64,000 bases of DNA from assembly GCA_900469955.1 (NCBI GenBank), contig UBYX01000005.1, positions 62,001 to 126,000 on the forward strand, written 5' to 3'. The notes under the pieces were generated by a model. The model was not told the DNA's origin, made no database searches, and saw only the letters and a program-made list of their open reading frames with translations. Position 1 is the stretch's first letter; each line of letters opens with the position of its first letter. Origin of the DNA: Hyphomicrobiales bacterium. GTDB taxonomy: Bacteria > Pseudomonadota > Alphaproteobacteria > Rhizobiales > Rhizobiaceae. Shown in pieces: positions 1 through 64,000 of the stretch. A program made the position numbers and the translations under genes.

Positions 1-683
1 CGAAGAAGGCCCACTCCGCCGGTGCCGTCACTCTCTGGGATCTCGCCCATTCCGCAGGCGCCCTGCCGGTGGATCTGGCTGGAGCCGAAGCGGACTTCGC
101 TGTCGGCTGTACCTACAAATATCTGAACGGCGGCCCGGGCGCTCCGGCTTTCATCTACGTGGCGCCGCACCTTAGGGACCAGGTAAGGCCGGCGCTTTCC
201 GGCTGGCTCGGGCATGAACAACCCTTCGCTTTCGATCTCGGCTACCGGCCGGGCGGCGGGATCGACCGGATGCGTGTCGGCACACCACCGATCCTCGGCC
301 TCGCCGCCCTCGATGCGGCGCTCGATGCCTGGGACGGTGTCGATATTCAGGAGGTGCGCAAGCAATCGATCAGGCTATGCGACCTGTTCGTGACGGAGGT
401 CGAACGGCGGTGCCCCATGCTGGAACTCGGCTCGCCGCGCGACGGCCGGAAGCGCGGCAGCCAGATCTCCTTCCTTCATCCGGAAGGCTACGCCATCATG
501 CAGGCCTTGATTTCCCGCGGGGTCATCGGCGATTTCCGGGCTCCGAACGCAATCCGCTTCGGCTTTACGCCTCTTTACATCGCTGAGGCGGACGTTCTGA
601 AGGCAGTCGACGTCCTGGACGACATCATGGCCAACCGTCTTTGGGATACCGCGGAATACAAGCAGCGGGCGTTGGTGACCTGA
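1..683 (+). CDS. kynU: kynureninase, C-terminal part (5' end outside window)
   Basis: This PLP enzyme hydrolyses kynurenine to anthranilate plus alanine in tryptophan breakdown. The frame is open from base 3 and lacks its N-terminal half, which lies upstream of the window. The visible part has the LWDLAHSAGALPVDL block and the PLP-lysine motif GCTYKYLNGGPG (Lys codon at 117-119). It also has the GTPPILGLAALDAAL helix and a C-terminal NAIRFGFTPLY segment typical of the family. The stop is TGA at 681-683. The next gene in the same direction is a solute-binding protein 143 nt downstream, so the transporter may serve kynurenine, tryptophan or a related aromatic acid. That link is inference. Confidence 0.88.
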   Translation, partial: KKAHSAGAVTLWDLAHSAGALPVDLAGAEADFAVGCTYKYLNGGPGAPAFIYVAPHLRDQVRPALSGWLGHEQPFAFDLGYRPGGGIDRMRVGTPPILGLAALDAALDAWDGVDIQEVRKQSIRLCDLFVTEVERRCPMLELGSPRDGRKRGSQISFLHPEGYAIMQALISRGVIGDFRAPNAIRFGFTPLYIAEADVLKAVDVLDDIMANRLWDTAEYKQRALVT

Positions 684-739
684 GCAACTCTGGTGAGGTT
701 GAGGGTCCAACCGAAAACCAATCAATCAAGGGGTTCGGC

Positions 740-780
740 CATGGAGATTGTTTACAAAGAAACAATCTCCATGTAAACAA
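740..780. promoter_or_regulatory. nested inverted repeat; candidate GntR-type operator or alternative RNA hairpins
   Basis: Bases 740-753 (CATGGAGATTGTTT) and 760-773 form a perfect 14-bp inverted repeat with a 6-nt loop. Overlapping it, TTGTTTACA (748-756) and TGTAAACAA (772-780) form a second perfect 9-bp pair, so the two RNA helices are mutually exclusive. TTGTTTACAA at 748-757 also looks like a FadR/GntR-family operator core (TTGT-N2-ACAA). No U-tract follows, so this is not a simple terminator. It sits 47 nt before the binding-protein start and probably controls the transporter operon. The regulator is unknown. Confidence 0.55.
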
Positions 781-826
781 ACAGACGGGCGGGAGGAGAT
801 CGCCCACTTTGTCCTGGGAGGATTTT

Positions 827-1984
827 ATGAAAAACCGGTTTTTTGCTGGGATAGCGGCGATTGCCGTCATGTCCCTTCCTGTATTCGCGAACCCCGCGCT
901 GGCCGACATTACCATCGGTGTCACGATACCGACCACCGGCCCCGGCGCCGCGCTCGGCATTCCGCTGAAAAACTCGATAGAACTCTGGCCCAAGGAGATC
1001 GCCGGCGAAAAGCTCAAGGTGATCTTGCTTGACGATGCCGGCGATCCCTCGATCGCTACGACCAACGCCCGCCGGTTTGCCAACGACGACAAGGTCGACG
1101 TAATGATGGGTTCGGCGCTGACGCCGGCTGCGATCGGTGCCGCCGGCGTTGCCGCTGAAGTCGGCGTGCCGCATTTCGCCATTTCGCCGGTGCCGCCGCC
1201 GGTCGCCAAGGGGAAATGGACCTTCGTTCTGCCGCAGTATTCGAGCGTGCTCGCCAAGCGCATGTTCACACGCATGAAACAGGACGGCGTCAAGCGCGTA
1301 TCCTTCATCGGCTTTGCGGATTCCTACGGCCAGCAATGGGTCGAAGAACTCAAGAACACCGGCAAGGAATACGGGCTGGAGGTCGTGGCCGACGAACGTT
1401 ACGCCCGTGCCGACACTTCGGTTTCCGGCCAGGTTCTGAAAGCGATTGCCGCCAAGCCCGACGCCGTCTTCATCGGCGCTTCCGGCACCGGCGCGGCATT
1501 GCCTCAGATCGGCGTGCGCGAGCGCGGATTCACGGGTCCTGTCTACGTTGTCTCGGGCGCCGTGACGTTCGAGTTCCTGCGCATCGCCGGCAAGGCGGTG
1601 GAGAACACGATCTTCTCTTCCGGACCCATCATGGTCGCGGAAGACCAGCCCGACGACTCGCCGACCAAGGCCGAAGGTCTGGCCTACCTCAAGGCTTATG
1701 AAGGCAAATTCGGCCCCAACAGCCGCACTCAGTTCGGCTCGCATGTCTGGGACGCCATGGTCATTCTCAAGAAGGCCGTGCCGGTCGCGCTGCAGAAGGC
1801 CAAGCCGGGCACCTCGGAGTTTCGTGCGGCGCTGCGCGATGCGATAGAATCGAGCGGTCCCTATAATGCCACCCACGGCGTATTCCAGTTTACACCGCAG
1901 GATCATTATGGCCTCGACCAGCGCGGTGCTGTGCTGTTGACCGCCAAGGACGGCAAGTTCCAGTTGCTGCCGGAAAAGAAGTAA
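827..1984 (+). CDS. ABC transporter substrate-binding protein, branched-chain amino acid/aromatic (LivJ) family
   Basis: This is a periplasmic binding protein of 385 residues. ATG at 827 is chosen because GGAGG (817-821) precedes it and the product begins with a clear signal peptide (MKNRFF, a hydrophobic core, then NPALA before DITIG). The open frame runs further upstream without coding support. The mature part starts with DITIGVTIPTTGPGAALG and has LDDAGDPS and an N-lobe segment FIGFADSYGQQW, as in Peripla_BP_6 proteins. It heads the transporter operon whose permease follows after 283 nt. The ligand cannot be read from sequence. Kynureninase immediately upstream suggests an aromatic compound. 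Confidence 0.88.
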   Translation: MKNRFFAGIAAIAVMSLPVFANPALADITIGVTIPTTGPGAALGIPLKNSIELWPKEIAGEKLKVILLDDAGDPSIATTNARRFANDDKVDVMMGSALTPAAIGAAGVAAEVGVPHFAISPVPPPVAKGKWTFVLPQYSSVLAKRMFTRMKQDGVKRVSFIGFADSYGQQWVEELKNTGKEYGLEVVADERYARADTSVSGQVLKAIAAKPDAVFIGASGTGAALPQIGVRERGFTGPVYVVSGAVTFEFLRIAGKAVENTIFSSGPIMVAEDQPDDSPTKAEGLAYLKAYEGKFGPNSRTQFGSHVWDAMVILKKAVPVALQKAKPGTSEFRAALRDAIESSGPYNATHGVFQFTPQDHYGLDQRGAVLLTAKDGKFQLLPEKK

Positions 1985-2012
1985 GCCACCGAACGGCCCA
2001 GTGTCGGCTTTC

Positions 2013-2034
2013 CCTTCCCCTAACGAGGGGAAGG
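2013..2034 (+). other. intergenic hairpin between binding-protein and permease genes
   Basis: CCTTCCCCT (2013-2021) and AGGGGAAGG (2026-2034) form a perfect 9-bp stem with an AACG tetraloop. A second small hairpin, ATCCGCC-GCA-GGCGGAT, occupies 2214-2230. No T-run follows either. Hairpins here commonly stabilise the abundant binding-protein mRNA or partly terminate transcription before the permease genes. The whole 1985-2267 gap is GC-rich with several palindromes and may be a rhizobial intergenic repeat. I see no gene in it. Confidence 0.5.
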
Positions 2035-2267
2035 CCGCACTTTCTCCCCGTCATCCGGCCTCGAAGCGGTATCCGGCGCTCGGAAAGCCTTGCGCGCCGG
2101 AGGCTCTTGCAAGGAGCCGTCCCCGGCGGGGACCCGCCGTGGCAGGAGAGCGGATCATCCGGTCGTGACGGGCGGGACGCTGACGGCCCCGAGTTGCATT
2201 TGCTGAACATGCTATCCGCCGCAGGCGGATCGTTATCGAAACTCCATTCCATAGCACAGCGTGGGGG

Positions 2268-3308
2268 ATGCATTTGGACGCGACCATTGCGACATTCCTG
2301 ATCCAGGACGGCCTGACCAACGGTGCGGTCTACGCGCTTTTGGGATTAGCCATCGTCCTGGTGTTTTCGGTCACCCGCGTGATCTTCATTCCCCAGGGCG
2401 AGTTTGTTGCCTATGGCGCGCTGACGCTTGCCACACTGGATACGGGAAATGTCCCGGGAACGCCGAAGCTCCTCCTTTGCTTCGGCGTGGCTGCCTTCCT
2501 GCTCGACCTCTGGTCATGGCGACGCGACCTCAAGGTCGACGCGCTCCTCCGAAACATCGCACTCAACCTTGGTTTGCCTCTGTTGATCTACGGCGCCGTC
2601 CTTTATCTCGCGCCGCTGCAACTGCCCTCCGTCGTCCGCGTATTGATTACCGTGTCGATCATCGCGCCTATGGGTCTCTATGTTTACCGCATCGCCTACC
2701 GGCCGCTGGCGGATGCATCGGTACTGGTGCTGCTGATCACATCGGTAGGCGTCCACCTCGCCATGCTGGGTCTCGGCCTGATCTTCTTCGGCCCGGAAGG
2801 CCTGCGCGCCGCACCGCTGCATGACGGCAGTTTCACAATGGGGCCTCTGCTGGTGACGGCCCAGAGCGTCCTGATCTATCTCATGACTATCCTGATCATG
2901 ATCGCCCTCTATTTCTTCTTTGAAAAGACGCTGCTCGGCAAGGCGTTGCGGGCAACCGCTGTCAACAGGCTTGGGGCGCGCCTTGTCGGCGTGCGGACAC
3001 AGCTGACGGGCGTCACGGCCTTCGTGCTGGCGGCGACGATCGCCGCCCTATCGGGCGTGCTGATGGGACCGATCACCACGATCTACTACGATACCGGCTT
3101 CCTGATCGGCCTCAAGGGCTTCGTCGCCGCCATCCTCGGGGGCATGGGCAGCTTTCCGGTAACGGCCATTGCCGCGATCGGTGTCGGCATGGTCGAATCT
3201 TTCGCTTCGTTTTTCGCCAGCAACTACAAGGAAATCATCGTGTTCGGCCTGATCGTCCCGGTGCTGATCTGGCTCTCTATCGGTGCCATCCACCATGAGG
3301 AGGAATAA
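2268..3308 (+). CDS. branched-chain-type ABC transporter permease, LivH family
   Basis: An inner-membrane permease of 346 residues with many hydrophobic segments. It opens with a LivH-like helix ([20 protein letters not shown]) and has a C-terminal [20 protein letters not shown] block that is diagnostic of the family. It is some 40 residues longer than usual LivH proteins. The extra stretch (about residues 60-110) lies after the second membrane segment. ATG at 2268 is kept because the conserved N-terminus starts there. The stop is 3 nt before the next start, so the two genes should be co-translated. Together with 3312-5794 it forms the membrane and ATPase parts of one importer. Confidence 0.85.
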
Positions 3309-3311
3309 ACC

Positions 3312-5084
3312 ATGATGGCCAACAAGCACCTCATGCCCGGCATTGCAGCCATCGCCCTCCTTGCGGTTTTCCCATTGCTGCCGGTGCCGCCGTTCTGGAT
3401 AACGCTCGCCAACAATATCGGGCTGGCCTCACTGGTCGCCATCGGCCTGGTGCTTCTGACCGGCGTCGGCGGACTGACCTCCTTCGGTCAGGCCGCATTC
3501 TGCGGGTTCGGCGCCTATACCACCGCCGTACTGACCACCGCCTATGGCTTTTCACCGTGGGTGACCTTGCCGCTATCGCTACTGGTGGGCGCAGCCGTGG
3601 CCGTCCCGCTGGGGCTGATGACGGTGCGGCTCTCGGGACACTACCTGCCGCTCGGCACCATCGCCTGGGGCTTGGCCATCTACTACCTTTTTGGCCGCAT
3701 CGAACTGCTCGGCCGCTATGACGGTATCACCGGCATCCCGCCGTTAAATATAGCCGGCTATCCCTTCCTGAGCGGCCAGTCGATCTTCTACGTCATCTGG
3801 GTCTTCGTGATCCTGACGGCCATCGGAGCCCAGAACCTTCTCGATTCCCGCACGGGCCGCGGCATTCGCGCCCTTCGGGGCGGGGGTCAGGCGGCCGAAG
3901 CCTTCGGCGTCAACATCATCCGGGCAAAGCTCATCGTCTTCATCTTCGCCGCCATCGTCGCGGCCCTTTCCGGCTGGCTTTATGCTCATATGCAGCGTTC
4001 GGTGAATTCGACACCCTTCGGTCTCAACATGGGGATCGAGTATATGCTGATGGCAGTGGTCGGCGGCTCCGGCTACATATGGGGTGCGATCTTCGGTTCG
4101 GCATTCGTGCTGATCGTCAAGGAAATCCTGCAGCGTGTGATGCCGGAGCTCGTCGGCACTGGCATCAACGTAGAGATGGTCGTCTTCGGAGTTCTTCTTG
4201 TCGCCATCCTGCAGCTTGCGCGGAACGGCCTCTGGCCCATGGTGGCGCGCCTGATGCCTCCGAAAGGCCAGCTTCAGATCCCGACCTCGGTGCGGAAACT
4301 TGCCAAGCGCACACTTGCGCCGGCCGGTTCGCCACTCATCAAGGTGGACAGGGCTCGCAAGGCCTTTGGCGGGCTGGTTGCGGTCAGCGACGTGAGTTTC
4401 GAGGTCAAGGCCGGGCAGATCGTCGGACTGATCGGTCCGAATGGTGCGGGAAAAAGCACGACCTTCAACCTGATCACCGGCATAGCATCGCTCACCAGCG
4501 GCTCCGTCTCCTACCAGGGTCAGCCGTTGACCGGAAACAGCCCGCGCGAGATCGCCAAACATGGCATCGCCCGGACCTTTCAGCACGCCAAGATCCTGCC
4601 TGACATGTCGGTCCTGGAAAACGTGGCCCTCGGCGCCCATCTGCGCGGTAGCGCCGGCGTGCTCAGGAGTTTTCTGCGTATGGACCGGGAGGAGGAGGCA
4701 ACATTGCTTGCCGAAGCCGCCTACCAGCTCGATCGCGTCGGCCTCGGCCAATATCGCGACCGGCCGGCGGGCGATCTGGCCCTCGGCCAGATCCGCATTC
4801 TCGAAATCGCTCGCGCCCTTGCCGCCGATCCGACGATACTGCTGCTCGACGAGCCCGCGGCCGGCCTGCGGCACGGCGAAAAGCAGGAGCTTGCCGCCCT
4901 CCTCAACAAATTGCGCCAGGAGGGTGTCAGCGTGCTTCTGGTCGAACACGATATGGGTTTTGTCATGGGCCTGGTCGATCATCTCGTCGTCCTCGACTTC
5001 GGCACGCTGATCGCCGAGGGCCGGCCGGCGGAAGTCCGTAGGCATCCAGCCGTGGTTGCCGCCTATCTCGGAGGTGTGGCATGA
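3312..5084 (+). CDS. fused ABC permease/ATP-binding protein (LivM-LivG)
   Basis: One 590-residue frame carries two transporter subunits. Residues 1 to about 325 are a LivM-type permease, with [16 protein letters not shown] and an [16 protein letters not shown] motif. From about residue 340 a LivG-type ATPase follows: Walker [10 protein letters not shown] near 375-383, the LivG-type [16 protein letters not shown] segment, the signature [15 protein letters not shown], and Walker [12 protein letters not shown]. The signature departs from the usual LSYGQQR form. ATGATG gives two adjacent possible starts, 3312 and 3315. LivM-LivG fusions are known in proteobacteria. The end overlaps livF by 4 nt. 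Confidence 0.88.
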
Positions 5085-5794
5085 GCCGGAACCTGCTCGA
5101 ACTCACCGATATCCACGTCTCCTACGGACGTGCCGAAGTCCTGCATGGCATTTCGCTTGCCATGCGGCCTGGCAGTATCGTTACCGTGATCGGGGCGAAC
5201 GGCGCTGGCAAGACCACGTTGCTGAATGCGGTCATGGGCGTCATCCCCTCCACCGGTGCGATCCTTTATGATGGAGCCCCGGTGCCCCGTTCCGTTGAGG
5301 CGCGCGTCGCCGCCGGGCTATGCCTTGTGCCGGAAAAGCGGGAGCTTTTCTCATCCATGACCGTCGAGGACAATATCGAACTCGGCGGCTTCCTGCGCCG
5401 CGCTTCCGAACGGGGAGAGACCCGGGAGGAGGTCTATACCCGCTTTCCACGGCTTGCCGAGCGGCGCAAGCAGCTGGCCGGCACGCTGTCCGGCGGCGAG
5501 CGTCAGATGCTGGCGCTGGCGCGCGCGCTGATGAGCCGCCCGCGCCTGTTGTTGCTCGACGAGCCTAGCCTGGGGCTCGCGCCAAAAATCGTCGTCGACA
5601 TCCTGAACATCGTCTCGGAACTGCGAAAAACCGGCGTGGCCATCCTGCTGGTGGAGCAGAACGCCCGGGCGGCTCTGGAAATTGCCGATGAGGGTTATCT
5701 GGTGGAACTTGGCGAGGTGCGGCGCTCCGGTCCCGCCGCCGAACTCGCGGTCGACCCTGCGCTCATGGAAAGCTATCTTGGCGCACATTCCTGA
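5081..5794 (+). CDS. ABC transporter ATP-binding protein, LivF family
   Basis: This is the second ATPase of the importer, 237 residues, the normal LivF length. It has Walker [10 protein letters not shown], a LivF-type [16 protein letters not shown] segment, signature [15 protein letters not shown], Walker [14 protein letters not shown] and the switch region VEQN. Its start overlaps the LivM-LivG stop (ATGA), indicating translational coupling. It ends 11 nt before the end of the convergent gene at 5806. Confidence 0.9.
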
Positions 5795-5805
5795 TCCCTG
5801 CCCGA

Positions 5806-7455
5806 TCAATCGAAGCTCTCGACGAATTTCTGGCGGAACTCGTCCATTCGATAGACCGGCGTCTCCTTTGCCGGAAGCATGCCTGGCTGCCATTTCCAGC
5901 GGTCGAGGCGCTTCAAAACCTCCGGATTGCCGGCGACAATGTGAACCGGCACATCACGGGACGCACCCTCCCCGGTGATGATCGAGGCGGGCTGATGATC
6001 TCCGAGCAGGATGAAAAGCGTGTTTTTCCCATATCGCGCCATATAGGAGCCGAGGGTTTCGAGCGCATAGTCGATCGAGGCTGCATATTGCGAACGCACC
6101 CGCTCCGGATCCGCCCAGATGACCGAGGCGGGGTCGCCGCTCTCCGCCTGGCCGTTGAAGATGGTGCCGTCACCAATCTTGTCCCAGTCTACCAGTGAAG
6201 GAATTGGCGTCCACGGCGCATGGCTGGAGATCAACGCAATCTCCGCCATGACCGGTTGGTGGCCCTGTGGCCGCTCCAGCTTCTCAAAGGCCGCGAGCGT
6301 GTACTGATCCGGCATCGTCACCCAATTGAAGGGTTTTCCCTTGTAACCGAGTCCCGCGGCGGCATGAACGCGGTCGTAGCCGAAATAGGCCGATTCCGGC
6401 CAGTCGAGCGTAATCGCCGGCATCACCGCGGCAGTCCGCCAGCCCGACGCACGAAAAAGCCTGTTGAGGCTTCGCCGCTCGCTGGTGATCATCCGGTCGT
6501 AACGCGACTGATTGCTTACCCATAGGCCCGAAAGAAGAGTGCCATGCGCAAGCCAGCTCAAACCGCCAACCGTGGGCGACGTGAGCCAGCCGCTGCGTGC
6601 CTGCAGTCCTGACGCTTCGATCTGCCGCTCGACGGCGGCGAGGCGATCATGGACCCGTACCGCATATCGGGGATCTTCAATCGCACTGCGGCCATAGGAT
6701 TCGACAAAGACAAGCACGACGTCCATGCCGGACAGCGCGGAAAAATGCTGACCGGGGGAAACCCCGTCCCGCGCCAGTTCGCCCTCGAACCGATCGAGGT
6801 CGGCACTTGACTCCCTCACCATCTCGATCCGGTTGATGATGTAGGGAATGGTCGATGCTTCGACGCCGAGATTGCGACGGTCATCCTGCACGGCAAGGAG
6901 CGTCAGGCCGACAAGCAAAACTACGCCGCTTCCGATTGCCGATCTCCGCCGTGTTTCGGCTGCAAGGTTGCGGAAGCCGCCGAGCGACCAATAGAGCAAC
7001 GCGATGACCAGAACCCATGCGAGCAAACCGGCGCAGATGGTTCCGACTGCTTCCCTCACACCCACTGCACCGCTTAGGAGATTCCATCCGTCGGTCAGGA
7101 TCTTGACGTCCAGATACGGGTTGAACGGCCGCTGGAAGGCAATGCCGGTGCCAAGATCCGCCAATTTGAGAAGCAGCATTGCGCCGGCGAGCAAAGTGGC
7201 TGACCAGCGCAGGAGGGCCAAGAATCGGCCAGTCATTGTTGACGCCAGGAATGCAAGCCCCGCGACTTCGAGAGGAAATCTCACGTCAGAAAGATCCGCG
7301 AAGGTCTGGGGATTGGATGGCAGCGCCAGGATCAGAGCGACCAGTATCAACGAAATCGTGATGCGAAGAGCGGAAAACCGGTTTGCAGCCGGATGCGTAT
7401 GATACTCTGCAGGAAAGTTGCGACCTCGTTCGCGAAAAGGCCGGTATTCATTCAT
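5806..7455 (-). CDS. membrane-anchored sulfatase/alkaline-phosphatase-superfamily protein
   Basis: A 549-residue protein with about five N-terminal membrane segments (between residues 28 and 190) and a large extracytoplasmic domain. The domain shows alkaline-phosphatase-superfamily marks: a metal-site VFVESYG (249-255), a nucleophile region SPTVGGLSWLAHGTLLSG (293-310), ISSHAPW, and LGDHQP near residue 485. This layout recalls LtaS/OpgB/EptA-type enzymes that move or hydrolyse phospho-groups on envelope glycans or lipids, but the substrate is unknown. GGAGAG precedes the start. It is divergent from the flippase-like gene by 30 nt, which suggests joint function in the neighbourhood 5806-15707. 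Confidence 0.75.
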   Translation of the reverse strand: MNEYRPFRERGRNFPAEYHTHPAANRFSALRITISLILVALILALPSNPQTFADLSDVRFPLEVAGLAFLASTMTGRFLALLRWSATLLAGAMLLLKLADLGTGIAFQRPFNPYLDVKILTDGWNLLSGAVGVREAVGTICAGLLAWVLVIALLYWSLGGFRNLAAETRRRSAIGSGVVLLVGLTLLAVQDDRRNLGVEASTIPYIINRIEMVRESSADLDRFEGELARDGVSPGQHFSALSGMDVVLVFVESYGRSAIEDPRYAVRVHDRLAAVERQIEASGLQARSGWLTSPTVGGLSWLAHGTLLSGLWVSNQSRYDRMITSERRSLNRLFRASGWRTAAVMPAITLDWPESAYFGYDRVHAAAGLGYKGKPFNWVTMPDQYTLAAFEKLERPQGHQPVMAEIALISSHAPWTPIPSLVDWDKIGDGTIFNGQAESGDPASVIWADPERVRSQYAASIDYALETLGSYMARYGKNTLFILLGDHQPASIITGEGASRDVPVHIVAGNPEVLKRLDRWKWQPGMLPAKETPVYRMDEFRQKFVESFD

Positions 7456-7485
7456 GCGTCACTCTCTCCGTCATCGTTGCAGGCT

Positions 7486-8412
7486 ATGCGTCTACTGAAG
7501 TCTATCGGCTTTATTGCGGCTGTGACACTTCTCGTTGCCGTGATCTGGTGCTCCGATCCGCAGCGGATCGGAGCACATCTGTCGTCAGCGAGCCCCGCTT
7601 ATGTCGTTGCGGGGCTGCTTCTGGTTCAGGTTCAGATCGTGCTTTCCGCCTTGCGTTGGCGATTCACGGCGGCGAGGCTTGGGCAGGACCTGGGCCGCAG
7701 TCAGGCAATCGGCGAGTACTACCTGGGAACGCTGCTCAACCAGCTTCTTCCGGGCGGCATGGCGGGCGATACTTTACGGGCCTTCCGTAACCGGACTGGA
7801 ATGCCAACGGGTTGGAAGATTCCCGCCCAGGCGGTAATCCTAGAGCGTATTGCCGGCCAGGGCGTGTTCTTCCTCGTGGCGACCTGCGGAGTTCTGATCT
7901 GGCCACTCTTCGGTGGCGCGGTGATCCCGGAAAATCTGCGCTCTCCCCTTCAAGGCTTCGCGTTTTTCGTTGCCGCGACGGTGTTTGCCGCCCTGATTGT
8001 CCTTCGCTATCCGCCGCGAAAGATCGAGCCTCACGTGAAAAGGCTGCGGGCAGCGTTTGCTCTCGTCTTTCTGCAGGATCGAGCATGGCGGCTACAGGCG
8101 GTGTTGAGCGTTTCAATCGTCGGAAGCTACATTGGCATGTTCATGGTGGCGTCAGCGGCTGTCGGCGCACCATTGCCAGCGCTCGCGGCCGTGACAGCCA
8201 TTCCGCTCGGTCTGTTGACGATGCTGATACCGGCCACGATCGCCGGATGGGGAGCCCGGGAAACGGCGGCGGCGTCGCTCTGGCCCCTTTTCGGTTATAC
8301 GGCTTCGGACGGAATCGCGGCCAGCATTCTCTATGGTCTCATGGCATTGGCAGGGGCCGCACCCGGTGTGATTGTCGTTGTTGCAACAGCGCTCGGTCAA
8401 AGACGCCCCTGA
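7486..8412 (+). CDS. UPF0104/lysylphosphatidylglycerol-synthase transmembrane-region (flippase-like) protein
   Basis: An integral membrane protein of 308 residues matching the AglD/MprF-flippase-like family. The family-typical segment is YYLGTLLNQLLPGGMAGDTLRAF, and multiple hydrophobic helices follow, with TIAGWGARETAAASLWPLFG near the C-terminus. ATG 7486 is preferred over the upstream in-frame codon at 7393. It removes an overlap with the divergent gene and begins with MRLLKSIGFIAAVTLL. Related proteins act in glycolipid or phospholipid translocation; the lipid here is unknown. It converges with the FkbM methyltransferase gene with a 4-nt gap. Confidence 0.75.
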   Translation: MRLLKSIGFIAAVTLLVAVIWCSDPQRIGAHLSSASPAYVVAGLLLVQVQIVLSALRWRFTAARLGQDLGRSQAIGEYYLGTLLNQLLPGGMAGDTLRAFRNRTGMPTGWKIPAQAVILERIAGQGVFFLVATCGVLIWPLFGGAVIPENLRSPLQGFAFFVAATVFAALIVLRYPPRKIEPHVKRLRAAFALVFLQDRAWRLQAVLSVSIVGSYIGMFMVASAAVGAPLPALAAVTAIPLGLLTMLIPATIAGWGARETAAASLWPLFGYTASDGIAASILYGLMALAGAAPGVIVVVATALGQRRP

Positions 8413-8416
8413 GTTA

Positions 8417-9163
8417 TCACGACATGAGTCGGGCATAGATATCGCCGGACGAGGCATTTTCCGCCAGCCGGGATAGCTCGATCAGCATGTCGTCGGCAGA
8501 TATCCACCCGCCGCCCACGAATTGGTGCCGCTCTCCTTCGACACGGTTGAAAAGATAGGGCCCGAGCCTGCGCAAATGGTCGATCGCCGCTTCTGCGATC
8601 TCCATCGTGGCGGGAATATATTCAAAGGCCACGAGCGGGATCGGATGATGCAACCCGGCTATGATATCGGCTTCAGCGCCCTCCACGTCGATCTTGCAGA
8701 AACGGGGAAGACCGAATTCGGCGATCAAGGCGTCCAGCGTCGTCATTTCGACACGCTCGACGCGGTCCCAGGTGACGTTGCTGAAACCCGGGGTCTTGCC
8801 AACCTTCGAAATCCACGAGGACGAAATGCTGGTTACCGTAGGATGCCTCCGCGAAATATGCAGATCGACGCTTCCCGGGTTCTTCCCCACGGCTTTGCGC
8901 AACAGGACGAGATCTTGGTCGGCGAAGGTCCTCTGGATAAAATCGGCAAACATCGGTTGCGGCTCGAGCGCGACCACTTTCGCCTGGAGCGAAAGCAGCG
9001 TGCGGCTGCGGCTGCCGGCATGCGCGCCAATATCGAAAACGAGGTCTCCCGGCCTGATGAAGCCTGCATAAAAGCGCCTGAGCGCCGAACGGCGCCAGGG
9101 TTGGCCGTAATAGATCAGCAATGAGCGGGCAAGCCCGAGGGAGGCCGCAAAGTCAGCCCGCAT
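8417..9163 (-). CDS. FkbM family SAM-dependent methyltransferase
   Basis: A 248-residue methyltransferase. Motif I is VFDIGAHAG (residues 42-50), then VVALEPQPMF for the SAM-ribose acidic residue, and the FkbM signature KIDVEGAEADIIAGL around residue 167. FkbM proteins O-methylate sugars and polyketides, so this one probably methylates a sugar or glycan made by the neighbourhood. It overlaps the upstream CDP-alcohol phosphatidyltransferase gene by 11 nt, so the two are translationally coupled. Confidence 0.82.
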   Translation of the reverse strand: MRADFAASLGLARSLLIYYGQPWRRSALRRFYAGFIRPGDLVFDIGAHAGSRSRTLLSLQAKVVALEPQPMFADFIQRTFADQDLVLLRKAVGKNPGSVDLHISRRHPTVTSISSSWISKVGKTPGFSNVTWDRVERVEMTTLDALIAEFGLPRFCKIDVEGAEADIIAGLHHPIPLVAFEYIPATMEIAEAAIDHLRRLGPYLFNRVEGERHQFVGGGWISADDMLIELSRLAENASSGDIYARLMS

Positions 9164-9938
9164 GGCCGCGTCCGTTCCTGTTCAGCAGAAACGCCACGTC
9201 GACGGCGAAAGAATAGGTGAGCGCGGCAAGCGCTCCTGCCGCGAGCAGGTTGGAGACCGGCGGCGCTACCACCGGAAATAGGAGCAGCCAGAGCGTCATC
9301 CCTTGCACGACGCAGATCGCCTTGCGCCGGGTGGAGGGCGGCAGCTCGCCGCGGAGGCTGGGAAAAAGCGTCTGAGCGGCAACATAACCGTAACGCATCA
9401 GGCCGATCAGCAGCACCCAGGCTCCAGCCTTGTTGAGCTGAAAAGCGGCCAGAGACAGGAAAAAGATGAGCAGGGCATCGATTTCCATGTCGAAACGGGC
9501 ACCGAAAGGCGAAGCCGTGCGGCCTCTTCGGGCGAAATAACCGTCTACTCCATCCAGACCCAGCGCAACGGCTATCCCCGATCCCATAAGCCAGAGCGTC
9601 TCGGGATTATGGCCAAGATCACCTGACGCCAGCAACAACCCGCCCAAGACGGCCGTGATCGCGCCGCGGATCGTCGTGATGATGTTCGCGAAGCCGAACC
9701 GGCTGTGCCCGTGCCCACCGAGGTTACAAAGCGAGACTGCCGAAATTGCCGCATAAACGGCAAAGGCGGTGCCGATCGCCGGGGTATCGAGCGCCAAGCG
9801 GTCGCCGAAGAAATGCATGCCCCCCAAAAGAACCACCCCGACCGCTAAAGTGGCCGCACCTGCATCGATAAACAGCGCCCGGCGGGCATTCCGGTCCGGC
9901 ATTTCGTCGGGACGATGAGCGCCGGTCCACTCAGCCAT
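9153..9938 (-). CDS. CDP-alcohol phosphatidyltransferase family protein
   Basis: A 261-residue membrane enzyme of the family that transfers a phosphatidyl or phospho-alcohol group from a CDP-linked donor to an alcohol. The full catalytic signature DG-x2-AR-x8-G-x3-D-x3-D is present at residues 132-154 (D132, G133, A136, R137, G146, D150, D154), so it should be active. About seven hydrophobic segments surround it. The acceptor is not known; it is not obviously PgsA or PssA. GAAGGG lies before the start. The start overlaps the stop of a 33-codon small ORF, and the 3' end overlaps the FkbM gene. Confidence 0.83.
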   Translation of the reverse strand: MAEWTGAHRPDEMPDRNARRALFIDAGAATLAVGVVLLGGMHFFGDRLALDTPAIGTAFAVYAAISAVSLCNLGGHGHSRFGFANIITTIRGAITAVLGGLLLASGDLGHNPETLWLMGSGIAVALGLDGVDGYFARRGRTASPFGARFDMEIDALLIFFLSLAAFQLNKAGAWVLLIGLMRYGYVAAQTLFPSLRGELPPSTRRKAICVVQGMTLWLLLFPVVAPPVSNLLAAGALAALTYSFAVDVAFLLNRNGRGHAG

Positions 9939-10032
9939 TGCAGAAACCCTTCAAGAAGAATTTCCAGCCGCAAATTTCTAGGAAATGCGTGACACCGGTC
10001 GCCTTCTTCGAAAGATCATGTGAAAAATTCAT
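9931..10032 (-). CDS. small ORF, 33 residues, upstream of and overlapping the CDP-alcohol phosphatidyltransferase gene
   Basis: This frame is too short for routine calling. It has a strong ribosome site (GAGGAG, 6 nt before ATG at 10032) and its TGA lies inside the first codons of the next gene (8-nt overlap), as in translationally coupled pairs. The peptide begins MNFSHDLSKKATGVTHF and ends with GWKFFLKGFCNG. It has two cysteines and a basic aromatic C-terminus, and no signal peptide or obvious membrane segment. I do not recognise it. It could be a leader peptide, a small partner protein, or a peptide substrate. The calling rests on the ribosome site and the coupling alone. Confidence 0.5.
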   Translation of the reverse strand: MNFSHDLSKKATGVTHFLEICGWKFFLKGFCNG

Positions 10033-10236
10033 GACAAGCTCCTCGTGAGCAAGATGGGGAGATTTACGGCGAGCGGCCAAGGCTGGATTTCGAAAGCCCC
10101 GTCAAATAAACGTGATACGGCACTTACCCTCTCGCGGAAACGCTCCCTTGCCGCCATCGATTAAGTTCCTAGGTGTGAGCGGATAGGAGTGAAAGGGCTG
10201 GTGTTGACAAGACGTGAGACAGCTCAGGAAGCGACG
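10033..10236. promoter_or_regulatory. divergent intergenic region of the accessory cluster
   Basis: About 204 nt separate the left-going unit (small ORF, CDP-alcohol phosphatidyltransferase, FkbM) from the right-going unit (dehydrogenase, PTPS-like, GT4, methyltransferase), so both promoters must lie here or just inside the genes. A TTGACA at 10204-10209 is present without a convincing -10 element on the right-going side. I see no hairpin terminator and no further gene. Confidence 0.4.
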
Positions 10237-11205
10237 GTGACGAGTGAAAGCCGTGCGCTGTGGTTCGAAGGGCCACGGCGCTGTGCGCTGCGTTGCGAAA
10301 CCCTTGGCGCGGGTGGCGCAGACGAAGTCACGATTGGAACGCTCTTCAGCGGCATCAGCCGTGGCACCGAGTCCCTCGTCTTTGAAGGACACGTGCCGGA
10401 AAGTGAGTACGAACGCATGCGGGCGCCTCATCAGGCCGGCCAGTTCCCTTTTCCCGTCAAATACGGATACGCTGCCGTAGGCATTGTGGAGGCTGGGCCT
10501 AGATCTCTGGTGGGAAGGCCGGTCTTCTGTCTTCATCCCCATCAGGACCGATTTCGTGTGCCTTCCGGTGCCGTCTACGCGCTGCCGGCGGATCTGCCGC
10601 CCGAACGGGCTGTCCTCGCTGCCAATATGGAGACCGCTCTCAATATCGTCTGGGACGCGAGGATCCAGCCGGGTGATCGGGTGACCGTCTTCGGCGCCGG
10701 CGTGGTCGGGCTGATCGTCGCCTATCTGGCGTCACGGATCATTGGCACCGAAACGACGATCTGCGACGTAAATCTCGACCGTGTGGAAGCTGCAAAGGCT
10801 CTCGGCATCCGGTTCACCCTGCCCGATTCCGTCCCTGATGATTGCGATGTCTTGGTCAACGCTTCCGCCTCGGACGCGGCTCTGGCCACGGCGCTCGATC
10901 ATGCTGGCTGTGAAGCCCGTATCGTCGAGGCGAGCTGGTACGGGGGGCGCCTTGCGCAGATTCCCTTGGGAGGCGCTTTCCACGCCCGGCGGCTCTCCAT
11001 CGTCAGCTCCCAGGTGGGTACTTTGCCGCCCGATCACCGCCCTCGCTGGAATGCAGGACGGCGAATGACGAAAGCTCTTCAGCTCCTTGCCGATAGCAAG
11101 CTCGATCGCCTGATTTCGGGAGAAACCACCTTCGGAACATTGGCGGACGACTATGCAAGCATTATCGCCTCGCCCGCCACACTCTGCCACCGCATTCGTT
11201 TTTGA
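10237..11205 (+). CDS. zinc-binding medium-chain dehydrogenase, BchC-like
   Basis: A predicted NAD(P)-dependent alcohol dehydrogenase, 322 residues from this start. It has a GroES-like N-terminal half (FSGISRGTESLVFEG, FPVKYGYAAVGIVE) and a Rossmann fold with VTVFGAGVVGLIVAYLAS. The SGISRGTE segment resembles BchC-like enzymes; the classical zinc-ligand set is not obvious. GTG 10237 is chosen because AGGAA stands 6 nt before it and the family similarity begins just after. An in-frame GTG at 10189 would add 16 residues with a poor ribosome site. It is the first gene of a four-gene run and may reduce or oxidise a side-chain alcohol of the product. Confidence 0.78.
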   Translation: MTSESRALWFEGPRRCALRCETLGAGGADEVTIGTLFSGISRGTESLVFEGHVPESEYERMRAPHQAGQFPFPVKYGYAAVGIVEAGPRSLVGRPVFCLHPHQDRFRVPSGAVYALPADLPPERAVLAANMETALNIVWDARIQPGDRVTVFGAGVVGLIVAYLASRIIGTETTICDVNLDRVEAAKALGIRFTLPDSVPDDCDVLVNASASDAALATALDHAGCEARIVEASWYGGRLAQIPLGGAFHARRLSIVSSQVGTLPPDHRPRWNAGRRMTKALQLLADSKLDRLISGETTFGTLADDYASIIASPATLCHRIRF

Positions 11206-11214
11206 GGAAATCGC

Positions 11215-11613
11215 ATGTTCGCCGTTGAAGTTCGTGATCACGTCATGATCGCGCATAGCCTTCCCCGCCCGGTTTTCGGGCCTGCACAAGGCCTGCACGG
11301 CGCGACCTTCGTGGTCGACGCGGCCTTTTTCACGGAAGACCTCGACGACAATGGACTGGCCGTCGATATCGGACTCGCCATTGACGTTCTGAAAGAAGTC
11401 CTCGCGCCACTGAACTATCAGAATCTGGACACGCTTGAGATATTCGCAGGGCGGGTAACGACGACGGAATTCCTCTCAAAATACATTTTCGACCGCATCG
11501 CCGAGGAGATCGGCAAAGGCCGGCTGGGCGGAGATGGTGGGCGCATTCGCAAGCTGCGCGTTATGCTGCACGAATCCCACATGGCCCGAGGCTGGTACGA
11601 GGCGGAATTATGA
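11215..11613 (+). CDS. 6-pyruvoyl-tetrahydropterin synthase/QueD-family homologue with degenerate active site
   Basis: A 132-residue single-domain protein with the fold pattern of PTPS/QueD: an IAHSL segment with H14, LHGAT, NGLAVDIGLAIDVLK, LNYQNLD, TTTEFLSKYIFDRI, and a terminal VMLHES with E120. Key residues are changed. The catalytic Cys is Ala24. The third zinc His is Ala30 (HGA instead of HGH). The Asp-His dyad is Asn67-Tyr68. H14, H28 and E120, which binds the pterin ring in known members, remain. It may bind a pterin-like ligand or catalyse something other than the known reactions. It lies 9 nt after the dehydrogenase gene and overlaps the glycosyltransferase gene by 4 nt. Confidence 0.75.
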   Translation: MFAVEVRDHVMIAHSLPRPVFGPAQGLHGATFVVDAAFFTEDLDDNGLAVDIGLAIDVLKEVLAPLNYQNLDTLEIFAGRVTTTEFLSKYIFDRIAEEIGKGRLGGDGGRIRKLRVMLHESHMARGWYEAEL

Positions 11614-12656
11614 ACCGAGATCTCGTCTTTGCTTACCCTGGCGATATAGAGACTCGCACGGGAGGATACGGCTACGACCGGCGCGTCATCGCATCGCTTG
11701 CCGAGCGCGGCTGGAATATCGAGCTGGTTTCACTCGGCGAGGGTTTCCCGAACTCCGATAACGCCGAGCTCGACGATGCAGGGCGGCTTCTTTCGGATAA
11801 ATGTCGGGACGGAAGCCTTGTCCTGGTCGATGGGCTTGCCTTCGGGGTCATGAACCAATGGGCGGAACGAGAGGCCAACAGGCTGAAGATAGTGGCCCTT
11901 GTGCATCACCCCCTGGCTCTGGAAACCGGGCTCAGTGAGGTAAAGCAACAGGAGTACCTATCGCGGGAGAGGACGGCACTTGCGCATAGCCGTGGGGTAA
12001 TCGTCACATCGCACGCCACCGCAGCGGAACTCGCTACCAACTATCAGGTACCGTTCGAAAGAATCGCGGTGGCCACCCCCGGGGTCGATCCGGCCCCGCT
12101 TGCGGTTGGCGGAGGCAATCCGCCGCTGATCCTCAGCATCGGCACCCTGACCCACCGCAAAGGCCACGACGTGCTGATCTGCGCGCTCGAAGAGATACGT
12201 GGCCTGCCCTGGATATGCCGTATCGTTGGAAGCAAGACGCTCGATCCGGCCATAGCGGCGGCGCTGGAACAACAGGTTGCCCAGTCAGGGCTCGGCGACC
12301 GCGTCGATTTTGCGGGCCAGCTGGACGACGTGCGCGCTGAACTCGCCAAGGCCGATATTTTCGCGCTTGCCAGCCGCTATGAAGGCTATGGCATGGTCTT
12401 TGCCGAAGCACTTGCCCAAGGCCTGCCTATCGTGGGCTGCGCAGCCGGCGCCGTGCCGGATGTCGTGCCGGAAAGCGCGGGTTTCCTCGTACCTCCGGAT
12501 GATCCGGACGCTTTTGCTGCCGCCTTGCGCCGGCTGCTGCAGGAACCGGACACCCGCATTGCCATGGCGGATGCGGCAGCGATTGCAGGTGCAGGTTTGC
12601 CGTCCTGGAAAGACACCGCCACAGTCATATCCGATTTCCTGGAGGCGGTGCCGTGA
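11610..12656 (+). CDS. GT4-type glycosyltransferase
   Basis: A 348-residue retaining glycosyltransferase of the GT-B fold. Visible are TGGYGYDRRVIASLAERGW at the N-lobe glycine loop, LILSIGTLTHRKGHDVLI opening the C-lobe, and the E-x7-E nucleotide-sugar motif (E258 and E266 within EGYGMVFAE). It also has GLPIVGCAAGAVPDVV. It presumably glycosylates the cluster's small molecule or lipid. It overlaps the genes on both sides by 4 nt, so expression should be tightly coupled. Confidence 0.85.
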   Translation: MNRDLVFAYPGDIETRTGGYGYDRRVIASLAERGWNIELVSLGEGFPNSDNAELDDAGRLLSDKCRDGSLVLVDGLAFGVMNQWAEREANRLKIVALVHHPLALETGLSEVKQQEYLSRERTALAHSRGVIVTSHATAAELATNYQVPFERIAVATPGVDPAPLAVGGGNPPLILSIGTLTHRKGHDVLICALEEIRGLPWICRIVGSKTLDPAIAAALEQQVAQSGLGDRVDFAGQLDDVRAELAKADIFALASRYEGYGMVFAEALAQGLPIVGCAAGAVPDVVPESAGFLVPPDDPDAFAAALRRLLQEPDTRIAMADAAAIAGAGLPSWKDTATVISDFLEAVP

Positions 12657-13438
12657 CCGGCTTCGACAAGGCATGGCTTGCCTTGCGGGAGCCGGTGGAT
12701 GTCCGTTCCCGCGATCAGGCTCTGCTGGCCGGAGCGATCGAAACCACGAGGAACGCTGCCGATACCGGCATTCTCGACATCGGCTGTGGCACCGGTTCGA
12801 CTTTCCGCACTCTTTCGCCCAAGATGGACAGGAACCACCGCTGGAGGCTGTTCGATCACGATCCGCAACTGCTCGCGGAGGCTCGCCGCCGTCATGCGGG
12901 CGAGGCCGAGTTCCTCTGCGGGGATCTGAACGATCTGGAGGCTCTGCCGCTCGCGGATGTTGCTCTGGTGACGGCTTCGGCGCTTTTCGACCTCTGTTCC
13001 GAGCGATACATCCTGGCGCTTGTCGAAAAGATTTCAGAAACCGGCGTCGGCCTCTATGCCGCGCTGAACTATGACGGCGAAATTCATTGGTCGGAAACAC
13101 ATCCCCTCGATGAGGCGATCGTGGCGGGTTTCAACGCTCATCAGCTGAGCGACAAGGGATTTGGGATATCGCTCGGACCGGGCGCCTGGAAAAGGCTCGC
13201 CGACTGTCTGCAGGAACGCGGATATACTGTCCGAGTGGCCGCATCGCCTTGGCTCATGACAGCGGCGGACGCGAAGCTGCAACGGCTCTTTCTCGACGGA
13301 ATAGTCCGTGCAGTCTCCGAATATGGCCTGTTCGATCCAGCTGAGATCGATGAATGGGCAGATTTCCGAACCCAGGTGATCGACGAGACTGGAAGTTCAT
13401 GCCGTGTCGGCCATCAGGACATCCTCGCAATCCGGTGA
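12653..13438 (+). CDS. class I SAM-dependent methyltransferase
   Basis: A 261-residue methyltransferase with motif I LDIGCGTG (residues 41-48), an acidic loop LFDHDPQLLAEA for the SAM ribose, and a motif-IV-like VALVTASALFDL. GTG at 12653 is the start: GGAGG precedes it and it overlaps the upstream stop (GTGA). The substrate is unknown and is presumably the sugar or ring made by neighbouring enzymes. Its last 42 nt overlap the 3' end of the opposing RibD-like gene. Confidence 0.8.
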   Translation: MTGFDKAWLALREPVDVRSRDQALLAGAIETTRNAADTGILDIGCGTGSTFRTLSPKMDRNHRWRLFDHDPQLLAEARRRHAGEAEFLCGDLNDLEALPLADVALVTASALFDLCSERYILALVEKISETGVGLYAALNYDGEIHWSETHPLDEAIVAGFNAHQLSDKGFGISLGPGAWKRLADCLQERGYTVRVAASPWLMTAADAKLQRLFLDGIVRAVSEYGLFDPAEIDEWADFRTQVIDETGSSCRVGHQDILAIR

Positions 13439-14224
13439 CGCCGCCACGCGCCTGATGTCGACCCGCAAATTGCAGTCGAAAACGATATCGCTACCGATGT
13501 TGTAGATTTGAACTTCCGGGCGACGCGCCTCCGAGAGCCGGTCGATCGGCGCGAGCCGGATACCCGCGGGTCCTGATCCGATAATGATCGGTGAAACGGA
13601 AACATGCAGCCGATCGATCAACTGCGCGTCGATGAAGCGAGAGATGGTGTTTGCGCCCCCTTCGACCAGGATGGCTGTGAGGTCGCGTTCGGCGAGCGCC
13701 GCAAGAATGTCGCGAGACGCCAGGCCGCCGTCCGCTTGTCGCGGCAACGAGATCAGCTCATGCCTGGCGTTGCGGCGCGGCACGTCATCGGCCTGGATGA
13801 CGACCACTGGAGTGCCGTCGTCGTTCAGCATCTTGGCGCGGTGGGGCATGCGTCCATTGCAGTCCACCACGACGCGCACGGGGCTCCTTCCGGGTACGGC
13901 ACGAACGGAAAGGCTTGGATCATCCGCCACCACTGTTCCGACGCCGATCACCACGGCATCAACAAGCGCGCGGCAACGGTGCAGATGGGCAATCCCGTCG
14001 CACCCCGAAACATCCTGAGCGTCTCCCATCGGAGTGGCGACCCGGCCATCCAGCGACTGGCCGACTTGCGCCATGACGAACGGCCCATTCCGCCTCGCGA
14101 TCGGCCCGTAGAGGGGCAGACAGGAGACGTCGGCATCCGGGGAAAGCACACGCGGTCGGACCATGCCCTCGCGAAGCGAAAGCAGATGATGCCACATCTC
14201 TTCGGTCACTCTGACTGATTGCAT
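13397..14224 (-). CDS. RibD C-terminal-domain (dihydrofolate-reductase-like) family reductase
   Basis: A 275-residue protein. Residues 48-270 match the RibD reductase domain, with MAQVGQSLDGRVAT, VIGVGTVVADDPSLSVR, LVEGGANTISRFI and VSPIIIGSG. The preceding 45 or so residues (including a WHHLLSLREG stretch) are not a deaminase domain, so this is not the housekeeping RibD. Relatives reduce the ribose of a pyrimidine intermediate in flavin synthesis or reduce pterins. Next to the PTPS-like gene, a pterin- or pyrimidine-directed reduction is a reasonable inference. Confidence 0.8.
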   Translation of the reverse strand: MQSVRVTEEMWHHLLSLREGMVRPRVLSPDADVSCLPLYGPIARRNGPFVMAQVGQSLDGRVATPMGDAQDVSGCDGIAHLHRCRALVDAVVIGVGTVVADDPSLSVRAVPGRSPVRVVVDCNGRMPHRAKMLNDDGTPVVVIQADDVPRRNARHELISLPRQADGGLASRDILAALAERDLTAILVEGGANTISRFIDAQLIDRLHVSVSPIIIGSGPAGIRLAPIDRLSEARRPEVQIYNIGSDIVFDCNLRVDIRRVAASPDCEDVLMADTA

Positions 14225-14513
14225 ACACCGCCTCGTTAGCCGGCCGGAAATTGGAAATGCCGCAACGGAGAAGAAGTTCCTTTGCCCATGCTATATAGGT
14301 TTAGTGCATCCCGAGAAACTCACCTTGTGGATACTTCGGCAACGGTCCGTCAACCCGAGGAATACGGTCGAGGCGGTCAGATCTGACCCGATAGGCCTTC
14401 ACCATAAGGCTTAGCCTCATCTCATTGACCTACTCGCCTGACTGAGTTGTGCCGGTTATCAGATGATCAAAGCGCGAAAGCGGCACTGACACTCTGGAAC
14501 CGGGCATCATCTG
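14225..14513. promoter_or_regulatory. divergent intergenic region with two dyads
   Basis: This gap separates the RibD-like gene from the GT87-type gene. It contains a perfect 14-bp palindrome GGTCAGATCTGACC (14375-14388). ATCAGATGAT (14458-14467) is repeated inverted as ATCATCTGAT (14506-14515), and the latter is part of the 13-nt near-palindrome ATCATC-T-GATGAT (14506-14518) that covers the ATG at 14514. A TATATA at 14291-14296 could be a -10 element. The layout suggests regulator binding to paired sites, one masking the start codon. Confidence 0.45.
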
Positions 14514-15707
14514 ATGATTGCGATAGGAAGCTTTGCCTCGATCTCTAACCGCGCGATATCGGCCACGATTCTGGCGCTTGCTTTCGCGATGCTATACGCG
14601 GTCGGGATACAGGGCGTAATGAAGGCGGGTCCGATCGGCGACGACTTCATGGTCTTCTATCGCGCGGGAGGCTTGTTTCTCCAAGGTGGCGATCCCTGGC
14701 TTGCGCTGATGAATACTCCGCAGCCCTATTCCTATCCGCCACATTCGCTTTCGATCGTTGCTGCCTTCAGCATGCTTCCTCAGTCGATCGCCCTTGCACT
14801 CCATATCGCGATCTGCCTGGCTGCCATTGCGGTCATGTGCTACTGCGCCAACCAATGGTTTCTGAAGATCAAGAGCTTCAGAAGCATGACCATCGCGCAA
14901 GCCTTGGCGCTGGCGCTGATCATCGGCAATCCCTATACGGCGACCAGCTTGTATCAGGGCCAGATGACATTGCCGGTCATAGCGGCATTGTTGTTATCCT
15001 GGCATTTCCGTCAAAAGGGCCAATGGGTGACGGCGGGCATTTTTCTTGCTCTTGCCACCCTGAAACCGCAGCTTTCCGTCCTCTACGTGATCTGGCTGCT
15101 TATGTCGGTGAATATCGGGGTGGTTCTAGTGGGGGGCTCGCTCGCTGGCCTGATGATCCTGCCGGGCGCACTGGTCCTTGGCCCGTTGAAGCCATTCGAA
15201 AGCTGGCTGACCTCGCTCGGCGGCTATTCGCACGTTTCAATCAATGCCCCGGGCTCACCCTTCGTCGTCGGCATGGAAAGCCTTCTGGTCGCTCACGGGC
15301 TGGAGCCGGACCGCCTCTGGTTGATTCTGTTGTGCCTGGCGGGAACGGCGCTTCTGCACAGGTACCGGCGCCATCTCGACCAGACGGTTACCTTGCACGC
15401 ATTGCTCGTGCTCTCTTTCACGTTTCTCTATGCGCACGACTATGACTATGTCGCGGTCATCCTGTTGTGGAGCTACGGAATGATGATGGTCCTCAATAGC
15501 GCCAGCTTGGTAAAACTAGGCTTCTACGCTGTTTTGGCACTTGGCTTCTTCATACCGCAGAGGTTGCTTCGCGATATCGATATCCCGCTTGTCGTCCATT
15601 CGCGAACATTGATCCTCGCAGCACTTTGTCTGGCGGTGATCGTCTGGAGCAAGGAGATCAATCGCGCGGCATCTCTCGAAAAGCGATATTCCTCCGTCAC
15701 AGCATGA
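14514..15707 (+). CDS. GT87/DUF2029-type polytopic membrane glycosyltransferase
   Basis: A 397-residue protein with 9-11 hydrophobic segments. Between the first helices it has GDDFMVFYRAGGLFLQGGDPW and PYSYPPHS, characteristic of the DUF2029 (GT87, PimE-like) family, which uses polyprenyl-phosphate sugars outside the membrane. LYQGQMTLPVIAALL and LATLKPQLSVLYVIWLL are further family blocks. It probably adds a sugar to the lipid- or membrane-linked product of this neighbourhood. ATG 14514 lies inside a palindrome and has only a weak ribosome site. Confidence 0.78.
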   Translation: MIAIGSFASISNRAISATILALAFAMLYAVGIQGVMKAGPIGDDFMVFYRAGGLFLQGGDPWLALMNTPQPYSYPPHSLSIVAAFSMLPQSIALALHIAICLAAIAVMCYCANQWFLKIKSFRSMTIAQALALALIIGNPYTATSLYQGQMTLPVIAALLLSWHFRQKGQWVTAGIFLALATLKPQLSVLYVIWLLMSVNIGVVLVGGSLAGLMILPGALVLGPLKPFESWLTSLGGYSHVSINAPGSPFVVGMESLLVAHGLEPDRLWLILLCLAGTALLHRYRRHLDQTVTLHALLVLSFTFLYAHDYDYVAVILLWSYGMMMVLNSASLVKLGFYAVLALGFFIPQRLLRDIDIPLVVHSRTLILAALCLAVIVWSKEINRAASLEKRYSSVTA

Positions 15708-15737
15708 TCTGGGGTTCGCCGCTGCGGCAATATCACG

Positions 15738-17270
15738 TCAGTTCTTCAGGAGCCGTTGTACAGCCTCCCATTTGGGATGGCTCGCGCCCTCAATCTCCAG
15801 CAGTCCCCAGCTTCCCCATTTGCTGGGTTCGCCCATCGAGGCAAAAACCGCGTATAGGTCTCCGCCGGCCGCCCACCAGTTCTGAATATGCCGAATGTAG
15901 AGGTCTCCCATACGGGGATCCCTGTTGGCGGCGATAAACAGATTCGTCAGCTTTTCGTTGTTCTCGGCGCCGCCGAAACCGACCAGGTGCTGCCCCCCCT
16001 CATAGGCATAAAGTTTCACCCCATGCTCTCGCGCGATTTCCGCCTGAGTTTCGATGGATCTCTTGTTTTCCGTCTCGATTTCCTTTGCCAATTCGAAGAA
16101 GATCCGGCTGAGCGGCCACGCGGAGACTTCGTCCGCCCGTTCCGGCGCGCCGAGCCCGCCGCCGAAATAAGGGGCGATAGCCAACACATCCGCATGCTCT
16201 TTCACGCCCTTCCAGGACATGATGGTCGTGCTCGTCCAGTCGTTTGCCGCCTGGGCGGAATAGACGCCGATGATCCGGCGTTTGTCGGCACCGAACACAT
16301 CTTCCCATCTCGAGAGGATCTGCGTCGTTCGATGGGCATAATATCGAAGCTGGGCTTGGTAGCCGTCGTTCGAAAAGCCGAGCGCCAGCCCTTGCTTTCC
16401 CGCATAATCCGCTTGATCGAACATCGTATTCCAGACCTCATTGGAATATTCGACATGCACGTTCAAACTCGGATCAAGATCCTTGCGGACCTGCTCGGCG
16501 AAGCGCTGAACATAATCGTCATCCGCCAGATGCGGCATGTTGAACCAGGGATCGACTTTCACTTCGTTGCTGAGTTCGATCATGTATTCGAGGGGAACAC
16601 CGAGATCGGAGCGGCCGAATTGCCTAGGTCTGGGCCTGTCGTTCCAGCTCCTCACCTGCGAATTGTTGGTGCCCATCCAATCCATGAAGCGCAGGGCGGA
16701 CATGCCCTTGAGCCTTTGCAGAAACGGCTCTCTGAACCTGCTTTTCGGTATCGGGCCGCGCTCGTAGACCCTGATGTTGCGAATCGGATCCGCAGGGTCG
16801 GTTTCCAATATGCGGCCGGTAAAGGCGTCCGGCTTCCTCAGATTCCTGACATCGTCGCGTCCGGGAAACCGGCCCTCGAGTTCGCCGCCGCCGACATAGG
16901 TCATTCGGCCCTTCCCGTCATAGTGGACCGAAAGCTCGACAGGCAGGTTCTTGCGATGTTCGGTGAATATCAGGAAGCTGTCCATCACCGACCCCTCCGG
17001 GACCCGGGTCGGATATCCGTCTTCCGTCATGGGAGGCAGCGGCGTGTCCCAGGTGAAGGGTGCGTCCTTGATCTGTACCCGCCAGCGGGCCGCATTATGG
17101 GCAAGATTGGAAAAGGCCTGTTCCGCAGCCCAATAGGACATACCGCTTATGTTCAGGGCCAGACGGCCGGGTGATGGAGCGGCCGCAAGTGCCGGGCCAT
17201 CGCTCGAGCCGCTGAGAAAAGGCATGAAAGCGGCACTCGACAGCAATTGCAGCAACGTACGGCGGTTCAC
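15738..17270 (-). CDS. Tat-exported glycoside-hydrolase-like protein
   Basis: A 510-residue protein. The N-terminus MNRRTLLQLLSSAAFMPFL, followed by ALAAA, looks like a twin-arginine signal. The body has features of TIM-barrel cellulose-binding/glycosidase-like proteins: LRFMDWMGTNNSQ, VHVEYSNEVWN with a possible acid/base Glu, and LYAYEGGQHLVGFGG with a possible nucleophile Glu. I cannot name its GH family or substrate. GTG at 17270 follows GGAGG. It converges with the GT87-type gene and may trim or bind an exported glycan. Confidence 0.65.
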   Translation of the reverse strand: MNRRTLLQLLSSAAFMPFLSGSSDGPALAAAPSPGRLALNISGMSYWAAEQAFSNLAHNAARWRVQIKDAPFTWDTPLPPMTEDGYPTRVPEGSVMDSFLIFTEHRKNLPVELSVHYDGKGRMTYVGGGELEGRFPGRDDVRNLRKPDAFTGRILETDPADPIRNIRVYERGPIPKSRFREPFLQRLKGMSALRFMDWMGTNNSQVRSWNDRPRPRQFGRSDLGVPLEYMIELSNEVKVDPWFNMPHLADDDYVQRFAEQVRKDLDPSLNVHVEYSNEVWNTMFDQADYAGKQGLALGFSNDGYQAQLRYYAHRTTQILSRWEDVFGADKRRIIGVYSAQAANDWTSTTIMSWKGVKEHADVLAIAPYFGGGLGAPERADEVSAWPLSRIFFELAKEIETENKRSIETQAEIAREHGVKLYAYEGGQHLVGFGGAENNEKLTNLFIAANRDPRMGDLYIRHIQNWWAAGGDLYAVFASMGEPSKWGSWGLLEIEGASHPKWEAVQRLLKN

Positions 17271-17517
17271 CTGGCCCCCTCCTTGAATGCGAAGCTGCTG
17301 CCATCTCGGCCTGAGACAGTCACAACCGTCGCATCGAAAGCCATATGCGCATCATCGGCAAGCAGCCCAAAAGGCGGCGCCGGACCTCCAATCGGATATG
17401 CATTTAGCCTTTTTGCATAGGCTGAGGGCTGGAGCGGGTAGCAAGAGCTGAACCGGCCACAGAACGACTGCAAGCTGCAGCCTATTCACCGGCGGACAAA
17501 ATGGACTGAAGAGGGAA

Positions 17518-17607
17518 TGGCGGAGAGGGTGGGATTCGAACCCACGATACGGTTGCCCGTATGCCGCATTTCGAGTGCGGTGCTTTCGACCACTCAGCCA
17601 CCTCTCC
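17518..17607 (-). tRNA. tRNA-Ser (anticodon CGA)
   Basis: Read on the minus strand, a 7-bp acceptor stem (GGAGAGG/CCTCTCC) closes a class II tRNA of about 90 nt. It has a long variable arm, the T-loop GGTTCGAATCC, an encoded CCA end (bases 17518-17520) and the anticodon loop CTCGAAA, hence anticodon CGA reading UCG serine codons. It stands alone between the glycosidase-like gene and rplU. Confidence 0.95.
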
Positions 17608-17923
17608 ACTTGAGCATGACGACGCGTTGGTCAGCGCGGGCTGTCTCATAGCGATGAAACTTGGGACTGGCAAGGGGCCAATATCAAGAGAAGCCAAGCT
17701 TTTATCTTGACAGTTTTTTGTCTGTCGCGTATCCGAGCACGCGATCAGGCGTGGAAAAGTCTCCATGCCTCTTTGTTTGTGTGAAAGGCCTTTGGGCTTT
17801 CGCGCAGATTTAACCGGCAGACACGTTCAAAAGACACTTCTTTCGAATCCCTGCTAGAGCCCGACTGATAAAAAGACGGCCGCCTTTTTAGGCAGAGCCG
17901 GAACGAACATGAAAGGATAAAAA
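17608..17923 (+). promoter_or_regulatory. rplU upstream region with candidate promoter and leader hairpin
   Basis: This 316-nt gap has no gene. TTGACA (17707-17712), a 17-nt spacer and TATCCG (17730-17735) make a candidate vegetative promoter reading toward rplU. Just before the ribosome site, AAAAAGACGGCCGCCTTTTT (17870-17889) is an imperfect palindrome that could fold in the mRNA leader. It could take part in L21 feedback or be an upstream terminator. Confidence 0.45.
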
Positions 17924-18235
17924 ATGTTCGCAGTCATCAAGACCGGCGGTAAACAGTACCGCGTGGCAGCCAACGACGTCGTGACCATCGAAAAGCTGGA
18001 CGCCGAAGCTGGTGCAGTCGTAGAATTCAACGAAATCCTGGTTGTCGGCGTTGGCGCCGATGCCAAGTTCGGCGCTCCCTTCGTTCAGGGTGCGACGGTC
18101 AAGGCCGAAGTGGTCGAGCATAACCGTGGCAAGAAGGTCATCTCCTTCAAGAAGCGTCGCCGTCAGAATTCCAAGCGGATTCGCGGCCATCGCCAGCATC
18201 ACACGGTTGTCCGCATCACGGACATCTTGGCTTAA
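17924..18235 (+). CDS. rplU: 50S ribosomal protein L21
   Basis: A protein of 103 residues, the usual length, opening with [19 protein letters not shown]. It contains [19 protein letters not shown], the basic RNA-binding stretch of L21, and ends with [14 protein letters not shown] precedes the ATG. It is followed 32 nt later by rpmA, the standard pairing in bacteria. Confidence 0.98.
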
Positions 18236-18267
18236 CAACGGGTTTCGAAGGTTAAAGGAGAACTCCA

Positions 18268-18537
18268 ATGGCACATAAAAAAGCTGGCGGTTCGTCGCGC
18301 AACGGTCGCGATTCTCAGTCCAAGCGCCTTGGCGTGAAGAAGTTCGGTGGCGAAGTTGTCATTCCGGGCAACATTATCGTGCGCCAGCGCGGCACGCAGT
18401 GGCATCCGGGTCAGAACGTCGGCCTCGGCAAGGACCACACCATTTTTGCTCTTACGGCAGGCAACGTGAATTACCGTACGAAGGCCAATGGCCGAGTATA
18501 CGTGTCCGTAATGCCGAAAGCCGAAGCAGCAGAATAA
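18268..18537 (+). CDS. rpmA: 50S ribosomal protein L27
   Basis: A protein of 89 residues with the family N-terminus [20 protein letters not shown], which reaches the peptidyl-transferase centre, and the [20 protein letters not shown] block. AAAGGAGA precedes the ATG. It is cotranscribed with rplU, and the unit ends at the strong terminator at 18603-18640. Confidence 0.98.
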
Positions 18538-18602
18538 AGCCGGTAAGCGTTTCAAGCAGCCGGTGTCACATCGACCCGGCTGAACGTCCAAGGTTCAGTA
18601 AG

Positions 18603-18640
18603 AAAAAAGGGAAGATGGGACACCACCATCTTCCCTTTTT
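18603..18640 (+). terminator. rho-independent terminator after rpmA
   Basis: Arms 18604-18618 and 18626-18640 pair perfectly over 15 bp, with core GGGAAGATGG/CCATCTTCCC and a GACACCA loop. The stem ends in a T-run that continues as TTTTTCTTTT. The A-run on the left makes it usable from either direction. Confidence 0.9.
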
Positions 18641-18667
18641 CTTTTACCCCCAGCAGGAGGACTGAAC

Positions 18668-19303
18668 ATGCAAGGCGAACTATTGAGGGCGAGCCAATCC
18701 CGGCCGCCAGAGGAACGGTTAAGACCCGACCGGTCGAGAAGCGATTGCCCCGTCTTACTGTCGCAGAGCCTGGTTCTCCGCGCACCCCACGAAGAAGACA
18801 TCGACGCACTTGCCCATCTCGCCAACAATGCGAATATCGCGACCATGGTGTCGCGTATGCCGCATCCCTATACGGCAAAAGACGCAGCCGATTTCGTGCG
18901 ACGCACGAAAGCCGGCGAGATCGGCAAATGCGTCTACGCCATTACGCGAGGTGACAACGGCGCCTTCCTCGGCTGCTGCGCGCTGGAGCCCCACCAGGAC
19001 GAGCGAATACTGGAGATCGGCTACTGGCTGGGTGAGCCCCATTGGAACAAGGGTTATGCCACCGAAGCCGCACATGTCCTGATCGACATGGCCTTCCGGA
19101 CCCGCAACCACATCGACTACATCGATGCCCGTTGCCGGGTAACCAACATCGCCTCCAAGCGGGTCATCCAGAAATGCGGCTTCCAGTTTCAGGGCACCGG
19201 CATGATCGATTGCATGGCGCTTGGCGGCATGGTCGCAGTCGAATGGTTCCGGCTCGACCGCAAGACCTGGATGTCCTTGAGAAGCTGGGGAGAATTGCGA
19301 TGA
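18668..19303 (+). CDS. GNAT family N-acetyltransferase (RimJ/RimL-like)
   Basis: A 211-residue acetyltransferase of the ribosomal-protein/aminoacyl-type GNAT subgroup. It has LVLRAPHEEDIDALAHLANN, IGYWLGEPHWNKGYATEAA (the acetyl-CoA pyrophosphate loop region) and NIASKRVIQKCGFQ. AGGAGG precedes the ATG. The first 30 or so residues are charged and poorly typical. The substrate is unknown. It overlaps the next GNAT gene by 4 nt, and the tandem pair between rpmA and obgE is common in Rhizobiaceae. Confidence 0.88.
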   Translation: MQGELLRASQSRPPEERLRPDRSRSDCPVLLSQSLVLRAPHEEDIDALAHLANNANIATMVSRMPHPYTAKDAADFVRRTKAGEIGKCVYAITRGDNGAFLGCCALEPHQDERILEIGYWLGEPHWNKGYATEAAHVLIDMAFRTRNHIDYIDARCRVTNIASKRVIQKCGFQFQGTGMIDCMALGGMVAVEWFRLDRKTWMSLRSWGELR

Positions 19304-19887
19304 ACGCCGCCGTTCTTCAGAAGCCCGCTCCGCTGGCGACATTGCCGGGCCCTTGTCCTGTCATCACGACTGAAAGGCTGCTGCTGCGACCGCACCGGAT
19401 GGCGGATGCAACTGCCATCGCGGAATCGCTGTCCGACTTCAAGGTGAGCCGGATGTTGTCACGCGTACCTCAGCCGTATGACGGGCAGGATGCGCTGGAC
19501 TGGCTGGTGCCGCAGACATCCGGCATTCTGCCGGATTGGACGCTGGCAATCACGACCGGCGATGATGTTCATATCGGCGTCGTCGCCATCGAGCTCCGGC
19601 GTGGCGGATGGCATCTCGGATACTGGCTGAACCGCTTCTACTGGGACCGTGGCTACATGACCGAAGCCACTGCAGCGGTGCTGGAGCGGTTTTTCCGGCG
19701 GATGCCCGGAGCGACGATCCATTCCGGAGCGTTCGCCGACAACCTCGCATCGCTGCATGTCCAGAAGAAGCTCGGCTTCCGGGTCACCGATGCGGATGAG
19801 ATCTTCTGCCTGTCGCGCAACCGCATGGTGCCTCACATCGAGACCATCCTGACGGCGGAGGATTTCCGCCGCCCAAGCCGACCGTGA
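19300..19887 (+). CDS. GNAT family N-acetyltransferase, second tandem copy
   Basis: A 195-residue GNAT protein starting at the ATG that overlaps the previous stop (ATGA), with GGGGAGA upstream. It shows ITTERLLLRPHRMADATAIA, LGYWLNRFYWDRGYMTEAT and NLASLHVQKKLGFRV, the same layout as its neighbour, so the two probably arose by an old duplication. It lacks the neighbour's extra N-terminal charged segment. The substrate is unknown. Confidence 0.86.
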   Translation: MNAAVLQKPAPLATLPGPCPVITTERLLLRPHRMADATAIAESLSDFKVSRMLSRVPQPYDGQDALDWLVPQTSGILPDWTLAITTGDDVHIGVVAIELRRGGWHLGYWLNRFYWDRGYMTEATAAVLERFFRRMPGATIHSGAFADNLASLHVQKKLGFRVTDADEIFCLSRNRMVPHIETILTAEDFRRPSRP

Positions 19888-19901
19888 GGAAAGACAAGAG
19901 A

Positions 19902-19923
19902 TCCGGCGGTGAAGACCGCCGGA
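19902..19923. terminator. hairpin between convergent genes
   Basis: TCCGGCGGT (19902-19910) and ACCGCCGGA (19915-19923) form a perfect 9-bp stem with a GAAG tetraloop, placed between the convergent GNAT and endonuclease-family genes. There is no clear T-run on either strand, so efficiency is uncertain. Confidence 0.5.
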
Positions 19924-19925
19924 CC

Positions 19926-20789
19926 TCAATCGACCTCGACCCAGAGCGGAAAGTGGTCGGATCCGAGCGCGCTGTTATCGATCCAGGCGTTTTTCACCCG
20001 CTGCGCCAATTCAAAATTCACGAAGCAATGATCCAGATGCATCTTGACCGATCCATCCCCCGGCGGCTTTGCCCAGGTGAAGCTTTGGGGCGACAGAAGC
20101 CCGAGACGGTCCAGCACGTCTACGAGTTCATTGGCACGCAGAGATCGACCGTAGTAACGATCCGGCCGACCCGCCATGGCGATATATTCTGGCGATTCCG
20201 GCTCCATGTTGAAGTCGCCCATCAGAACGAAATGTTCGGGCAGCGGCGGATCCGGGAAGCCCTCTTCGGCCGCGCCGGTCAAAGCGCCGCCTTCGGCGAC
20301 GAAATTGAGAACACGGTCCTTGAGGAAGCGGATCTGGGACAGTCGTTCGTCCGGAGAAACGTGATCGAGATGCACGGAGTAGACCCGCAGCGGCCCATTC
20401 GGGGCTGCGATAACCGCTTCCAGAGCGCCTCTCTGCAGGTTGAGCTTGTCGATGGTGCGGCTGCGCGGCAGAAGCAGATGGCGCGTGGCAAGGATCGGCC
20501 AGCGCGACAGGATCATGTTACCGAATTGAAAACGGCGCTCGACGCGGCGACCGCTCTCGGTGGAGACATCGAGCAGCACATCGCAGGGCGCGGCATAGAC
20601 ATGGAAGTAATCGGAAAGAAGTTCGCAGAACAGGGCGACGAGGTCGACGTGGCCGTTTTTGGCAAAACCTCGCGTCACCTCCTGAAGCGCGATGACGTCG
20701 GCCCCTTCGACACTCCTGGCGATGCGTTCGGGATCGAACTCACCATCCATCCCGATCCCGTATTGGATGTTATAGCTCACCAACTTCAT
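19926..20789 (-). CDS. endonuclease/exonuclease/phosphatase (EEP) family protein
   Basis: A 287-residue metal-dependent phosphoesterase-fold protein. It starts with MKLVSYNIQYG (metal-binding Asn), then DVIALQEV (Glu), YSVHLDHVSP, LMGDFNMEP (Asp, Asn) and a terminal SDHFPLWVEV (Asp-His pair), so the catalytic set is complete. ATG at 20789 is preferred because the family N-terminus begins there; the upstream extension overlaps the obgE start and has no family character. The substrate (nucleic acid, phosphoinositide or sphingolipid-type phosphodiester) cannot be told. It is divergent from obgE. Confidence 0.85.
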   Translation of the reverse strand: MKLVSYNIQYGIGMDGEFDPERIARSVEGADVIALQEVTRGFAKNGHVDLVALFCELLSDYFHVYAAPCDVLLDVSTESGRRVERRFQFGNMILSRWPILATRHLLLPRSRTIDKLNLQRGALEAVIAAPNGPLRVYSVHLDHVSPDERLSQIRFLKDRVLNFVAEGGALTGAAEEGFPDPPLPEHFVLMGDFNMEPESPEYIAMAGRPDRYYGRSLRANELVDVLDRLGLLSPQSFTWAKPPGDGSVKMHLDHCFVNFELAQRVKNAWIDNSALGSDHFPLWVEVD

Positions 20790-20866
20790 GATAATCTTTG
20801 ACCTCCGCCCCAACGGGCGATATCGAAACCCATCGGATGCCCAGTGTGAAATGAGGCTCCGACTAA

Positions 20867-23116
<2,250 letters not shown>

Positions 23117-23124
<8 letters not shown>

Positions 23125-24400
23125 CAAGATCATTGCGGCGAACGATGTCGCCATTGTCATGGACGAGATCGGCCGCAACGCCAAGGTGGCCGCACGCGAA
23201 CTTGCGACGGCTTCGACCGAAACAAAGAACAAGGCTCTGAACGCCATGGCGGATGCGATCGTCGCCGCCAAGGACGAGATTCTGGCAGCCAATGCCACCG
23301 ACCTGAAGAATGTCGAAGGCAAAGGCCTGCTACCCTCCTTCGTCGACCGGCTGACGCTGACGGAAAAGGCCATTGCCGGTATGGCCAGCGCGTTGCGGGA
23401 AATCGCGGAGTTCAAGGATCCGGTCGGCGAAATCATCGCTGCCTGGGACCGGCCGAACGGTCTTCATATTGAGCGCGTCCGTACGCCGCTCGGCGTGATC
23501 GGCGTGATCTACGAAAGCCGGCCCAATGTAACGGCGGATGCCGGCGCGCTCTGCCTGAAGGCGGGCAATGCTGTGATCCTGCGGGGCGGATCCGATTCTC
23601 TTCACTCATCGCAAGCTATCCATGAGTGCCTTGTTGCCGGCTTGAAGATCGCGGGACTTCCACAGCATGCGATTCAGATCGTCCCCACGACCGATCGTGC
23701 CGCCGTCGGCGCCATGCTCTCGGGCCTGGACGGCGCAATCGACGTCATCGTTCCCCGCGGAGGAAAAAGCCTTGTCGCCCGAGTACAGAACGAGGCACGT
23801 GTGCCGGTCTTCGCCCATCTGGAAGGCCTCTGCCACATCTATGTGGACGCCTCCGCAGACGTGGAAATGGCCAGGGAGATCGTCGTCAACGCCAAGATGC
23901 GCCGCACCGGCGTCTGCGGAGCGGCGGAAACCTTGCTGCTCGACAGCGCGGCCATCGGCACGCATCTGATGCCGATTCTTCAAGCATTGATCGAGGCAGG
24001 CTGCGAAATCCGCGCCTCCGCCGCGGTGTTGAAGGTTTTCCCGGGCCTGAAGCCCGCCATCGAAGAAGATTGGCGCACCGAATACCTCGACTCGGTGATC
24101 TCAGTTGCCATCGTCGATGGAATTTCCGGTGCGGTCCGTCATATCAACACCTATTCGTCCAGCCATACGGAAGCCGTGATCGCCGAGGATCCGGAAGTTG
24201 TAGGACGTTTCTTCAACGAGATCGATTCGGCGATTCTGATCCACAATGCCTCGACCCAATTTGCCGATGGCGGCGAGTTTGGCATGGGCGGCGAGATCGG
24301 CATTTCGACCGGCAAGATGCATGCACGCGGCCCCGTAGGCGTCGAACAGCTGACCTCTTTCAAATACCGGGTGCATGGCACCGGCCAGGTTCGGCCCTGA
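23117..24400 (+). CDS. proA: glutamate-5-semialdehyde dehydrogenase (gamma-glutamyl phosphate reductase)
   Basis: This enzyme reduces glutamyl-5-phosphate with NADPH, the second step of proline synthesis. It has 427 residues with [32 protein letters not shown], the active-site Cys region [15 protein letters not shown] and C-terminal [21 protein letters not shown] precedes the ATG. It overlaps proB upstream and nadD downstream. Confidence 0.97.
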
Positions 24401-25034
24401 CGTGACCGAACCGACTGTCGGCTCCCGCTATCTTGCCCTGCCGCATGTCGAGCGAGGCATGGCGGTGGGACTGTTCGGCGGCTCGTTCAATCCACCGCAT
24501 GAGGGCCATCTGCTGGTCGCGGAGATCGCGCTCCGGCGTCTCGGCCTGGATCAGCTCTGGTGGATGGTAACTCCCGGCAATCCCTTGAAGAGCCGGGCTC
24601 AGCTCGCTTCGCTGCCGGACCGACTCGCCATGAGTGAGAGGCTGGTCCACGATCCCCGGATAAAGGTGACCGCCTTCGAAAAAAACCTCGGCGGGGCCTA
24701 TACCGCGGATACCCTGGCCGTCGTGAAGGCACGGAGACCACATGTACATTTCGTCTGGATCATGGGTGCCGACAGCTTGAAGACCTTCCATCGCTGGCAG
24801 AAATGGCAGGATATCGCGGGTACGTTCCCGATCGCCGTCATCGACCGGCCCGGAGCCACTCTTTCGTTCCTGTCGTCCAAGATGGCCCGCACTTTCCACT
24901 ATGCCCGTGTCGACGAAGATGATGCCGGCACGCTCTGGAAAAAGAAAGCACCTGCCTGGACCTTCATCCATGGTCCTCGCTCGGCGTTGAGTTCTACTGC
25001 GATCCGCGACGCCACCAGCCAAAAAATTGGATAG
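24375..25034 (+). CDS. nadD: nicotinate-nucleotide adenylyltransferase
   Basis: This enzyme joins nicotinate mononucleotide to AMP in NAD synthesis. It has up to 219 residues, with the nucleotidyltransferase signature [14 protein letters not shown] near residue 32, [26 protein letters not shown], and SSTAIRD for the ISSTxIR motif. The start is uncertain: ATG 24375 lies 26 nt inside proA, and GTG 24402 directly after the proA stop is a good alternative. Confidence 0.93.
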
Positions 25035-25201
25035 AGCGGTCAAGGTGTTCGGCCATTGGGGATGGTTCTACATCTTATGATCACCTTTTCAGCATCTCCC
25101 TTGAAAGATTAACCATTCGATGCCACTTTTTATATCGCGGCCGAGTGCGACTCGGATTCGCTGAAAGTGCATGTTGCTGTTACCGGAAGAAAGGACAGAC
25201 C

Positions 25202-25618
25202 CTGACAACAGTACACGCCAAGGGAAAGACGGCCTCCGTCCTCCCGAAGAGCTTGGAACGTGGCGCCGATGCTGCTGCCCGCGCTCTCGAACTGGTCCTC
25301 GCAAGCCTCGAGGACTCCAAAGCTGAAGATATCGTCACCATCAACATTGCTGGAAAGTCAGCGCTCGGAGACTACATGGTGGTCGTCTCCGGACGATCGA
25401 CTCGCCATGTCACGGCAATTTCCGATCACCTGATTTCCGACTTGAAGGACGAGGGCCTGGGAACGGCTCGCGTCGAGGGTCTGGAGACCGGCGACTGGGT
25501 GCTGATTGACACCGGTGACATCATCATCCATGTGTTCCGCCCGGAAATCCGAGAGTTCTACAACATCGAAAAGATGTGGGCTGCTCCGGATATCGAGGAA
25601 GGCGCACTGCTGCACTGA
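25202..25618 (+). CDS. rsfS: ribosomal silencing factor RsfS
   Basis: This factor binds L14 on the 50S subunit and blocks subunit joining when nutrients are scarce. The RsfS core is clear: ALELVLASLEDSKAEDIVTI, GDYMVVVSGRSTRHV, GDWVLIDTGDIIIHVF and REFYNIEKMW. The proposed start is CTG at 25202, with AAAGGA 6-7 nt before it, giving 138 residues that begin MTTVHAKGK. An in-frame GTG at 25145 would add 19 residues, including three adjacent cysteines, and has no good ribosome site. Confidence 0.9.
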   Translation: MTTVHAKGKTASVLPKSLERGADAAARALELVLASLEDSKAEDIVTINIAGKSALGDYMVVVSGRSTRHVTAISDHLISDLKDEGLGTARVEGLETGDWVLIDTGDIIIHVFRPEIREFYNIEKMWAAPDIEEGALLH

Positions 25619-25727
25619 CGGCTCCAGGCATGACCTGAATCCGTCAAGGCCGAGGTTGAAATTGAAGGCCGGGCACACGCTCGTCGCCTGAAAGTGGTTT
25701 CGACCGTCAAAACCAACGGATCAGGAC

Positions 25728-26210
25728 ATGCGGATAAGCCTTTTTGCCGTGGGACGGTTGAAAGCCGGACCGGAAAAGGACCTTGCGTCCCGTTATCTCG
25801 ACCGCTTGGCCAAGGCTGGTCCGGCTATAGGATTGGAGTTGTCCAAACTGGTCGAGGTCCAGGAAAGCCGCGCGGCAAATGCCGAGACCCGCAAGCGAGA
25901 GGAAGCGAGCCTGCTGGAAAAGGCCCTTCCCGAAGGCGCGGTGCTCGTTCTTCTGGACGAACGGGGCAAGGCGCTCGACAGCGAGGCCTTTGCCGAAGTT
26001 ATCGGCCGCTATCGTGACAACGGCAAGCGCGACCTGATGATCGCGATCGGCGGCGCCGACGGGCTTGATGCCGATCTGCGTCAACGCGCGGATATGGTGC
26101 TCAATCTCGGCTCGATGACATGGCCGCATCAGCTCGTGCGAATCCTGATCGCCGAACAGCTCTATCGTGCCGTCACGATCCTCTCCGGCCATCCCTATCA
26201 CCGCGTGTGA
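25728..26210 (+). CDS. rlmH: 23S rRNA (pseudouridine1915-N3)-methyltransferase RlmH
   Basis: A SPOUT methyltransferase of 160 residues, standard length. It has MRISLFAVGRLK, VLLDERGKALDSEAFA, the knot-forming IAIGGADGLDADLR and C-terminal LGSMTWPHQLVRILIAEQLYRA with SGHPYHR. It modifies helix 69 of 23S rRNA. AGGAC precedes the ATG. It directly follows rsfS, the usual arrangement. Confidence 0.97.
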   Translation: MRISLFAVGRLKAGPEKDLASRYLDRLAKAGPAIGLELSKLVEVQESRAANAETRKREEASLLEKALPEGAVLVLLDERGKALDSEAFAEVIGRYRDNGKRDLMIAIGGADGLDADLRQRADMVLNLGSMTWPHQLVRILIAEQLYRAVTILSGHPYHRV

Positions 26211-26299
26211 ACGCTTCATTTACCTTCGAACACGATGTTGTTTATGGTCCTGTCCGGCAAATCAGCTTACGCTTTCTCGATTGGACTTTCGGAGCGAGG

Positions 26300-27715
26300 A
26301 TGAGAAAGGGAAGTATGATATCGAACCGGCACATGCTGCTTTTTGCGGCCGCCCTCGGTGTCCCCCTGGCTTTTCCGCACTCTCTTTCCGTACCGGCGCA
26401 TGCGCAGGATGTTGTTACGCCTTCCCCGCCTTCGGAAGCGTCGCCCGCTGCCGTCGACCCCACGGCCGATCTTCAGCGCCGCCGAAATGAAACGCGCGGC
26501 GAACTGGAGGTTCTCGCCAAGAACATGAAATTGTCGGCCGAACGGGCCGCAGCGATCGAAAGAACCATCGCGGAAACCAAGAAGAACAGCGCCGATATCC
26601 GTCAGGCGCTGATAGGGTCCGCTTCACGGCGGAAGAGCCTGGAAACCGGCATCCTGGACAGCGAAAAGAAAATTGCCGAACTCAAGGTAAGGGAAGATGG
26701 TATCCGTGCCTCTCTGCGCGGCCGCCGTGCCGTTCTGGCGGAGGTTCTGGCTGCGCTGCAGCGGATGGGCCGAAACCCGCCCCCGGCACTTCTGGTGACA
26801 CCGGATGACGCGCTGGCATCGGTGCGAAGCGCCATCCTGCTTGGCGCCGTCGTACCGGGCATGCGCCATGAGGCGGACAAACTGGTTGCCGACCTCCAGT
26901 CGCTTGCTTCTCTGCAAGCCTCGACCCTTTCAGAGAAAACCAACGTCTCGAACACCATTGCCGAAAGCCTCGAGGAGGAGCGGCGGATGGATCTTCTGTT
27001 GGCGGAAAATGAAAAACTGAACAAGCGCAATGCCGCTGATCTCGATGCCGAGCGACGCCGCTCGGAGGAGCTGGCCGGCCGTGCGAATTCGCTCGACGGC
27101 CTCATTCAATCGCTCGAAGGCGAGATCGCTTCGGTGCGTGAGGCGATCGACAGGGCTCGGGCGGAAGAAGAGCGGCGGCGCATGCTGTCCGAGGCCGAGC
27201 GGGAAAGAGCAAAACAGCTCGCCGAAAGCGGCGTGCCCGACAAAAACCGCATTGCGCCCGCATACGCGTTTTCGAGCCTCAGGCAGAGGCTGGAGCTTCC
27301 GGTGGCCGGCGATGTTTTGCGTTTGTTCGGCGACGCTGACGGGACGGGGCATACGGCACGAGGCATGACTGTCGCTTCGAATCCCGGCGCGGTGGTAACG
27401 GCGCCAGCTGACGGCCTCGTGGTTTTCGCCGGCACTTTCCGAAGCTACGGACAAATGATCATCCTTAATGCCGGAGATGGGTACCATCTGGTTCTGACCG
27501 GCATGGAGGAAGTGAATGCGCGACAAGGGAAGTTCGTTTTTGCAGGCGAGCCCATTGCAGTGATGGGTGAGAAAAGAGTGGCAAGCGCAACGGCATTGGC
27601 GCTGGAAACAGATCGTCCAACGCTTTACATTGAATTCCGAAAGGACGGCACCCCGGTCGATTCCAGACCGTGGTGGACCGCGAAAGAAACTGGAAGGGCA
27701 CGAAATGATTCGTAG
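26300..27715 (+). CDS. envC: murein hydrolase activator, EnvC family
   Basis: A periplasmic activator of cell-separation amidases, 471 residues from ATG 26300 (GGAGCGAG before it; ATG 26315 is an alternative). After a signal peptide ending VPAHAQ comes a long coiled coil (about residues 40-330). A LytM/M23 domain ends the protein (GAVVTAPADGLVVFAG, LYIEFRKDGTPVDSRPWW). The domain lacks the M23 zinc ligands: GHTARGMTV replaces HxGxD, and LYIEFRKDG has Tyr where the active form has His. It should therefore regulate rather than cut. It overlaps ctpA by 11 nt. Confidence 0.9.
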   Translation: MRKGSMISNRHMLLFAAALGVPLAFPHSLSVPAHAQDVVTPSPPSEASPAAVDPTADLQRRRNETRGELEVLAKNMKLSAERAAAIERTIAETKKNSADIRQALIGSASRRKSLETGILDSEKKIAELKVREDGIRASLRGRRAVLAEVLAALQRMGRNPPPALLVTPDDALASVRSAILLGAVVPGMRHEADKLVADLQSLASLQASTLSEKTNVSNTIAESLEEERRMDLLLAENEKLNKRNAADLDAERRRSEELAGRANSLDGLIQSLEGEIASVREAIDRARAEEERRRMLSEAERERAKQLAESGVPDKNRIAPAYAFSSLRQRLELPVAGDVLRLFGDADGTGHTARGMTVASNPGAVVTAPADGLVVFAGTFRSYGQMIILNAGDGYHLVLTGMEEVNARQGKFVFAGEPIAVMGEKRVASATALALETDRPTLYIEFRKDGTPVDSRPWWTAKETGRARNDS

Positions 27716-29036
27716 GGCTTCTCTTGTCATCATCGGTGCACTCATGGGTGCGACCGCGATGAGCGTGATTTATTCGGCCGGTGTGCCGGCGCAAGCTGCC
27801 GGCCCTTCGACCTATCGGGAATTGTCGATTTTCGGCGATGTTTTTGAGCGCGTTCGTGCCCAGTACGTTACGCCGCCGGACGAAGAAAAGCTGGTCGAAA
27901 ACGCCATCAACGGCATGCTGACCTCGCTTGATCCCCATTCGAGCTTCATGAACGCCAGGGACGCCGAGGATATGCGCACGCAGACCCGCGGCGAATTCGG
28001 CGGCCTGGGCATCGAAGTCACCATGGAGAACGAACTCGTCAAGGTTATCGCCCCGATCGACGATACTCCGGCTTCGCGTGCCGGTATCCTGTCGGGCGAC
28101 TTCATTTCCGAGATCGATGGTCAGCCGGTGCGCGGCCTCAAACTTGAGGAAGCCGTCGAGAAGATGCGCGGCGCGGTCAATACGCCGATCAAGCTCACCG
28201 TCATCCGACAGGGTGCCGACAAGCCGCTCGACATTACCGTCGTCCGCGACATCATCGCGGTGCGCGCCGTCAAGTCTCGCGTCGAAGGTGGCGACGTAGG
28301 ATATCTCCGGGTCATCTCGTTCACCGAGAAGACCTATGACGACCTCGAAAAGGCGATCAAGAAGATCAAGGCGGATGTGCCGGCAGACAAGCTTAAAGGC
28401 TATGTCCTCGACTTGCGCCTCAATCCGGGCGGTCTTCTCGACCAGGCGATCAACGTATCGGATGCGTTCCTGGAACGCGGCGAGGTCGTCTCGACCCGCG
28501 GCCGGAACGCCGATGAGACCCGCCGCTTCAACGCCGGTCCAGGGGACCTGACGGATGGCAAGCCTGTGATCGTTCTGGTCAACGGCGGCTCGGCCTCCGC
28601 CTCGGAAATCGTCGCCGGTGCACTGCAGGATCTGAAGCGTGCGACGGTGCTCGGCACCCGCTCCTTCGGCAAGGGTTCGGTGCAGACCATTATACCCCTC
28701 GGCGACGCAGGTGCGCTGCGCCTGACGACGGCTCTGTATTACACGCCGTCCGGCAAATCCATTCAGGGTACCGGCATCGCCCCGGACATCAAGGTCGAGC
28801 AGCCGCTGCCGGCGGAGCTTCAGGGTAAGGTCCGTGCGGAAGGCGAATCGAGCCTGCGTGGGCATATCCAGGGTGCGGCCGAAACCGAGGAAGGTTCCGG
28901 CTCGGTCGCTTACGTGCCGCCGGAAGCCAAGGACGATATCCAGCTGAACTACGCCATGGACCTGCTTCATGGGACAAAAACGGATCCGTCGTTCCCGGCA
29001 AGCCCGGAAAAGGCCGCCGCCAACGTGAAGAAGTGA
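27705..29036 (+). CDS. ctpA: carboxyl-terminal processing serine protease (S41)
   Basis: An exported protease of 443 residues. ATG 27705 follows GGAAGGG and gives a signal peptide (RRASLVIIGALMGATAMSV ... PAQA). The S41 N-terminal part is followed by a PDZ domain (GEFGGLGIEVTMEN, AGILSGDFISEIDG). The catalytic Ser/Lys dyad lies in NGGSASASEIVAGAL and GTRSFGKGSVQT. It follows envC, as in many proteobacteria, in line with a role in peptidoglycan-enzyme turnover and cell separation. Confidence 0.95.
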   Translation: MIRRASLVIIGALMGATAMSVIYSAGVPAQAAGPSTYRELSIFGDVFERVRAQYVTPPDEEKLVENAINGMLTSLDPHSSFMNARDAEDMRTQTRGEFGGLGIEVTMENELVKVIAPIDDTPASRAGILSGDFISEIDGQPVRGLKLEEAVEKMRGAVNTPIKLTVIRQGADKPLDITVVRDIIAVRAVKSRVEGGDVGYLRVISFTEKTYDDLEKAIKKIKADVPADKLKGYVLDLRLNPGGLLDQAINVSDAFLERGEVVSTRGRNADETRRFNAGPGDLTDGKPVIVLVNGGSASASEIVAGALQDLKRATVLGTRSFGKGSVQTIIPLGDAGALRLTTALYYTPSGKSIQGTGIAPDIKVEQPLPAELQGKVRAEGESSLRGHIQGAAETEEGSGSVAYVPPEAKDDIQLNYAMDLLHGTKTDPSFPASPEKAAANVKK

Positions 29037-29045
29037 CAATATCGG

Positions 29046-29088
29046 AACCGGCCAGTGCTGCGTGGAAGCTACGCAATGCTGGCCGGTT
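29046..29088 (+). terminator. hairpin between ctpA and the deacetylase-like gene
   Basis: AACCGGCCAG (29046-29055) pairs with CTGGCCGGTT (29079-29088), and an inner GCGT/ACGC helix caps the stem. Only TTTC follows, so termination may be partial. The hairpin argues against a start at 29062 for the next gene. Confidence 0.5.
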
Positions 29089-29121
29089 TCGCTTATCCAG
29101 AGCCATGATGCGGGACTGAAA

Positions 29122-30315
29122 TTGGGAACCGATCTTCACGCTCCGCTCGGGCAGAACCGGCCGGCCGCAAAGCGACGGACCAGACGATTTTCCGCGGTCA
29201 CCGCTTTCGGCTTTCTTGCGGTGCTGTGTGTTCTCGGCCTCTCGATCTATGGCATGGGCAGCGATGAGGCGCTGAAGCAGGTCGCAACGACCACGCCTCC
29301 GAAGCAGCAGGCGGTTCCATCGCCCCCGCCGAATGCCGACGAGACTACCGGCCCCGCTCCCTCGGCAATGCCTCGCTCGAATCCGAATTCCGGCGCCAAT
29401 ATTGAACGAACATTGACCGAGGACGGATCGGTCGTCACGAAATACACACCTCGCCCGCGGGACAGCGGCGGGCCTGTCTTGCTCGATGCACAGCGCATCG
29501 GCCAAGATTCCCGTGTCGCCGCCCAGCCCAATGAGATGCTGCTTGAGGAAACGCCGCACGGCCGGTTGCCGATCGTTGGCCCGGATGGCTTGCGGCCCAT
29601 GGATCAGTATGCACGGCCTTGGTCGGGCGCACGGGGAACGCGGATCGCAATCGTCGTCGGCGGGCTTGGTCTCAGCCAGACCGGCACGCAACGCGCAATT
29701 CAGCAATTGCCGGCGGGTGTGACCTTCGCATTCGCCGCCAGCGGCAACAGCTTGCAGCGCTGGATGCAGGAGGCCCGTCGAAGCGGACACGAAATCCTGA
29801 TTCAGGTACCTTTCGAACCGTTCGACTACCCGGCAAACGATCCCGGCCCCGGCACCTTGCTGACCAAAACATCCGCCAAGCAAAATCTTGAGCGGTTGCA
29901 CGAGGCGATGGGCAAGATTACCAACTATACCGGCATCATGAATTATCTGGGCGGCCGTTATCTCGCGGACACCGACGCCCTGGAACCCATTCTGCGCGAT
30001 ATTTCAAAACGCGGCCTGCTGTTCCTCGACGATGGTACATCCGGTCACTCGAAGACGGCAGTCATCGCCAAGGCTATCGATTTGCCGCATGCCTTTGGCG
30101 ACCTCACTCTCGATGGGCAGTTGCAGGCCGACGCGATTCTCAAGAAGCTGGACGAATTGGAGCGGATCGCGGCGCGCAACGGTAGAGCGGTTGGTATAGC
30201 GTCGGCCTTTGATGAAAGCATTGACGCCATAAGGAAATGGAGTGAAGAAGCTTCGCGGCGCGGTATTGAAATCGTCGGCGTCTCGACGCTGGCCAGCGAG
30301 AGTGTTGCACCCTGA
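29122..30315 (+). CDS. divergent polysaccharide deacetylase family protein (YibQ-like)
   Basis: A membrane-anchored protein of 397 residues from the proposed TTG start at 29122, which avoids the upstream hairpin. One membrane segment lies near residues 28-48. A Pro/Thr-rich linker follows, then the domain with [47 protein letters not shown] and [14 protein letters not shown]. This family occurs next to envC and ctpA in most alphaproteobacteria and has a deacetylase fold without proven activity. The family-typical PGPHTL reads PGPGTL here, losing a His. Confidence 0.82.
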
Positions 30316-30331
30316 TGGAGCCAGTCTGCAT

Positions 30332-30868
30332 ATGAGCAGCAAGGACAAACGCACGGTCCGCGCCGAAGACCTCCCCTATCGGCCATGCGTCGGGATCATG
30401 GTCCTGAACCGCGATGGCCTGGTTTGGGCCGGCCGTCGGATCAGCGAAGGCAATAGCGAATTCGACGGGTCGCCGCAGCTGTGGCAGATGCCGCAGGGTG
30501 GGATCGACAAGGGCGAGGATCCGCTCCCCGCGGCCTATCGCGAACTTTACGAGGAGACAGGCATTCGCTCGGTCACGTTGCTGGCGCAATCCGGCGACTG
30601 GATCAACTACGACCTGCCACCGCATCTCATCGGCATCGGCCTGAAAGGCAAGTATCGCGGCCAGACGCAGCGCTGGTTCGCCTTTCGCTTCGACGGTGAC
30701 GAAAGTGAAATTGCCATCAATCCGCCGCCAGGAGGCCACGCACCGGAATTTGACGCATGGGAATGGAAGCCGATGGCCGACCTCCCGGGATTGATCGTGC
30801 CCTTCAAGCGGAATGTTTATGAGCAGGTCATTGCTGAATTTGCTCATCTTGCGAGAGCCGCAGCCTAA
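30332..30868 (+). CDS. rppH: RNA pyrophosphohydrolase (Nudix)
   Basis: This enzyme removes pyrophosphate from 5' triphosphate mRNA ends and so starts RNase E decay. It has 178 residues, [12 protein letters not shown], and a full Nudix box [17 protein letters not shown] followed by [21 protein letters not shown] and [21 protein letters not shown] are RppH-typical. ATG 30332 is chosen by family length; the longer frame overlaps the upstream gene. Confidence 0.93.
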
Positions 30869-30930
30869 GCGAAACCGCCGGTTCGAGCTTTCCCATTCTG
30901 AGAGAACCAGGCCTCGGCCTCTTTGATCAA

Positions 30931-30970
30931 AGAAATGCCCGGCGGAGCAGTGCTCGCCGGGCTTCGATAT
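30931..30970 (-). terminator. terminator hairpin for bacterioferritin gene
   Basis: GCCCGGC (30937-30943) pairs with GCCGGGC (30956-30962), and GAGCA/TGCTC forms the upper stem. On the minus strand the hairpin is followed by ATTTCTTTG, a moderately U-rich tail, so it fits termination of bfr. It lies between the convergent rppH and bfr genes. Confidence 0.6.
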
Positions 30971-30986
30971 CCGACAGTGCCAATAT

Positions 30987-31472
30987 TTATTCGGCAGAAT
31001 CTGCGGAATCCGCATTGAGAAGACCGTAGCGTTCTTCGCCGATCTTCGACAGGAGTTCCAGCTGCGTTTCGAGGAAGTCGATATGACCTTCCTCGTCAGC
31101 CAGGAGTTCCTCGAAGAGCTTCATGGAGACGTAGTCGCCGGCCGCGTGACAGATGTCGCGGGACGCTTTGTAAGCCGTGCGGGCATCGTATTCGCCGGCA
31201 AGGTCGGCTTCGAGCACTTCCTTGACGTTCTGACCGATGCGCAATGGTGCTACAGTCTGAAGATTGGGATGTCCTTCGAGGAAGATGATCCGCGCAACCA
31301 GCTTGTCCGCATGTTGCATCTCTTCGATGGATTCCGCACGCTCCTTCTTGGCAAGCTTGGTGTAGCCCCAGTCCTCTAGAAGGCGGTAATGCAGCCAATA
31401 TTGATTGACAGCGCCGAGCTCGAGAAACAGTGCCTCGTTAAGCCGCTCGATGACCTTTAAGTCGCCTTTCAA
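30987..31472 (-). CDS. bfr: bacterioferritin
   Basis: A haem-containing iron-storage protein of 161 residues, forming a 24-mer. It has [20 protein letters not shown] (with a ferroxidase Glu), [19 protein letters not shown] (Glu, His and the likely haem-ligand Met), [15 protein letters not shown] and [16 protein letters not shown]. The diiron ligand set appears complete. Its start lies 35 nt inside the upstream bfd gene. Confidence 0.97.
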
Positions 31473-31749
31473 TGTCCGCTCTCCTGTTTTCTTCGTGGAA
31501 TTGCTTCAAGCGGGACATATATACAACGACTTCGGCTTCCGTCGAGTCGCGGCGAGCGTGATATTCCTCGGTTGTGCGGATGATAAGATCAACGACGTTG
31601 GGAAAGCAGCCGCAACAACGGCCGCGTTTGCTCATGGCATGATAAACTTTGGCAGGAACGATAAGCTGCCAGCAGTCTTCATTAAGGAGCTCAACGATAG
31701 TGTCGCGGATTTCCTTGTCGGTGATGTAATTGCAACTGCAAACTAGCAT
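31438..31749 (-). CDS. bfd: bacterioferritin-associated ferredoxin
   Basis: This [2Fe-2S] protein reduces bacterioferritin to release iron. The N-terminal [13 protein letters not shown] and [15 protein letters not shown] supply the CxC and Cx2C-type ligands. At 103 residues it is longer than the 64-residue E. coli Bfd, with a charged C-terminal tail overlapping the bfr start by 35 nt. The coupling suggests equal or ordered translation of Bfd and Bfr. Confidence 0.9.
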
Positions 31750-31897
31750 TCTCGCGGCGACCTGCGAAACATGAGCACTAACATCCTCTTTTTGCGAAAG
31801 CGATTGCCGGATGTCAAGAAGAATCTAAAGTTCAACGCTTCTGGAGGAACTGGCGGTATATCGGGTAGAAATCGCCAGAGAATTGATTAAAGTCATA

Positions 31898-34800
31898 TCA
31901 GTGAAAATTGCGGCCCTTCGGCATCACGCGCCCCGGCTCCGGCATGTAGGACGGAAGATCACCGCTCCCTGTTGCCGTTTTGGAAGAACGGTCGTCCATT
32001 CCGTTGGAACGTCGCTTCTGCCGATGATCGCCGCTGGATTGCAGCGTTTCATCGGCCCTTGAGGATGTTCCAAACCGTCGGGCTTCCTTCTGGAGGAGGC
32101 CGAGCATGGGGGTAAGGTCCTCGATATGCTCGACCACCGTATGGATGACGCCGCTCTGGCTTTGCAGTCTTCCTTGGATCTTTACGAGTCGCGCGCCCAT
32201 GACGACCGGCCGGTAGCGCTCAAATATTTTTGGCCAGACGATTGCGTTGGCAACACCGGTCTCATCCTCCAGTGTCATGAAGATCACGCCTCTGGCAGAT
32301 CCCGGCCGCTGCCGTACCAGCACAAGTCCTCCGATCGTCACCCTCCGGCCATTCGGGACGTCCAGGAGATCAAGGCTGCGGGTGATCCCCATGGACTTGA
32401 ATTCGTCGCGAAGGAACGAGACCGGATGGGCCTTGAGCGACAAGGAGAGATATCGATAATCCTCGATCACCTCTTCGCCCGCCAGCATTGCGGGAAGTGG
32501 CACCTTCGTTTCCGGCCGAAGGTCTACCCCGTCCGCTACATCGAATAGAGGCAGATCTTCAGCTGTTTTTTTCATATCGAGCCCTCGCACGGCCCAGAGG
32601 GCCTCCCGGCGGGCAAGCCCAATGGAAGCGAAAGCATCGGCATCTGCAAGCCGCTCGATGTCCAATTTGTCGAGACCGGACCGCAGCCACAGGTCATGGA
32701 TTGATGCATATCCTCTGCCCCGGTTGGCAAGCAGATGTTTTCTTAAGTCCTTTTCCGCAAGACCTTTGACCTGCCTGAATCCCAGCCGGACGGCATATTT
32801 CGTCCGGATCACATCCCTCATGGAAGCATGACGGCCATCGATGGCATTTTTGTCAAAACCGCTCTCCTCCAAGGTGCAATCCCAATCCGAGTGGTTGACA
32901 TCGACCGGAAGAATTTCCACTCCGTGCTCCCGGGCATCCCGGATGAGCTGCGCTGGCGCATAAAAACCCATTGGTTGCGAATTCAAAAGCGCCGCGCAAA
33001 AGACGTCCGGATAATAGGCTTTAATCCAGGAAGACGCATAGACGAGCAAGGCGAATGACGCGGCATGGCTTTCCGGAAAACCGTATTCCGCAAAACCCTC
33101 GATCTGGCTGAAGCAGCTTTCCGCAAATTCCTTGGAATAGTTGTTTTCCAGCATTCCCTTGATGAAATCGCGCTTGAACTCCTCCACTCGTCCCGATCGC
33201 TTGAACGTCGCCATCGAGCGGCGCAACTTGTCGGCCTTTTCAGGAGAGAAGCCGGCACCGGTGATGGCGATCTGCATCGCCTGTTCCTGAAAGAGCGGGA
33301 CGCCGAGCGTTCTTTCCAATACCTTTTCCAATTCAGGGCTGGGATATTCGATAGGCTGCTTGTTCCTTACGGCTTCCCGCCGCTTCAGATACGGATGAAC
33401 CATGTTTCCCTGGATCGGGCCGGGCCGCACAATCGCCACTTCGACGACGAGATCATAGAATATTCTCGGCCGAAGCCGCGGCAGCATGCTCATCTGCGCC
33501 CGGCTTTCGACTTGAAAGACTCCCACCGTATCGGCCCGGCAGATCATGTCGTAGACATTGGAATCCTTATCCTTCTGCAGGAGGCCGGCCAGAGTTTCGT
33601 TTACGTTATAGTGCAGGCGCATAAGCTCGAATGCCTTCTTCAGGCAGGTCAGCATGCCAAGCGCAAGCACATCAATCTTCAGGAGTTTGAGCGTATCGAG
33701 ATCGTCCTTGTCCCACTCGATCATATACCGCCCCGGCATGGCCGTCTTCATGATCGGCACGACCTCATCAAGCCGGTCGCGCGTGATCAGGAAACCGCCT
33801 ACATGCTGGGTGAGATGCCGCGGGAAACCCATAAGTTCCTTTGCATGGGCCATGACTTTCTTGGTGGTGGAATCCGACACATCAAGGCCGGCGACCTTTG
33901 CTTCCCGCTCCGAAAGCCCCTCCTCGGACCAGCCCCAGACCGTGCTCGAAAGTGCCGACTGCACATCCTCCGAAAGCCCGAAGGCCTTGGCCACCTCGCG
34001 GCCAGCCATCCGGGTCCGGTAGCTGGTGACCGCCGCGGTCAATCCCGCATGGCGATAACCGTAGTGTTCGTAAATGTACTGGATGACTTCTTCCCGCCGT
34101 GCATGCTCGAAATCCACGTCGATATCCGGCGGTTCGTTACGCTCGGTCGAGATGAAGCGCTCAAAAAGAAGTGTCGTGGATTCCGGATTCACCTCGGTGA
34201 TGCCCAGACAGTAACAGACCGCGGAATTGGCGGCTGAACCTCGACCCTGACAAAGAACTTTCAGCTCATGGCGCGCATGCCAGACGATATGGCGCACCGT
34301 CAGGAAATAGGGCTCGTATTTCATCTCCTTGATGAGATCGAGCTCATATCGGATCTGCTGCGAAACCTTTTCTGGAATTTTGCCGGGATATCGCTCTCGG
34401 GCGCCTTCCCAGGCAAGTCTTTCCAAGGTTTGCGACACCGTTTCCCCGGGAACGCTTTCATCCGGATAATTGTGCTCCAATTCGCTCAGCGAAAAAGAGA
34501 GCCGGCTGAAGAATTTTTCCGTATTGGCAATTGCATCCGGATAGGCATGGAAGAGCCGCGCCATTTCAGCCGCATGCTTGATATGCCGTTCCCCGTTTGG
34601 AGCCAGACGAAAACCCGCCTGCTGAATTGTCACATGCTCCCGGATGGCGGTCACCACATCCGATAGCGACCGGCGATAAGGCAGATGGAAAAGCGGCAGG
34701 TTGGTTGCGATCAAGGGCAGGCGATAACGTGCGGCGATTTGTGCAAAAGTCGCAAAAACAAACCCGTCCCGGCCGTCATAGGTCGGCGAGAGGGCGAGAT

Positions 34801-35338
34801 AGATATCCTTGCGAAATCGTTCGCGATAGCTCTCCAGACGATCACCGAGATCGGCAAGATATTCGGGGTCTTCTACGGAGGAAAAATCCGGAACGACGGC
34901 GAGCATCATCTCGTCGCACCATTCCAGAAAATCCCATCCTTCCAGGATACAGGAGCCTTTTTCGGTCCTGAGGTTTCCCCGGCTGAGAAGCCGGCAAAGA
35001 TTGGCCCAGCCCTTGCGGTTGCGCGGATAAGCGAGCACATCCGGCGTGTCGTCAGAAAAAACGAGCCGCGCACCGGGATAAAACGCGCAAGGCCTGATAG
35101 CCTCCTCCTCGCCTTCCTTTCTGCCCTGCTTCTGCTGGCGGTCCCAAGTCTCTCGCATTTCGCGCACCTGGTTATGCGCCCGAACCACGCCGGCGACGGA
35201 ATTCCGGTCGGCGATGCCGACCCCTGAAAGCCCAAGCAGGCTCGCGGTCAGCACCATCTCCTCCGGTCTTGCCGCCCCCTCCAGAAAGGAGAAGTTGGTC
35301 TTCGCACCGATCTCGAAAAAAAACGGAATATCCTTCAT
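31898..35338 (-). CDS. dnaE2: error-prone DNA polymerase DnaE2 (ImuC)
   Basis: This is the polymerase of the SOS mutasome, 1146 residues, full length. The N-terminal PHP domain is degenerate relative to DnaE1 ([26 protein letters not shown]). The catalytic [15 protein letters not shown] supplies two Asp, and [17 protein letters not shown] lies in the palm. The C-terminus has an OB fold ([20 protein letters not shown]) and the typical end [11 protein letters not shown]. Its start overlaps the imuB stop by 4 nt, so imuA-imuB-dnaE2 form one SOS-controlled unit. Confidence 0.96.
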
Positions 35339-36951
35339 GCCAAAATCCCGTGGATGCGCCAGATGGGAGCGGCCTTTCCCGACTTGTAGCGACCTTCGCG
35401 GAAAATCCAGAAGCGGCGGCCCGCCTCGCTTTCAAGGCGAAAATAATCGCGTTCCTCAGTGTCCTTCCCGTCCAGCCACCATTCCGGAGAAATCCGTTCC
35501 GGACCCTCGGCCCGCACGACCCGATGAACGATCCGCCGCCAGCGGAAGCGCTGCGGAGGACCGTCAGGAACGGTGGCGGCAAAGGCCTCGATAGGCTCCG
35601 GGTATCGGAAGAGCCGCAGGGGCCGGTCGGCTTTCGGTACGAAGGCAAAAGCCTCCTCGACATTTTCACCCACGACCCTCGCCGCCATCGCGGGCGCGAA
35701 ATCCTCTGCCCGCTCCGGCAGATGGCTCTGTCGCAGCTCCGCGATCTGCAGACAGCTTGCGCCAAATCGGGCCGAAACCTTATCCACGAAATCAGCAAAC
35801 GAGGCGTCACCCTCACCGTCACCGGTGAAATCGCCTTGAGAGGCTTTGAAAAGCTCATGCTCGATCACGTTGAGACGTAGAAGTTCGAAACCGAAACCCG
35901 CATCGAGGTCATCGTGTACGGCCGCCAATCGCTCGGAAAACAGCGAGGAAATCCGTTTCGGATCACGCAGCGGCTGGGAAGCCCTGACGAGGACGCGGAA
36001 GACGCGGCCGTCGACCCGGAATAGCACCAGCTCGAAAACTCGGCCGCCGACGCCACGGGCTTCCAGTCCCGGCTTCAGTGAAGCCGCGACCTGCCCTGTC
36101 AGTTGCAGGATATGCTCTTCTGCCTGGATCGGATCGGCAAGCTTTCGCTCGACAGACAAGGCGGCAACCGGCCGGCGGGGGGAGATCGCTTCTTCATTCA
36201 GCCCCAGCGCCTGGTCCAGCCGCTGGAGCAGGCCCGTTCCGAAACGACGCGCAAGCGGAGCGCGCGGCATGGATAGAAGGTCGCCAATCCGCTTCAGCCC
36301 CAGCTTGTGGAGCGACGAGACCGCAGCCATGTCGAGACGCAAGGCATTGACCGGAAGTGGCGCCAGCACCTCTTCGATGTTATCGTGAGGGATCACACCG
36401 CCACGGCCGAAACGGCAGACGGCCCAGGAGAGACCGGGCGACGAGGAAATCGCACCCTTGGCGTCGAACCCCATCTGGAAAAGCCGACCCAGAATATCCT
36501 TGAGGAGGACCTCTTCCCCACCAAAGAGATGGGCACAGCCGGTGATATCGAGGAAGAGCCCGTCTGGTCTATCCAGGGCCACGAGGGGGGTATAGCGGTC
36601 GCACCAGTCGGCAATGGCTTCGAGGAGCGCCTGATCCGCCGCTTCGTCCTCGTCCACGACATCGATTGCCGGAAACATGGCGCGCGCTTCCGCCAGCCCC
36701 TGCCCTCGCCTCAGGCCGAAGCGTTCCGAAACCTCGTCAAGCGCCGTGAGCCGCATGGCATTGTCACGCCGTCCGGCACAGAGGATCGGCGGATGCTCAG
36801 GACGCCCTTTCGAACGCCACGATATGCCCCAGAGCCGGCGTGCGATCCTGTCGGTCGGCAGATGCGGGAAGACCAGTGCCAGAATGCGCTGGCGGGGTGC
36901 GGAGAGAGAGAAACTCTCCTGCCTTGGAATTGAGGGAAAATTGACGGTCAT
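35335..36951 (-). CDS. imuB: ImuB, catalytically inactive Y-family polymerase-like mutasome subunit
   Basis: This subunit bridges DnaE2, ImuA and the sliding clamp during damage-induced mutagenesis. It has 538 residues from ATG 36951, which has GGAG upstream and begins [11 protein letters not shown]; the longer open frame is antisense or overlap sequence. The Y-family core is visible ([44 protein letters not shown]). The first metal-binding segment reads [11 protein letters not shown] instead of the acidic DxD-type motif, so it is not a polymerase, as known for ImuB. The start lies 155 nt inside imuA. Confidence 0.93.
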
Positions 36952-37735
36952 GGGGGTTCCACTCCAAAAGGAAGGAGAGCGGAGCCGGATTGCGGCTCTT
37001 CTCCAAAGTGAGACGGAAAACGGGATGGCCGATGCTGCCGCCAAGCATGGTTCCATCCGGAAGACGCCGCCCGGAGGCCGGCGCCGGCTCGGCAAGGAAG
37101 CGAAAGGAAGCGCTGCTCGCCTCTTCCTCACCCGCATGCCGCAGAAGAAAAAGCGGACGTCCTGCCGCCTTGGTCCGAAGGTTCAGCCTTCGGCTTTCGG
37201 TAAGGCCGAAATTCTTGAGATTGCCGCGGATTTCAAGAATAGTGGCGGAAAGCGCCCTGCTTGCCAGTGCCGTTTCCGCAAGCCATAGTGCCTCATCCAG
37301 CTTTCGCGGCGATGCATAGAGAACCTCGTGAGGCTTCAATCCGAACTGCCTGAGACCCGGTGCATAAGGAGCGCCCGTCTCCTGCCTGGAGACGGCGTCA
37401 CCGATCCACAGAACAGGCCCTCCGCTGACCTCCCTTCCCTTAAGATGAGACACGAGCGCGAAGGTGAATCCGCTTGCAGCGCCTGCATCTCCCATTAATC
37501 GCGTGCGGACTTCCGTAATTCCATCAAGCGGCAAACCGCCTTCCAAGGCGACATCGAGAGGATCTATGCCGAAGGGAAGACGAAGCTGTTTTATCTTAGC
37601 TTTTTCGCATTCAGGATTTTCGGCAGCCTGCGCCTGTTCTGCCGCGGCAAGGGCTGGCAGGGATTTCCCCTCCAGTCGGGCGATCTGTGCGCGCAGGGCA
37701 AAAAGTCTCTCCTGCGCCGTGGCGTTCTCGGCCAT
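36797..37735 (-). CDS. imuA: ImuA, RecA-fold mutasome accessory protein
   Basis: First gene of the SOS mutagenesis operon, 312 residues from ATG 37735 (GGAG 8 nt upstream; an in-frame ATG at 37753 would add six residues). ImuA-typical segments are LFALRAQIARLEG, LPFGIDPLDVALEGGLP, VLWIGDAVSRQETGAPYAPG and TESRRLNLRTKAAGRPLFLLRH. No intact Walker A is seen, as usual for ImuA. The last 155 nt are shared with imuB in another frame. A LexA box lies just upstream. Confidence 0.92.
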   Translation of the reverse strand: MAENATAQERLFALRAQIARLEGKSLPALAAAEQAQAAENPECEKAKIKQLRLPFGIDPLDVALEGGLPLDGITEVRTRLMGDAGAASGFTFALVSHLKGREVSGGPVLWIGDAVSRQETGAPYAPGLRQFGLKPHEVLYASPRKLDEALWLAETALASRALSATILEIRGNLKNFGLTESRRLNLRTKAAGRPLFLLRHAGEEEASSASFRFLAEPAPASGRRLPDGTMLGGSIGHPVFRLTLEKSRNPAPLSFLLEWNPHDRQFSLNSKAGEFLSLRTPPAHSGTGLPASADRQDRTPALGHIVAFERAS

Positions 37736-37757
37736 GGCGTCAGCTCCATCCACATAT

Positions 37758-37772
37758 GTTCACTTTATGTTC
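37758..37772. promoter_or_regulatory. LexA (SOS) box of the imuA operon
   Basis: GTTC-ACTTTAT-GTTC (37758-37772) is an exact match to the alphaproteobacterial LexA direct-repeat operator GTTC-N7-GTTC. It lies 23 nt upstream of the imuA start. LexA should repress imuA-imuB-dnaE2 until DNA damage activates RecA. Confidence 0.88.
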
Positions 37773-37907
37773 TTAGAGATTCCAGAGGTCGGGAAAAGAG
37801 TCAACAGAAGAGTCTCAGGAATCTTTTCCTCTTCCGATAGGCCAATGATTCTTCTCTCGAAAAATATCTTCGGAGGCACTATATGGGCCTGATCAGAAGG
37901 AGAGCCC

Positions 37908-38345
37908 ATGGCCCGTATTGACCAGACCGACGATTGGCAGGATCGCCACGCGCCGACGATCAGCACGTTCGAGTCGCTGGCGATCGATGCTTATGGTCAC
38001 CTGCCCGAAGAATTCCGGGCGCTCACGACCAATCTCACCATCGAGATCGAAGAATTTCCGGACGACGAGGTTTTCGAGGATATGGCGCTCGAAACCCCCT
38101 TCGATCTCCTTGGCCTGTTCGAAGGCCGCGGCATTTCAGAACGTTTCAATATGGAAACGGGCGAACTGCCCAATCGAATCCGGCTCTACCGGCGTCCGAT
38201 CCTGGACTATTGGGCCGAGAACGAGGAAACCCTGGGCGATATCATCACCCATGTGCTGATCCACGAGATCGGTCACCATTTCGGCCTGAGCGATGATGAT
38301 ATGGAGCGCATCGAAGCCAGCGCCGACGCTGCCGCCCAGCGCTGA
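37908..38345 (+). CDS. minimal zincin metallopeptidase family protein (DUF1025-like)
   Basis: A cytosolic protein of 145 residues ending in a clear zinc-binding motif (HVLIHEIGHHFGLSDDDMERIE), that is HExxH-xx-H-x5-D. It also has FDLLGLFEGRGIS and NRIRLYRRPILDYW, typical of the minimal-metallopeptidase family. No signal peptide is present and its substrate is unknown. GGAGAGCCC precedes the ATG. It is divergent from imuA. Confidence 0.88.
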   Translation: MARIDQTDDWQDRHAPTISTFESLAIDAYGHLPEEFRALTTNLTIEIEEFPDDEVFEDMALETPFDLLGLFEGRGISERFNMETGELPNRIRLYRRPILDYWAENEETLGDIITHVLIHEIGHHFGLSDDDMERIEASADAAAQR

Positions 38346-38358
38346 CCCGCCCTGGCGC

Positions 38359-38565
38359 TTACTGCTCGCCAAGCTTCATGTCCGGATGATAATCCTTCCC
38401 CTCCACCGTCTTGGTAACCGCCTGTCCGCACTGCATTTCGCCGGTCGTGGCGTTGAAGGCGTAGGTCGGCGACCCATGAAGCTCCCACCCCTTGTTCAGC
38501 GCAGCGGTTACCTTGTGACAGAAGGAAGCGTCGTCGGGACCGGTGAGGAGACGGTAGAGTTTCAT
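38359..38565 (-). CDS. DUF1737 family protein
   Basis: A 68-residue protein (MKLYRLLTGPDDASFCHKV, then LNKGWELHGSPTYAF) matching the DUF1737 pattern, in which a short beta-strand pair surrounds the GWELHGS block. Its function is unknown. Its start overlaps the stop of the CitE-like gene (ATGA), so it is made together with that enzyme. Confidence 0.82.
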   Translation of the reverse strand: MKLYRLLTGPDDASFCHKVTAALNKGWELHGSPTYAFNATTGEMQCGQAVTKTVEGKDYHPDMKLGEQ

Positions 38566-39464
38566 GAGGATTTCTTTCGTTCGGCTAGGAATTTCGCCTT
38601 GGCGACAAGTTTCTCGGCCTCGGCCAGGTGAAGGCGCTCGACCATCCGGCCGTTGAGATTGATCACATTGAGATGGCGGGCTTCCGGCTCAGCAAAAGCG
38701 GCGATGATCGTTTCAGCGTCTTTCACCGCTTTCGGATCGGGTCCGAAATGCCGGTTCGCGAGCTCGATTTGGGTGGGATGGATCAGCATCTTTCCGGAAA
38801 AACCCATCGCACGGCCCTGCCGACATTCTGCCTCGAGAGCCTCCGTGTCCCGGAAATCGTTGAAGACACTGTCGATGACATCGATGCCATGGGCTCGGCC
38901 CGCCAGCACGATCTGCATGAGCCAGGGCACAAGATAGGCACGACCTGGCTGCGACAGTACCCCGGTTTCCTTACGCAGGTCGTTGAGACCGACGACGAAA
39001 CACTTGAGCCGCTCATCGGCAGCCGCAATCACTGATGCATTCAGGACGCCCTTCGGCGTTTCGATCATCGCCCAGATGGCAAGATCGTCCGGGGCCCCGG
39101 CTTCCGAAAGAATATCCGCCACGGACTGCACCTCGGCCACGTGCTCGACCTTGGGAATCAGCACCACATCCGGGGAGATTTCCACCGCAAGATCCATGTC
39201 CGCCCTGCCGAATTCGGTCTCGAGCGCATTGATGCGGACGATGCGTTCCACTCCCTGCAGCGGTTTTTCCTTGAACAGGCCGCGCAGGTTCTCGCGCGCC
39301 TCGGCCTTCTTTTCCGGCGCAACGGAATCTTCAAGATCGAAGATGACAGCATCGCAGTCGAGATTCCGGACCTTCTCCAAAGCTCTATGGTTGCCGGCCG
39401 GCACGCTTAGAACCGAACGGCGAGGACGAACCGAGGAAAAATTGATGTCGGTCAAGGAGGTCAT
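38562..39464 (-). CDS. HpcH/HpaI-fold CoA ester lyase (CitE-like)
   Basis: A 300-residue enzyme of the citramalyl/malyl-CoA lyase-thioesterase family. Marks are RRSVLSVPAGNHRALEKV, CDAVIFDLEDSVAPEKK (metal site), VRINALETEFG (substrate-binding Arg), VLIPKVEHVAEV, WAMIETPKGVLN (metal Glu) and GKMLIHPTQIELAN. Residues fit activity on a malyl- or citramalyl-CoA-type ester; the exact substrate is open. ATG 39464 is chosen because the family starts there; the longer frame is uninformative. Confidence 0.88.
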   Translation of the reverse strand: MTSLTDINFSSVRPRRSVLSVPAGNHRALEKVRNLDCDAVIFDLEDSVAPEKKAEARENLRGLFKEKPLQGVERIVRINALETEFGRADMDLAVEISPDVVLIPKVEHVAEVQSVADILSEAGAPDDLAIWAMIETPKGVLNASVIAAADERLKCFVVGLNDLRKETGVLSQPGRAYLVPWLMQIVLAGRAHGIDVIDSVFNDFRDTEALEAECRQGRAMGFSGKMLIHPTQIELANRHFGPDPKAVKDAETIIAAFAEPEARHLNVINLNGRMVERLHLAEAEKLVAKAKFLAERKKSS

Positions 39465-39572
39465 CACGACTTTCTGCCAATCTTTTGAGATCTCGGCAAT
39501 ACCGCATTGCGCAAAACCCCTTGCAAGAAAGGGCGCAAGAGCCCACATTCCTCTACGAGAAAGGTTTGGATC

Positions 39573-39800
39573 ATGCATAACATTCGCGTTTTCTTCGTCA
39601 TCATATCGGCAATTGCCGTGCTCGCCATGGCAGCGCTTCTGACGGCGTCGCTCACTGTTGCCTTTGCCGGTATTCTCGCAGTTCTTTCCATCGGACGAGC
39701 GCTTTCGGCCCGGCTGAAACCGGTTCCGGTGCGGGCGAAGGCAGATAAGCGCGAGATGCATGTCTGGAACGACGGACGCGGAACGATCATAGACCTGTAA
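39573..39800 (+). CDS. small membrane protein, unknown function
   Basis: A 75-residue protein with two short hydrophobic helices (VFFVIISAIAVLAMAALLTA and VAFAGILAVLSI) followed by a basic tail, RALSARLKPVPVRAKADKRE, that ends WNDGRGTIIDL. AAAGGTTTGG precedes ATG 39573. I do not recognise a family. It is divergent from the CitE-like gene and lies upstream of leuD, from which a small terminator separates it. Confidence 0.65.
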   Translation: MHNIRVFFVIISAIAVLAMAALLTASLTVAFAGILAVLSIGRALSARLKPVPVRAKADKREMHVWNDGRGTIIDL

Positions 39801-39876
39801 TCCGGAAACGCCCCTTAAAGGCCAAATGCGCTGAAAACCGGCGCATCAGCGTACCGGTTCCAGGCAAACAGCCCTT

Positions 39877-39900
39877 CAAATCCTTCCGGATTTGTTTTAT
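39877..39900 (+). terminator. terminator-like hairpin before leuD
   Basis: CAAATCC (39877-39883) pairs with GGATTTG (39888-39894) around a TTCC loop and is followed by TTTTAT. It would end transcription of the small membrane-protein gene or attenuate leuD. The stem is short. Confidence 0.5.
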
Positions 39901-39937
39901 GGCAGCTTCCGCAGATTAGTCCATGTGGAGGCAGATC

Positions 39938-40543
39938 GTGGAAAAGTTCACCAAACTCACCGGCGTCGCAGCGCCGCTTCCGGTCGTGAATATCGATACG
40001 GACATGATCATTCCGAAGGACTACCTCAAGACGATCAAGCGCACAGGCCTCGGCAAGGGTCTCTTTGCTGAAGCCCGTTACAACGAAGACGGCGCTGAAA
40101 ACCCCGATTTCGTGCTGAACAAGCCGGCATACAGAAATGCCAAGATACTGGTCGCCGGTGACAATTTCGGTTGCGGCTCCTCTCGTGAGCATGCGCCCTG
40201 GGCGCTTCTCGATTTCGGCATTCGCTGCGTCATCTCCACGAGCTTCGCGGACATCTTCTACAATAACTGTTTCAAGAACGGCATCCTGCCGATCGTCGTC
40301 AGCCCGGAAAACCTGGAAAAGCTGATGGACGACGCCGAGCGCGGCTCGAACGCCATCCTCTCTGTCGATCTGGAAGCGCAGGAAATCACCGGTCCGGACG
40401 GCGGTTCGATCCATTTCGACATCGATCCCGGCCGTCGCCACATCATGCTCGAAGGCCTCGACGATATCGCCTCGACCATGAAGAGCGATGCCGCAATCAG
40501 CAGCTTCGAGACCAAGAACCGCACCGAGCGCCCCTGGCTCTGA
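39938..40543 (+). CDS. leuD: 3-isopropylmalate dehydratase small subunit
   Basis: This subunit works with LeuC to isomerise 2- to 3-isopropylmalate in leucine synthesis. GTG 39938 is chosen because GGAGG stands 6-7 nt before it and the protein then begins [14 protein letters not shown], giving 201 residues, the usual length. It has [32 protein letters not shown] and [16 protein letters not shown]. leuC is not in this window. A RidA-family gene and leuB follow. Confidence 0.96.
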
Positions 40544-40558
40544 TCAGGACGCGCTCTC

Positions 40559-40948
40559 ATGGTCAAGCGGATTTCCTCCGGATCGCCTTTCGAAACGCGG
40601 ATAGGTTATTCACGCGCCGTTGTGGACCGGGACATGGTCTACGTCTCCGGCACGACCGGCTACGATTATGCAAAGATGGAAATGCCGGACGATGTTGCAG
40701 CCCAGACGCGCAACGCGCTGGGCACCATCGAAAAGGCCCTGAAGGAAGCCGGAAGCGGTCTGCAGGACGTCCTGCGTGTGCGCTACTACCTGGTCGATAT
40801 GGCCGACTATGACGCCGTCGTGGATGTGCTCGGCGCAACCTTTTCCGAAATCCGTCCCGCCGCGACCATGGTCGTCTGCGGCCTCACCACGCCTGAAATG
40901 AAAATCGAGATCGAAGTCACCGCCCGCGTCGGGGCCGGCAGTTCCTGA
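40559..40948 (+). CDS. RidA/YjgF-family protein
   Basis: A 129-residue protein of the family that hydrolyses reactive enamine/imine intermediates. It shows [52 protein letters not shown] and a C-terminal EIEVTARVG. It lies between leuD and leuB and is cotranscribed. Removal of 2-aminoacrylate or iminobutanoate would protect branched-chain amino acid enzymes, which fits this position. It is closer to the divergent Rid groups than to canonical RidA. Confidence 0.85.
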
Positions 40949-40958
40949 ACCTTTCCAG

Positions 40959-40985
40959 CCTCGTCCTCGACAGGCTCGGACGAGG
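40959..40985 (+). other. hairpin between the RidA-family gene and leuB
   Basis: CCTCGTCC (40959-40966) pairs with GGACGAGG (40978-40985) over 8 bp, with an 11-nt loop and TTTC after it. It may modulate readthrough into leuB or protect transcript ends. It is too weak in U residues to call a terminator. Confidence 0.4.
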
Positions 40986-41049
40986 TTTCGCCAGGCGCGA
41001 GATCCGCGCGGGAGGACCTGAGCCTGCAAAACCAAGGACACCACAAGAT

Positions 41050-42159
41050 ATGGCAAAGAACCTCTTTCTCCTTCCCGGCGACGGTATCGGCCCTGAGGCC
41101 ATGGGCGAAGTCCGCAAAATCATCGCTCACATGAACAGCACCATGCAGGCCGATTTCGCGCTCGACGAAGGCTTGGTCGGGGGCTGCGCCTATGACGCTC
41201 ACGGCGTCGCCATTTCCGAGGAAGACATGGCTAAGGCCATGAAGGCGGATGCCGTGCTCTTCGGCGCCGTCGGCGGGCCCAAATGGGATCACGTTCCCTA
41301 CGAGGTCCGACCGGAAGCCGGTCTGCTGCGCCTGCGCAAGGACCTGGAACTCTTCGCCAATCTGCGGCCCGCCATCTGCTATCCGGCGCTTGCGTCTGCT
41401 TCGTCTCTGAAGCCCGAACTGGTCGAAGGCCTCGACATCCTGATCGTCCGGGAACTGACTGGCGGCGTTTATTTCGGCGAACCGAAGGAAATCGTCGATC
41501 TCGGGAATGGACAAAGGCGCGGCATCGACACCCAGGTCTACGATACCTATGAGATCGAGCGCATCGCCGGCGTGGCCTTCGAGCTTGCCCGCACCCGCAG
41601 CAATGCAGTCTGCTCCATGGAAAAGCGCAACGTCATGAAGTCCGGCGTGCTCTGGAACCAGGTGGTCACCGAGACGCACAAGCGCTCCTATTCGGACGTA
41701 AAGCTCGATCACATGCTGGCCGATGCCGGCGGCATGCAACTGGTGCGCCAGCCGAAGCAGTTCGATGTCATCGTCACCGACAACCTCTTCGGCGACATGC
41801 TCTCCGACGTCGCGGCCATGCTTACCGGCTCGCTCGGCATGCTGCCGTCCGCCTCGCTTGGCGCACCGGATGCCAAGACCGGCAAGCGCAAGGCGCTCTA
41901 CGAGCCGGTACACGGTTCGGCGCCTGATATCGCCGGCAACGGCATTGCCAATCCGATCGCGATGATCGCCTCCTTTGCCATGTGCCTGCGGTATTCCTTC
42001 AACATGGTCAAGGAAGCGGACAATCTGGAAAAGGCGATTGCCAACGTGTTGGATCAGGGCATCCGCACCGGCGACATCATGGCCGAGGGCTGCCGCCAAG
42101 TCGGTACGTCCGAAATGGGCGACGCGATCCTCAAGGAGTTCGTCAGCCTCTCCGCCTGA
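41050..42159 (+). CDS. leuB: 3-isopropylmalate dehydrogenase
   Basis: An NAD-dependent oxidative decarboxylase of leucine synthesis, 369 residues. It has [49 protein letters not shown], a [18 protein letters not shown] region with a catalytic Asp, and [18 protein letters not shown]. The substrate Arg set and the NAD-specific C-terminal region fit IPMDH rather than isocitrate dehydrogenase. Confidence 0.97.
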
Positions 42160-42169
42160 TGCCCATACC

Positions 42170-42200
42170 GGTCTTTCCGCACCGTGCGGAAAGACCCTTT
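42170..42200 (+). terminator. rho-independent terminator after leuB
   Basis: GGTCTTTCCGCA (42170-42181) and its exact complement (42185-42196) form a 12-bp stem with a CCG loop, followed by CTTTCGCCGTTTTGTTTT. Confidence 0.75.
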
Positions 42201-42290
42201 CGCCGTTTTGTTTTCAGCATCTGGCTACCCATATCGAGAAATCTATGGGAGAGAGCGCGGGGATCGCTCCCGCGCCACGGATAGAGGCCG

Positions 42291-43097
42291 ATGAAACGGA
42301 CAATCGAAAAACTGAAATACCGCCGTTATCGCTACCGTCCAGGGTCTTCCTCGCCCCGCTTGTGGCCCTATGCGCTGGTTACGGTCAACCTGATCCTGAT
42401 CGCCTTTTTCCTGCTGGATGCTCCGGTCGGTTCCTATGCGGCTCATACCCGCAATCTTCTGAAACCTTTCGGAGAAACTATTACCGACCTCGGCAAGTCC
42501 GGCTGGATCCTGTTTGGAAGCGCCATCATTTTCTTCGAGGCGCTCGCCGTCATCCGGCTTGCGCCGACGCTGAAGGCGCGCTTCCAGGCAATGCTCGTCA
42601 GCCATATGGCCATCTACCTCTTCCTGTGCGTTGCCGGCTCCGGGCTCGCGGCCAATCTCTTGAAGCGCATCATCGGGCGGGCCCGCCCTGTTCTTTACGA
42701 ACAGTGGAGTTCATACGGGTTCAATCCCTTTTCCGGCTCCCGTTTTGAGAGTTTTCCTTCCGGCCATGCCACGACCGTCGGTGCCCTTCTGATGGCCATG
42801 GCCATCCTTGCTCCGCCTTACAGACTTCTCTTTCTGGTCATGAGCCTTTGGATCGGCTTTTCACGGGTCATCGTTGCCGCCCATTATCCGAGCGACGTGG
42901 TCGCCGGCCTTTCCTTTGGCGCCTGGTTCTCGATCCTCACGGCGATTGCCTTCTCCCGTTACGGCCTGCTGTTCAGGCAGGAGCCGGACGGATGGCCGGT
43001 CTTGCGCCGACCGATACCCTTGATCATGCGCCCCGACCGCGCAAACGCACCTTTCCCGCCACGCGGAACGCCTCCAGCGCGTGAGGAGAAGGCTTGA
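42291..43097 (+). CDS. PAP2-family membrane phosphatase
   Basis: A 268-residue inner-membrane protein with six or so helices and the complete lipid-phosphatase signature: KRIIGRARP (KX6RP), FPSGHATT and SRVIVAAHYPSD. The active site should face the periplasm, as in undecaprenyl-diphosphate phosphatases and LpxE-type lipid A phosphatases. The substrate is not decided. The N-terminus is basic (KLKYRRYRYR). Confidence 0.86.
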   Translation: MKRTIEKLKYRRYRYRPGSSSPRLWPYALVTVNLILIAFFLLDAPVGSYAAHTRNLLKPFGETITDLGKSGWILFGSAIIFFEALAVIRLAPTLKARFQAMLVSHMAIYLFLCVAGSGLAANLLKRIIGRARPVLYEQWSSYGFNPFSGSRFESFPSGHATTVGALLMAMAILAPPYRLLFLVMSLWIGFSRVIVAAHYPSDVVAGLSFGAWFSILTAIAFSRYGLLFRQEPDGWPVLRRPIPLIMRPDRANAPFPPRGTPPAREEKA

Positions 43098-43105
43098 ATG
43101 AAATG

Positions 43106-43140
43106 AAAAGCCCGGCGCAGTTTCCTGCGCCGGGCTTTTT
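43106..43140. terminator. bidirectional rho-independent terminator
   Basis: AAAAGCCCGGCGCAG (43106-43120) pairs perfectly over 15 bp with 43125-43139 around a TTTC loop, with T-runs on both strands. It separates the convergent PAP2 and MHS-transporter genes. Confidence 0.92.
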
Positions 43141-43166
43141 CGTTATCGGTTTCTTCCGGTAAACGA

Positions 43167-45050
43167 CTATTCCGCGTGGATATCGCGATCCTTGGTCTCC
43201 GGCAGGAAGAGCAAGCCGATTACCAGCGTGATGCCGGCAAACACGATCGGGTACCAGAGGCCAAAGTAGATATCGCCCTTGGCGGCGCTCATCGCGAATG
43301 CCGTCGCCGGGAGAAGGCCACCGAACCAGCCGTTACCGATATGGTAGGGCAGCGACATGCCGGTGTAGCGGATGCGGGTCGGGAAGAGCTCGACCAGCAG
43401 GGCCGCAATCGGGCCATAGACCATGGTCACGTAGATGACGAGGACGGTCAGGATGGCGATGATCGTCACCCAATTGACCGCTTGCGGATCCGCCACCATC
43501 GAGAAGGCGCCGGATTTCGGAACGGTATAGACAGCCATCTCCGTCACGCCGTTGGCTTCCTCCGCCGTCAGCAGCTTCTGCGTGACGAGGTCTGGACCGG
43601 AGACCGTAGCCTTTTCGCCGGCGCGGATGGCGGCGGCATCGAGCTTCAATTCCGGATTGGCTGCAACGAAGGCATCAAGCTTTGCATCCGGCACCTTCGA
43701 GGCAGCCCGTGCCAGCGGATAGCCATTTGCCTGCAGGGCAACGTTCACCTGCTTCTGGAATGCTCCATCCTTGGCCTTTGCATCGGCGCCGGCAGCGATG
43801 GCGTCATAGCTGGTGATCGTCGAATCGCCGATCTTCACCGTAGCTGGCGTGCCGGCCGTGCCGGCAACGACGTCATAAGGCACCGAATTGCGCGTCAGGT
43901 AGGATGTTGCGATGTCGCAAGAGGTGGTGAACTTCGCGGTGCCGGTGGGGTTGAACTGGAATTTGCAGTCGCCCGGGGCCGCCGTCACCGTCGCCCGCAC
44001 ATTCGCCTGGGCTTGCGCCAAAGCCGGATTGCCGGCCCAGGTCAGGGCCTTGAACAGCGGGAAGTAGGTTACCATGGCCAGAAGCAGGCCTGCCATGATG
44101 ATCGGCTTGCGGCCGATTTTGTCCGAAAGCCAGCCGAAGAAGACGAAGAAGCCGGTGCCCAGAAGAAGCGAGGCAGCGACCATGATATTGGCAGCCTGTG
44201 CGTCGACCTTCAGAATGTTCTGCAGGAAGAACAGCGCGTAGAACTGACCGGAATACCAGACGACGGCCTGACCGACCACCGCGCCGAACAGGGCAAGGAG
44301 GGCGATCTTCGCATTGCGCCACTGGCCGAATGCTTCCGTAAGCGGAGCCTTGGAGCCCTTGCCCTCTTCCTTCATCTTCTTGAAGGCGGGCGACTCGTTC
44401 ATCTTCAGACGGATCCAGACCGAAACGCCGAGCAGAACGACCGAGACGAGGAATGGAATGCGCCAGCCCCAGGCCGCAAAGGCTTCACGGCCGAGCAGCA
44501 GCTGGACGCCGAGGATGACCAGCAGCGACAGGAACAGGCCGAGCGTTGCCGTGGTTTGAATCCAGGACGTGAAGAAGCCGCGCCGGCCATGCGGGGCGTG
44601 TTCCGCCACGTAGGTCGCAGCACCGCCGTATTCGCCGCCAAGCGCCAGACCCTGGAGCATGCGCAGGACGAGCAGGAGGATCGGAGCAGCGATGCCGATC
44701 GAGGCTGCGCCGGGCAGAATACCGACCAGGAAGGTCGAAAGACCCATGATAAGAATGGTGACGAGGAAGGTGTATTTGCGGCCGACGAGGTCGCCAAGAC
44801 GCCCAAACACAAGCGCACCGAACGGGCGCACCAGGAAGCCTGCGGCGAAAGCCAGGAGCGCAAAGATGTTTCGGGTGGTTTCCGGATATTGGCTGAAGAA
44901 GGCAGCGCCGATGAAGGTTGCCAGTGAGCCGTAGAGATAGAAGTCGTACCATTCGAAAACAGTGCCGAGCGAGGAAGCGAAGATAACCTTCTTCTCCTCT
45001 CGCGTCATACTGCCGGTTCTTACCTCGGCAGTCGTTGCGACATTTGCCAT
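43167..45050 (-). CDS. MHS-family MFS transporter with large extra periplasmic domain
   Basis: A 627-residue metabolite:H+ symporter. Helix blocks and loops match the ShiA/KgtP/ProP group: SSLGTVFEWYDFYLYG, FGRLGDLVGRKYTF, RMLQGLALGGEYGGAATYV, GWLSDKIGRKP, ELFPTRIRYTGMSLPYHIGN and LPETKDRDIHAE. Between helix 9 (ends near 337) and helix 10 (begins near 527), about 185 residues rich in Ala/Thr/Lys are inserted. By MFS topology this loop is periplasmic, and it carries two cysteines (C362, C378). Typical MHS proteins have about 430-450 residues. The substrate is unknown. Confidence 0.88.
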   Translation of the reverse strand: MANVATTAEVRTGSMTREEKKVIFASSLGTVFEWYDFYLYGSLATFIGAAFFSQYPETTRNIFALLAFAAGFLVRPFGALVFGRLGDLVGRKYTFLVTILIMGLSTFLVGILPGAASIGIAAPILLLVLRMLQGLALGGEYGGAATYVAEHAPHGRRGFFTSWIQTTATLGLFLSLLVILGVQLLLGREAFAAWGWRIPFLVSVVLLGVSVWIRLKMNESPAFKKMKEEGKGSKAPLTEAFGQWRNAKIALLALFGAVVGQAVVWYSGQFYALFFLQNILKVDAQAANIMVAASLLLGTGFFVFFGWLSDKIGRKPIIMAGLLLAMVTYFPLFKALTWAGNPALAQAQANVRATVTAAPGDCKFQFNPTGTAKFTTSCDIATSYLTRNSVPYDVVAGTAGTPATVKIGDSTITSYDAIAAGADAKAKDGAFQKQVNVALQANGYPLARAASKVPDAKLDAFVAANPELKLDAAAIRAGEKATVSGPDLVTQKLLTAEEANGVTEMAVYTVPKSGAFSMVADPQAVNWVTIIAILTVLVIYVTMVYGPIAALLVELFPTRIRYTGMSLPYHIGNGWFGGLLPATAFAMSAAKGDIYFGLWYPIVFAGITLVIGLLFLPETKDRDIHAE

Positions 45051-45091
45051 TGTCGTCCTCCCAAAGAATAAACTCGCGTGCCGGCTCCCAT
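45020..45091 (-). CDS. possible 23-codon upstream ORF overlapping the MHS transporter start
   Basis: ATG at 45091 has AGGAGG 8 nt before it and opens a 23-codon frame (MGAGTRVYSLGGRQWQMSQR and three more residues). It ends 31 nt inside the transporter gene in a different frame. The AGGAGG lies in the loop of a hairpin (arms 45088-45095 and 45106-45113). This could be a leader peptide that lowers or conditions translation of the transporter, or a chance match. Confidence 0.3.
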   Translation of the reverse strand: MGAGTRVYSLGGRQWQMSQRLPR

Positions 45092-45557
45092 GTCCTTTCC
45101 CTCCTGGACATGGTTAGGGCGACGCATTGTCGCAGATTGGCAGAATTCGGGGCAAAGGAAGAGAGATGCTTTGGGATTATGACTTTCGTCTAATACCGAG
45201 AGGCCGGGCGTAATGAAATGTCGCAGCAACGCGGTGTGACATTGCTCTTGTTACCTGCAGTTCAAGCCATCGCTTGACTCATGACGAAAATCTTCTAAAC
45301 ACCTTCGCGAACGGAAAGACACATCTATGCGTGCTCGCGAACTCGACATCGCTGCCTTTGCACTGCCGGCTGCTCAGCTCGGACAGCGGGCGTGTTTTTC
45401 CGCTTTCTCTAAAACCATGGCCAAAACGACGACGAAAACCGTCTGACGTCTCTGGCCGCCGCTCTCTCCCCGGCAAGGCCGGGGACCAGGAATACGCGGA
45501 CGAAATCCCGCGGCTTCCCCCTCACCGGATCGAGGAGAGACAGAAAGAGAGCAAAAA
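45092..45557. promoter_or_regulatory. intergenic region between the MHS transporter and asd, with candidate asd promoter
   Basis: This gap carries the 8-bp hairpin described with the upstream ORF. It also has TTGACT (45274-45279), a 16-nt spacer and TAAACA (45296-45301) as a candidate asd promoter, and a CCCCGGC-AAG-GCCGGGG hairpin (45468-45484) in the asd leader. No known riboswitch was recognised. Open frames crossing it overlap asd out of frame and lack coding character. Confidence 0.4.
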
Positions 45558-46592
45558 ATGGGTTTCAAGATTGCAGTCGCTGGGGCAACCGGCAATGTCG
45601 GCAGGGAAATGCTGACGATTCTTTCCGAACGCGGCTTTCCGGCGGGTGAGGTCGTGGCGCTTGCTTCCGCTCGTTCTCAGGGCACCGAGGTTTCTTACGG
45701 CGACCGCACGCTGAAGGTTTCCAATCTCGAAAATTACGACTTTTCCGACACCGACATCTGCCTGATGTCAGCCGGCGGCGAGATCTCCAAGAAGTGGTCC
45801 CCGAAGATCGGCGCCCAGGGCTGCGTCGTCATCGATAACTCGTCTGCCTGGCGCTACGATTCCGAAGTACCCCTTATCGTGCCGGAAGTGAATCCGGATG
45901 CGATCGACGGGTTTACCAGGAAGAACATCATCGCCAACCCGAACTGCTCGACTGCTCAGCTTGTCGTCGCGCTGAAGCCGCTCCACGACTTCGCCAAGAT
46001 CAAGCGCGTCGTCGTTTCCACCTACCAGTCCGTTTCCGGGGCCGGCAAGGAAGGCATGGACGAACTCTTCACTCAGACCCGCGCCGTCTTCGTCGCCGAT
46101 CCCGTCGAGACGAAGAAGTTCACGAAGCGCATCGCCTTCAACGTCATCCCCCATATCGATGTCTTCATGGAAGACGGATATACGAAGGAAGAGTGGAAGG
46201 TTCTGGCCGAGACCAAGAAGATGCTTGATCCGAAGATCAAGGTAACCTGCACTGCCGTGCGCGTCCCCGTCTTCATCGGTCATTCGGAGTCGGTCAACAT
46301 CGAATTCGAAAACGAGATCACCGCCGACCAGGCCCGCGACATCCTGCGCGAAGCGCCGGGCTGCCTGGTGATCGACAAGCACGAAAACGGTGGTTACATC
46401 ACGCCTTACGAGTGCGCCGGGGAAGATGCCACCTACATCTCCCGCATTCGCGAAGACGCAACGGTCGAGAACGGTCTCAATATGTGGGTCGTTTCCGACA
46501 ACCTGCGCAAGGGTGCCGCTCTGAACGCCGTGCAGATTGCCGAGCTGCTCGTTAACAGGGGCCTGATCAAGCCACGCAAGGCGGCAGCCTGA
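45558..46592 (+). CDS. asd: aspartate-semialdehyde dehydrogenase
   Basis: This enzyme reduces aspartyl phosphate for lysine/DAP, threonine and methionine synthesis. It has 344 residues with IAVAGATGNVGREMLTIL, LMSAGGEISKKW, VIDNSSAWRYD, the active-site Cys in NPNCSTAQLVVALKPLHD, and VPVFIGHSESVNIEF. GAGGAGAG and GAGAG lie upstream of the ATG. It is a single-gene unit with its own terminator. Confidence 0.97.
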   Translation: MGFKIAVAGATGNVGREMLTILSERGFPAGEVVALASARSQGTEVSYGDRTLKVSNLENYDFSDTDICLMSAGGEISKKWSPKIGAQGCVVIDNSSAWRYDSEVPLIVPEVNPDAIDGFTRKNIIANPNCSTAQLVVALKPLHDFAKIKRVVVSTYQSVSGAGKEGMDELFTQTRAVFVADPVETKKFTKRIAFNVIPHIDVFMEDGYTKEEWKVLAETKKMLDPKIKVTCTAVRVPVFIGHSESVNIEFENEITADQARDILREAPGCLVIDKHENGGYITPYECAGEDATYISRIREDATVENGLNMWVVSDNLRKGAALNAVQIAELLVNRGLIKPRKAAA

Positions 46593-46626
46593 AAGCACTA
46601 AATTTATTAAACATGTTCGGATAAAA

Positions 46627-46652
46627 GACCCTGCCAGAAATGGCGGGGTTTC
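46627..46652 (+). terminator. terminator after asd
   Basis: ACCCTGCCA (46628-46636) pairs with TGGCGGGGT (46641-46649), with one T-G wobble and a GAAA tetraloop, followed by TTTC. Confidence 0.65.
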
Positions 46653-46786
46653 CCGGCGAATCATCGCCTATCACGAACTGTTCATGAACGGGTGAGTTGC
46701 GAACGGTCGCTGCCCCCGTCATAAGGCCGAAAAATACCTCCCCCGGACGCTGGGACAAGCGAGCCGGCTGACCACGGATTTACTGT

Positions 46787-47599
46787 ATGAAGAAGATTTT
46801 GCTGGCAGGACTGATTGCAACCGGTTTCATGACCACCACTCCGGCTTTTGCAGCGCTTCAATGCGGTAACGACTCATCCGGCTTTGCGCGTTGGGTCGAC
46901 GAGTTCAAGCGCATCGCTCCGGCGAATGGCGTCAACCCGTCGGTGGTGGAAAAGGCTTTCGCCGGCGTCTCCTACAATCGCGAAACGATCCGGGCCGACC
47001 GGGGGCAGAAAAGTTTCAAGCTCTCCTTTGACGAGTTCATGCGCAAACGCGGCGGGGCTGCCATCATCTCCCGCGGCAAGAGCATGAAGTCCGGCAACGC
47101 ATCCCTCTTTGCGTCGATCGAGCGCCGCTACGGCGTACCGGCCGGACCGCTCCTTGCCATCTGGGGCATGGAGACCGGCTTCGGCGGCTTCATGGGCAAT
47201 CAGCATACGCTGTCGGCCGTCGCAACGCTTGCTTACGACTGCCGCCGCTCCGCCTATTTCACGGAGCAGCTCTACGCAGCTCTTCAGCTCGTCGCCCGCG
47301 GCGATCTGAGCACCTCGGCCAAGGGTGCCGCCCACGGCGAGATCGGCCAGACCCAGTTCCTGCCGCTGAACGTTGTACGCTACGGCGCCGACGGGGATGG
47401 GGATGGTCATATCGACATGGTCCGCTCGCGCGCCGACGCGCTTGCCTCGACCGCCAACTTCCTGCGTGGACATGGCTGGCGCGCCGGTGCCGGGTATCAG
47501 CCGGGGGAACCGAACTTCTCGGCCATCCAAGGCTGGAATGCTGCCAGCGTCTACCAGCAGGCGATCGCCCACATCGGCGCCCGGATCGACGGTCAATAA
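46787..47599 (+). CDS. lytic murein transglycosylase, MltB-like (SLT_2)
   Basis: An exported peptidoglycan lytic enzyme of 270 residues. A signal peptide (MKKILLAGLIATGFMTTTPAFA) is followed by ARWVDEFKRIAPANGVNP, SIERRYGVPAGPLLAIWGME with the catalytic Glu in METGFGGFMG, and GEIGQTQFLP, all typical of the MltB catalytic fold. There is no lipobox at the signal cleavage site, so it is soluble in the periplasm. It lacks a peptidoglycan-binding C-terminal domain. Confidence 0.9.
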   Translation: MKKILLAGLIATGFMTTTPAFAALQCGNDSSGFARWVDEFKRIAPANGVNPSVVEKAFAGVSYNRETIRADRGQKSFKLSFDEFMRKRGGAAIISRGKSMKSGNASLFASIERRYGVPAGPLLAIWGMETGFGGFMGNQHTLSAVATLAYDCRRSAYFTEQLYAALQLVARGDLSTSAKGAAHGEIGQTQFLPLNVVRYGADGDGDGHIDMVRSRADALASTANFLRGHGWRAGAGYQPGEPNFSAIQGWNAASVYQQAIAHIGARIDGQ

Positions 47600-47615
47600 T
47601 TCCGCAAAATGAAGG

Positions 47616-48290
47616 TCAGGCCGACGCCTGTTCGGCCTGGATCTGCGCCTCGTCCAGGTCCGGACGAATGAAATCGCCGTTCTCGTTCATCACCCACAGT
47701 TCGCCGGTCGAAATGTCGAACCAGGCGCCGTGAATGCTGAGTTCGCCTTTCTCGCGCCGTTTGCGCACAAACGGGAATGTCTCGAGATTGGCGATCGAGT
47801 TGCGGATCGACACTCGTTCAAGCGCCGTCTGCCGCTCCGCCTGGGTCATGAAATCGTTGCTCTGGATCAGTTCGGCCGCCGGGCGGACCAGCGCCATCCA
47901 CCGGCCGATGAAATCGCCGGGCGAAAGCGGCTCCATCGCCGGATCGAGAGCGGCCCGAATGCCGCCGCAGCGGCCATGGCCCATGACGACGATATTCTCG
48001 ATTTCCAACACCTGCACCGCATATTCCAGCGCCGCCGAGGTGGCGTGAAACTGGCTGTCCGGCTCGTAGGGCGGCACCATGTTGGCGACGTTGCGGACCA
48101 CGAAAAGTTCGCCCGGGCCGCAATCGAAAATGGTTTCCGGCGCGGCGCGAGAATCGCAGCAGGCAATGAGAAGCGCATGGGGTTTCTGCCCGGTCTCCGC
48201 CAACACGCGGTAACGTTCGCGTTCGTCGGCGTAGCGCCCGCTCATGAAGCTGCGGTAACCCGCCAGAAGTCTGTCTGGAAAATCCGTCAT
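47616..48290 (-). CDS. beta-class carbonic anhydrase
   Basis: A 224-residue zinc enzyme that interconverts CO2 and bicarbonate. The zinc ligands are in LIACCDSRAAPETIF (CxDxR) and VMGHGRCGGIRAAL (HxxC), with VVRNVANMVPPYEPD between. It converges with the transglycosylase gene with a 16-nt gap. The likely role is bicarbonate supply for carboxylases at air CO2 levels. Confidence 0.95.
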   Translation of the reverse strand: MTDFPDRLLAGYRSFMSGRYADERERYRVLAETGQKPHALLIACCDSRAAPETIFDCGPGELFVVRNVANMVPPYEPDSQFHATSAALEYAVQVLEIENIVVMGHGRCGGIRAALDPAMEPLSPGDFIGRWMALVRPAAELIQSNDFMTQAERQTALERVSIRNSIANLETFPFVRKRREKGELSIHGAWFDISTGELWVMNENGDFIRPDLDEAQIQAEQASA

Positions 48291-48361
48291 GAGGAAAAGG
48301 ATTATCGCGCCGGCGGCCCAATATCAACGGTGATTGTGCAGTTGCTAAGATGAAAGCAGCA

Positions 48362-49234
48362 TCAACGTTTCGCCCGCTGCAGCGGGTGGACGAGCCTGCG
48401 CATCTGAACCATCGCCATCGGCGTGGAAAGGCTGGATGCATCCGTCTCCAATGTCAGTTCGTCGCCTCCTCGCTTGGCCGTGCGCGCGAGAATCTCGAAA
48501 ACGCTGGCCGTCGCAAGCTGCAACGCCTTTTCCTCATCCATGCCGGCCAAAACACGCCCCAGGAAAAGGGCGCTGAGGAGATCGCCGAGACCGTTCGGCG
48601 GATTGTCGATCAGCCGATGTTCGGCAAGCAATGCATGTTTCCCGGTGAGATAAAGATTGCCGGTACCGCCTGCCATCATCGGAACGGCAGAGGTCACCAG
48701 GATGCGTGGCGGTCCGAGCGCGATCGCGGCGTCCATAATCTCGTTGTTGGTTTCCAGCGGGGCCCCCGAAAGCCATGCAAGCTCGTAACGATTGGGCGTC
48801 GCGATGGTGGCAAGCGGAATAAGCTCGTCGCGGATCGCCTCTGCGGTCGGCTGTGGAATGTAAAGCCCGCCGAGATCGCCCATCACGGGGTCGCAAACAT
48901 AGAGGAGGTTCGGATTTTTCTCCCTCAGGGCCCGGATCAGCCGTGCCACCGAGCGCGGCTGTGCGGCATTGCCAAAATAGCCCGTCAGAACGGCCTTCAC
49001 CTCACCGAGCCATGGCGCGCGAATAAGATCATCTATAGCTTTGTCGAAATCTGATTCGGGGAAAGTCAGCCTCGTGGAAGGCCCATGACCCGGATGCCAA
49101 GGAAGAACGATGGTCGGCATTGCCCATACCGGATATCCAAGCGTTTCCAAGGCGAAGACGGCAGCGCGATTGCCGACGGAGCCGCGGATGACGTGGCTGG
49201 AAATGACGATGACGGCATTGCTGTTGTCCTGCAT
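48362..49234 (-). CDS. pdxY: pyridoxal kinase
   Basis: A PLP-salvage kinase of the ribokinase fold, 290 residues from ATG 49234. It has VIVISSHVIRGSVGNRAAVF, LPWHPGHGPSTRLTFPESDF, VCDPVMGDLGGLYI, ATPNRYELAWLSG and the anion-hole/catalytic NPPNGLGDLLSALFLGRVL, where the usual GTGD reads GLGD. The open frame upstream of 49234 overlaps gdh and is not coding. It is divergent from gdh. Confidence 0.9.
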   Translation of the reverse strand: MQDNSNAVIVISSHVIRGSVGNRAAVFALETLGYPVWAMPTIVLPWHPGHGPSTRLTFPESDFDKAIDDLIRAPWLGEVKAVLTGYFGNAAQPRSVARLIRALREKNPNLLYVCDPVMGDLGGLYIPQPTAEAIRDELIPLATIATPNRYELAWLSGAPLETNNEIMDAAIALGPPRILVTSAVPMMAGGTGNLYLTGKHALLAEHRLIDNPPNGLGDLLSALFLGRVLAGMDEEKALQLATASVFEILARTAKRGGDELTLETDASSLSTPMAMVQMRRLVHPLQRAKR

Positions 49235-49402
49235 GAGTCTGGTTTCCGACTTAGATGGCCTGTTGATGGTTTCTTCGCACGGCTGTGTCAATAATAGTCC
49301 AGAAGAATGCGGCAACCTGGCAAGTGGACATGGATCGGCCACGTTGCGGCAAGATGACAGAGCATGAAATAATTCGGTCCAATCGAAAAAGGGGAGGGGG
49401 AA

Positions 49403-52400
49403 ATGGCCGTCAGGCAGAATCCGAAGCGTGAAAAACAGATCGAAAGCGCGCGCAAGGTTGCCGCCCAAGACAAGGGGCCGTTTCTTGATCCCCTCATCCT
49501 CTTCGGCCGGGCCAGCAATGACGACCTAGAAAACTATACTCCTGAAATGTTGGCCCTCTCGGTAAGACATGCGGCCGAGCGGCTGAATGCCTGGACGCGG
49601 GTGAGGGCGGACATCACGGTAATGCCGGTAGCCGGTGTCGAGCCCAATGGGGTCCCGGTTTCCGTCTTGACGATCGTCGATCGGAACATGCCTTTCCTCT
49701 TCGACTCAGTCATGGGTGAGGTGACGGCCACCCATCGTGACCTGGTAATGGCAGTCCATCCGATACTGCTTCTTGAGCCCGGCAAAGAGCCGGTGCTGCG
49801 TTCCAACGAGAATCCCGGGAATCCGGCTCATCACGTAAGTCTCATCCAGATCCATATCGCTCCGCTGACGAAAGAACAGTCGGCGGCGCTGAGCGAACGC
49901 CTTCGTTACATCCTTGATCAGGTGCATCTGTCTATCTCCGACTGGAGCGCGATGCTGGATGTTCTCAAAGGCGCCGCGGGCCAGCTCCACAACTCCATGA
50001 GTCGCAGGAAGGCTGATCGCGAAGAGGCGCTCGCATTCCTGGAGTGGCTGCGCGACGATAATTTCACCTTTCTCGGCATGCGGGAATACGTCTATTCCGG
50101 CAAAGGCCCAGAAGCAAAGGTGGAGCGCGGCAAAGGCCGTGGCCTCGGTATATTGTCGGATCCCGACGTCCTGGTGCTACGCCAGGGCAAGGACGCCGTG
50201 ACGACCACGCCGGAAATTCTCGAATTTCTCGACGGACCGGATTTCCTCATCGTCACCAAAGCAAACGTGAAGTCCGTCGTCCACCGTCGCGCCTATATGG
50301 ACTATATCGGCGTCAAACGGTTCGACGAGAATGGCGAGGTCGTCGGAGAACTGCGTATCGTTGGCCTCTTCACGGCCACCGCCTATACCCATTCCGTTCG
50401 CGATATCCCGCTCCTGCGCGCCAAGACGGCCAGGATCGAGGAGCACTTCGGCTTCGACCCGGACAGCCATTCGGGCCGGATGCTGGCAAACACGCTGGAA
50501 TCCTATCCGCGTGACGATCTTTTCCAAATCGATACGGACCTGTTGGCTCGCTTCTGCGAGCAGATCATGGAATTGAGCGAAAGACCTCGCGTGCGTGCAC
50601 TGCCGCGCATAGACCATTTCGATCGTTTCGTTTCCGTGATCATCTACGTCCCGCGCGAAGATTACAATTCCCTGGTGCGCGAAAAGGTAGGCGACTACCT
50701 TGCGAATATCTACGAAGGCCACGTCTCTGCCTATTATCCGGCCTTTCCGGAAGGTGGCTTGGCCCGCGTGCATATGATCGTCGGCCGGCGCGGTGGCAAG
50801 ACCCCACGCATTCCGCAGGCAAAGCTCGAAGAGGCAATCCGGCTTATCGCAACCCCTTGGGAGGATCGTTTCGCCGCGTTGGCAAAGCAAGGCCCGCGCC
50901 TCTCCGTAACGCAAGCCTTCCAGGAAGCCTTTTCGCCTGAGGAAACCTTTGACGATCTTCCCGATATCGTCGCCTGTGCTGCCGGTGAGACGATCCGCAT
51001 CGCCTTCTATCGTCGCCCCGCCGATACTCCCAATACGGTTTCGCTGAAGATCTTCCACCGGGGCCGGCACCTCTCGCTCTCCCGCCGTGTGCCGCTTCTT
51101 GAAAACCTCGGTTTCCATGTCGTCAGCGAACAGACTTTCGAGCTCTATGCCGGGCCGGAGAATGATCGCAAACTGGTCGTGCTGCACGACATGGAATTGC
51201 AGGTCAACGATGCACGGGAAATTGAGCTTCCCCGTGAAGGCCTGTTGTTGGAGGAAGCGTTCCTTTCGGCATTCGAAGGGGTGATCGATAATGACGGCCT
51301 GAACCGCCTGGTGCTGCTCGCCGGACTTTCCGCGCGTGAGGTCACCGTGCTGCGGGCCTATTCCCGATATCTCCGCCAGACCGGCATCGTCTATTCGCAG
51401 AACTACATCGCCGACACGCTGAATAAGTATCCCGCCATCTCGGCTGCCATCTTCCGTCTCTTCCGCGATGGCTTCAATCCGAAGCTTGGTGAGAAGGCGC
51501 GGCTGAAGAAGCTGACGGAAACTCACGCCGAGATCGAAGCCGCTCTCGGCAGTGTCCCGAACCTCGATGAGGACCGGACGCTGCGTCGTTTCGTCAATGC
51601 GGTCGATGCGACCCTGCGAACGAACTATTTCCAGCGCGACGCCCAGGGCGCGCCAAGACGGATGCTCGCCTTCAAGCTCGATCCGAAGCTGCTCGACGGA
51701 CTACCCGAGCCGAGACCGTTCCGCGAGATTTTTGTCTACGGCACCGAGGTCGAAGGCGTGCATCTGCGTTTCGGAAGGGTTGCTCGTGGCGGTTTGCGCT
51801 GGTCGGATCGCGGCGAGGACTACCGAACCGAAGTCCTGGGCCTCGTAAAGGCGCAGCAGGTAAAGAACGCGGTCATCGTGCCGGTCGGAGCCAAGGGTGG
51901 CTTCTTCCCCAAAATGCTGCCCCTCGGCGGCTCTCGCGACGAAATCTTCAACGCCGGGCGGGAAGCGTACAAGACCTATATCAGGACATTGCTCTCCATC
52001 ACCGACAACATCGTCGATGGCGAGATCGTAGCGCCGGCCGATACGTTGCGCATCGACGGCGACGACCCATATTTCGTTGTTGCCGCCGACAAGGGCACCG
52101 CCACCTTCTCGGACACCGCCAACGGCCTGGCCCAGGAAGCCGGCTTCTGGCTGGACGATGCTTTCGCCTCCGGCGGCTCTGCCGGCTACGACCACAAGAA
52201 GATGGGCATTACCGCCCGCGGCGCCTGGGAGGCCGTCAAGCGGCATTTCCGCGAGAAGGACATCGACATCCAGACCACCCCCTTCACGGTGGCCGGCGTC
52301 GGAGACATGTCCGGCGACGTCTTTGGCAACGGAATGCTGTTGTCCCGCAAGATCAGGCTCATCGCAGCCTTCGATCACCGAGACATCTTCATCGATCCTG

Positions 52401-54169
52401 ATCCGGACACGCAAAAATCCTTTGTTGAACGCGAACGGCTCTTCGCCCTGCCGCGGTCAACCTGGCAGGATTATGACCGGACGACGATGTCCAAAGGCGG
52501 CATGATCATTTCGCGGACCGAGAAAGCCGTTAAGCTGACCACGGAAGCGGCCGCAGCGATCGGCATCGACAAGACGACAGCGACGCCTTTCGAGATCATG
52601 ACGGCGATCCTGAAGAGCCCGGTCGACCTGCTCTGGTTCGGCGGTATCGGCACATATATCAAGGCCGCTTCCGAAGCAGACATCGACGTCGGCGACCGCG
52701 CCAACGATTCGATCCGCATCACGGCGGCCGAGGTGCGCGCTAGCGTGATCGGCGAGGGCGCCAACCTCGGCGTCACCCAAAAGGGTCGCATCGCCTATTC
52801 ACTCGCCGGCGGGCGCTGCAATTCGGACGCGATCGACAATTCCGCAGGCGTCAATTCCTCGGACGTCGAAGTGAATATCAAGATCGCGCTCAATTCGGCG
52901 ATGCAGAGCGGCCGGTTGACGCGGGAGAAGCGCAACCAGCTTCTCGCCTCGATGACCGACGAGGTTGCCGGCCTCGTGCTGCGCAACAACTATCTTCAGC
53001 CGCTGGCGATTTCCCTGACCGAAAGAAAGGGCGTCGCCAACCGGGAAGAGCTGTCGCGCCTCATGTCGGTGCTGGAAAGCCAGGGCCTCCTGAACCGTAA
53101 GGTGGAGACGCTTCCCGACGATAGCGAGCTGGCCGAACGGTATGCTTCCAACCGCCCGCTGACCCGGCCGGAAATCGGCATTCTGCTCTCCTATTCGAAG
53201 ATCGTCCTGTTCGACGCATTGATCGATAGCCAGATCCCGGACGATCCTTATTTTTCTGCGATCCTGAAGGCCTACTTCCCGGCAAAGATGCAGAAGCCGT
53301 ATGCAGCCGATATCGAGAACCACCGCCTGCATCGGGAGATCGTCGCAACCGCCTTGGCCAATGAGACAATCAACCGCGGTGGACCCGGCTTCGTGCAGTT
53401 GATGAGCGACGTGACGGGTGCTGCGGCGTCCAATGTCGTCAAGGCGGCCTTTCTGGCACGCGATAGCTTCGACCTGCCGAAGCTATGGGCGGAAATCGAT
53501 GCATTGGACGGCAGGATTTCGGGTCAGGTGCAGAACGATCTCTACGCTCGCACCAGCCTGATCTTCGCTGAAGCCACGCGACTCATTCTCCAGACACAGG
53601 TAGGCGCCGGGGACATGGCGGGAGCCATGAGCCGGCTCAGGGCTGCAATCAAGGGCCTGCGCGCCTCCATCACCGCCGGAACCATTCTGGAAACGGCCTC
53701 ACAGGCAGCGGAACTTGAAACGCAGGGCGTTCCTCCGGCGGTCGCGCGAGAAATCCTGCTGTTGCCGACCCTGGTTCTCCTGCCCGAGATCATGCTGGTT
53801 GCCGACCGCACCGGCGAGACCATGGCGCGCGCGACGGAAAGCTATTTTGCAGTGACCGACACTTTCCGCATCAACCGGCTGATCGGCGCCGGCGAGCGCA
53901 TCGCCACCTCCGACCATTATGAGAGCTTGGCGCTTTCGCGCAGCCTGCTGCAGATCGCCTCGGCCCGACGCGACATCATCATCGCCGCGCTCACCGCCCA
54001 TCCAAAGGAAAAGAAGCCGCTGGAAGCCTGGGTCGGTAATGACCGGATGCGGGTGAACCGCATCGGAGCGGAGCTGATGGCCTTGAGCGAGGGCAGCGAT
54101 CTTACGCTTCCCAAGATCACTGTAGCCGCCGGGCTTCTCGGAGACCTCGCACGCGAACCAGCGATTTAG
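49403..54169 (+). CDS. gdhB: NAD-specific glutamate dehydrogenase, large (180-kDa) class
   Basis: A very large catabolic glutamate dehydrogenase of 1588 residues, the class known from Pseudomonas, Caulobacter and Streptomyces. GGGGAGGGGG precedes the ATG. The long N-terminal regulatory part contains ACT-like segments (VLTIVDRNMPFLFDSVMGEV, VVSEQTFELYAGPEND). The catalytic domain has RFGRVARGGLRWSDRGEDYR, VKAQQVKNAVIVPVGAKGGF, DDPYFVVAADKGTATFSD and VAGVGDMSGDVFGNGMLLS. It degrades glutamate to 2-oxoglutarate and ammonia. It is a single-gene unit. Confidence 0.95.
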   Translation: MAVRQNPKREKQIESARKVAAQDKGPFLDPLILFGRASNDDLENYTPEMLALSVRHAAERLNAWTRVRADITVMPVAGVEPNGVPVSVLTIVDRNMPFLFDSVMGEVTATHRDLVMAVHPILLLEPGKEPVLRSNENPGNPAHHVSLIQIHIAPLTKEQSAALSERLRYILDQVHLSISDWSAMLDVLKGAAGQLHNSMSRRKADREEALAFLEWLRDDNFTFLGMREYVYSGKGPEAKVERGKGRGLGILSDPDVLVLRQGKDAVTTTPEILEFLDGPDFLIVTKANVKSVVHRRAYMDYIGVKRFDENGEVVGELRIVGLFTATAYTHSVRDIPLLRAKTARIEEHFGFDPDSHSGRMLANTLESYPRDDLFQIDTDLLARFCEQIMELSERPRVRALPRIDHFDRFVSVIIYVPREDYNSLVREKVGDYLANIYEGHVSAYYPAFPEGGLARVHMIVGRRGGKTPRIPQAKLEEAIRLIATPWEDRFAALAKQGPRLSVTQAFQEAFSPEETFDDLPDIVACAAGETIRIAFYRRPADTPNTVSLKIFHRGRHLSLSRRVPLLENLGFHVVSEQTFELYAGPENDRKLVVLHDMELQVNDAREIELPREGLLLEEAFLSAFEGVIDNDGLNRLVLLAGLSAREVTVLRAYSRYLRQTGIVYSQNYIADTLNKYPAISAAIFRLFRDGFNPKLGEKARLKKLTETHAEIEAALGSVPNLDEDRTLRRFVNAVDATLRTNYFQRDAQGAPRRMLAFKLDPKLLDGLPEPRPFREIFVYGTEVEGVHLRFGRVARGGLRWSDRGEDYRTEVLGLVKAQQVKNAVIVPVGAKGGFFPKMLPLGGSRDEIFNAGREAYKTYIRTLLSITDNIVDGEIVAPADTLRIDGDDPYFVVAADKGTATFSDTANGLAQEAGFWLDDAFASGGSAGYDHKKMGITARGAWEAVKRHFREKDIDIQTTPFTVAGVGDMSGDVFGNGMLLSRKIRLIAAFDHRDIFIDPDPDTQKSFVERERLFALPRSTWQDYDRTTMSKGGMIISRTEKAVKLTTEAAAAIGIDKTTATPFEIMTAILKSPVDLLWFGGIGTYIKAASEADIDVGDRANDSIRITAAEVRASVIGEGANLGVTQKGRIAYSLAGGRCNSDAIDNSAGVNSSDVEVNIKIALNSAMQSGRLTREKRNQLLASMTDEVAGLVLRNNYLQPLAISLTERKGVANREELSRLMSVLESQGLLNRKVETLPDDSELAERYASNRPLTRPEIGILLSYSKIVLFDALIDSQIPDDPYFSAILKAYFPAKMQKPYAADIENHRLHREIVATALANETINRGGPGFVQLMSDVTGAAASNVVKAAFLARDSFDLPKLWAEIDALDGRISGQVQNDLYARTSLIFAEATRLILQTQVGAGDMAGAMSRLRAAIKGLRASITAGTILETASQAAELETQGVPPAVAREILLLPTLVLLPEIMLVADRTGETMARATESYFAVTDTFRINRLIGAGERIATSDHYESLALSRSLLQIASARRDIIIAALTAHPKEKKPLEAWVGNDRMRVNRIGAELMALSEGSDLTLPKITVAAGLLGDLAREPAI

Positions 54170-54176
54170 CAAAAAA

Positions 54177-54206
54177 GGAGGAGCCGCTGGCCATACGGCG
54201 GCCTCC
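54177..54206 (+). other. hairpin after gdhB
   Basis: GGAGG-AG-CCGC (54177-54187) pairs with GCGGCCTCC (54198-54206) with a two-base bulge. No T-run follows. It may protect the gdhB mRNA 3' end or help rho-dependent termination. Confidence 0.4.
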
Positions 54207-54296
54207 GCCATGATCGTGGGATTTTAGGCGAGACACAAGCCGGCTGTACCGCCTCAGTTTTTTTACAAGAACGAGCTTCATTGCCTGAATGAGGCT

Positions 54297-55724
54297 TTGA
54301 GCGCGCTGACGCCGGGGGGGAAGATGGCTGTTCGTGGGATTGCGGAGGCGCCGGCGAGATCCAGCCGGCGCGGAATCTGGGGCTGGATGCTCTTCGACTG
54401 GGCCGCACAGCCCTTCTTCACCGTCGTCACCACCTTCGTCTTCGGCCCCTACTTCGTCGCCCGGTTGACCAGCGATCCCGTCTCGGCACAGACGGCCTGG
54501 AGCAACATGGCGACGATCTCTTCGATCACAATCGCCATTCTCTCCCCGATCCTCGGCGCGATCGCCGATCAATCGGGTCCGCGAAAGCCATGGATCGCGT
54601 TTTTCGCAGCCATCAAAATCACTTGTGTGGCAATGCTGTGGTTCGCGGCACCGGGCTCGCCGATCATATGGCCGCTGGTCTTCATGATCCTGGCCTCGGT
54701 GGCAGCCGAGTTTTCCACCGTCTTCAACGATTCCATGATGCCGCGGCTCGTCAGCAAGGACGAGGTCGGCAGAGTTTCGAATGTGGCCTGGGGGCTCGGT
54801 TATCTCGGTGGAAAGATCGTCTTGATCGCAGTAGTCGCGCTCCTCGCGGCAAGCCCGGATACCGGGCTGACCTTGATCGGCATTCCCCCGCTGTTCGGGC
54901 TCGACCCCCATCTTGGAGAAGACGCCCGCATTACCGGCCCGATCGCGGCGCTTTGGTATTTCATCTTCATTCTCCCCATGTTCTTCTTCACGCCCGACAC
55001 CAGAAAGGCCATGCCCTTTGCAGAGGCCGTACGCTGCGGCCTGCAAGAGCTTGCGGGCACCGTCCGTGAACTGAAGCGGAGGAAAGGCATCTCCAGGTTC
55101 CTGATCGCCCGTATGCTCTACCAGGACGGCGTCAACGGCGTGCTGATCCTTGGCGGCACCTTCGCCGCGGGAATGTTCGGCTGGGCCACGATCGAGATCG
55201 GTATCTTCGGGATTGTGCTGAATGTCGTTGCGATCTTCGGCTGTATCGCCGCCGGTGCGCTCGACAAGGCGATGGGCTCGAAGCGTGTGGTATCGGCGAG
55301 CCTCGTATGTCTGCTGATCGCCACTCTCGGCATCGTCTCGACCGGCCCGGGTTTCGTCTTCTTCGGCATGCTTCCGCTGTCCATGGACGACAGCGGAGGG
55401 CTTTTCGGCACGGCTGCTGAAAAGGCCTATCTGCTGTTCGGCCTGTTGATAGGCGTTGCTTTCGGCCCTGTGCAGGCCTCGTCGCGTTCCTATCTTGCCC
55501 GTAGCGTTAGTTCTTCCGAAGCTGGCCGTTATTTCGGCATCTATGCGCTGTCGGGCCGGGCCACCAGTTTCATGGCGACCCTCTTCTTCTCGCTGGCCAC
55601 CTATGCGACCGGATCGGCGCGGCTCGGTATGACCACGCTGATCCTTTTCCTGCTCGCTGGATTCCTCTTGCTGCTGACGACGCCATACCCGGCGGACAAC
55701 CCCGACGCCGCCACGGAAAGCTAG
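54297..55724 (+). CDS. MFS transporter, UMF1 family
   Basis: A 475-residue permease with 11-12 helices of the UMF1/Atg22-like group. It has GWMLFDWAAQPFFTVVTTFVF, LGAIADQSGPRKPWIAFF, EFSTVFNDSMMPRLV, NVAWGLGYLGGK and FGPVQASSRSYLARSV. Substrates of this family are poorly known. The start is uncertain: TTG 54297 has GAGG close before it, and ATG 54324 follows GGGGGG. It converges with purH. Confidence 0.85.
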   Translation: MSALTPGGKMAVRGIAEAPARSSRRGIWGWMLFDWAAQPFFTVVTTFVFGPYFVARLTSDPVSAQTAWSNMATISSITIAILSPILGAIADQSGPRKPWIAFFAAIKITCVAMLWFAAPGSPIIWPLVFMILASVAAEFSTVFNDSMMPRLVSKDEVGRVSNVAWGLGYLGGKIVLIAVVALLAASPDTGLTLIGIPPLFGLDPHLGEDARITGPIAALWYFIFILPMFFFTPDTRKAMPFAEAVRCGLQELAGTVRELKRRKGISRFLIARMLYQDGVNGVLILGGTFAAGMFGWATIEIGIFGIVLNVVAIFGCIAAGALDKAMGSKRVVSASLVCLLIATLGIVSTGPGFVFFGMLPLSMDDSGGLFGTAAEKAYLLFGLLIGVAFGPVQASSRSYLARSVSSSEAGRYFGIYALSGRATSFMATLFFSLATYATGSARLGMTTLILFLLAGFLLLLTTPYPADNPDAATES

Positions 55725-55732
55725 CCGGCTGA

Positions 55733-57349
55733 TCAGTGCCGGAAGTGGCGCATGCCGGTGAAGACCATGGCGACGTTGTGCTCGTCGGCAGCGGCAATCA
55801 CCTCATCATCCCGCATGGAGCCGCCCGGTTGGATAACGGCCGTCGCACCGGCCGCGATCGCCGACAGCAGGCCGTCGGCAAACGGAAAGAAAGCCTCCGA
55901 GGCGACGGCTGATCCCTTGGTCATAGGTTCCGCCCATCCCGAGGCTTTTGCCGCTTCCTCCGCCTTGATGGCGGCGATGCGCGCCGAATCCACCCGGCTC
56001 ATCTGGCCGGCGCCGATGCCCGCCGTCTGGCCGTCCTTGGCATAGACGATGGCGTTGGACTTCACGTGCTTGGCTACCTTGTAGGCGAACTTCATGTCTT
56101 CCAGTTCGCGTTCGCTCGGAGGCCGCTTCGTCACGACACGCAGGTCGATATCCTCGATCATGCCGTTATCCCGGGTCTGGACGAGGAGGCCGCCCGAAAC
56201 TGTCTTGGCGGTGATCCCCCGCGAACGCGGATCCGGCAGGCCGCCGGTCACCAGCAGGCGCAGGTTTTTCTTGGTGGCAATGATTGCCTTGGCTTCGTCC
56301 GAAACTTCGGGAGCGATAATCACTTCGGTGAACAGCTTGACGATCTCTTCTGCCGTCTCGCCGTCGAGAAGCTGGTTCAGCGCGATGATGCCGCCGAAGG
56401 CGGAGGTGGAATCGCAGGCGAGCGCACGCAGATAAGCGTCCTTCAAGGTCTGACCCGTTGCCACGCCGCAAGGATTGGCGTGCTTGATGATGGCACAGGC
56501 CGGCGCCTTTTCGGGTGCAAATTCGGCAATCAGCTCGAAAGCGCCATCCGTGTCGTTGATGTTGTTATAGGAAAGCTGCTTTCCTTGTAGAAGCCTGGCG
56601 GTGGCAACACCGGGACGATTTTCGCCGGTGACGTAGAAGCCCGCGCTCTGATGCGGGTTTTCGCCGTATCGCATCTCTTCCTTCAAGACACCGCCGATCG
56701 TCCGGTAGCGGGGAATCTCGATGTCCAGCGCTTCCGCAAACCATTTGGAGATTGCCGTGTCATAGGCAGCAGTTCGGGCATAGGCTTTGGCGGCCAGCTT
56801 CTGGCGGAAGGCATAAACCGTTTGTCCTTCGTTGCTCCGCAGCGCTTCGATGAGCGCGGGATAGTCGGAAGGGTCGACGACGATCGTGACATAGGCATGG
56901 TTCTTGGCCGAGGCGCGGATCATCGCAGGGCCGCCGATATCGATGTTCTCCACAGTGGTCGGGTAATCGCCGCCCGCAGCACGTACTTCTTCGAAGGGGT
57001 AAAGATTGATGACGGCGAGATCGATGGCTTCGATTCCGTGCTCCTTCATCGCTGCCGCATGTTCCTGATCGTCTCGAATGGCGAGAAGCCCGCCATGCAC
57101 CGTCGGATGCAGCGTCTTCACGCGGCCATCCATGATTTCCGGAAAACCGGTCACGTCCGACACGTCTGTCACGGAAAGGCCGGCCGCCGCGATCGCCTTG
57201 TGTGTTCCGCCTGTCGACAGCAGCCTCACGCCTTGAGAGACCAGAGCCTGGGCAAGCTCGATGATGCCGGTCTTGTCGGAGACCGAGAGCAGTGCGGTGC
57301 GAATTTTGATACGGTCGGGAGCAGGGATTTTTTTGGAAACGACGGCCAT
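55733..57349 (-). CDS. purH: bifunctional AICAR formyltransferase/IMP cyclohydrolase
   Basis: This enzyme catalyses the last two steps of IMP synthesis. It has 538 residues: an N-terminal MGS-like cyclohydrolase domain ([52 protein letters not shown]) and a C-terminal transformylase domain ([14 protein letters not shown] as MRYGENPHQ here, [20 protein letters not shown] as [10 protein letters not shown]). Both domains look intact. Confidence 0.97.
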
Positions 57350-57430
57350 CGGTCTCTCCTGGGAACGCGCCGCAAACCGGCGCTGCGAAGGATTGCCGCC
57401 GTTAGCATAGCTACGGGCCTCAGGGGAAGC

Positions 57431-59113
57431 CTATTCGCCGCGCCTCAGCATCCAACGGATGTCCGAAGTATGAGGCAATGAGAACTCGATGACGAGCTGT
57501 TGGCTCGGCCTGGCGCCGGAAACGTCCGCAAAAAAGATGTCCTCGTCGATCAGGACCTGCAGGCCGGGAGCTGCGAAAATCCACGTCTCGCCATCCGGGG
57601 CGCGCATGACGACACTTTCTTCGTCACGCCGCAGGAGCGAGATGGCCGGGTGGATATGGAACCGTGCCGCCGCGGGGAAGGGATCGTCTTCGGCTGCCTT
57701 CCCTTCAGGGAAGAACAACCGGTCGTGCCCCTTGATCTTGTTGCCCTTGGCGTTGAGCCCGATCTCGCGTTCGTGCAGATAACCGAACTCGCGGCCATAG
57801 CCATTGTGCGTCGCCCGCAGCCAGTCGTTGCCATGGGGATCGTCCCAACGCTCCACCTCCACCTCCGATACGCCGCCGAGCAAGATCGGGCCGGCGAGCC
57901 TGGAACGGGCAACGCGACCGGAGGAGGTTTCGTTGAGGGTCACGGTCGAATGGGCGGCGGTCGAGCGGGCAATCTGCCGATAGGTGCGACTGCCATGTTT
58001 CGGCGCGCCGCTGTTGACGATGAAGCGATACCGGCCAGAGGACATTTCGAAGGAGAGGCAGCCGGCGTGAGCGCCGCGCGAAAGCTCGGTCGAAAGCGCG
58101 TGCCCCGTATCGACGATCAGCGTGGTGCCTTCTGCCGAAAGGCGATGGTAGTTCATGTGCGGCAGGGCCTTGAACGGCTTCCCCGCGGTTTCGTCATACC
58201 GCAGCACGGACATCAGTTCGCTTGCCGGTGTCGCACTCGCCCCGTTGAACAGAGCAAGATCGCCGTCCTGGTGACGGAAGAAACGCAGAGCGGGATACAT
58301 CCGGTCGATCGTCGGGATGAGCTTCTGCGGCAGGTCGTGCCCCAGGTTGATATAGGTTTGGCGAAGCGGCAGAAGGTCGATGAGGAGGTCGAGCACCGCC
58401 CGCGGATTGCGCGATATATGGCCTCCGTCTGCCAGGATCTGCCGCTCCAGTTCCCGATCGAGCCGATTGCCTTCGCGGCGGATATAGGCAGCCCTCGTCG
58501 GCATCGAGATCGAGGCCATGGCGAGTGCGATCCGCAGCCTCAAACGGGTATCGCCTTCAGGCGTACAGCCAGCTATCTTCCGGAGATAGCGCACCTGATA
58601 GGCCAGGCTTTTCATGAAGCGCCGGTAAAAACCCGCCTCGGCACCCTGCAGGACAACCGTGGAATGGGAGAGCCAGGCGATCACCCGCTCGGCCGCCACA
58701 TTCGCCTCCCACGCCAAACCTTTCGGCCGTCGACCATGGAGCGCGATCCAGTCGGCCACCACCTGCCGGACATGGGCGCAACTGGCTTCGGTCTTGTTGG
58801 TACGGATATGCCTGAGCCAGGCAAACGAATGCAGACGCTCGGCAAAGGCGCGAGATGGAAGCTCGACAGAAAAGGGCGAGTCCCCGTAGGTTTCCAGGAT
58901 GCGGCCGGCCAGGGGAAAGCGGCCTTCAAGAATCTCTTCAGCCACAAAAGGATCGAGCGACCTCAAGTCGGTGGGTGCGACGATCAACCGGTCCGGCACA
59001 TGGAGAGAAAAGAAGGTGACAGCCAGACGCAATCCGGCCGACCGCCGGCAAAAGCGGCGCCAGATCTCCCGCAAGCCGTAGGAGAAGAGCCTCCGGCGAT
59101 CTGCGAGCCGCAT
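57431..59113 (-). CDS. heparinase II/III family protein
   Basis: A 560-residue protein from ATG 59113; TTG codons at 59119 and 59143 are alternatives. It has an N-terminal alpha-helical toroid-like part (LHSFAWLRHIRTNK, WLSHSTVVLQGAE, GGHISRNPRAVLDLLIDL) and a C-terminal beta-sandwich (LIVDTGHALSTELSRGAHAG, LSFEMSSGRYRFIVNSG). This is the layout of heparinase II/III-like lyases. In Rhizobiaceae a member lies between rsmB and purH. It has no clear signal peptide and an unknown polysaccharide substrate. Confidence 0.83.
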   Translation of the reverse strand: MRLADRRRLFSYGLREIWRRFCRRSAGLRLAVTFFSLHVPDRLIVAPTDLRSLDPFVAEEILEGRFPLAGRILETYGDSPFSVELPSRAFAERLHSFAWLRHIRTNKTEASCAHVRQVVADWIALHGRRPKGLAWEANVAAERVIAWLSHSTVVLQGAEAGFYRRFMKSLAYQVRYLRKIAGCTPEGDTRLRLRIALAMASISMPTRAAYIRREGNRLDRELERQILADGGHISRNPRAVLDLLIDLLPLRQTYINLGHDLPQKLIPTIDRMYPALRFFRHQDGDLALFNGASATPASELMSVLRYDETAGKPFKALPHMNYHRLSAEGTTLIVDTGHALSTELSRGAHAGCLSFEMSSGRYRFIVNSGAPKHGSRTYRQIARSTAAHSTVTLNETSSGRVARSRLAGPILLGGVSEVEVERWDDPHGNDWLRATHNGYGREFGYLHEREIGLNAKGNKIKGHDRLFFPEGKAAEDDPFPAAARFHIHPAISLLRRDEESVVMRAPDGETWIFAAPGLQVLIDEDIFFADVSGARPSQQLVIEFSLPHTSDIRWMLRRGE

Positions 59114-59145
59114 GGTCAATCTAGAACACTCCGCAGGATTCAATC

Positions 59146-59165
59146 TTCCGGCCGGTCGGCCGGAA
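59146..59165. other. palindrome between rsmB and the heparinase-like gene
   Basis: TTCCGGCCG-GT-CGGCCGGAA (59146-59165) is a 9+2+9 perfect inverted repeat between two genes read on the minus strand. It could be an attenuating hairpin or an RNA processing site. No T-run is present. Confidence 0.4.
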
Positions 59166-59212
59166 TCACTTTAGCTCATTCGAAACAATGAACTTGTATG
59201 GTGAACAAAGCT

Positions 59213-60610
59213 TTACTGGCGCTGAAGCACGCTTGCGAAGAATCCATCCATTCCGCCCACGAACCTGTCGTCTCCGGGCAGCATGGCCGGCGTCGTCCGG
59301 AATTCGCCAAGCGGAGAAATCGCCTCTTCCAAGCCCGGCCAATTCGCCTGTTCGATGGGAAGCCGTGTTAGCTCGGCATGATCCTTAAGCACCCGCGCGA
59401 TGAGCTCTTCACCTTCGGAGGGATCAAGGGAACAATTGGAAAAAACTACGATACCGCCCGGTTTTACGAGCGTGACTGCATGGCGCAGCATCTTCTCCTG
59501 TAGAGCAGCAAGCTTTGCGATATCCTCCGGTCCTTTGACCCAGAGCACATCAGGATGCCGCCGGCTCGTGCCCGTCGAGGAACAGGGCGCGTCGAGTAAA
59601 ACCCCATCCAGCAGTTCTTCCGGTTTATAGTCGAAAAGATCGCCGGCGATGAATTCAGCCTCAAGGCTCAGCCGTGCAAAATTTTCCTTCAGTCGGGCCA
59701 GCCGGTTGGCGGATTGCTCGACGGCGGTCACCTTCGCCCCCGCCGCGGCGAGCTGGGCGGTCTTGCCGCCCGGCGCAGCGCAAAGGTCGGCTATCCTCTT
59801 GCCCTTCAGATCCCCGAAAAGTTGGGCAGGAATGCTGGCGGCCGCATCCTGTACCCACCAGGCACCTTCTGCAAACCCTTCAAGCGCCGCCACCGATCCT
59901 TCGAATATCGGCATCCTGATGCTGCCTGTCGGCAGAAGATTGCCACCGAGCTTTTCGGCCCAAACTTCGGGGTCGGATTTCGCGGTCAGATCGATTGCCG
60001 GCGGCACGAGCTGCGCCTCGGCGATGCGAACCGCCGCAACCTCGCCGTAAGCTGCGGCAAGCCGTTGGCTGAACCAGTCAGGCACCGGCGAAATAGAGGT
60101 TGTTCTTGCCAGAACCTCGTCCTTCTCCCGCACCAGCCTGCGCAAGACGGCATTGACGAGCTTTGCAAAGCGACGGTTACGCGGGTCGCGATTGGCCTGC
60201 TCGACGGCAAGATCCACGACCGCATGGGATGGTACGTCGAGATGAAGAATTTGAGCCGCCGCCGTGACCAGCACATGATGGAGGGCACGCGCCCCTTCCG
60301 GCAGCGGCGTCTCGATGAGCGATGCGATTGCCGCCTCCAGCCGGGGCAAATGCCGGAGCGCAGTCGTCAGGATCGCGCGGGTCAAGGCCCGGTCCGCATC
60401 GCTCAGCACTTTATAGGCCGGATTGCCGTGCACAGGATCAAGCATGCCGTCGAGCGAGGTCTTGCGGTCCACAACCGCCGCCAACAGCTTGGCTGCGGTC
60501 GCCCGAACCTCAAGCCCGGGTTTTTGCGCCTCGCCCTGCGTGGGCAAGTTCGGTTTGCTGCGGTACTGCTTGTGTGGAGGCGATTTCTTGTTTTTCTTGG
60601 GCTCACTCAA
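59213..60610 (-). CDS. rsmB: 16S rRNA (cytosine967-C5)-methyltransferase RsmB
   Basis: A 465-residue enzyme. The N-terminal NusB-like RNA-binding domain ([40 protein letters not shown]) is followed by the Rossmann methyltransferase domain. That domain has [37 protein letters not shown] with a catalytic Cys, and [15 protein letters not shown] with the second Cys. A basic N-terminal tail ([13 protein letters not shown]) is extra. Its start overlaps the htpX stop (ATGA). Confidence 0.93.
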
Positions 60611-61572
60611 GACCAGGGACCTTTGCGCGGTTCATTGGAACCGCGGCCCCAGCCGGTAGTCGGCACGGAGCGCGCGGTGCGCTGCGGTCTATCAGTCCTG
60701 AAGCCGCCCGTCGAGCCGCCGCCGGGGAACTGCCCTGCCATCTGCTGCAGCGCTGCGATCCGGTTTTCCGTATTCGGATGGGTCGAAAACAGATTGTCCA
60801 TGCGCTCGCCCGAAAGGGGGTTGATGATGAACATATGCGCCGTGGCAGGATTGCGCTCTGCTTCATAATTGGGAATGGCATGTGCCGCGCCGGCAATCTT
60901 GTTAAGCGCCGAGGCCAGCCACAACGGATTGCCACAGATTTCTGCGCCGCGCCGGTCGGCGGAATATTCACGTGTACGGCTGATCGCCATCTGCACCAGC
61001 ATAGCGGCAAGCGGCGCAACGATCATCGCCACCAGCACGCCGATAAAACCGAGCGGGTTGCTGTTGTTCTCGCGGTTGCCGCCGAAGAAAAAGGCGAAAT
61101 TGCCGAGCATGGAGATCGCACCCGCAAGCGTCGCCGTGATCGTCATCGTCAGCGTATCGCGGTTCTGGATATGCGCCAGCTCATGGGCCATCACGCCTGC
61201 CACCTCCTCATGCGTCAAGCGCTGCAAAAGGCCCGTGGAGGCGGCAACGGCAGCGTTTTGCGGATTGCGCCCCGTGGCAAAGGCATTCGGCTGGGGGTTG
61301 TCGTAGATATAGACCTTCGGCATGGGCAGGCCCGCATTGGCCGCCAGGTCACGGATCATGTTGTAGAATTCGGGAGCGGTGCGCGCATCCACCTCCTGGG
61401 CATGATAGGCTGACAACACCATCTTGTCCGAGTTCCAGTAGGAAAAGAGGTTCATGCCGGCCGCGATCACCAGCGCGATCATCATGCCGCTTTTGCCGCC
61501 GATCAGGAATCCGACGCCCATGAACAGGGCCGTCATGAAGGCCAGAAGCATGGCGGTGCGCATCACGTTCAT
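60607..61572 (-). CDS. htpX: membrane zinc metalloprotease HtpX
   Basis: An M48 inner-membrane protease for quality control, 321 residues from ATG 61572 (GGAGAG 6 nt upstream). It has N-terminal helices ([20 protein letters not shown]), a conserved NAFATGRNP block, the zinc motif [14 protein letters not shown], two further helices, and [19 protein letters not shown] with the third ligand Glu. A Gly/Arg/Pro-rich tail of about 35 residues ends the protein. It is translationally coupled to rsmB. Confidence 0.95.
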
Positions 61573-61684
61573 CGTCGTCTCTCCGTTGCCGATGCCGCTC
61601 AAGGGTTTTCCCGCGGCGACGAACGCCCTATGATGTGGTCAATTCGACCGCAGTTTTCAATAAACCATGCAAGTGATCTGAAAG

Positions 61685-61903
61685 ATGCAGAAGGTAGATA
61701 ACGACAATATCGATACCTCGGCTAAGGAAGAGGCTCCGCAGAAATCTCTGCCCCCAGCGGCTCAGCGCGCGCTGAAGGAAGCGGAAGAACGCCGACAGGC
61801 CGAAGCGAGGACCGACATACCGGCGGAATATGGTGGCCGGGGTGGCGCCGATCCCGCACGTTTCGGCGACTGGGAAATCAACGGCCGGGCGATCGACTTC
61901 TAA
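61685..61903 (+). CDS. succinate dehydrogenase assembly factor 4 family protein (DUF1674)
   Basis: A 72-residue protein. The C-terminal PAEYGGRGGADPARFGDWE followed by INGRAIDF is the DUF1674 hallmark. The N-terminal 45 residues are charged and probably disordered. Mitochondrial and bacterial relatives (Sdh8/SDHAF4) bind flavinylated SdhA and help assemble complex II. The sdh genes are not in this window. Confidence 0.88.
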   Translation: MQKVDNDNIDTSAKEEAPQKSLPPAAQRALKEAEERRQAEARTDIPAEYGGRGGADPARFGDWEINGRAIDF

Positions 61904-61953
61904 AGGTAAATATTCCTATTGACTTTCGTCTATGATCGGAATTTATTCCTTTC

Positions 61954-62400
61954 ATGGTCAAGGTATTTTTGATTCTGGCTGGTTTCGTCGCCGCCGTCTC
62001 CGCGCAAGCATTGGCGCGCGAGGAAATATCAGGCCCCGTCGCGGCGAAAATCCTGCGGGTTATCGACGGCGACACGCTGCTTGTCGAAGCTCAACCCTGG
62101 CCGCAGCAGACGATGGAAGTGTATGTTCGGATACGCGGCATCGATGCACCGGAACTGAAATCGAAATGCGATCGTATCCGCCGGGCCGGGCTTGATGCGC
62201 AGCGGGCGCTGGAGACGCTGGCCGCGGTTTCTTCCAACATCCAGCTCACCCGGATTTCAGGCGACAAGTATTTCGGCCGCATCGTCGCCGACGTGATGCT
62301 GTCGGACGGCCGTAGCGCCGCAAGCGACCTTCTGCTTGCCGGCCTCGTGCAAGGCTATGACGGAGGCCGGAAGCCACATCAGATCTGCGACACCGATTAA
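61954..62400 (+). CDS. secreted thermonuclease-family protein
   Basis: A 148-residue staphylococcal-nuclease-like protein. A signal peptide (MVKVFLILAGFVAAVSAQALA) is followed by AAKILRVIDGDTLLVEA, VRIRGIDAPELKSKC (Arg, Asp, Glu of the active site) and KYFGRIVADVMLSDG with the second Arg. It lacks the extended C-terminal helices of true thermonucleases, like many alphaproteobacterial SNase-fold proteins. It may bind or cut nucleic acid in the periplasm. Confidence 0.85.
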   Translation: MVKVFLILAGFVAAVSAQALAREEISGPVAAKILRVIDGDTLLVEAQPWPQQTMEVYVRIRGIDAPELKSKCDRIRRAGLDAQRALETLAAVSSNIQLTRISGDKYFGRIVADVMLSDGRSAASDLLLAGLVQGYDGGRKPHQICDTD

Positions 62401-62428
62401 AAAGGCCGCTCCGAGGAGCGGCCTTTTT
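62399..62428. terminator. bidirectional terminator between nuclease gene and acsA
   Basis: AAAAAGGCCGCTCC (62399-62412) and GGAGCGGCCTTTTT (62415-62428) form a 14-bp stem with T-runs on either side. It serves both convergent genes and starts at the stop codon of the nuclease gene. Confidence 0.9.
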
Positions 62429-62429
62429 A

Positions 62430-64000
62430 TCACCCGGCCTTGTTCTGGCGGTTGGCGATGAGGTCATCGACGACGCCCGGATCGGCGAGCGTCGAAGTAT
62501 CGCCAAGCGCTCCGAAATCATCCTCGGCGATCTTGCGCAGGATGCGGCGCATGATCTTGCCGGAGCGGGTCTTGGGCAGCCCGGGCGAGAACTGGATCTT
62601 GTCCGGCGCCGCGATCGGGCCGATTTCCTGGCGAACGTGTTTCACCAGCTCCTGGCGCAGGGTATCGTTCCCCTCGTTGCCGGCCATCAGGGTGACGTAG
62701 CAATAAATGCCCTGGCCCTTGATGTTGTGCGGGTAACCGACAACAGCGGCTTCCGATACCAGGTGGTGGGAAACAAGCGCCGATTCGACTTCCGCCGTGC
62801 CAAGCCGGTGGCCCGACACGTTCAGCACGTCGTCAACGCGGCCGGTGATCCAGTAATAACCATCCTCGTCACGCCGGCAGCCGTCGCCGGTGAAATATTT
62901 GCCCTTGTACGTGGAGAAATACGTCTGCACGAAGCGTTCGTGGTCGCCATAGACCGTGCGCATCTGGCCGGGCCATGAATCGGTGATGCAGAGATTGCCG
63001 TCGGCCGGCCCGTCCAGCACATTACCTTCGTTGTCGACCAGTTCCGGCTTGATCCCGAAGAACGGTTTGGTTGCCGAACCCGGCTTGAGGTCGGTGGCCC
63101 CGGGCAGCGGGGTGATCATGTGGCCGCCGGTTTCCGTCTGCCACCAGGTATCGATCACCGGGCAGCGCTTGTCGCCGACCACGTTATAGTACCACTCCCA
63201 GGCCTCCGGATTGATCGGCTCGCCAACGGTGCCGAGCAGGCGCAGGCTTGTCCGAGCCGAGCGCTTCACGAACTCGTCGCCGGCACCCATCAGCGAGCGG
63301 ATCGCCGTCGGCGCGGTATAAAAGATGTTGACCTTGTGCTTGTCGATGATTTCCCAGAAACGGCCCTGATCGGGGAAATTCGGCACGCCCTCGAACATCA
63401 GCGAGGTGGCGCAATTGGCGAGCGGTCCATAAACGATATAGGAATGGCCGGTGACCCAGCCCACATCAGCCGTGCACCAGTAGATGTCGCCGTCGTGATA
63501 GTCGAAGACATATTCATGGGTCATCGCCGCATAGACGAGATAGCCGCCGGTGGTGTGCAGCACGCCTTTCGGTTTGCCGGTTGAGCCCGACGTGTAGAGG
63601 ATGAAAAGCGGATCTTCCGCCTTCATCTTCACCGGCTCGCAATGTTCCTTCACACTGGCGATTTCCTGGTGGTACCAGAGGTCGCGGCCCGGCGCCCAGC
63701 CGGTCTTGCCGCCGGTGCGGCGCACCACCACCACCTTGTTGACGATGACATGCTGGCGGGCGGCGATGTGGATCGCGGTATCGGTATTTTCCTTCAGCGG
63801 CACCGGCTTGCCGCCGCGTACCCCTTCGTCGCAGGTGATGACGAAGGTCGATTGGCAGTCGATGATGCGGCCGGCGAGCGCTTCCGGTGAGAAGCCGCCG
63901 AAGACCACCGAATGAACGGCGCCGATGCGGGCGCAGGCGAGCATCGCATAGGCCGCTTCGGGGATCATCGGCATGTAGATGGTGACGCGGTCACCCTTCT
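62430..64000 (-). CDS. acsA: acetyl-CoA synthetase, C-terminal part (5' end outside window)
   Basis: This enzyme activates acetate to acetyl-CoA with ATP. The frame is open through base 64000, so the first 130 or so residues are missing. Visible are [38 protein letters not shown] (P-loop), [38 protein letters not shown] and a C-terminal [18 protein letters not shown], with the Lys that is reversibly acetylated in the family. Confidence 0.97.

Follow-up and report, generated by a model that had tools for sequence, protein, structure and literature searches.

Streptomyces coelicolor SCO6650 (PDB 3d7j) belongs to the same family as the PTPS homologue described here, and that family, PTPS-IV, was reportedly recognized by Phillips in 2012 as a subfamily of COG0720. 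SCO6650 is reported to lack both zinc and the triad, and SCO6655 is reported to be a GTP cyclohydrolase II (GCH II) that halts at the formylated pyrimidine. PMC2853524 names SCO6655 once. The accessible text of the 2017 AGeNNT paper (PMC5445326) gives FGPAQ as the PTPS-IV signature and notes, for 561 sequences, a neighborhood with PF00925 and PF01872. In contrast to the present locus, the PTPS-IV literature, within the accessible parts of PMC5041015 and PMC5445326, names no MDR-family dehydrogenase (MDR), GT4 glycosyltransferase, methyltransferase, CDP-alcohol transferase, membrane genes, or product.

The archaeal-type early riboflavin route (GTP cyclohydrolase III, or GCH III, with ArfB and ArfC) and the Rhizobiales protein BrbF share three enzyme families with the cluster, namely, cyclohydrolase, creatininase-related formamidase, and pyrimidine reductase; in the accessible text on BrbF (PMC9478397), the formamidase acts on this formyl-pyrimidine during riboflavin synthesis in Sinorhizobium and Brucella. 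Unlike that route, the cluster adds PTPS-IV, MDR, GT4, and a methyltransferase, and the recurrent neighbors identified include no later riboflavin enzymes. Because pNG700 of Haloarcula marismortui carries a related cassette, archaeal pterins that bear charges or sugars (sulfohalopterin, phosphohalopterin, and solfapterin) were considered, as a lead and not as support for the pathway; a literature search for halopterins, covering few subscription journals, found nothing. The pterin glycosides of cyanobacteria and Chlorobium begin at GTP cyclohydrolase I with a catalytic PTPS. Their likeness to the cluster, with cyanopterin and CtPGT (PMC5683033) as examples, lies in the idea of a pterin combined with a glycosyltransferase. 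A 2026 review of pterin signaling (PMC13259868) does not mention PTPS, RibD, or rhizobia in its accessible text.

The window, the whole 64,000-nucleotide stretch of DNA analyzed, comes from the genus Neorhizobium. All ten genes named in the original prediction are present as full-length open reading frames between positions 5806 and 15707, and their Pfam matches confirm the family labels that they had been given (Table 1). The description of the genes as lying a few base pairs apart or overlapping holds for six junctions: flip and fkbM are separated by 4 bp and mdr and ptps by 9 bp, fkbM and cdpA overlap by 11 bp, ptps/gt4 and gt4/mt each overlap by 4 bp, and the convergent mt and ribD overlap by 42 bp. 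It fails at two others, with 250 bp between cdpA (minus strand) and mdr (plus strand) and 289 bp between ribD and the GT87 gene. Because the coding strand changes several times, the neighborhood is not one operon. The true start of flip probably lies downstream of position 7393. A promoter and terminator scan of the cdpA-mdr intergenic region gave nothing, and a short-ORF scan of positions 9900 to 10260 yielded no defensible candidate for the small ORF that had been reported.

Table 1. Genes of the locus, with positions in the window and the profile matches on which family assignments are based
Gene product	Positions	Strand	Profile match or remark
Membrane alkaline-phosphatase-superfamily ("sulfatase") protein	5806..7455	-	PF00884, 34 bits
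Flippase-like UPF0104/LPG_synthase_TM membrane protein (flip)	7393..8412	+	PF03706, 121.5 bits
FkbM-family methyltransferase (fkbM)	8417..9163	-	PF05050, 45.9 bits
CDP-alcohol phosphotransferase (cdpA)	9153..9938	-	PF01066 (CDP-OH_P_transf), 56.4 bits
BchC-like MDR-family dehydrogenase (mdr)	10189..11205	+	Weak Pfam matches; best NCBIfam match TIGR01202
PTPS-IV, T-fold protein (ptps)	11215..11613	+	PF01242, 68.6 bits
GT4 glycosyltransferase (gt4)	11610..12656	+	PF13692, 112.5 bits
Class I SAM methyltransferase (mt)	12653..13438	+	PF13649, 43 bits
Stand-alone RibD_C reductase (ribD)	13397..14224	-	PF01872, 134.6 bits
GT87 protein	14514..15707	+	PF09594; outside conserved unit

The neighborhood is real, and a core consisting of the BchC-like MDR, PTPS homologue, GT4, and methyltransferase genes is kept far outside close relatives. 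The co-occurrence check proposed with the original prediction was strongly positive among the "full loci," which are 57 proteobacterial loci with complete 10-kb flanks around the PTPS gene (a broader set comprised 80 homologous loci). MDR was present in 57/57, GT4 in 56/57, and the methyltransferase in 57/57 (best tblastn hit above 60 bits; 64/80 by a stricter nonoverlap count), followed by the RibD-type reductase and the CDP-alcohol transferase (39/57 each), the "sulfatase" (36/57), and flip and fkbM (27/57 each). Across 297 genomes of the order, with cutoffs chosen after the scores were seen, 88 had a strong PTPS match and every one of these had the MDR as well, and an MDR fragment occurred without PTPS in one genome. 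Gene order is shuffled between loci; MDR and PTPS lie 1.5 to 5 kb apart in 12 of 79, two of those 12 having them on opposite strands. The same core also occurs in Streptomyces, Microbacterium, Thiodictyon, and Methylosinus, and the cluster is found in Actinobacteria and gammaproteobacteria; haloarchaea have a diverged version, and the GT4 gene is present in actinobacterial and haloarchaeal loci alike. Four Streptomyces plasmids carry PTPS-IV with no other cluster genes in the flanks examined. Contrary to the original prediction, the GT87 gene does not belong to the cluster: homologues were found in just 2 of the 80 loci (2/57 full loci), those of the two nearest Neorhizobium species, so that on its right side the conserved unit ends at about 14224 rather than 15707. 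A cytochrome b561 gene adjoins many of the clusters.

Related clusters contain genes for GTP cyclohydrolases and for creatininase-family proteins, which strengthens the predicted origin of the product from GTP by way of a pterin or pyrimidine. GCH II lay within 10 kb of PTPS in 30/80 loci, and 14 of 15 tested genomes having a cluster GCH II contained at least two GCH II copies. The published PF00925 and PF01872 neighborhood is represented by RibD_C in the window as well as in the full loci counted above and by GCH II in 22/57 full loci, the window's own cluster having no GCH II. GCH III adjoins MDR in two of the five haloarchaeal loci examined, and creatininase-family genes lie by the cluster in loci L132, L140, L144, and L111. 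Both Streptomyces cluster cyclohydrolases have Met where 33/33 others, from Pseudomonadota, have Tyr, a change that presumably ends the SCO6655 reaction at the formylated product; L111 combines a creatininase with a Tyr-type cyclohydrolase, which argues against a clean rule linking Met to creatininase. The Streptomyces creatininase scored best against MftE (141 bits, below the cutoff) and reached 37 bits against ArfB. Some cluster cyclohydrolases exceed ordinary RibA cutoffs and may therefore be plain RibA. Together, the GCH II or GCH III and creatininase-family neighbors point to the conversion of GTP to a diaminopyrimidine as the start of the pathway.

RibD_C is the sole match in the 275-amino-acid ribD product, which has no deaminase domain of the kind found in bifunctional bacterial RibD. 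Its PF01872 domain contains the RibD_C reductase motifs (SLDG, DDPxLTxR, and EGG), with Arg in place of the usual Lys after DG. The best profile matches were 6p8c (E value, 8.5e-38), named 2,5-diamino-6-ribosylamino-4(3H)-pyrimidinone 5'-phosphate reductase, and then 2azn (E value, 1.2e-34), named a uracil-type reductase; the protein scored under the NCBIfam full-protein cutoffs for RibD_Cterm and for the archaeal and bacterial reductases. The MDR is not assigned to BchC, as its best NCBIfam match, TIGR01202, reached 47.8 bits against a cutoff of 291.25, and with its SGISRGTE and KYGY sequences it is without the usual catalytic zinc ligands.

The cluster gene is the single PF01242 match in the window's genome, and by its FGPAQ signature the product is a member of the published PTPS-IV subfamily of COG0720; F21, G22, P23, and A24 were invariant and Q25 was at least 90% conserved in 42 sequences. 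The label "PTPS/QueD homologue" therefore stands as to the PTPS family and falls as to QueD, since the third zinc His and the QueD/PTPS catalytic residues are gone. The HGH motif reads HGA in 111/111 aligned rows, as it does against human and rat PTPS, and the catalytic Cys and Asp-His are lost in those rows and in PDB alignments; with Ala as the third zinc ligand, the protein also departs from the CxxxxxHGH zinc site of PTPS-II. Glu120, the pterin-anchor residue, is kept in 111/111 rows. The structural model matched 3d7j with a TM score of 0.95, and the HMM match to SCO6650 had an E value of 4e-54. The haloarchaeal PTPS proteins have no FGPAQ, retain HSHH, and are 22 to 24% identical, so the archaeal reaction may differ.

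We tentatively propose, at somewhat less than even confidence, that the locus is a mobile biosynthetic cluster making one GTP-derived small molecule, most likely a pterin or diaminopyrimidine that is glycosylated and methylated and possibly linked to a lipid. We infer the reactions and their order from the observed gene content, conservation, family membership, and residue losses. First, GCH II would open GTP to give 2,5-diamino-6-ribosylamino-4(3H)-pyrimidinone 5'-phosphate, using an enzyme encoded outside the cluster in the window, inside it in many relatives, and replaced by GCH III in some haloarchaea; where the cyclohydrolase leaves the formyl group in place, a formamidase of the creatininase family would complete the conversion. 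Second, the RibD_C reductase would convert the ribosyl to a ribityl group, and third, the MDR would produce a ketone by oxidizing a hydroxyl of the side chain (2'-OH). Fourth, PTPS-IV may guide closure of the 5-amino group on this ketone to give a 7,8-dihydropterin of the neopterin type, in which case its conserved Glu could hold the 2-amino-4-oxo edge, the usual zinc site being gone. Fifth, GT4 would add a sugar and the methyltransferase a methyl group. Sixth, the CDP-alcohol phosphotransferase would form a phosphodiester, probably to a lipid, and the flippase-like and LtaS-like proteins would act on the product at the membrane. Support is best for the first step and weakest for the third, fourth, and sixth. 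Counting against the pathway, 18/57 full loci lack ribD and 18/57 lack cdpA. RibD reduction followed by MDR oxidation is a detour that leaves the net oxidation state unchanged; GTP cyclohydrolase I needs none.

The same GCH II and RibD starting chemistry could also lead to a nucleoside of modified diaminopyrimidine (or lumazine-like) type, without closure of the second ring to a pterin. PTPS-IV would then be a T-fold protein that binds or isomerizes, and the ribityl chain would receive both the sugar and the methyl group. That PTPS-IV has lost one zinc ligand along with its catalytic residues suits this alternative and means that pterin chemistry is not assured; the PTPS fold and the anchor Glu, however, belong to pterin-handling enzymes, and we regard a nucleoside product as unlikely, though worth some weight.

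A further question is whether the envelope-type genes act on the same molecule. The family names of the cluster genes suggest a product that may be glycosylated, lipid anchored, or exported. The model of the "sulfatase" (pLDDT, 88.8) had LtaP (4uop) as its best Foldseek match (1.3e-9), with low TM scores of 0.37/0.48; ranks 1 to 18 comprised LtaP/LtaS, MCR-1, PbgA, EptC, GacH, and one unassigned Vibrio protein (TM, 0.29 to 0.52), and true sulfatases started at rank 19. Searched against PDB sequences, the "sulfatase" profile gave no match at an E value of ≤0.01. The cdpA product has an intact CDP-alcohol phosphotransferase motif, D-x2-D-G-x2-A-R-x8-G-x3-D-x3-D (DxxDGxxARxxxxxxxxGxxxDxxxD); its residues D129, D132, G133, R137, G146, D150, and D154 do not vary among 20 proteins of Pseudomonadota, Actinomycetota, and haloarchaea. 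An OpgH-like GT2 joins the envelope genes in some relatives. The membrane genes could serve a separate neighboring pathway, so that a pterin/pyrimidine cluster (mdr-ptps-gt4-mt-ribD) would merely adjoin an envelope unit (cdpA-fkbM-flip-sulfatase), as the differing strands, the gaps between the groups, and the absence of membrane genes from 32 to 53% of full loci (n = 57) would allow. Yet the CDP-alcohol transferase and flippase-like genes travel with the core even in Actinobacteria, in support of the original prediction: cdpA lies beside it in two Streptomyces, Microbacterium, Thiodictyon, and three of five haloarchaeal loci, and a flip homologue occurs in two Streptomyces clusters and one Microbacterium cluster. 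Distances of the core and envelope groups are also correlated (0.76 to 0.96), which is weak evidence given that the comparison has no background control. We regard two adjacent units as rather unlikely. The fkbM gene is accessory; within the loci examined, it occurred in Pseudomonadota only, with none in the actinobacterial and haloarchaeal ones.

A role in F420 (deazaflavin) biosynthesis, stated for PTPS-IV in the accessible text of Zallot et al. 2016 (PMC5041015) with a citation of unpublished work, is compatible with the GCH II and RibD neighbors, which could supply a flavin or deazaflavin precursor, but is not borne out in this order. CofH exceeded its cutoff in 6/88 PTPS-IV genomes versus 22/209 others, with no enrichment (Fisher P = 0.39), and F420 synthesis offers no obvious use for GT4, the methyltransferase, or the CDP-alcohol transferase; CofH (FO synthase) had no match in the window's genome at an E value of ≤1e-10. 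We reject F420 synthesis as the general function of PTPS-IV in this order and consider it very improbable. Ordinary queuosine (QueD) or tetrahydrobiopterin synthesis, suggested by the automatic annotation of plasmid records as "6-carboxytetrahydropterin synthase," is scarcely credible and is rejected on its NCBIfam score (29 bits against the QueD cutoff of 89.25) and motif (HGA rather than the CxxxHGH of QueD/PTPS-I), and no que gene is among the recurrent neighbors identified.

In its broadest form, the proposed GTP-derived pathway would make an unrecognized class of membrane-linked glyco-pterin, that is, a phospholipid headed by a pterin or diaminopyrimidine and perhaps a redox carrier meeting cytochrome b561, from a cassette common to bacteria and, in diverged form, haloarchaea, by a second pterin route starting from GCH II or GCH III rather than GTP cyclohydrolase I; we hold this to be a speculative and quite improbable extension. 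The locus provides a concrete, testable gene set for the orphan PTPS-IV family, which has a structure (3d7j) and in which QueD is a frequent annotation. Should the route prove right, it would be a second entry from GTP to pterins; should the CDP-alcohol step also act on this molecule, soil, plant-associated, and marine bacteria would have a new type of membrane molecule.

The window covers 64 kb of contig C41 in a 5.79-Mb Neorhizobium genome. Among named loci its closest counterparts are those of N. alkalisoli and N. huautlense, to whose PTPS proteins its own is 98% and 97% identical, respectively. All ten genes named in the original prediction are full-length open reading frames with correct family labels, the match of the dehydrogenase to BchC being weak. 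They fall into several units rather than one, and at two points 250 and 289 bp separate neighboring genes. In order, these encode a membrane sulfatase-superfamily protein (-); a UPF0104 flippase-like protein (+); an FkbM methyltransferase and a CDP-alcohol transferase (-); the BchC-like dehydrogenase (MDR), PTPS-IV, a GT4 glycosyltransferase, and a SAM methyltransferase (+); a RibD_C reductase (-); and a GT87-type protein (+). Judged by eye from translations, the left flank resembles a branched-chain amino-acid ABC transporter, and the right flank includes genes for a 510-aa protein and a ribosomal protein like rplU. The 510-aa protein had no Pfam match at 1e-5 and occurs in 2 of 80 loci, the same two as GT87. 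The single GTP cyclohydrolase II gene of the genome lies outside the cluster; the genome also carries one GTP cyclohydrolase I gene and five RibD_C genes.

Features of the window and of homologous loci in other records (L-numbers)
Feature	Position	Strand	Remarks
GT87-type membrane protein	window 14514-15707	+	Adjoins the cluster in no loci but those of the two closest Neorhizobium species
510-aa protein	window 15738-17270	-	Possible signal peptide by eye
DNA polymerase III alpha-type protein, 1146 aa	window 31898-35338	-	Ordinary
Large NAD-glutamate dehydrogenase, 1588 aa	window 49403-54169	+	Ordinary
Cytochrome b561	L041:13002-13547
Cytochrome b561	L134:14528-15085
Tyr-type GTP cyclohydrolase II, cytochrome b561, and creatininase-family gene	L111:11608-14152		Rhizobium MAG
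PTPS-IV without rest of cluster	L133, L139, L142, L148: ~10001-12426		Streptomyces linear plasmids
cdpA, mdr, ptps, gt4, mt, flip, ribD, creatininase, GTP cyclohydrolase II	L140		Streptomyces globisporus
As L140, minus RibD match	L132		S. fungicidicus
cdpA, mdr, ptps, gt4, mt, flip, ribD	L136		Microbacterium
mdr, ptps, gt4 only	L141		Arthrobacter
mdr, ptps, gt4, mt, cytochrome b561, ribD, cdpA	L134		Thiodictyon (gammaproteobacterium)

The cluster members remain together despite altered gene order, which argues for a shared function. Among 297 genomes of the order, PTPS matched in 90 at an E value of ≤1e-5 and MDR in 101 at ≤1e-20. Thresholds were chosen after the scores, which split into two separate groups, had been seen; they define strong matches in 88 genomes for PTPS (1.4e-18 or better; G122 and G151, at about 2e-6, were left out before counting) and in 89 for MDR (2e-48 or better; 12 weaker matches of 3e-38 to 2e-32 were left out). 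MDR was present in all 88 strong PTPS genomes, and a single genome (G111) had an MDR fragment but no PTPS. Neither gene was found in either order search in 12 sampled genomes from other genera of the family, and the phylum search (398 genomes; PTPS in 26 at ≤1e-20) recovered PTPS in 1 of 15 such genomes (G647), so the distribution is patchy.

A single scan of named genomes confirmed 184 stretches, of which the best 80 were analyzed; 23 of these end at a contig end. By tblastn with the window proteins, taking the best non-overlapping match per place, these 80 loci contained MDR in 79, GT4 in 72, the SAM methyltransferase in 64, RibD in 56, and the CDP-alcohol transferase in 47. With bit-score thresholds on the best match, the 57 loci with full flanks contained MDR in 57, GT4 in 56, the methyltransferase in 57, RibD and the CDP-alcohol transferase in 39 each, and GTP cyclohydrolase II in 22. 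The predicted co-occurrence is thereby borne out. GT87 (2/80 and 2/57) drops out of the conserved unit and is a local or lineage-specific gene. Of 79 loci, 66 have MDR and PTPS as same-strand neighbors no more than 200 bp from each other. In one locus the distance is 206 bp, and in 12 it is 1.5 to 5 kb, two of these 12 having the genes on opposite strands.

A profile of 42 PTPS members matched PDB entry 3d7j, which is Streptomyces coelicolor SCO6650, with an E value of 4e-54; no other PTPS or QueD entry scored better than 6e-6. The AlphaFold model of the window protein (pLDDT 93.6) gave a TM-score of 0.95 to 3d7j and 0.66 to 0.77 to E. coli QueD chains. Residues were counted in 111 non-independent aligned rows, two being the window's own gene and the others from related species. 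Zinc histidines 1 and 2 are retained, the third is Ala in all 111, Asn (74 rows) and Tyr (109 rows) mostly take the places of the Asp-His pair, and the catalytic Cys is lost (Gln25 at its place in 110/111, or Ala24 by alignment to rat PTPS). The pterin-anchoring Glu is present in 111/111. A diaminopyrimidine product formed without pterin ring closure is a less likely alternative to a pterin. The window protein bears FGPAQ, which the AGeNNT paper (PMC5445326) gives as the PTPS-IV signature, with a neighborhood of PF00925 and PF01872. PF00925 is labeled there FolE2/GTP cyclohydrolase I; its Pfam name is GTP cyclohydrolase II, and the reported neighborhood therefore reads differently.

Zallot et al. 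(PMC5041015) assign PTPS-IV to F420 on the basis of unpublished work. F420 cannot be its general role in this order, because the FO synthase CofH scored above cut-off in 6/88 PTPS-IV genomes versus 22/209 others and had no match at an E value of ≤1e-10 in the window's genome.

The nearest structures to the RibD-like profile are 6p8c (named 2,5-diamino-6-ribosylamino-pyrimidinone phosphate reductase) and then 2azn (named uracil-type reductase). The protein retains the family motifs, with Arg in place of Lys in SLDG[K], and falls below the NCBIfam curated reductase cut-offs, so that sequence does not fix its substrate. MDR is without the usual zinc ligands (SGISRGTE, KYGY). In the CDP-alcohol transferase the whole motif is intact in bacterial and archaeal proteins alike. 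By fold the "sulfatase", a membrane protein, comes nearest to a group of phospho-headgroup transferases and related proteins (LtaP/LtaS, MCR-1, PbgA, EptC, and GacH); the TM-scores are modest, and true sulfatases rank shortly after this group. It occurs in 43 of the 80 loci and 36 of the 57, FkbM in 36 and 27, and the flippase in 28 and 27. A separate envelope unit beside a pterin/pyrimidine cluster is a less likely alternative.

Further neighbors absent from the window were found by ORF clustering in the 80 loci and named by Pfam on examples: cytochrome b561 (32 loci), GTP cyclohydrolase II (26, or 30 by tblastn), an OpgH-like GT2 (19; the L137 copy is annotated mdoH), an inositol-monophosphatase-family enzyme (14), and an exo/endonuclease/phosphatase-family protein (7). 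Cytochrome b561 recurs in alpha- and gammaproteobacterial loci, possibly reflecting a redox link to the product. Copy number was counted in 20 of the 80 genomes: those with cyclohydrolase II at the locus had two or more copies in 14 of 15 cases (L060 had one), and the five without it had one copy in three cases, two in L032, and three in L088, whose locus is short (8.7 kb). The cluster cyclohydrolases of L043 and L132 exceed ordinary RibA cut-offs.

SCO6655 of S. coelicolor reportedly halts at a formylated pyrimidine because the equivalent of E. coli Tyr105 is Met. Both Streptomyces cluster cyclohydrolases have Met at this position and are adjoined by a creatininase-family gene; Tyr occupies it in the other 33, which all come from Pseudomonadota (32 read by script and L111 by eye). 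The pairing of Met with creatininase is not a clean rule, since L111 combines Tyr with a creatininase-family gene and in L093 a creatininase-family match lies some 6 to 7 kb from MDR. In Sinorhizobium and Brucella, according to PMC9478397, a creatininase-related enzyme deformylates exactly this formylated pyrimidine in riboflavin synthesis. The Streptomyces creatininase may be a formamidase, qualified by its best score being to MftE (141 bits, below cut-off), with ArfB at only 37 bits.

PTPS was found in 20 plasmid records, 12 of which were read; by coordinates, MDR adjoins it in 16. Four of those read, all Streptomyces, carry PTPS without other cluster genes in 10- to 12-kb flanks, one (H37) having a partial MDR match 39 kb off. 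Cupin, MBL-fold, and BTAD-regulator genes recur near PTPS-IV in L133, L139, L142, and L148, and these plasmids possibly represent a second use of PTPS-IV. The MDR search matched 11 haloarchaeal records. Of five loci read, four had PTPS, the methyltransferase, and GT4, three had the CDP-alcohol transferase, and two had GTP cyclohydrolase III (confirmed by Pfam for L143); L146 had MDR and GTP cyclohydrolase III only. Haloarchaeal PTPS is 22 to 24% identical to the window protein and, in contrast to it, lacks FGPAQ and keeps a possible zinc site (HSHH). In a tree of 37 MDR proteins, haloarchaea lie on a long branch. Actinobacteria and Thiodictyon form one clade (support 100/99), and the roseobacter Palleronia has a gammaproteobacterium, Pseudohaliea, as its sister (100/98), which suggests horizontal transfer.

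PTPS-IV, its structure, and its neighborhood with GTP cyclohydrolase II and RibD are already known. The open-license literature searched yielded no account of the fuller cluster, of its span across Pseudomonadota, Actinomycetota, and (diverged) haloarchaea, or of an argument against F420 for PTPS-IV. A route to a pterin would be coherent with known family chemistry. GTP would be converted to a (formyl)diaminopyrimidine, which RibD_C would reduce to the ribityl form and MDR would oxidize to a ketone; PTPS-IV would then guide ring closure to a 7,8-dihydroneopterin-type pterin. Glycosylation by GT4 and then methylation would follow, the CDP-alcohol transferase would form a phosphodiester linkage, and the flippase-like and LtaS-like proteins would handle the product at the membrane. 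The original prediction, of ten genes jointly making a glycosylated pterin- or pyrimidine-derived envelope molecule, thus stands in part: the genes co-occur, GT87 is not among them, the pterin/pyrimidine origin is strengthened, and a link of the cluster to the envelope is plausible.
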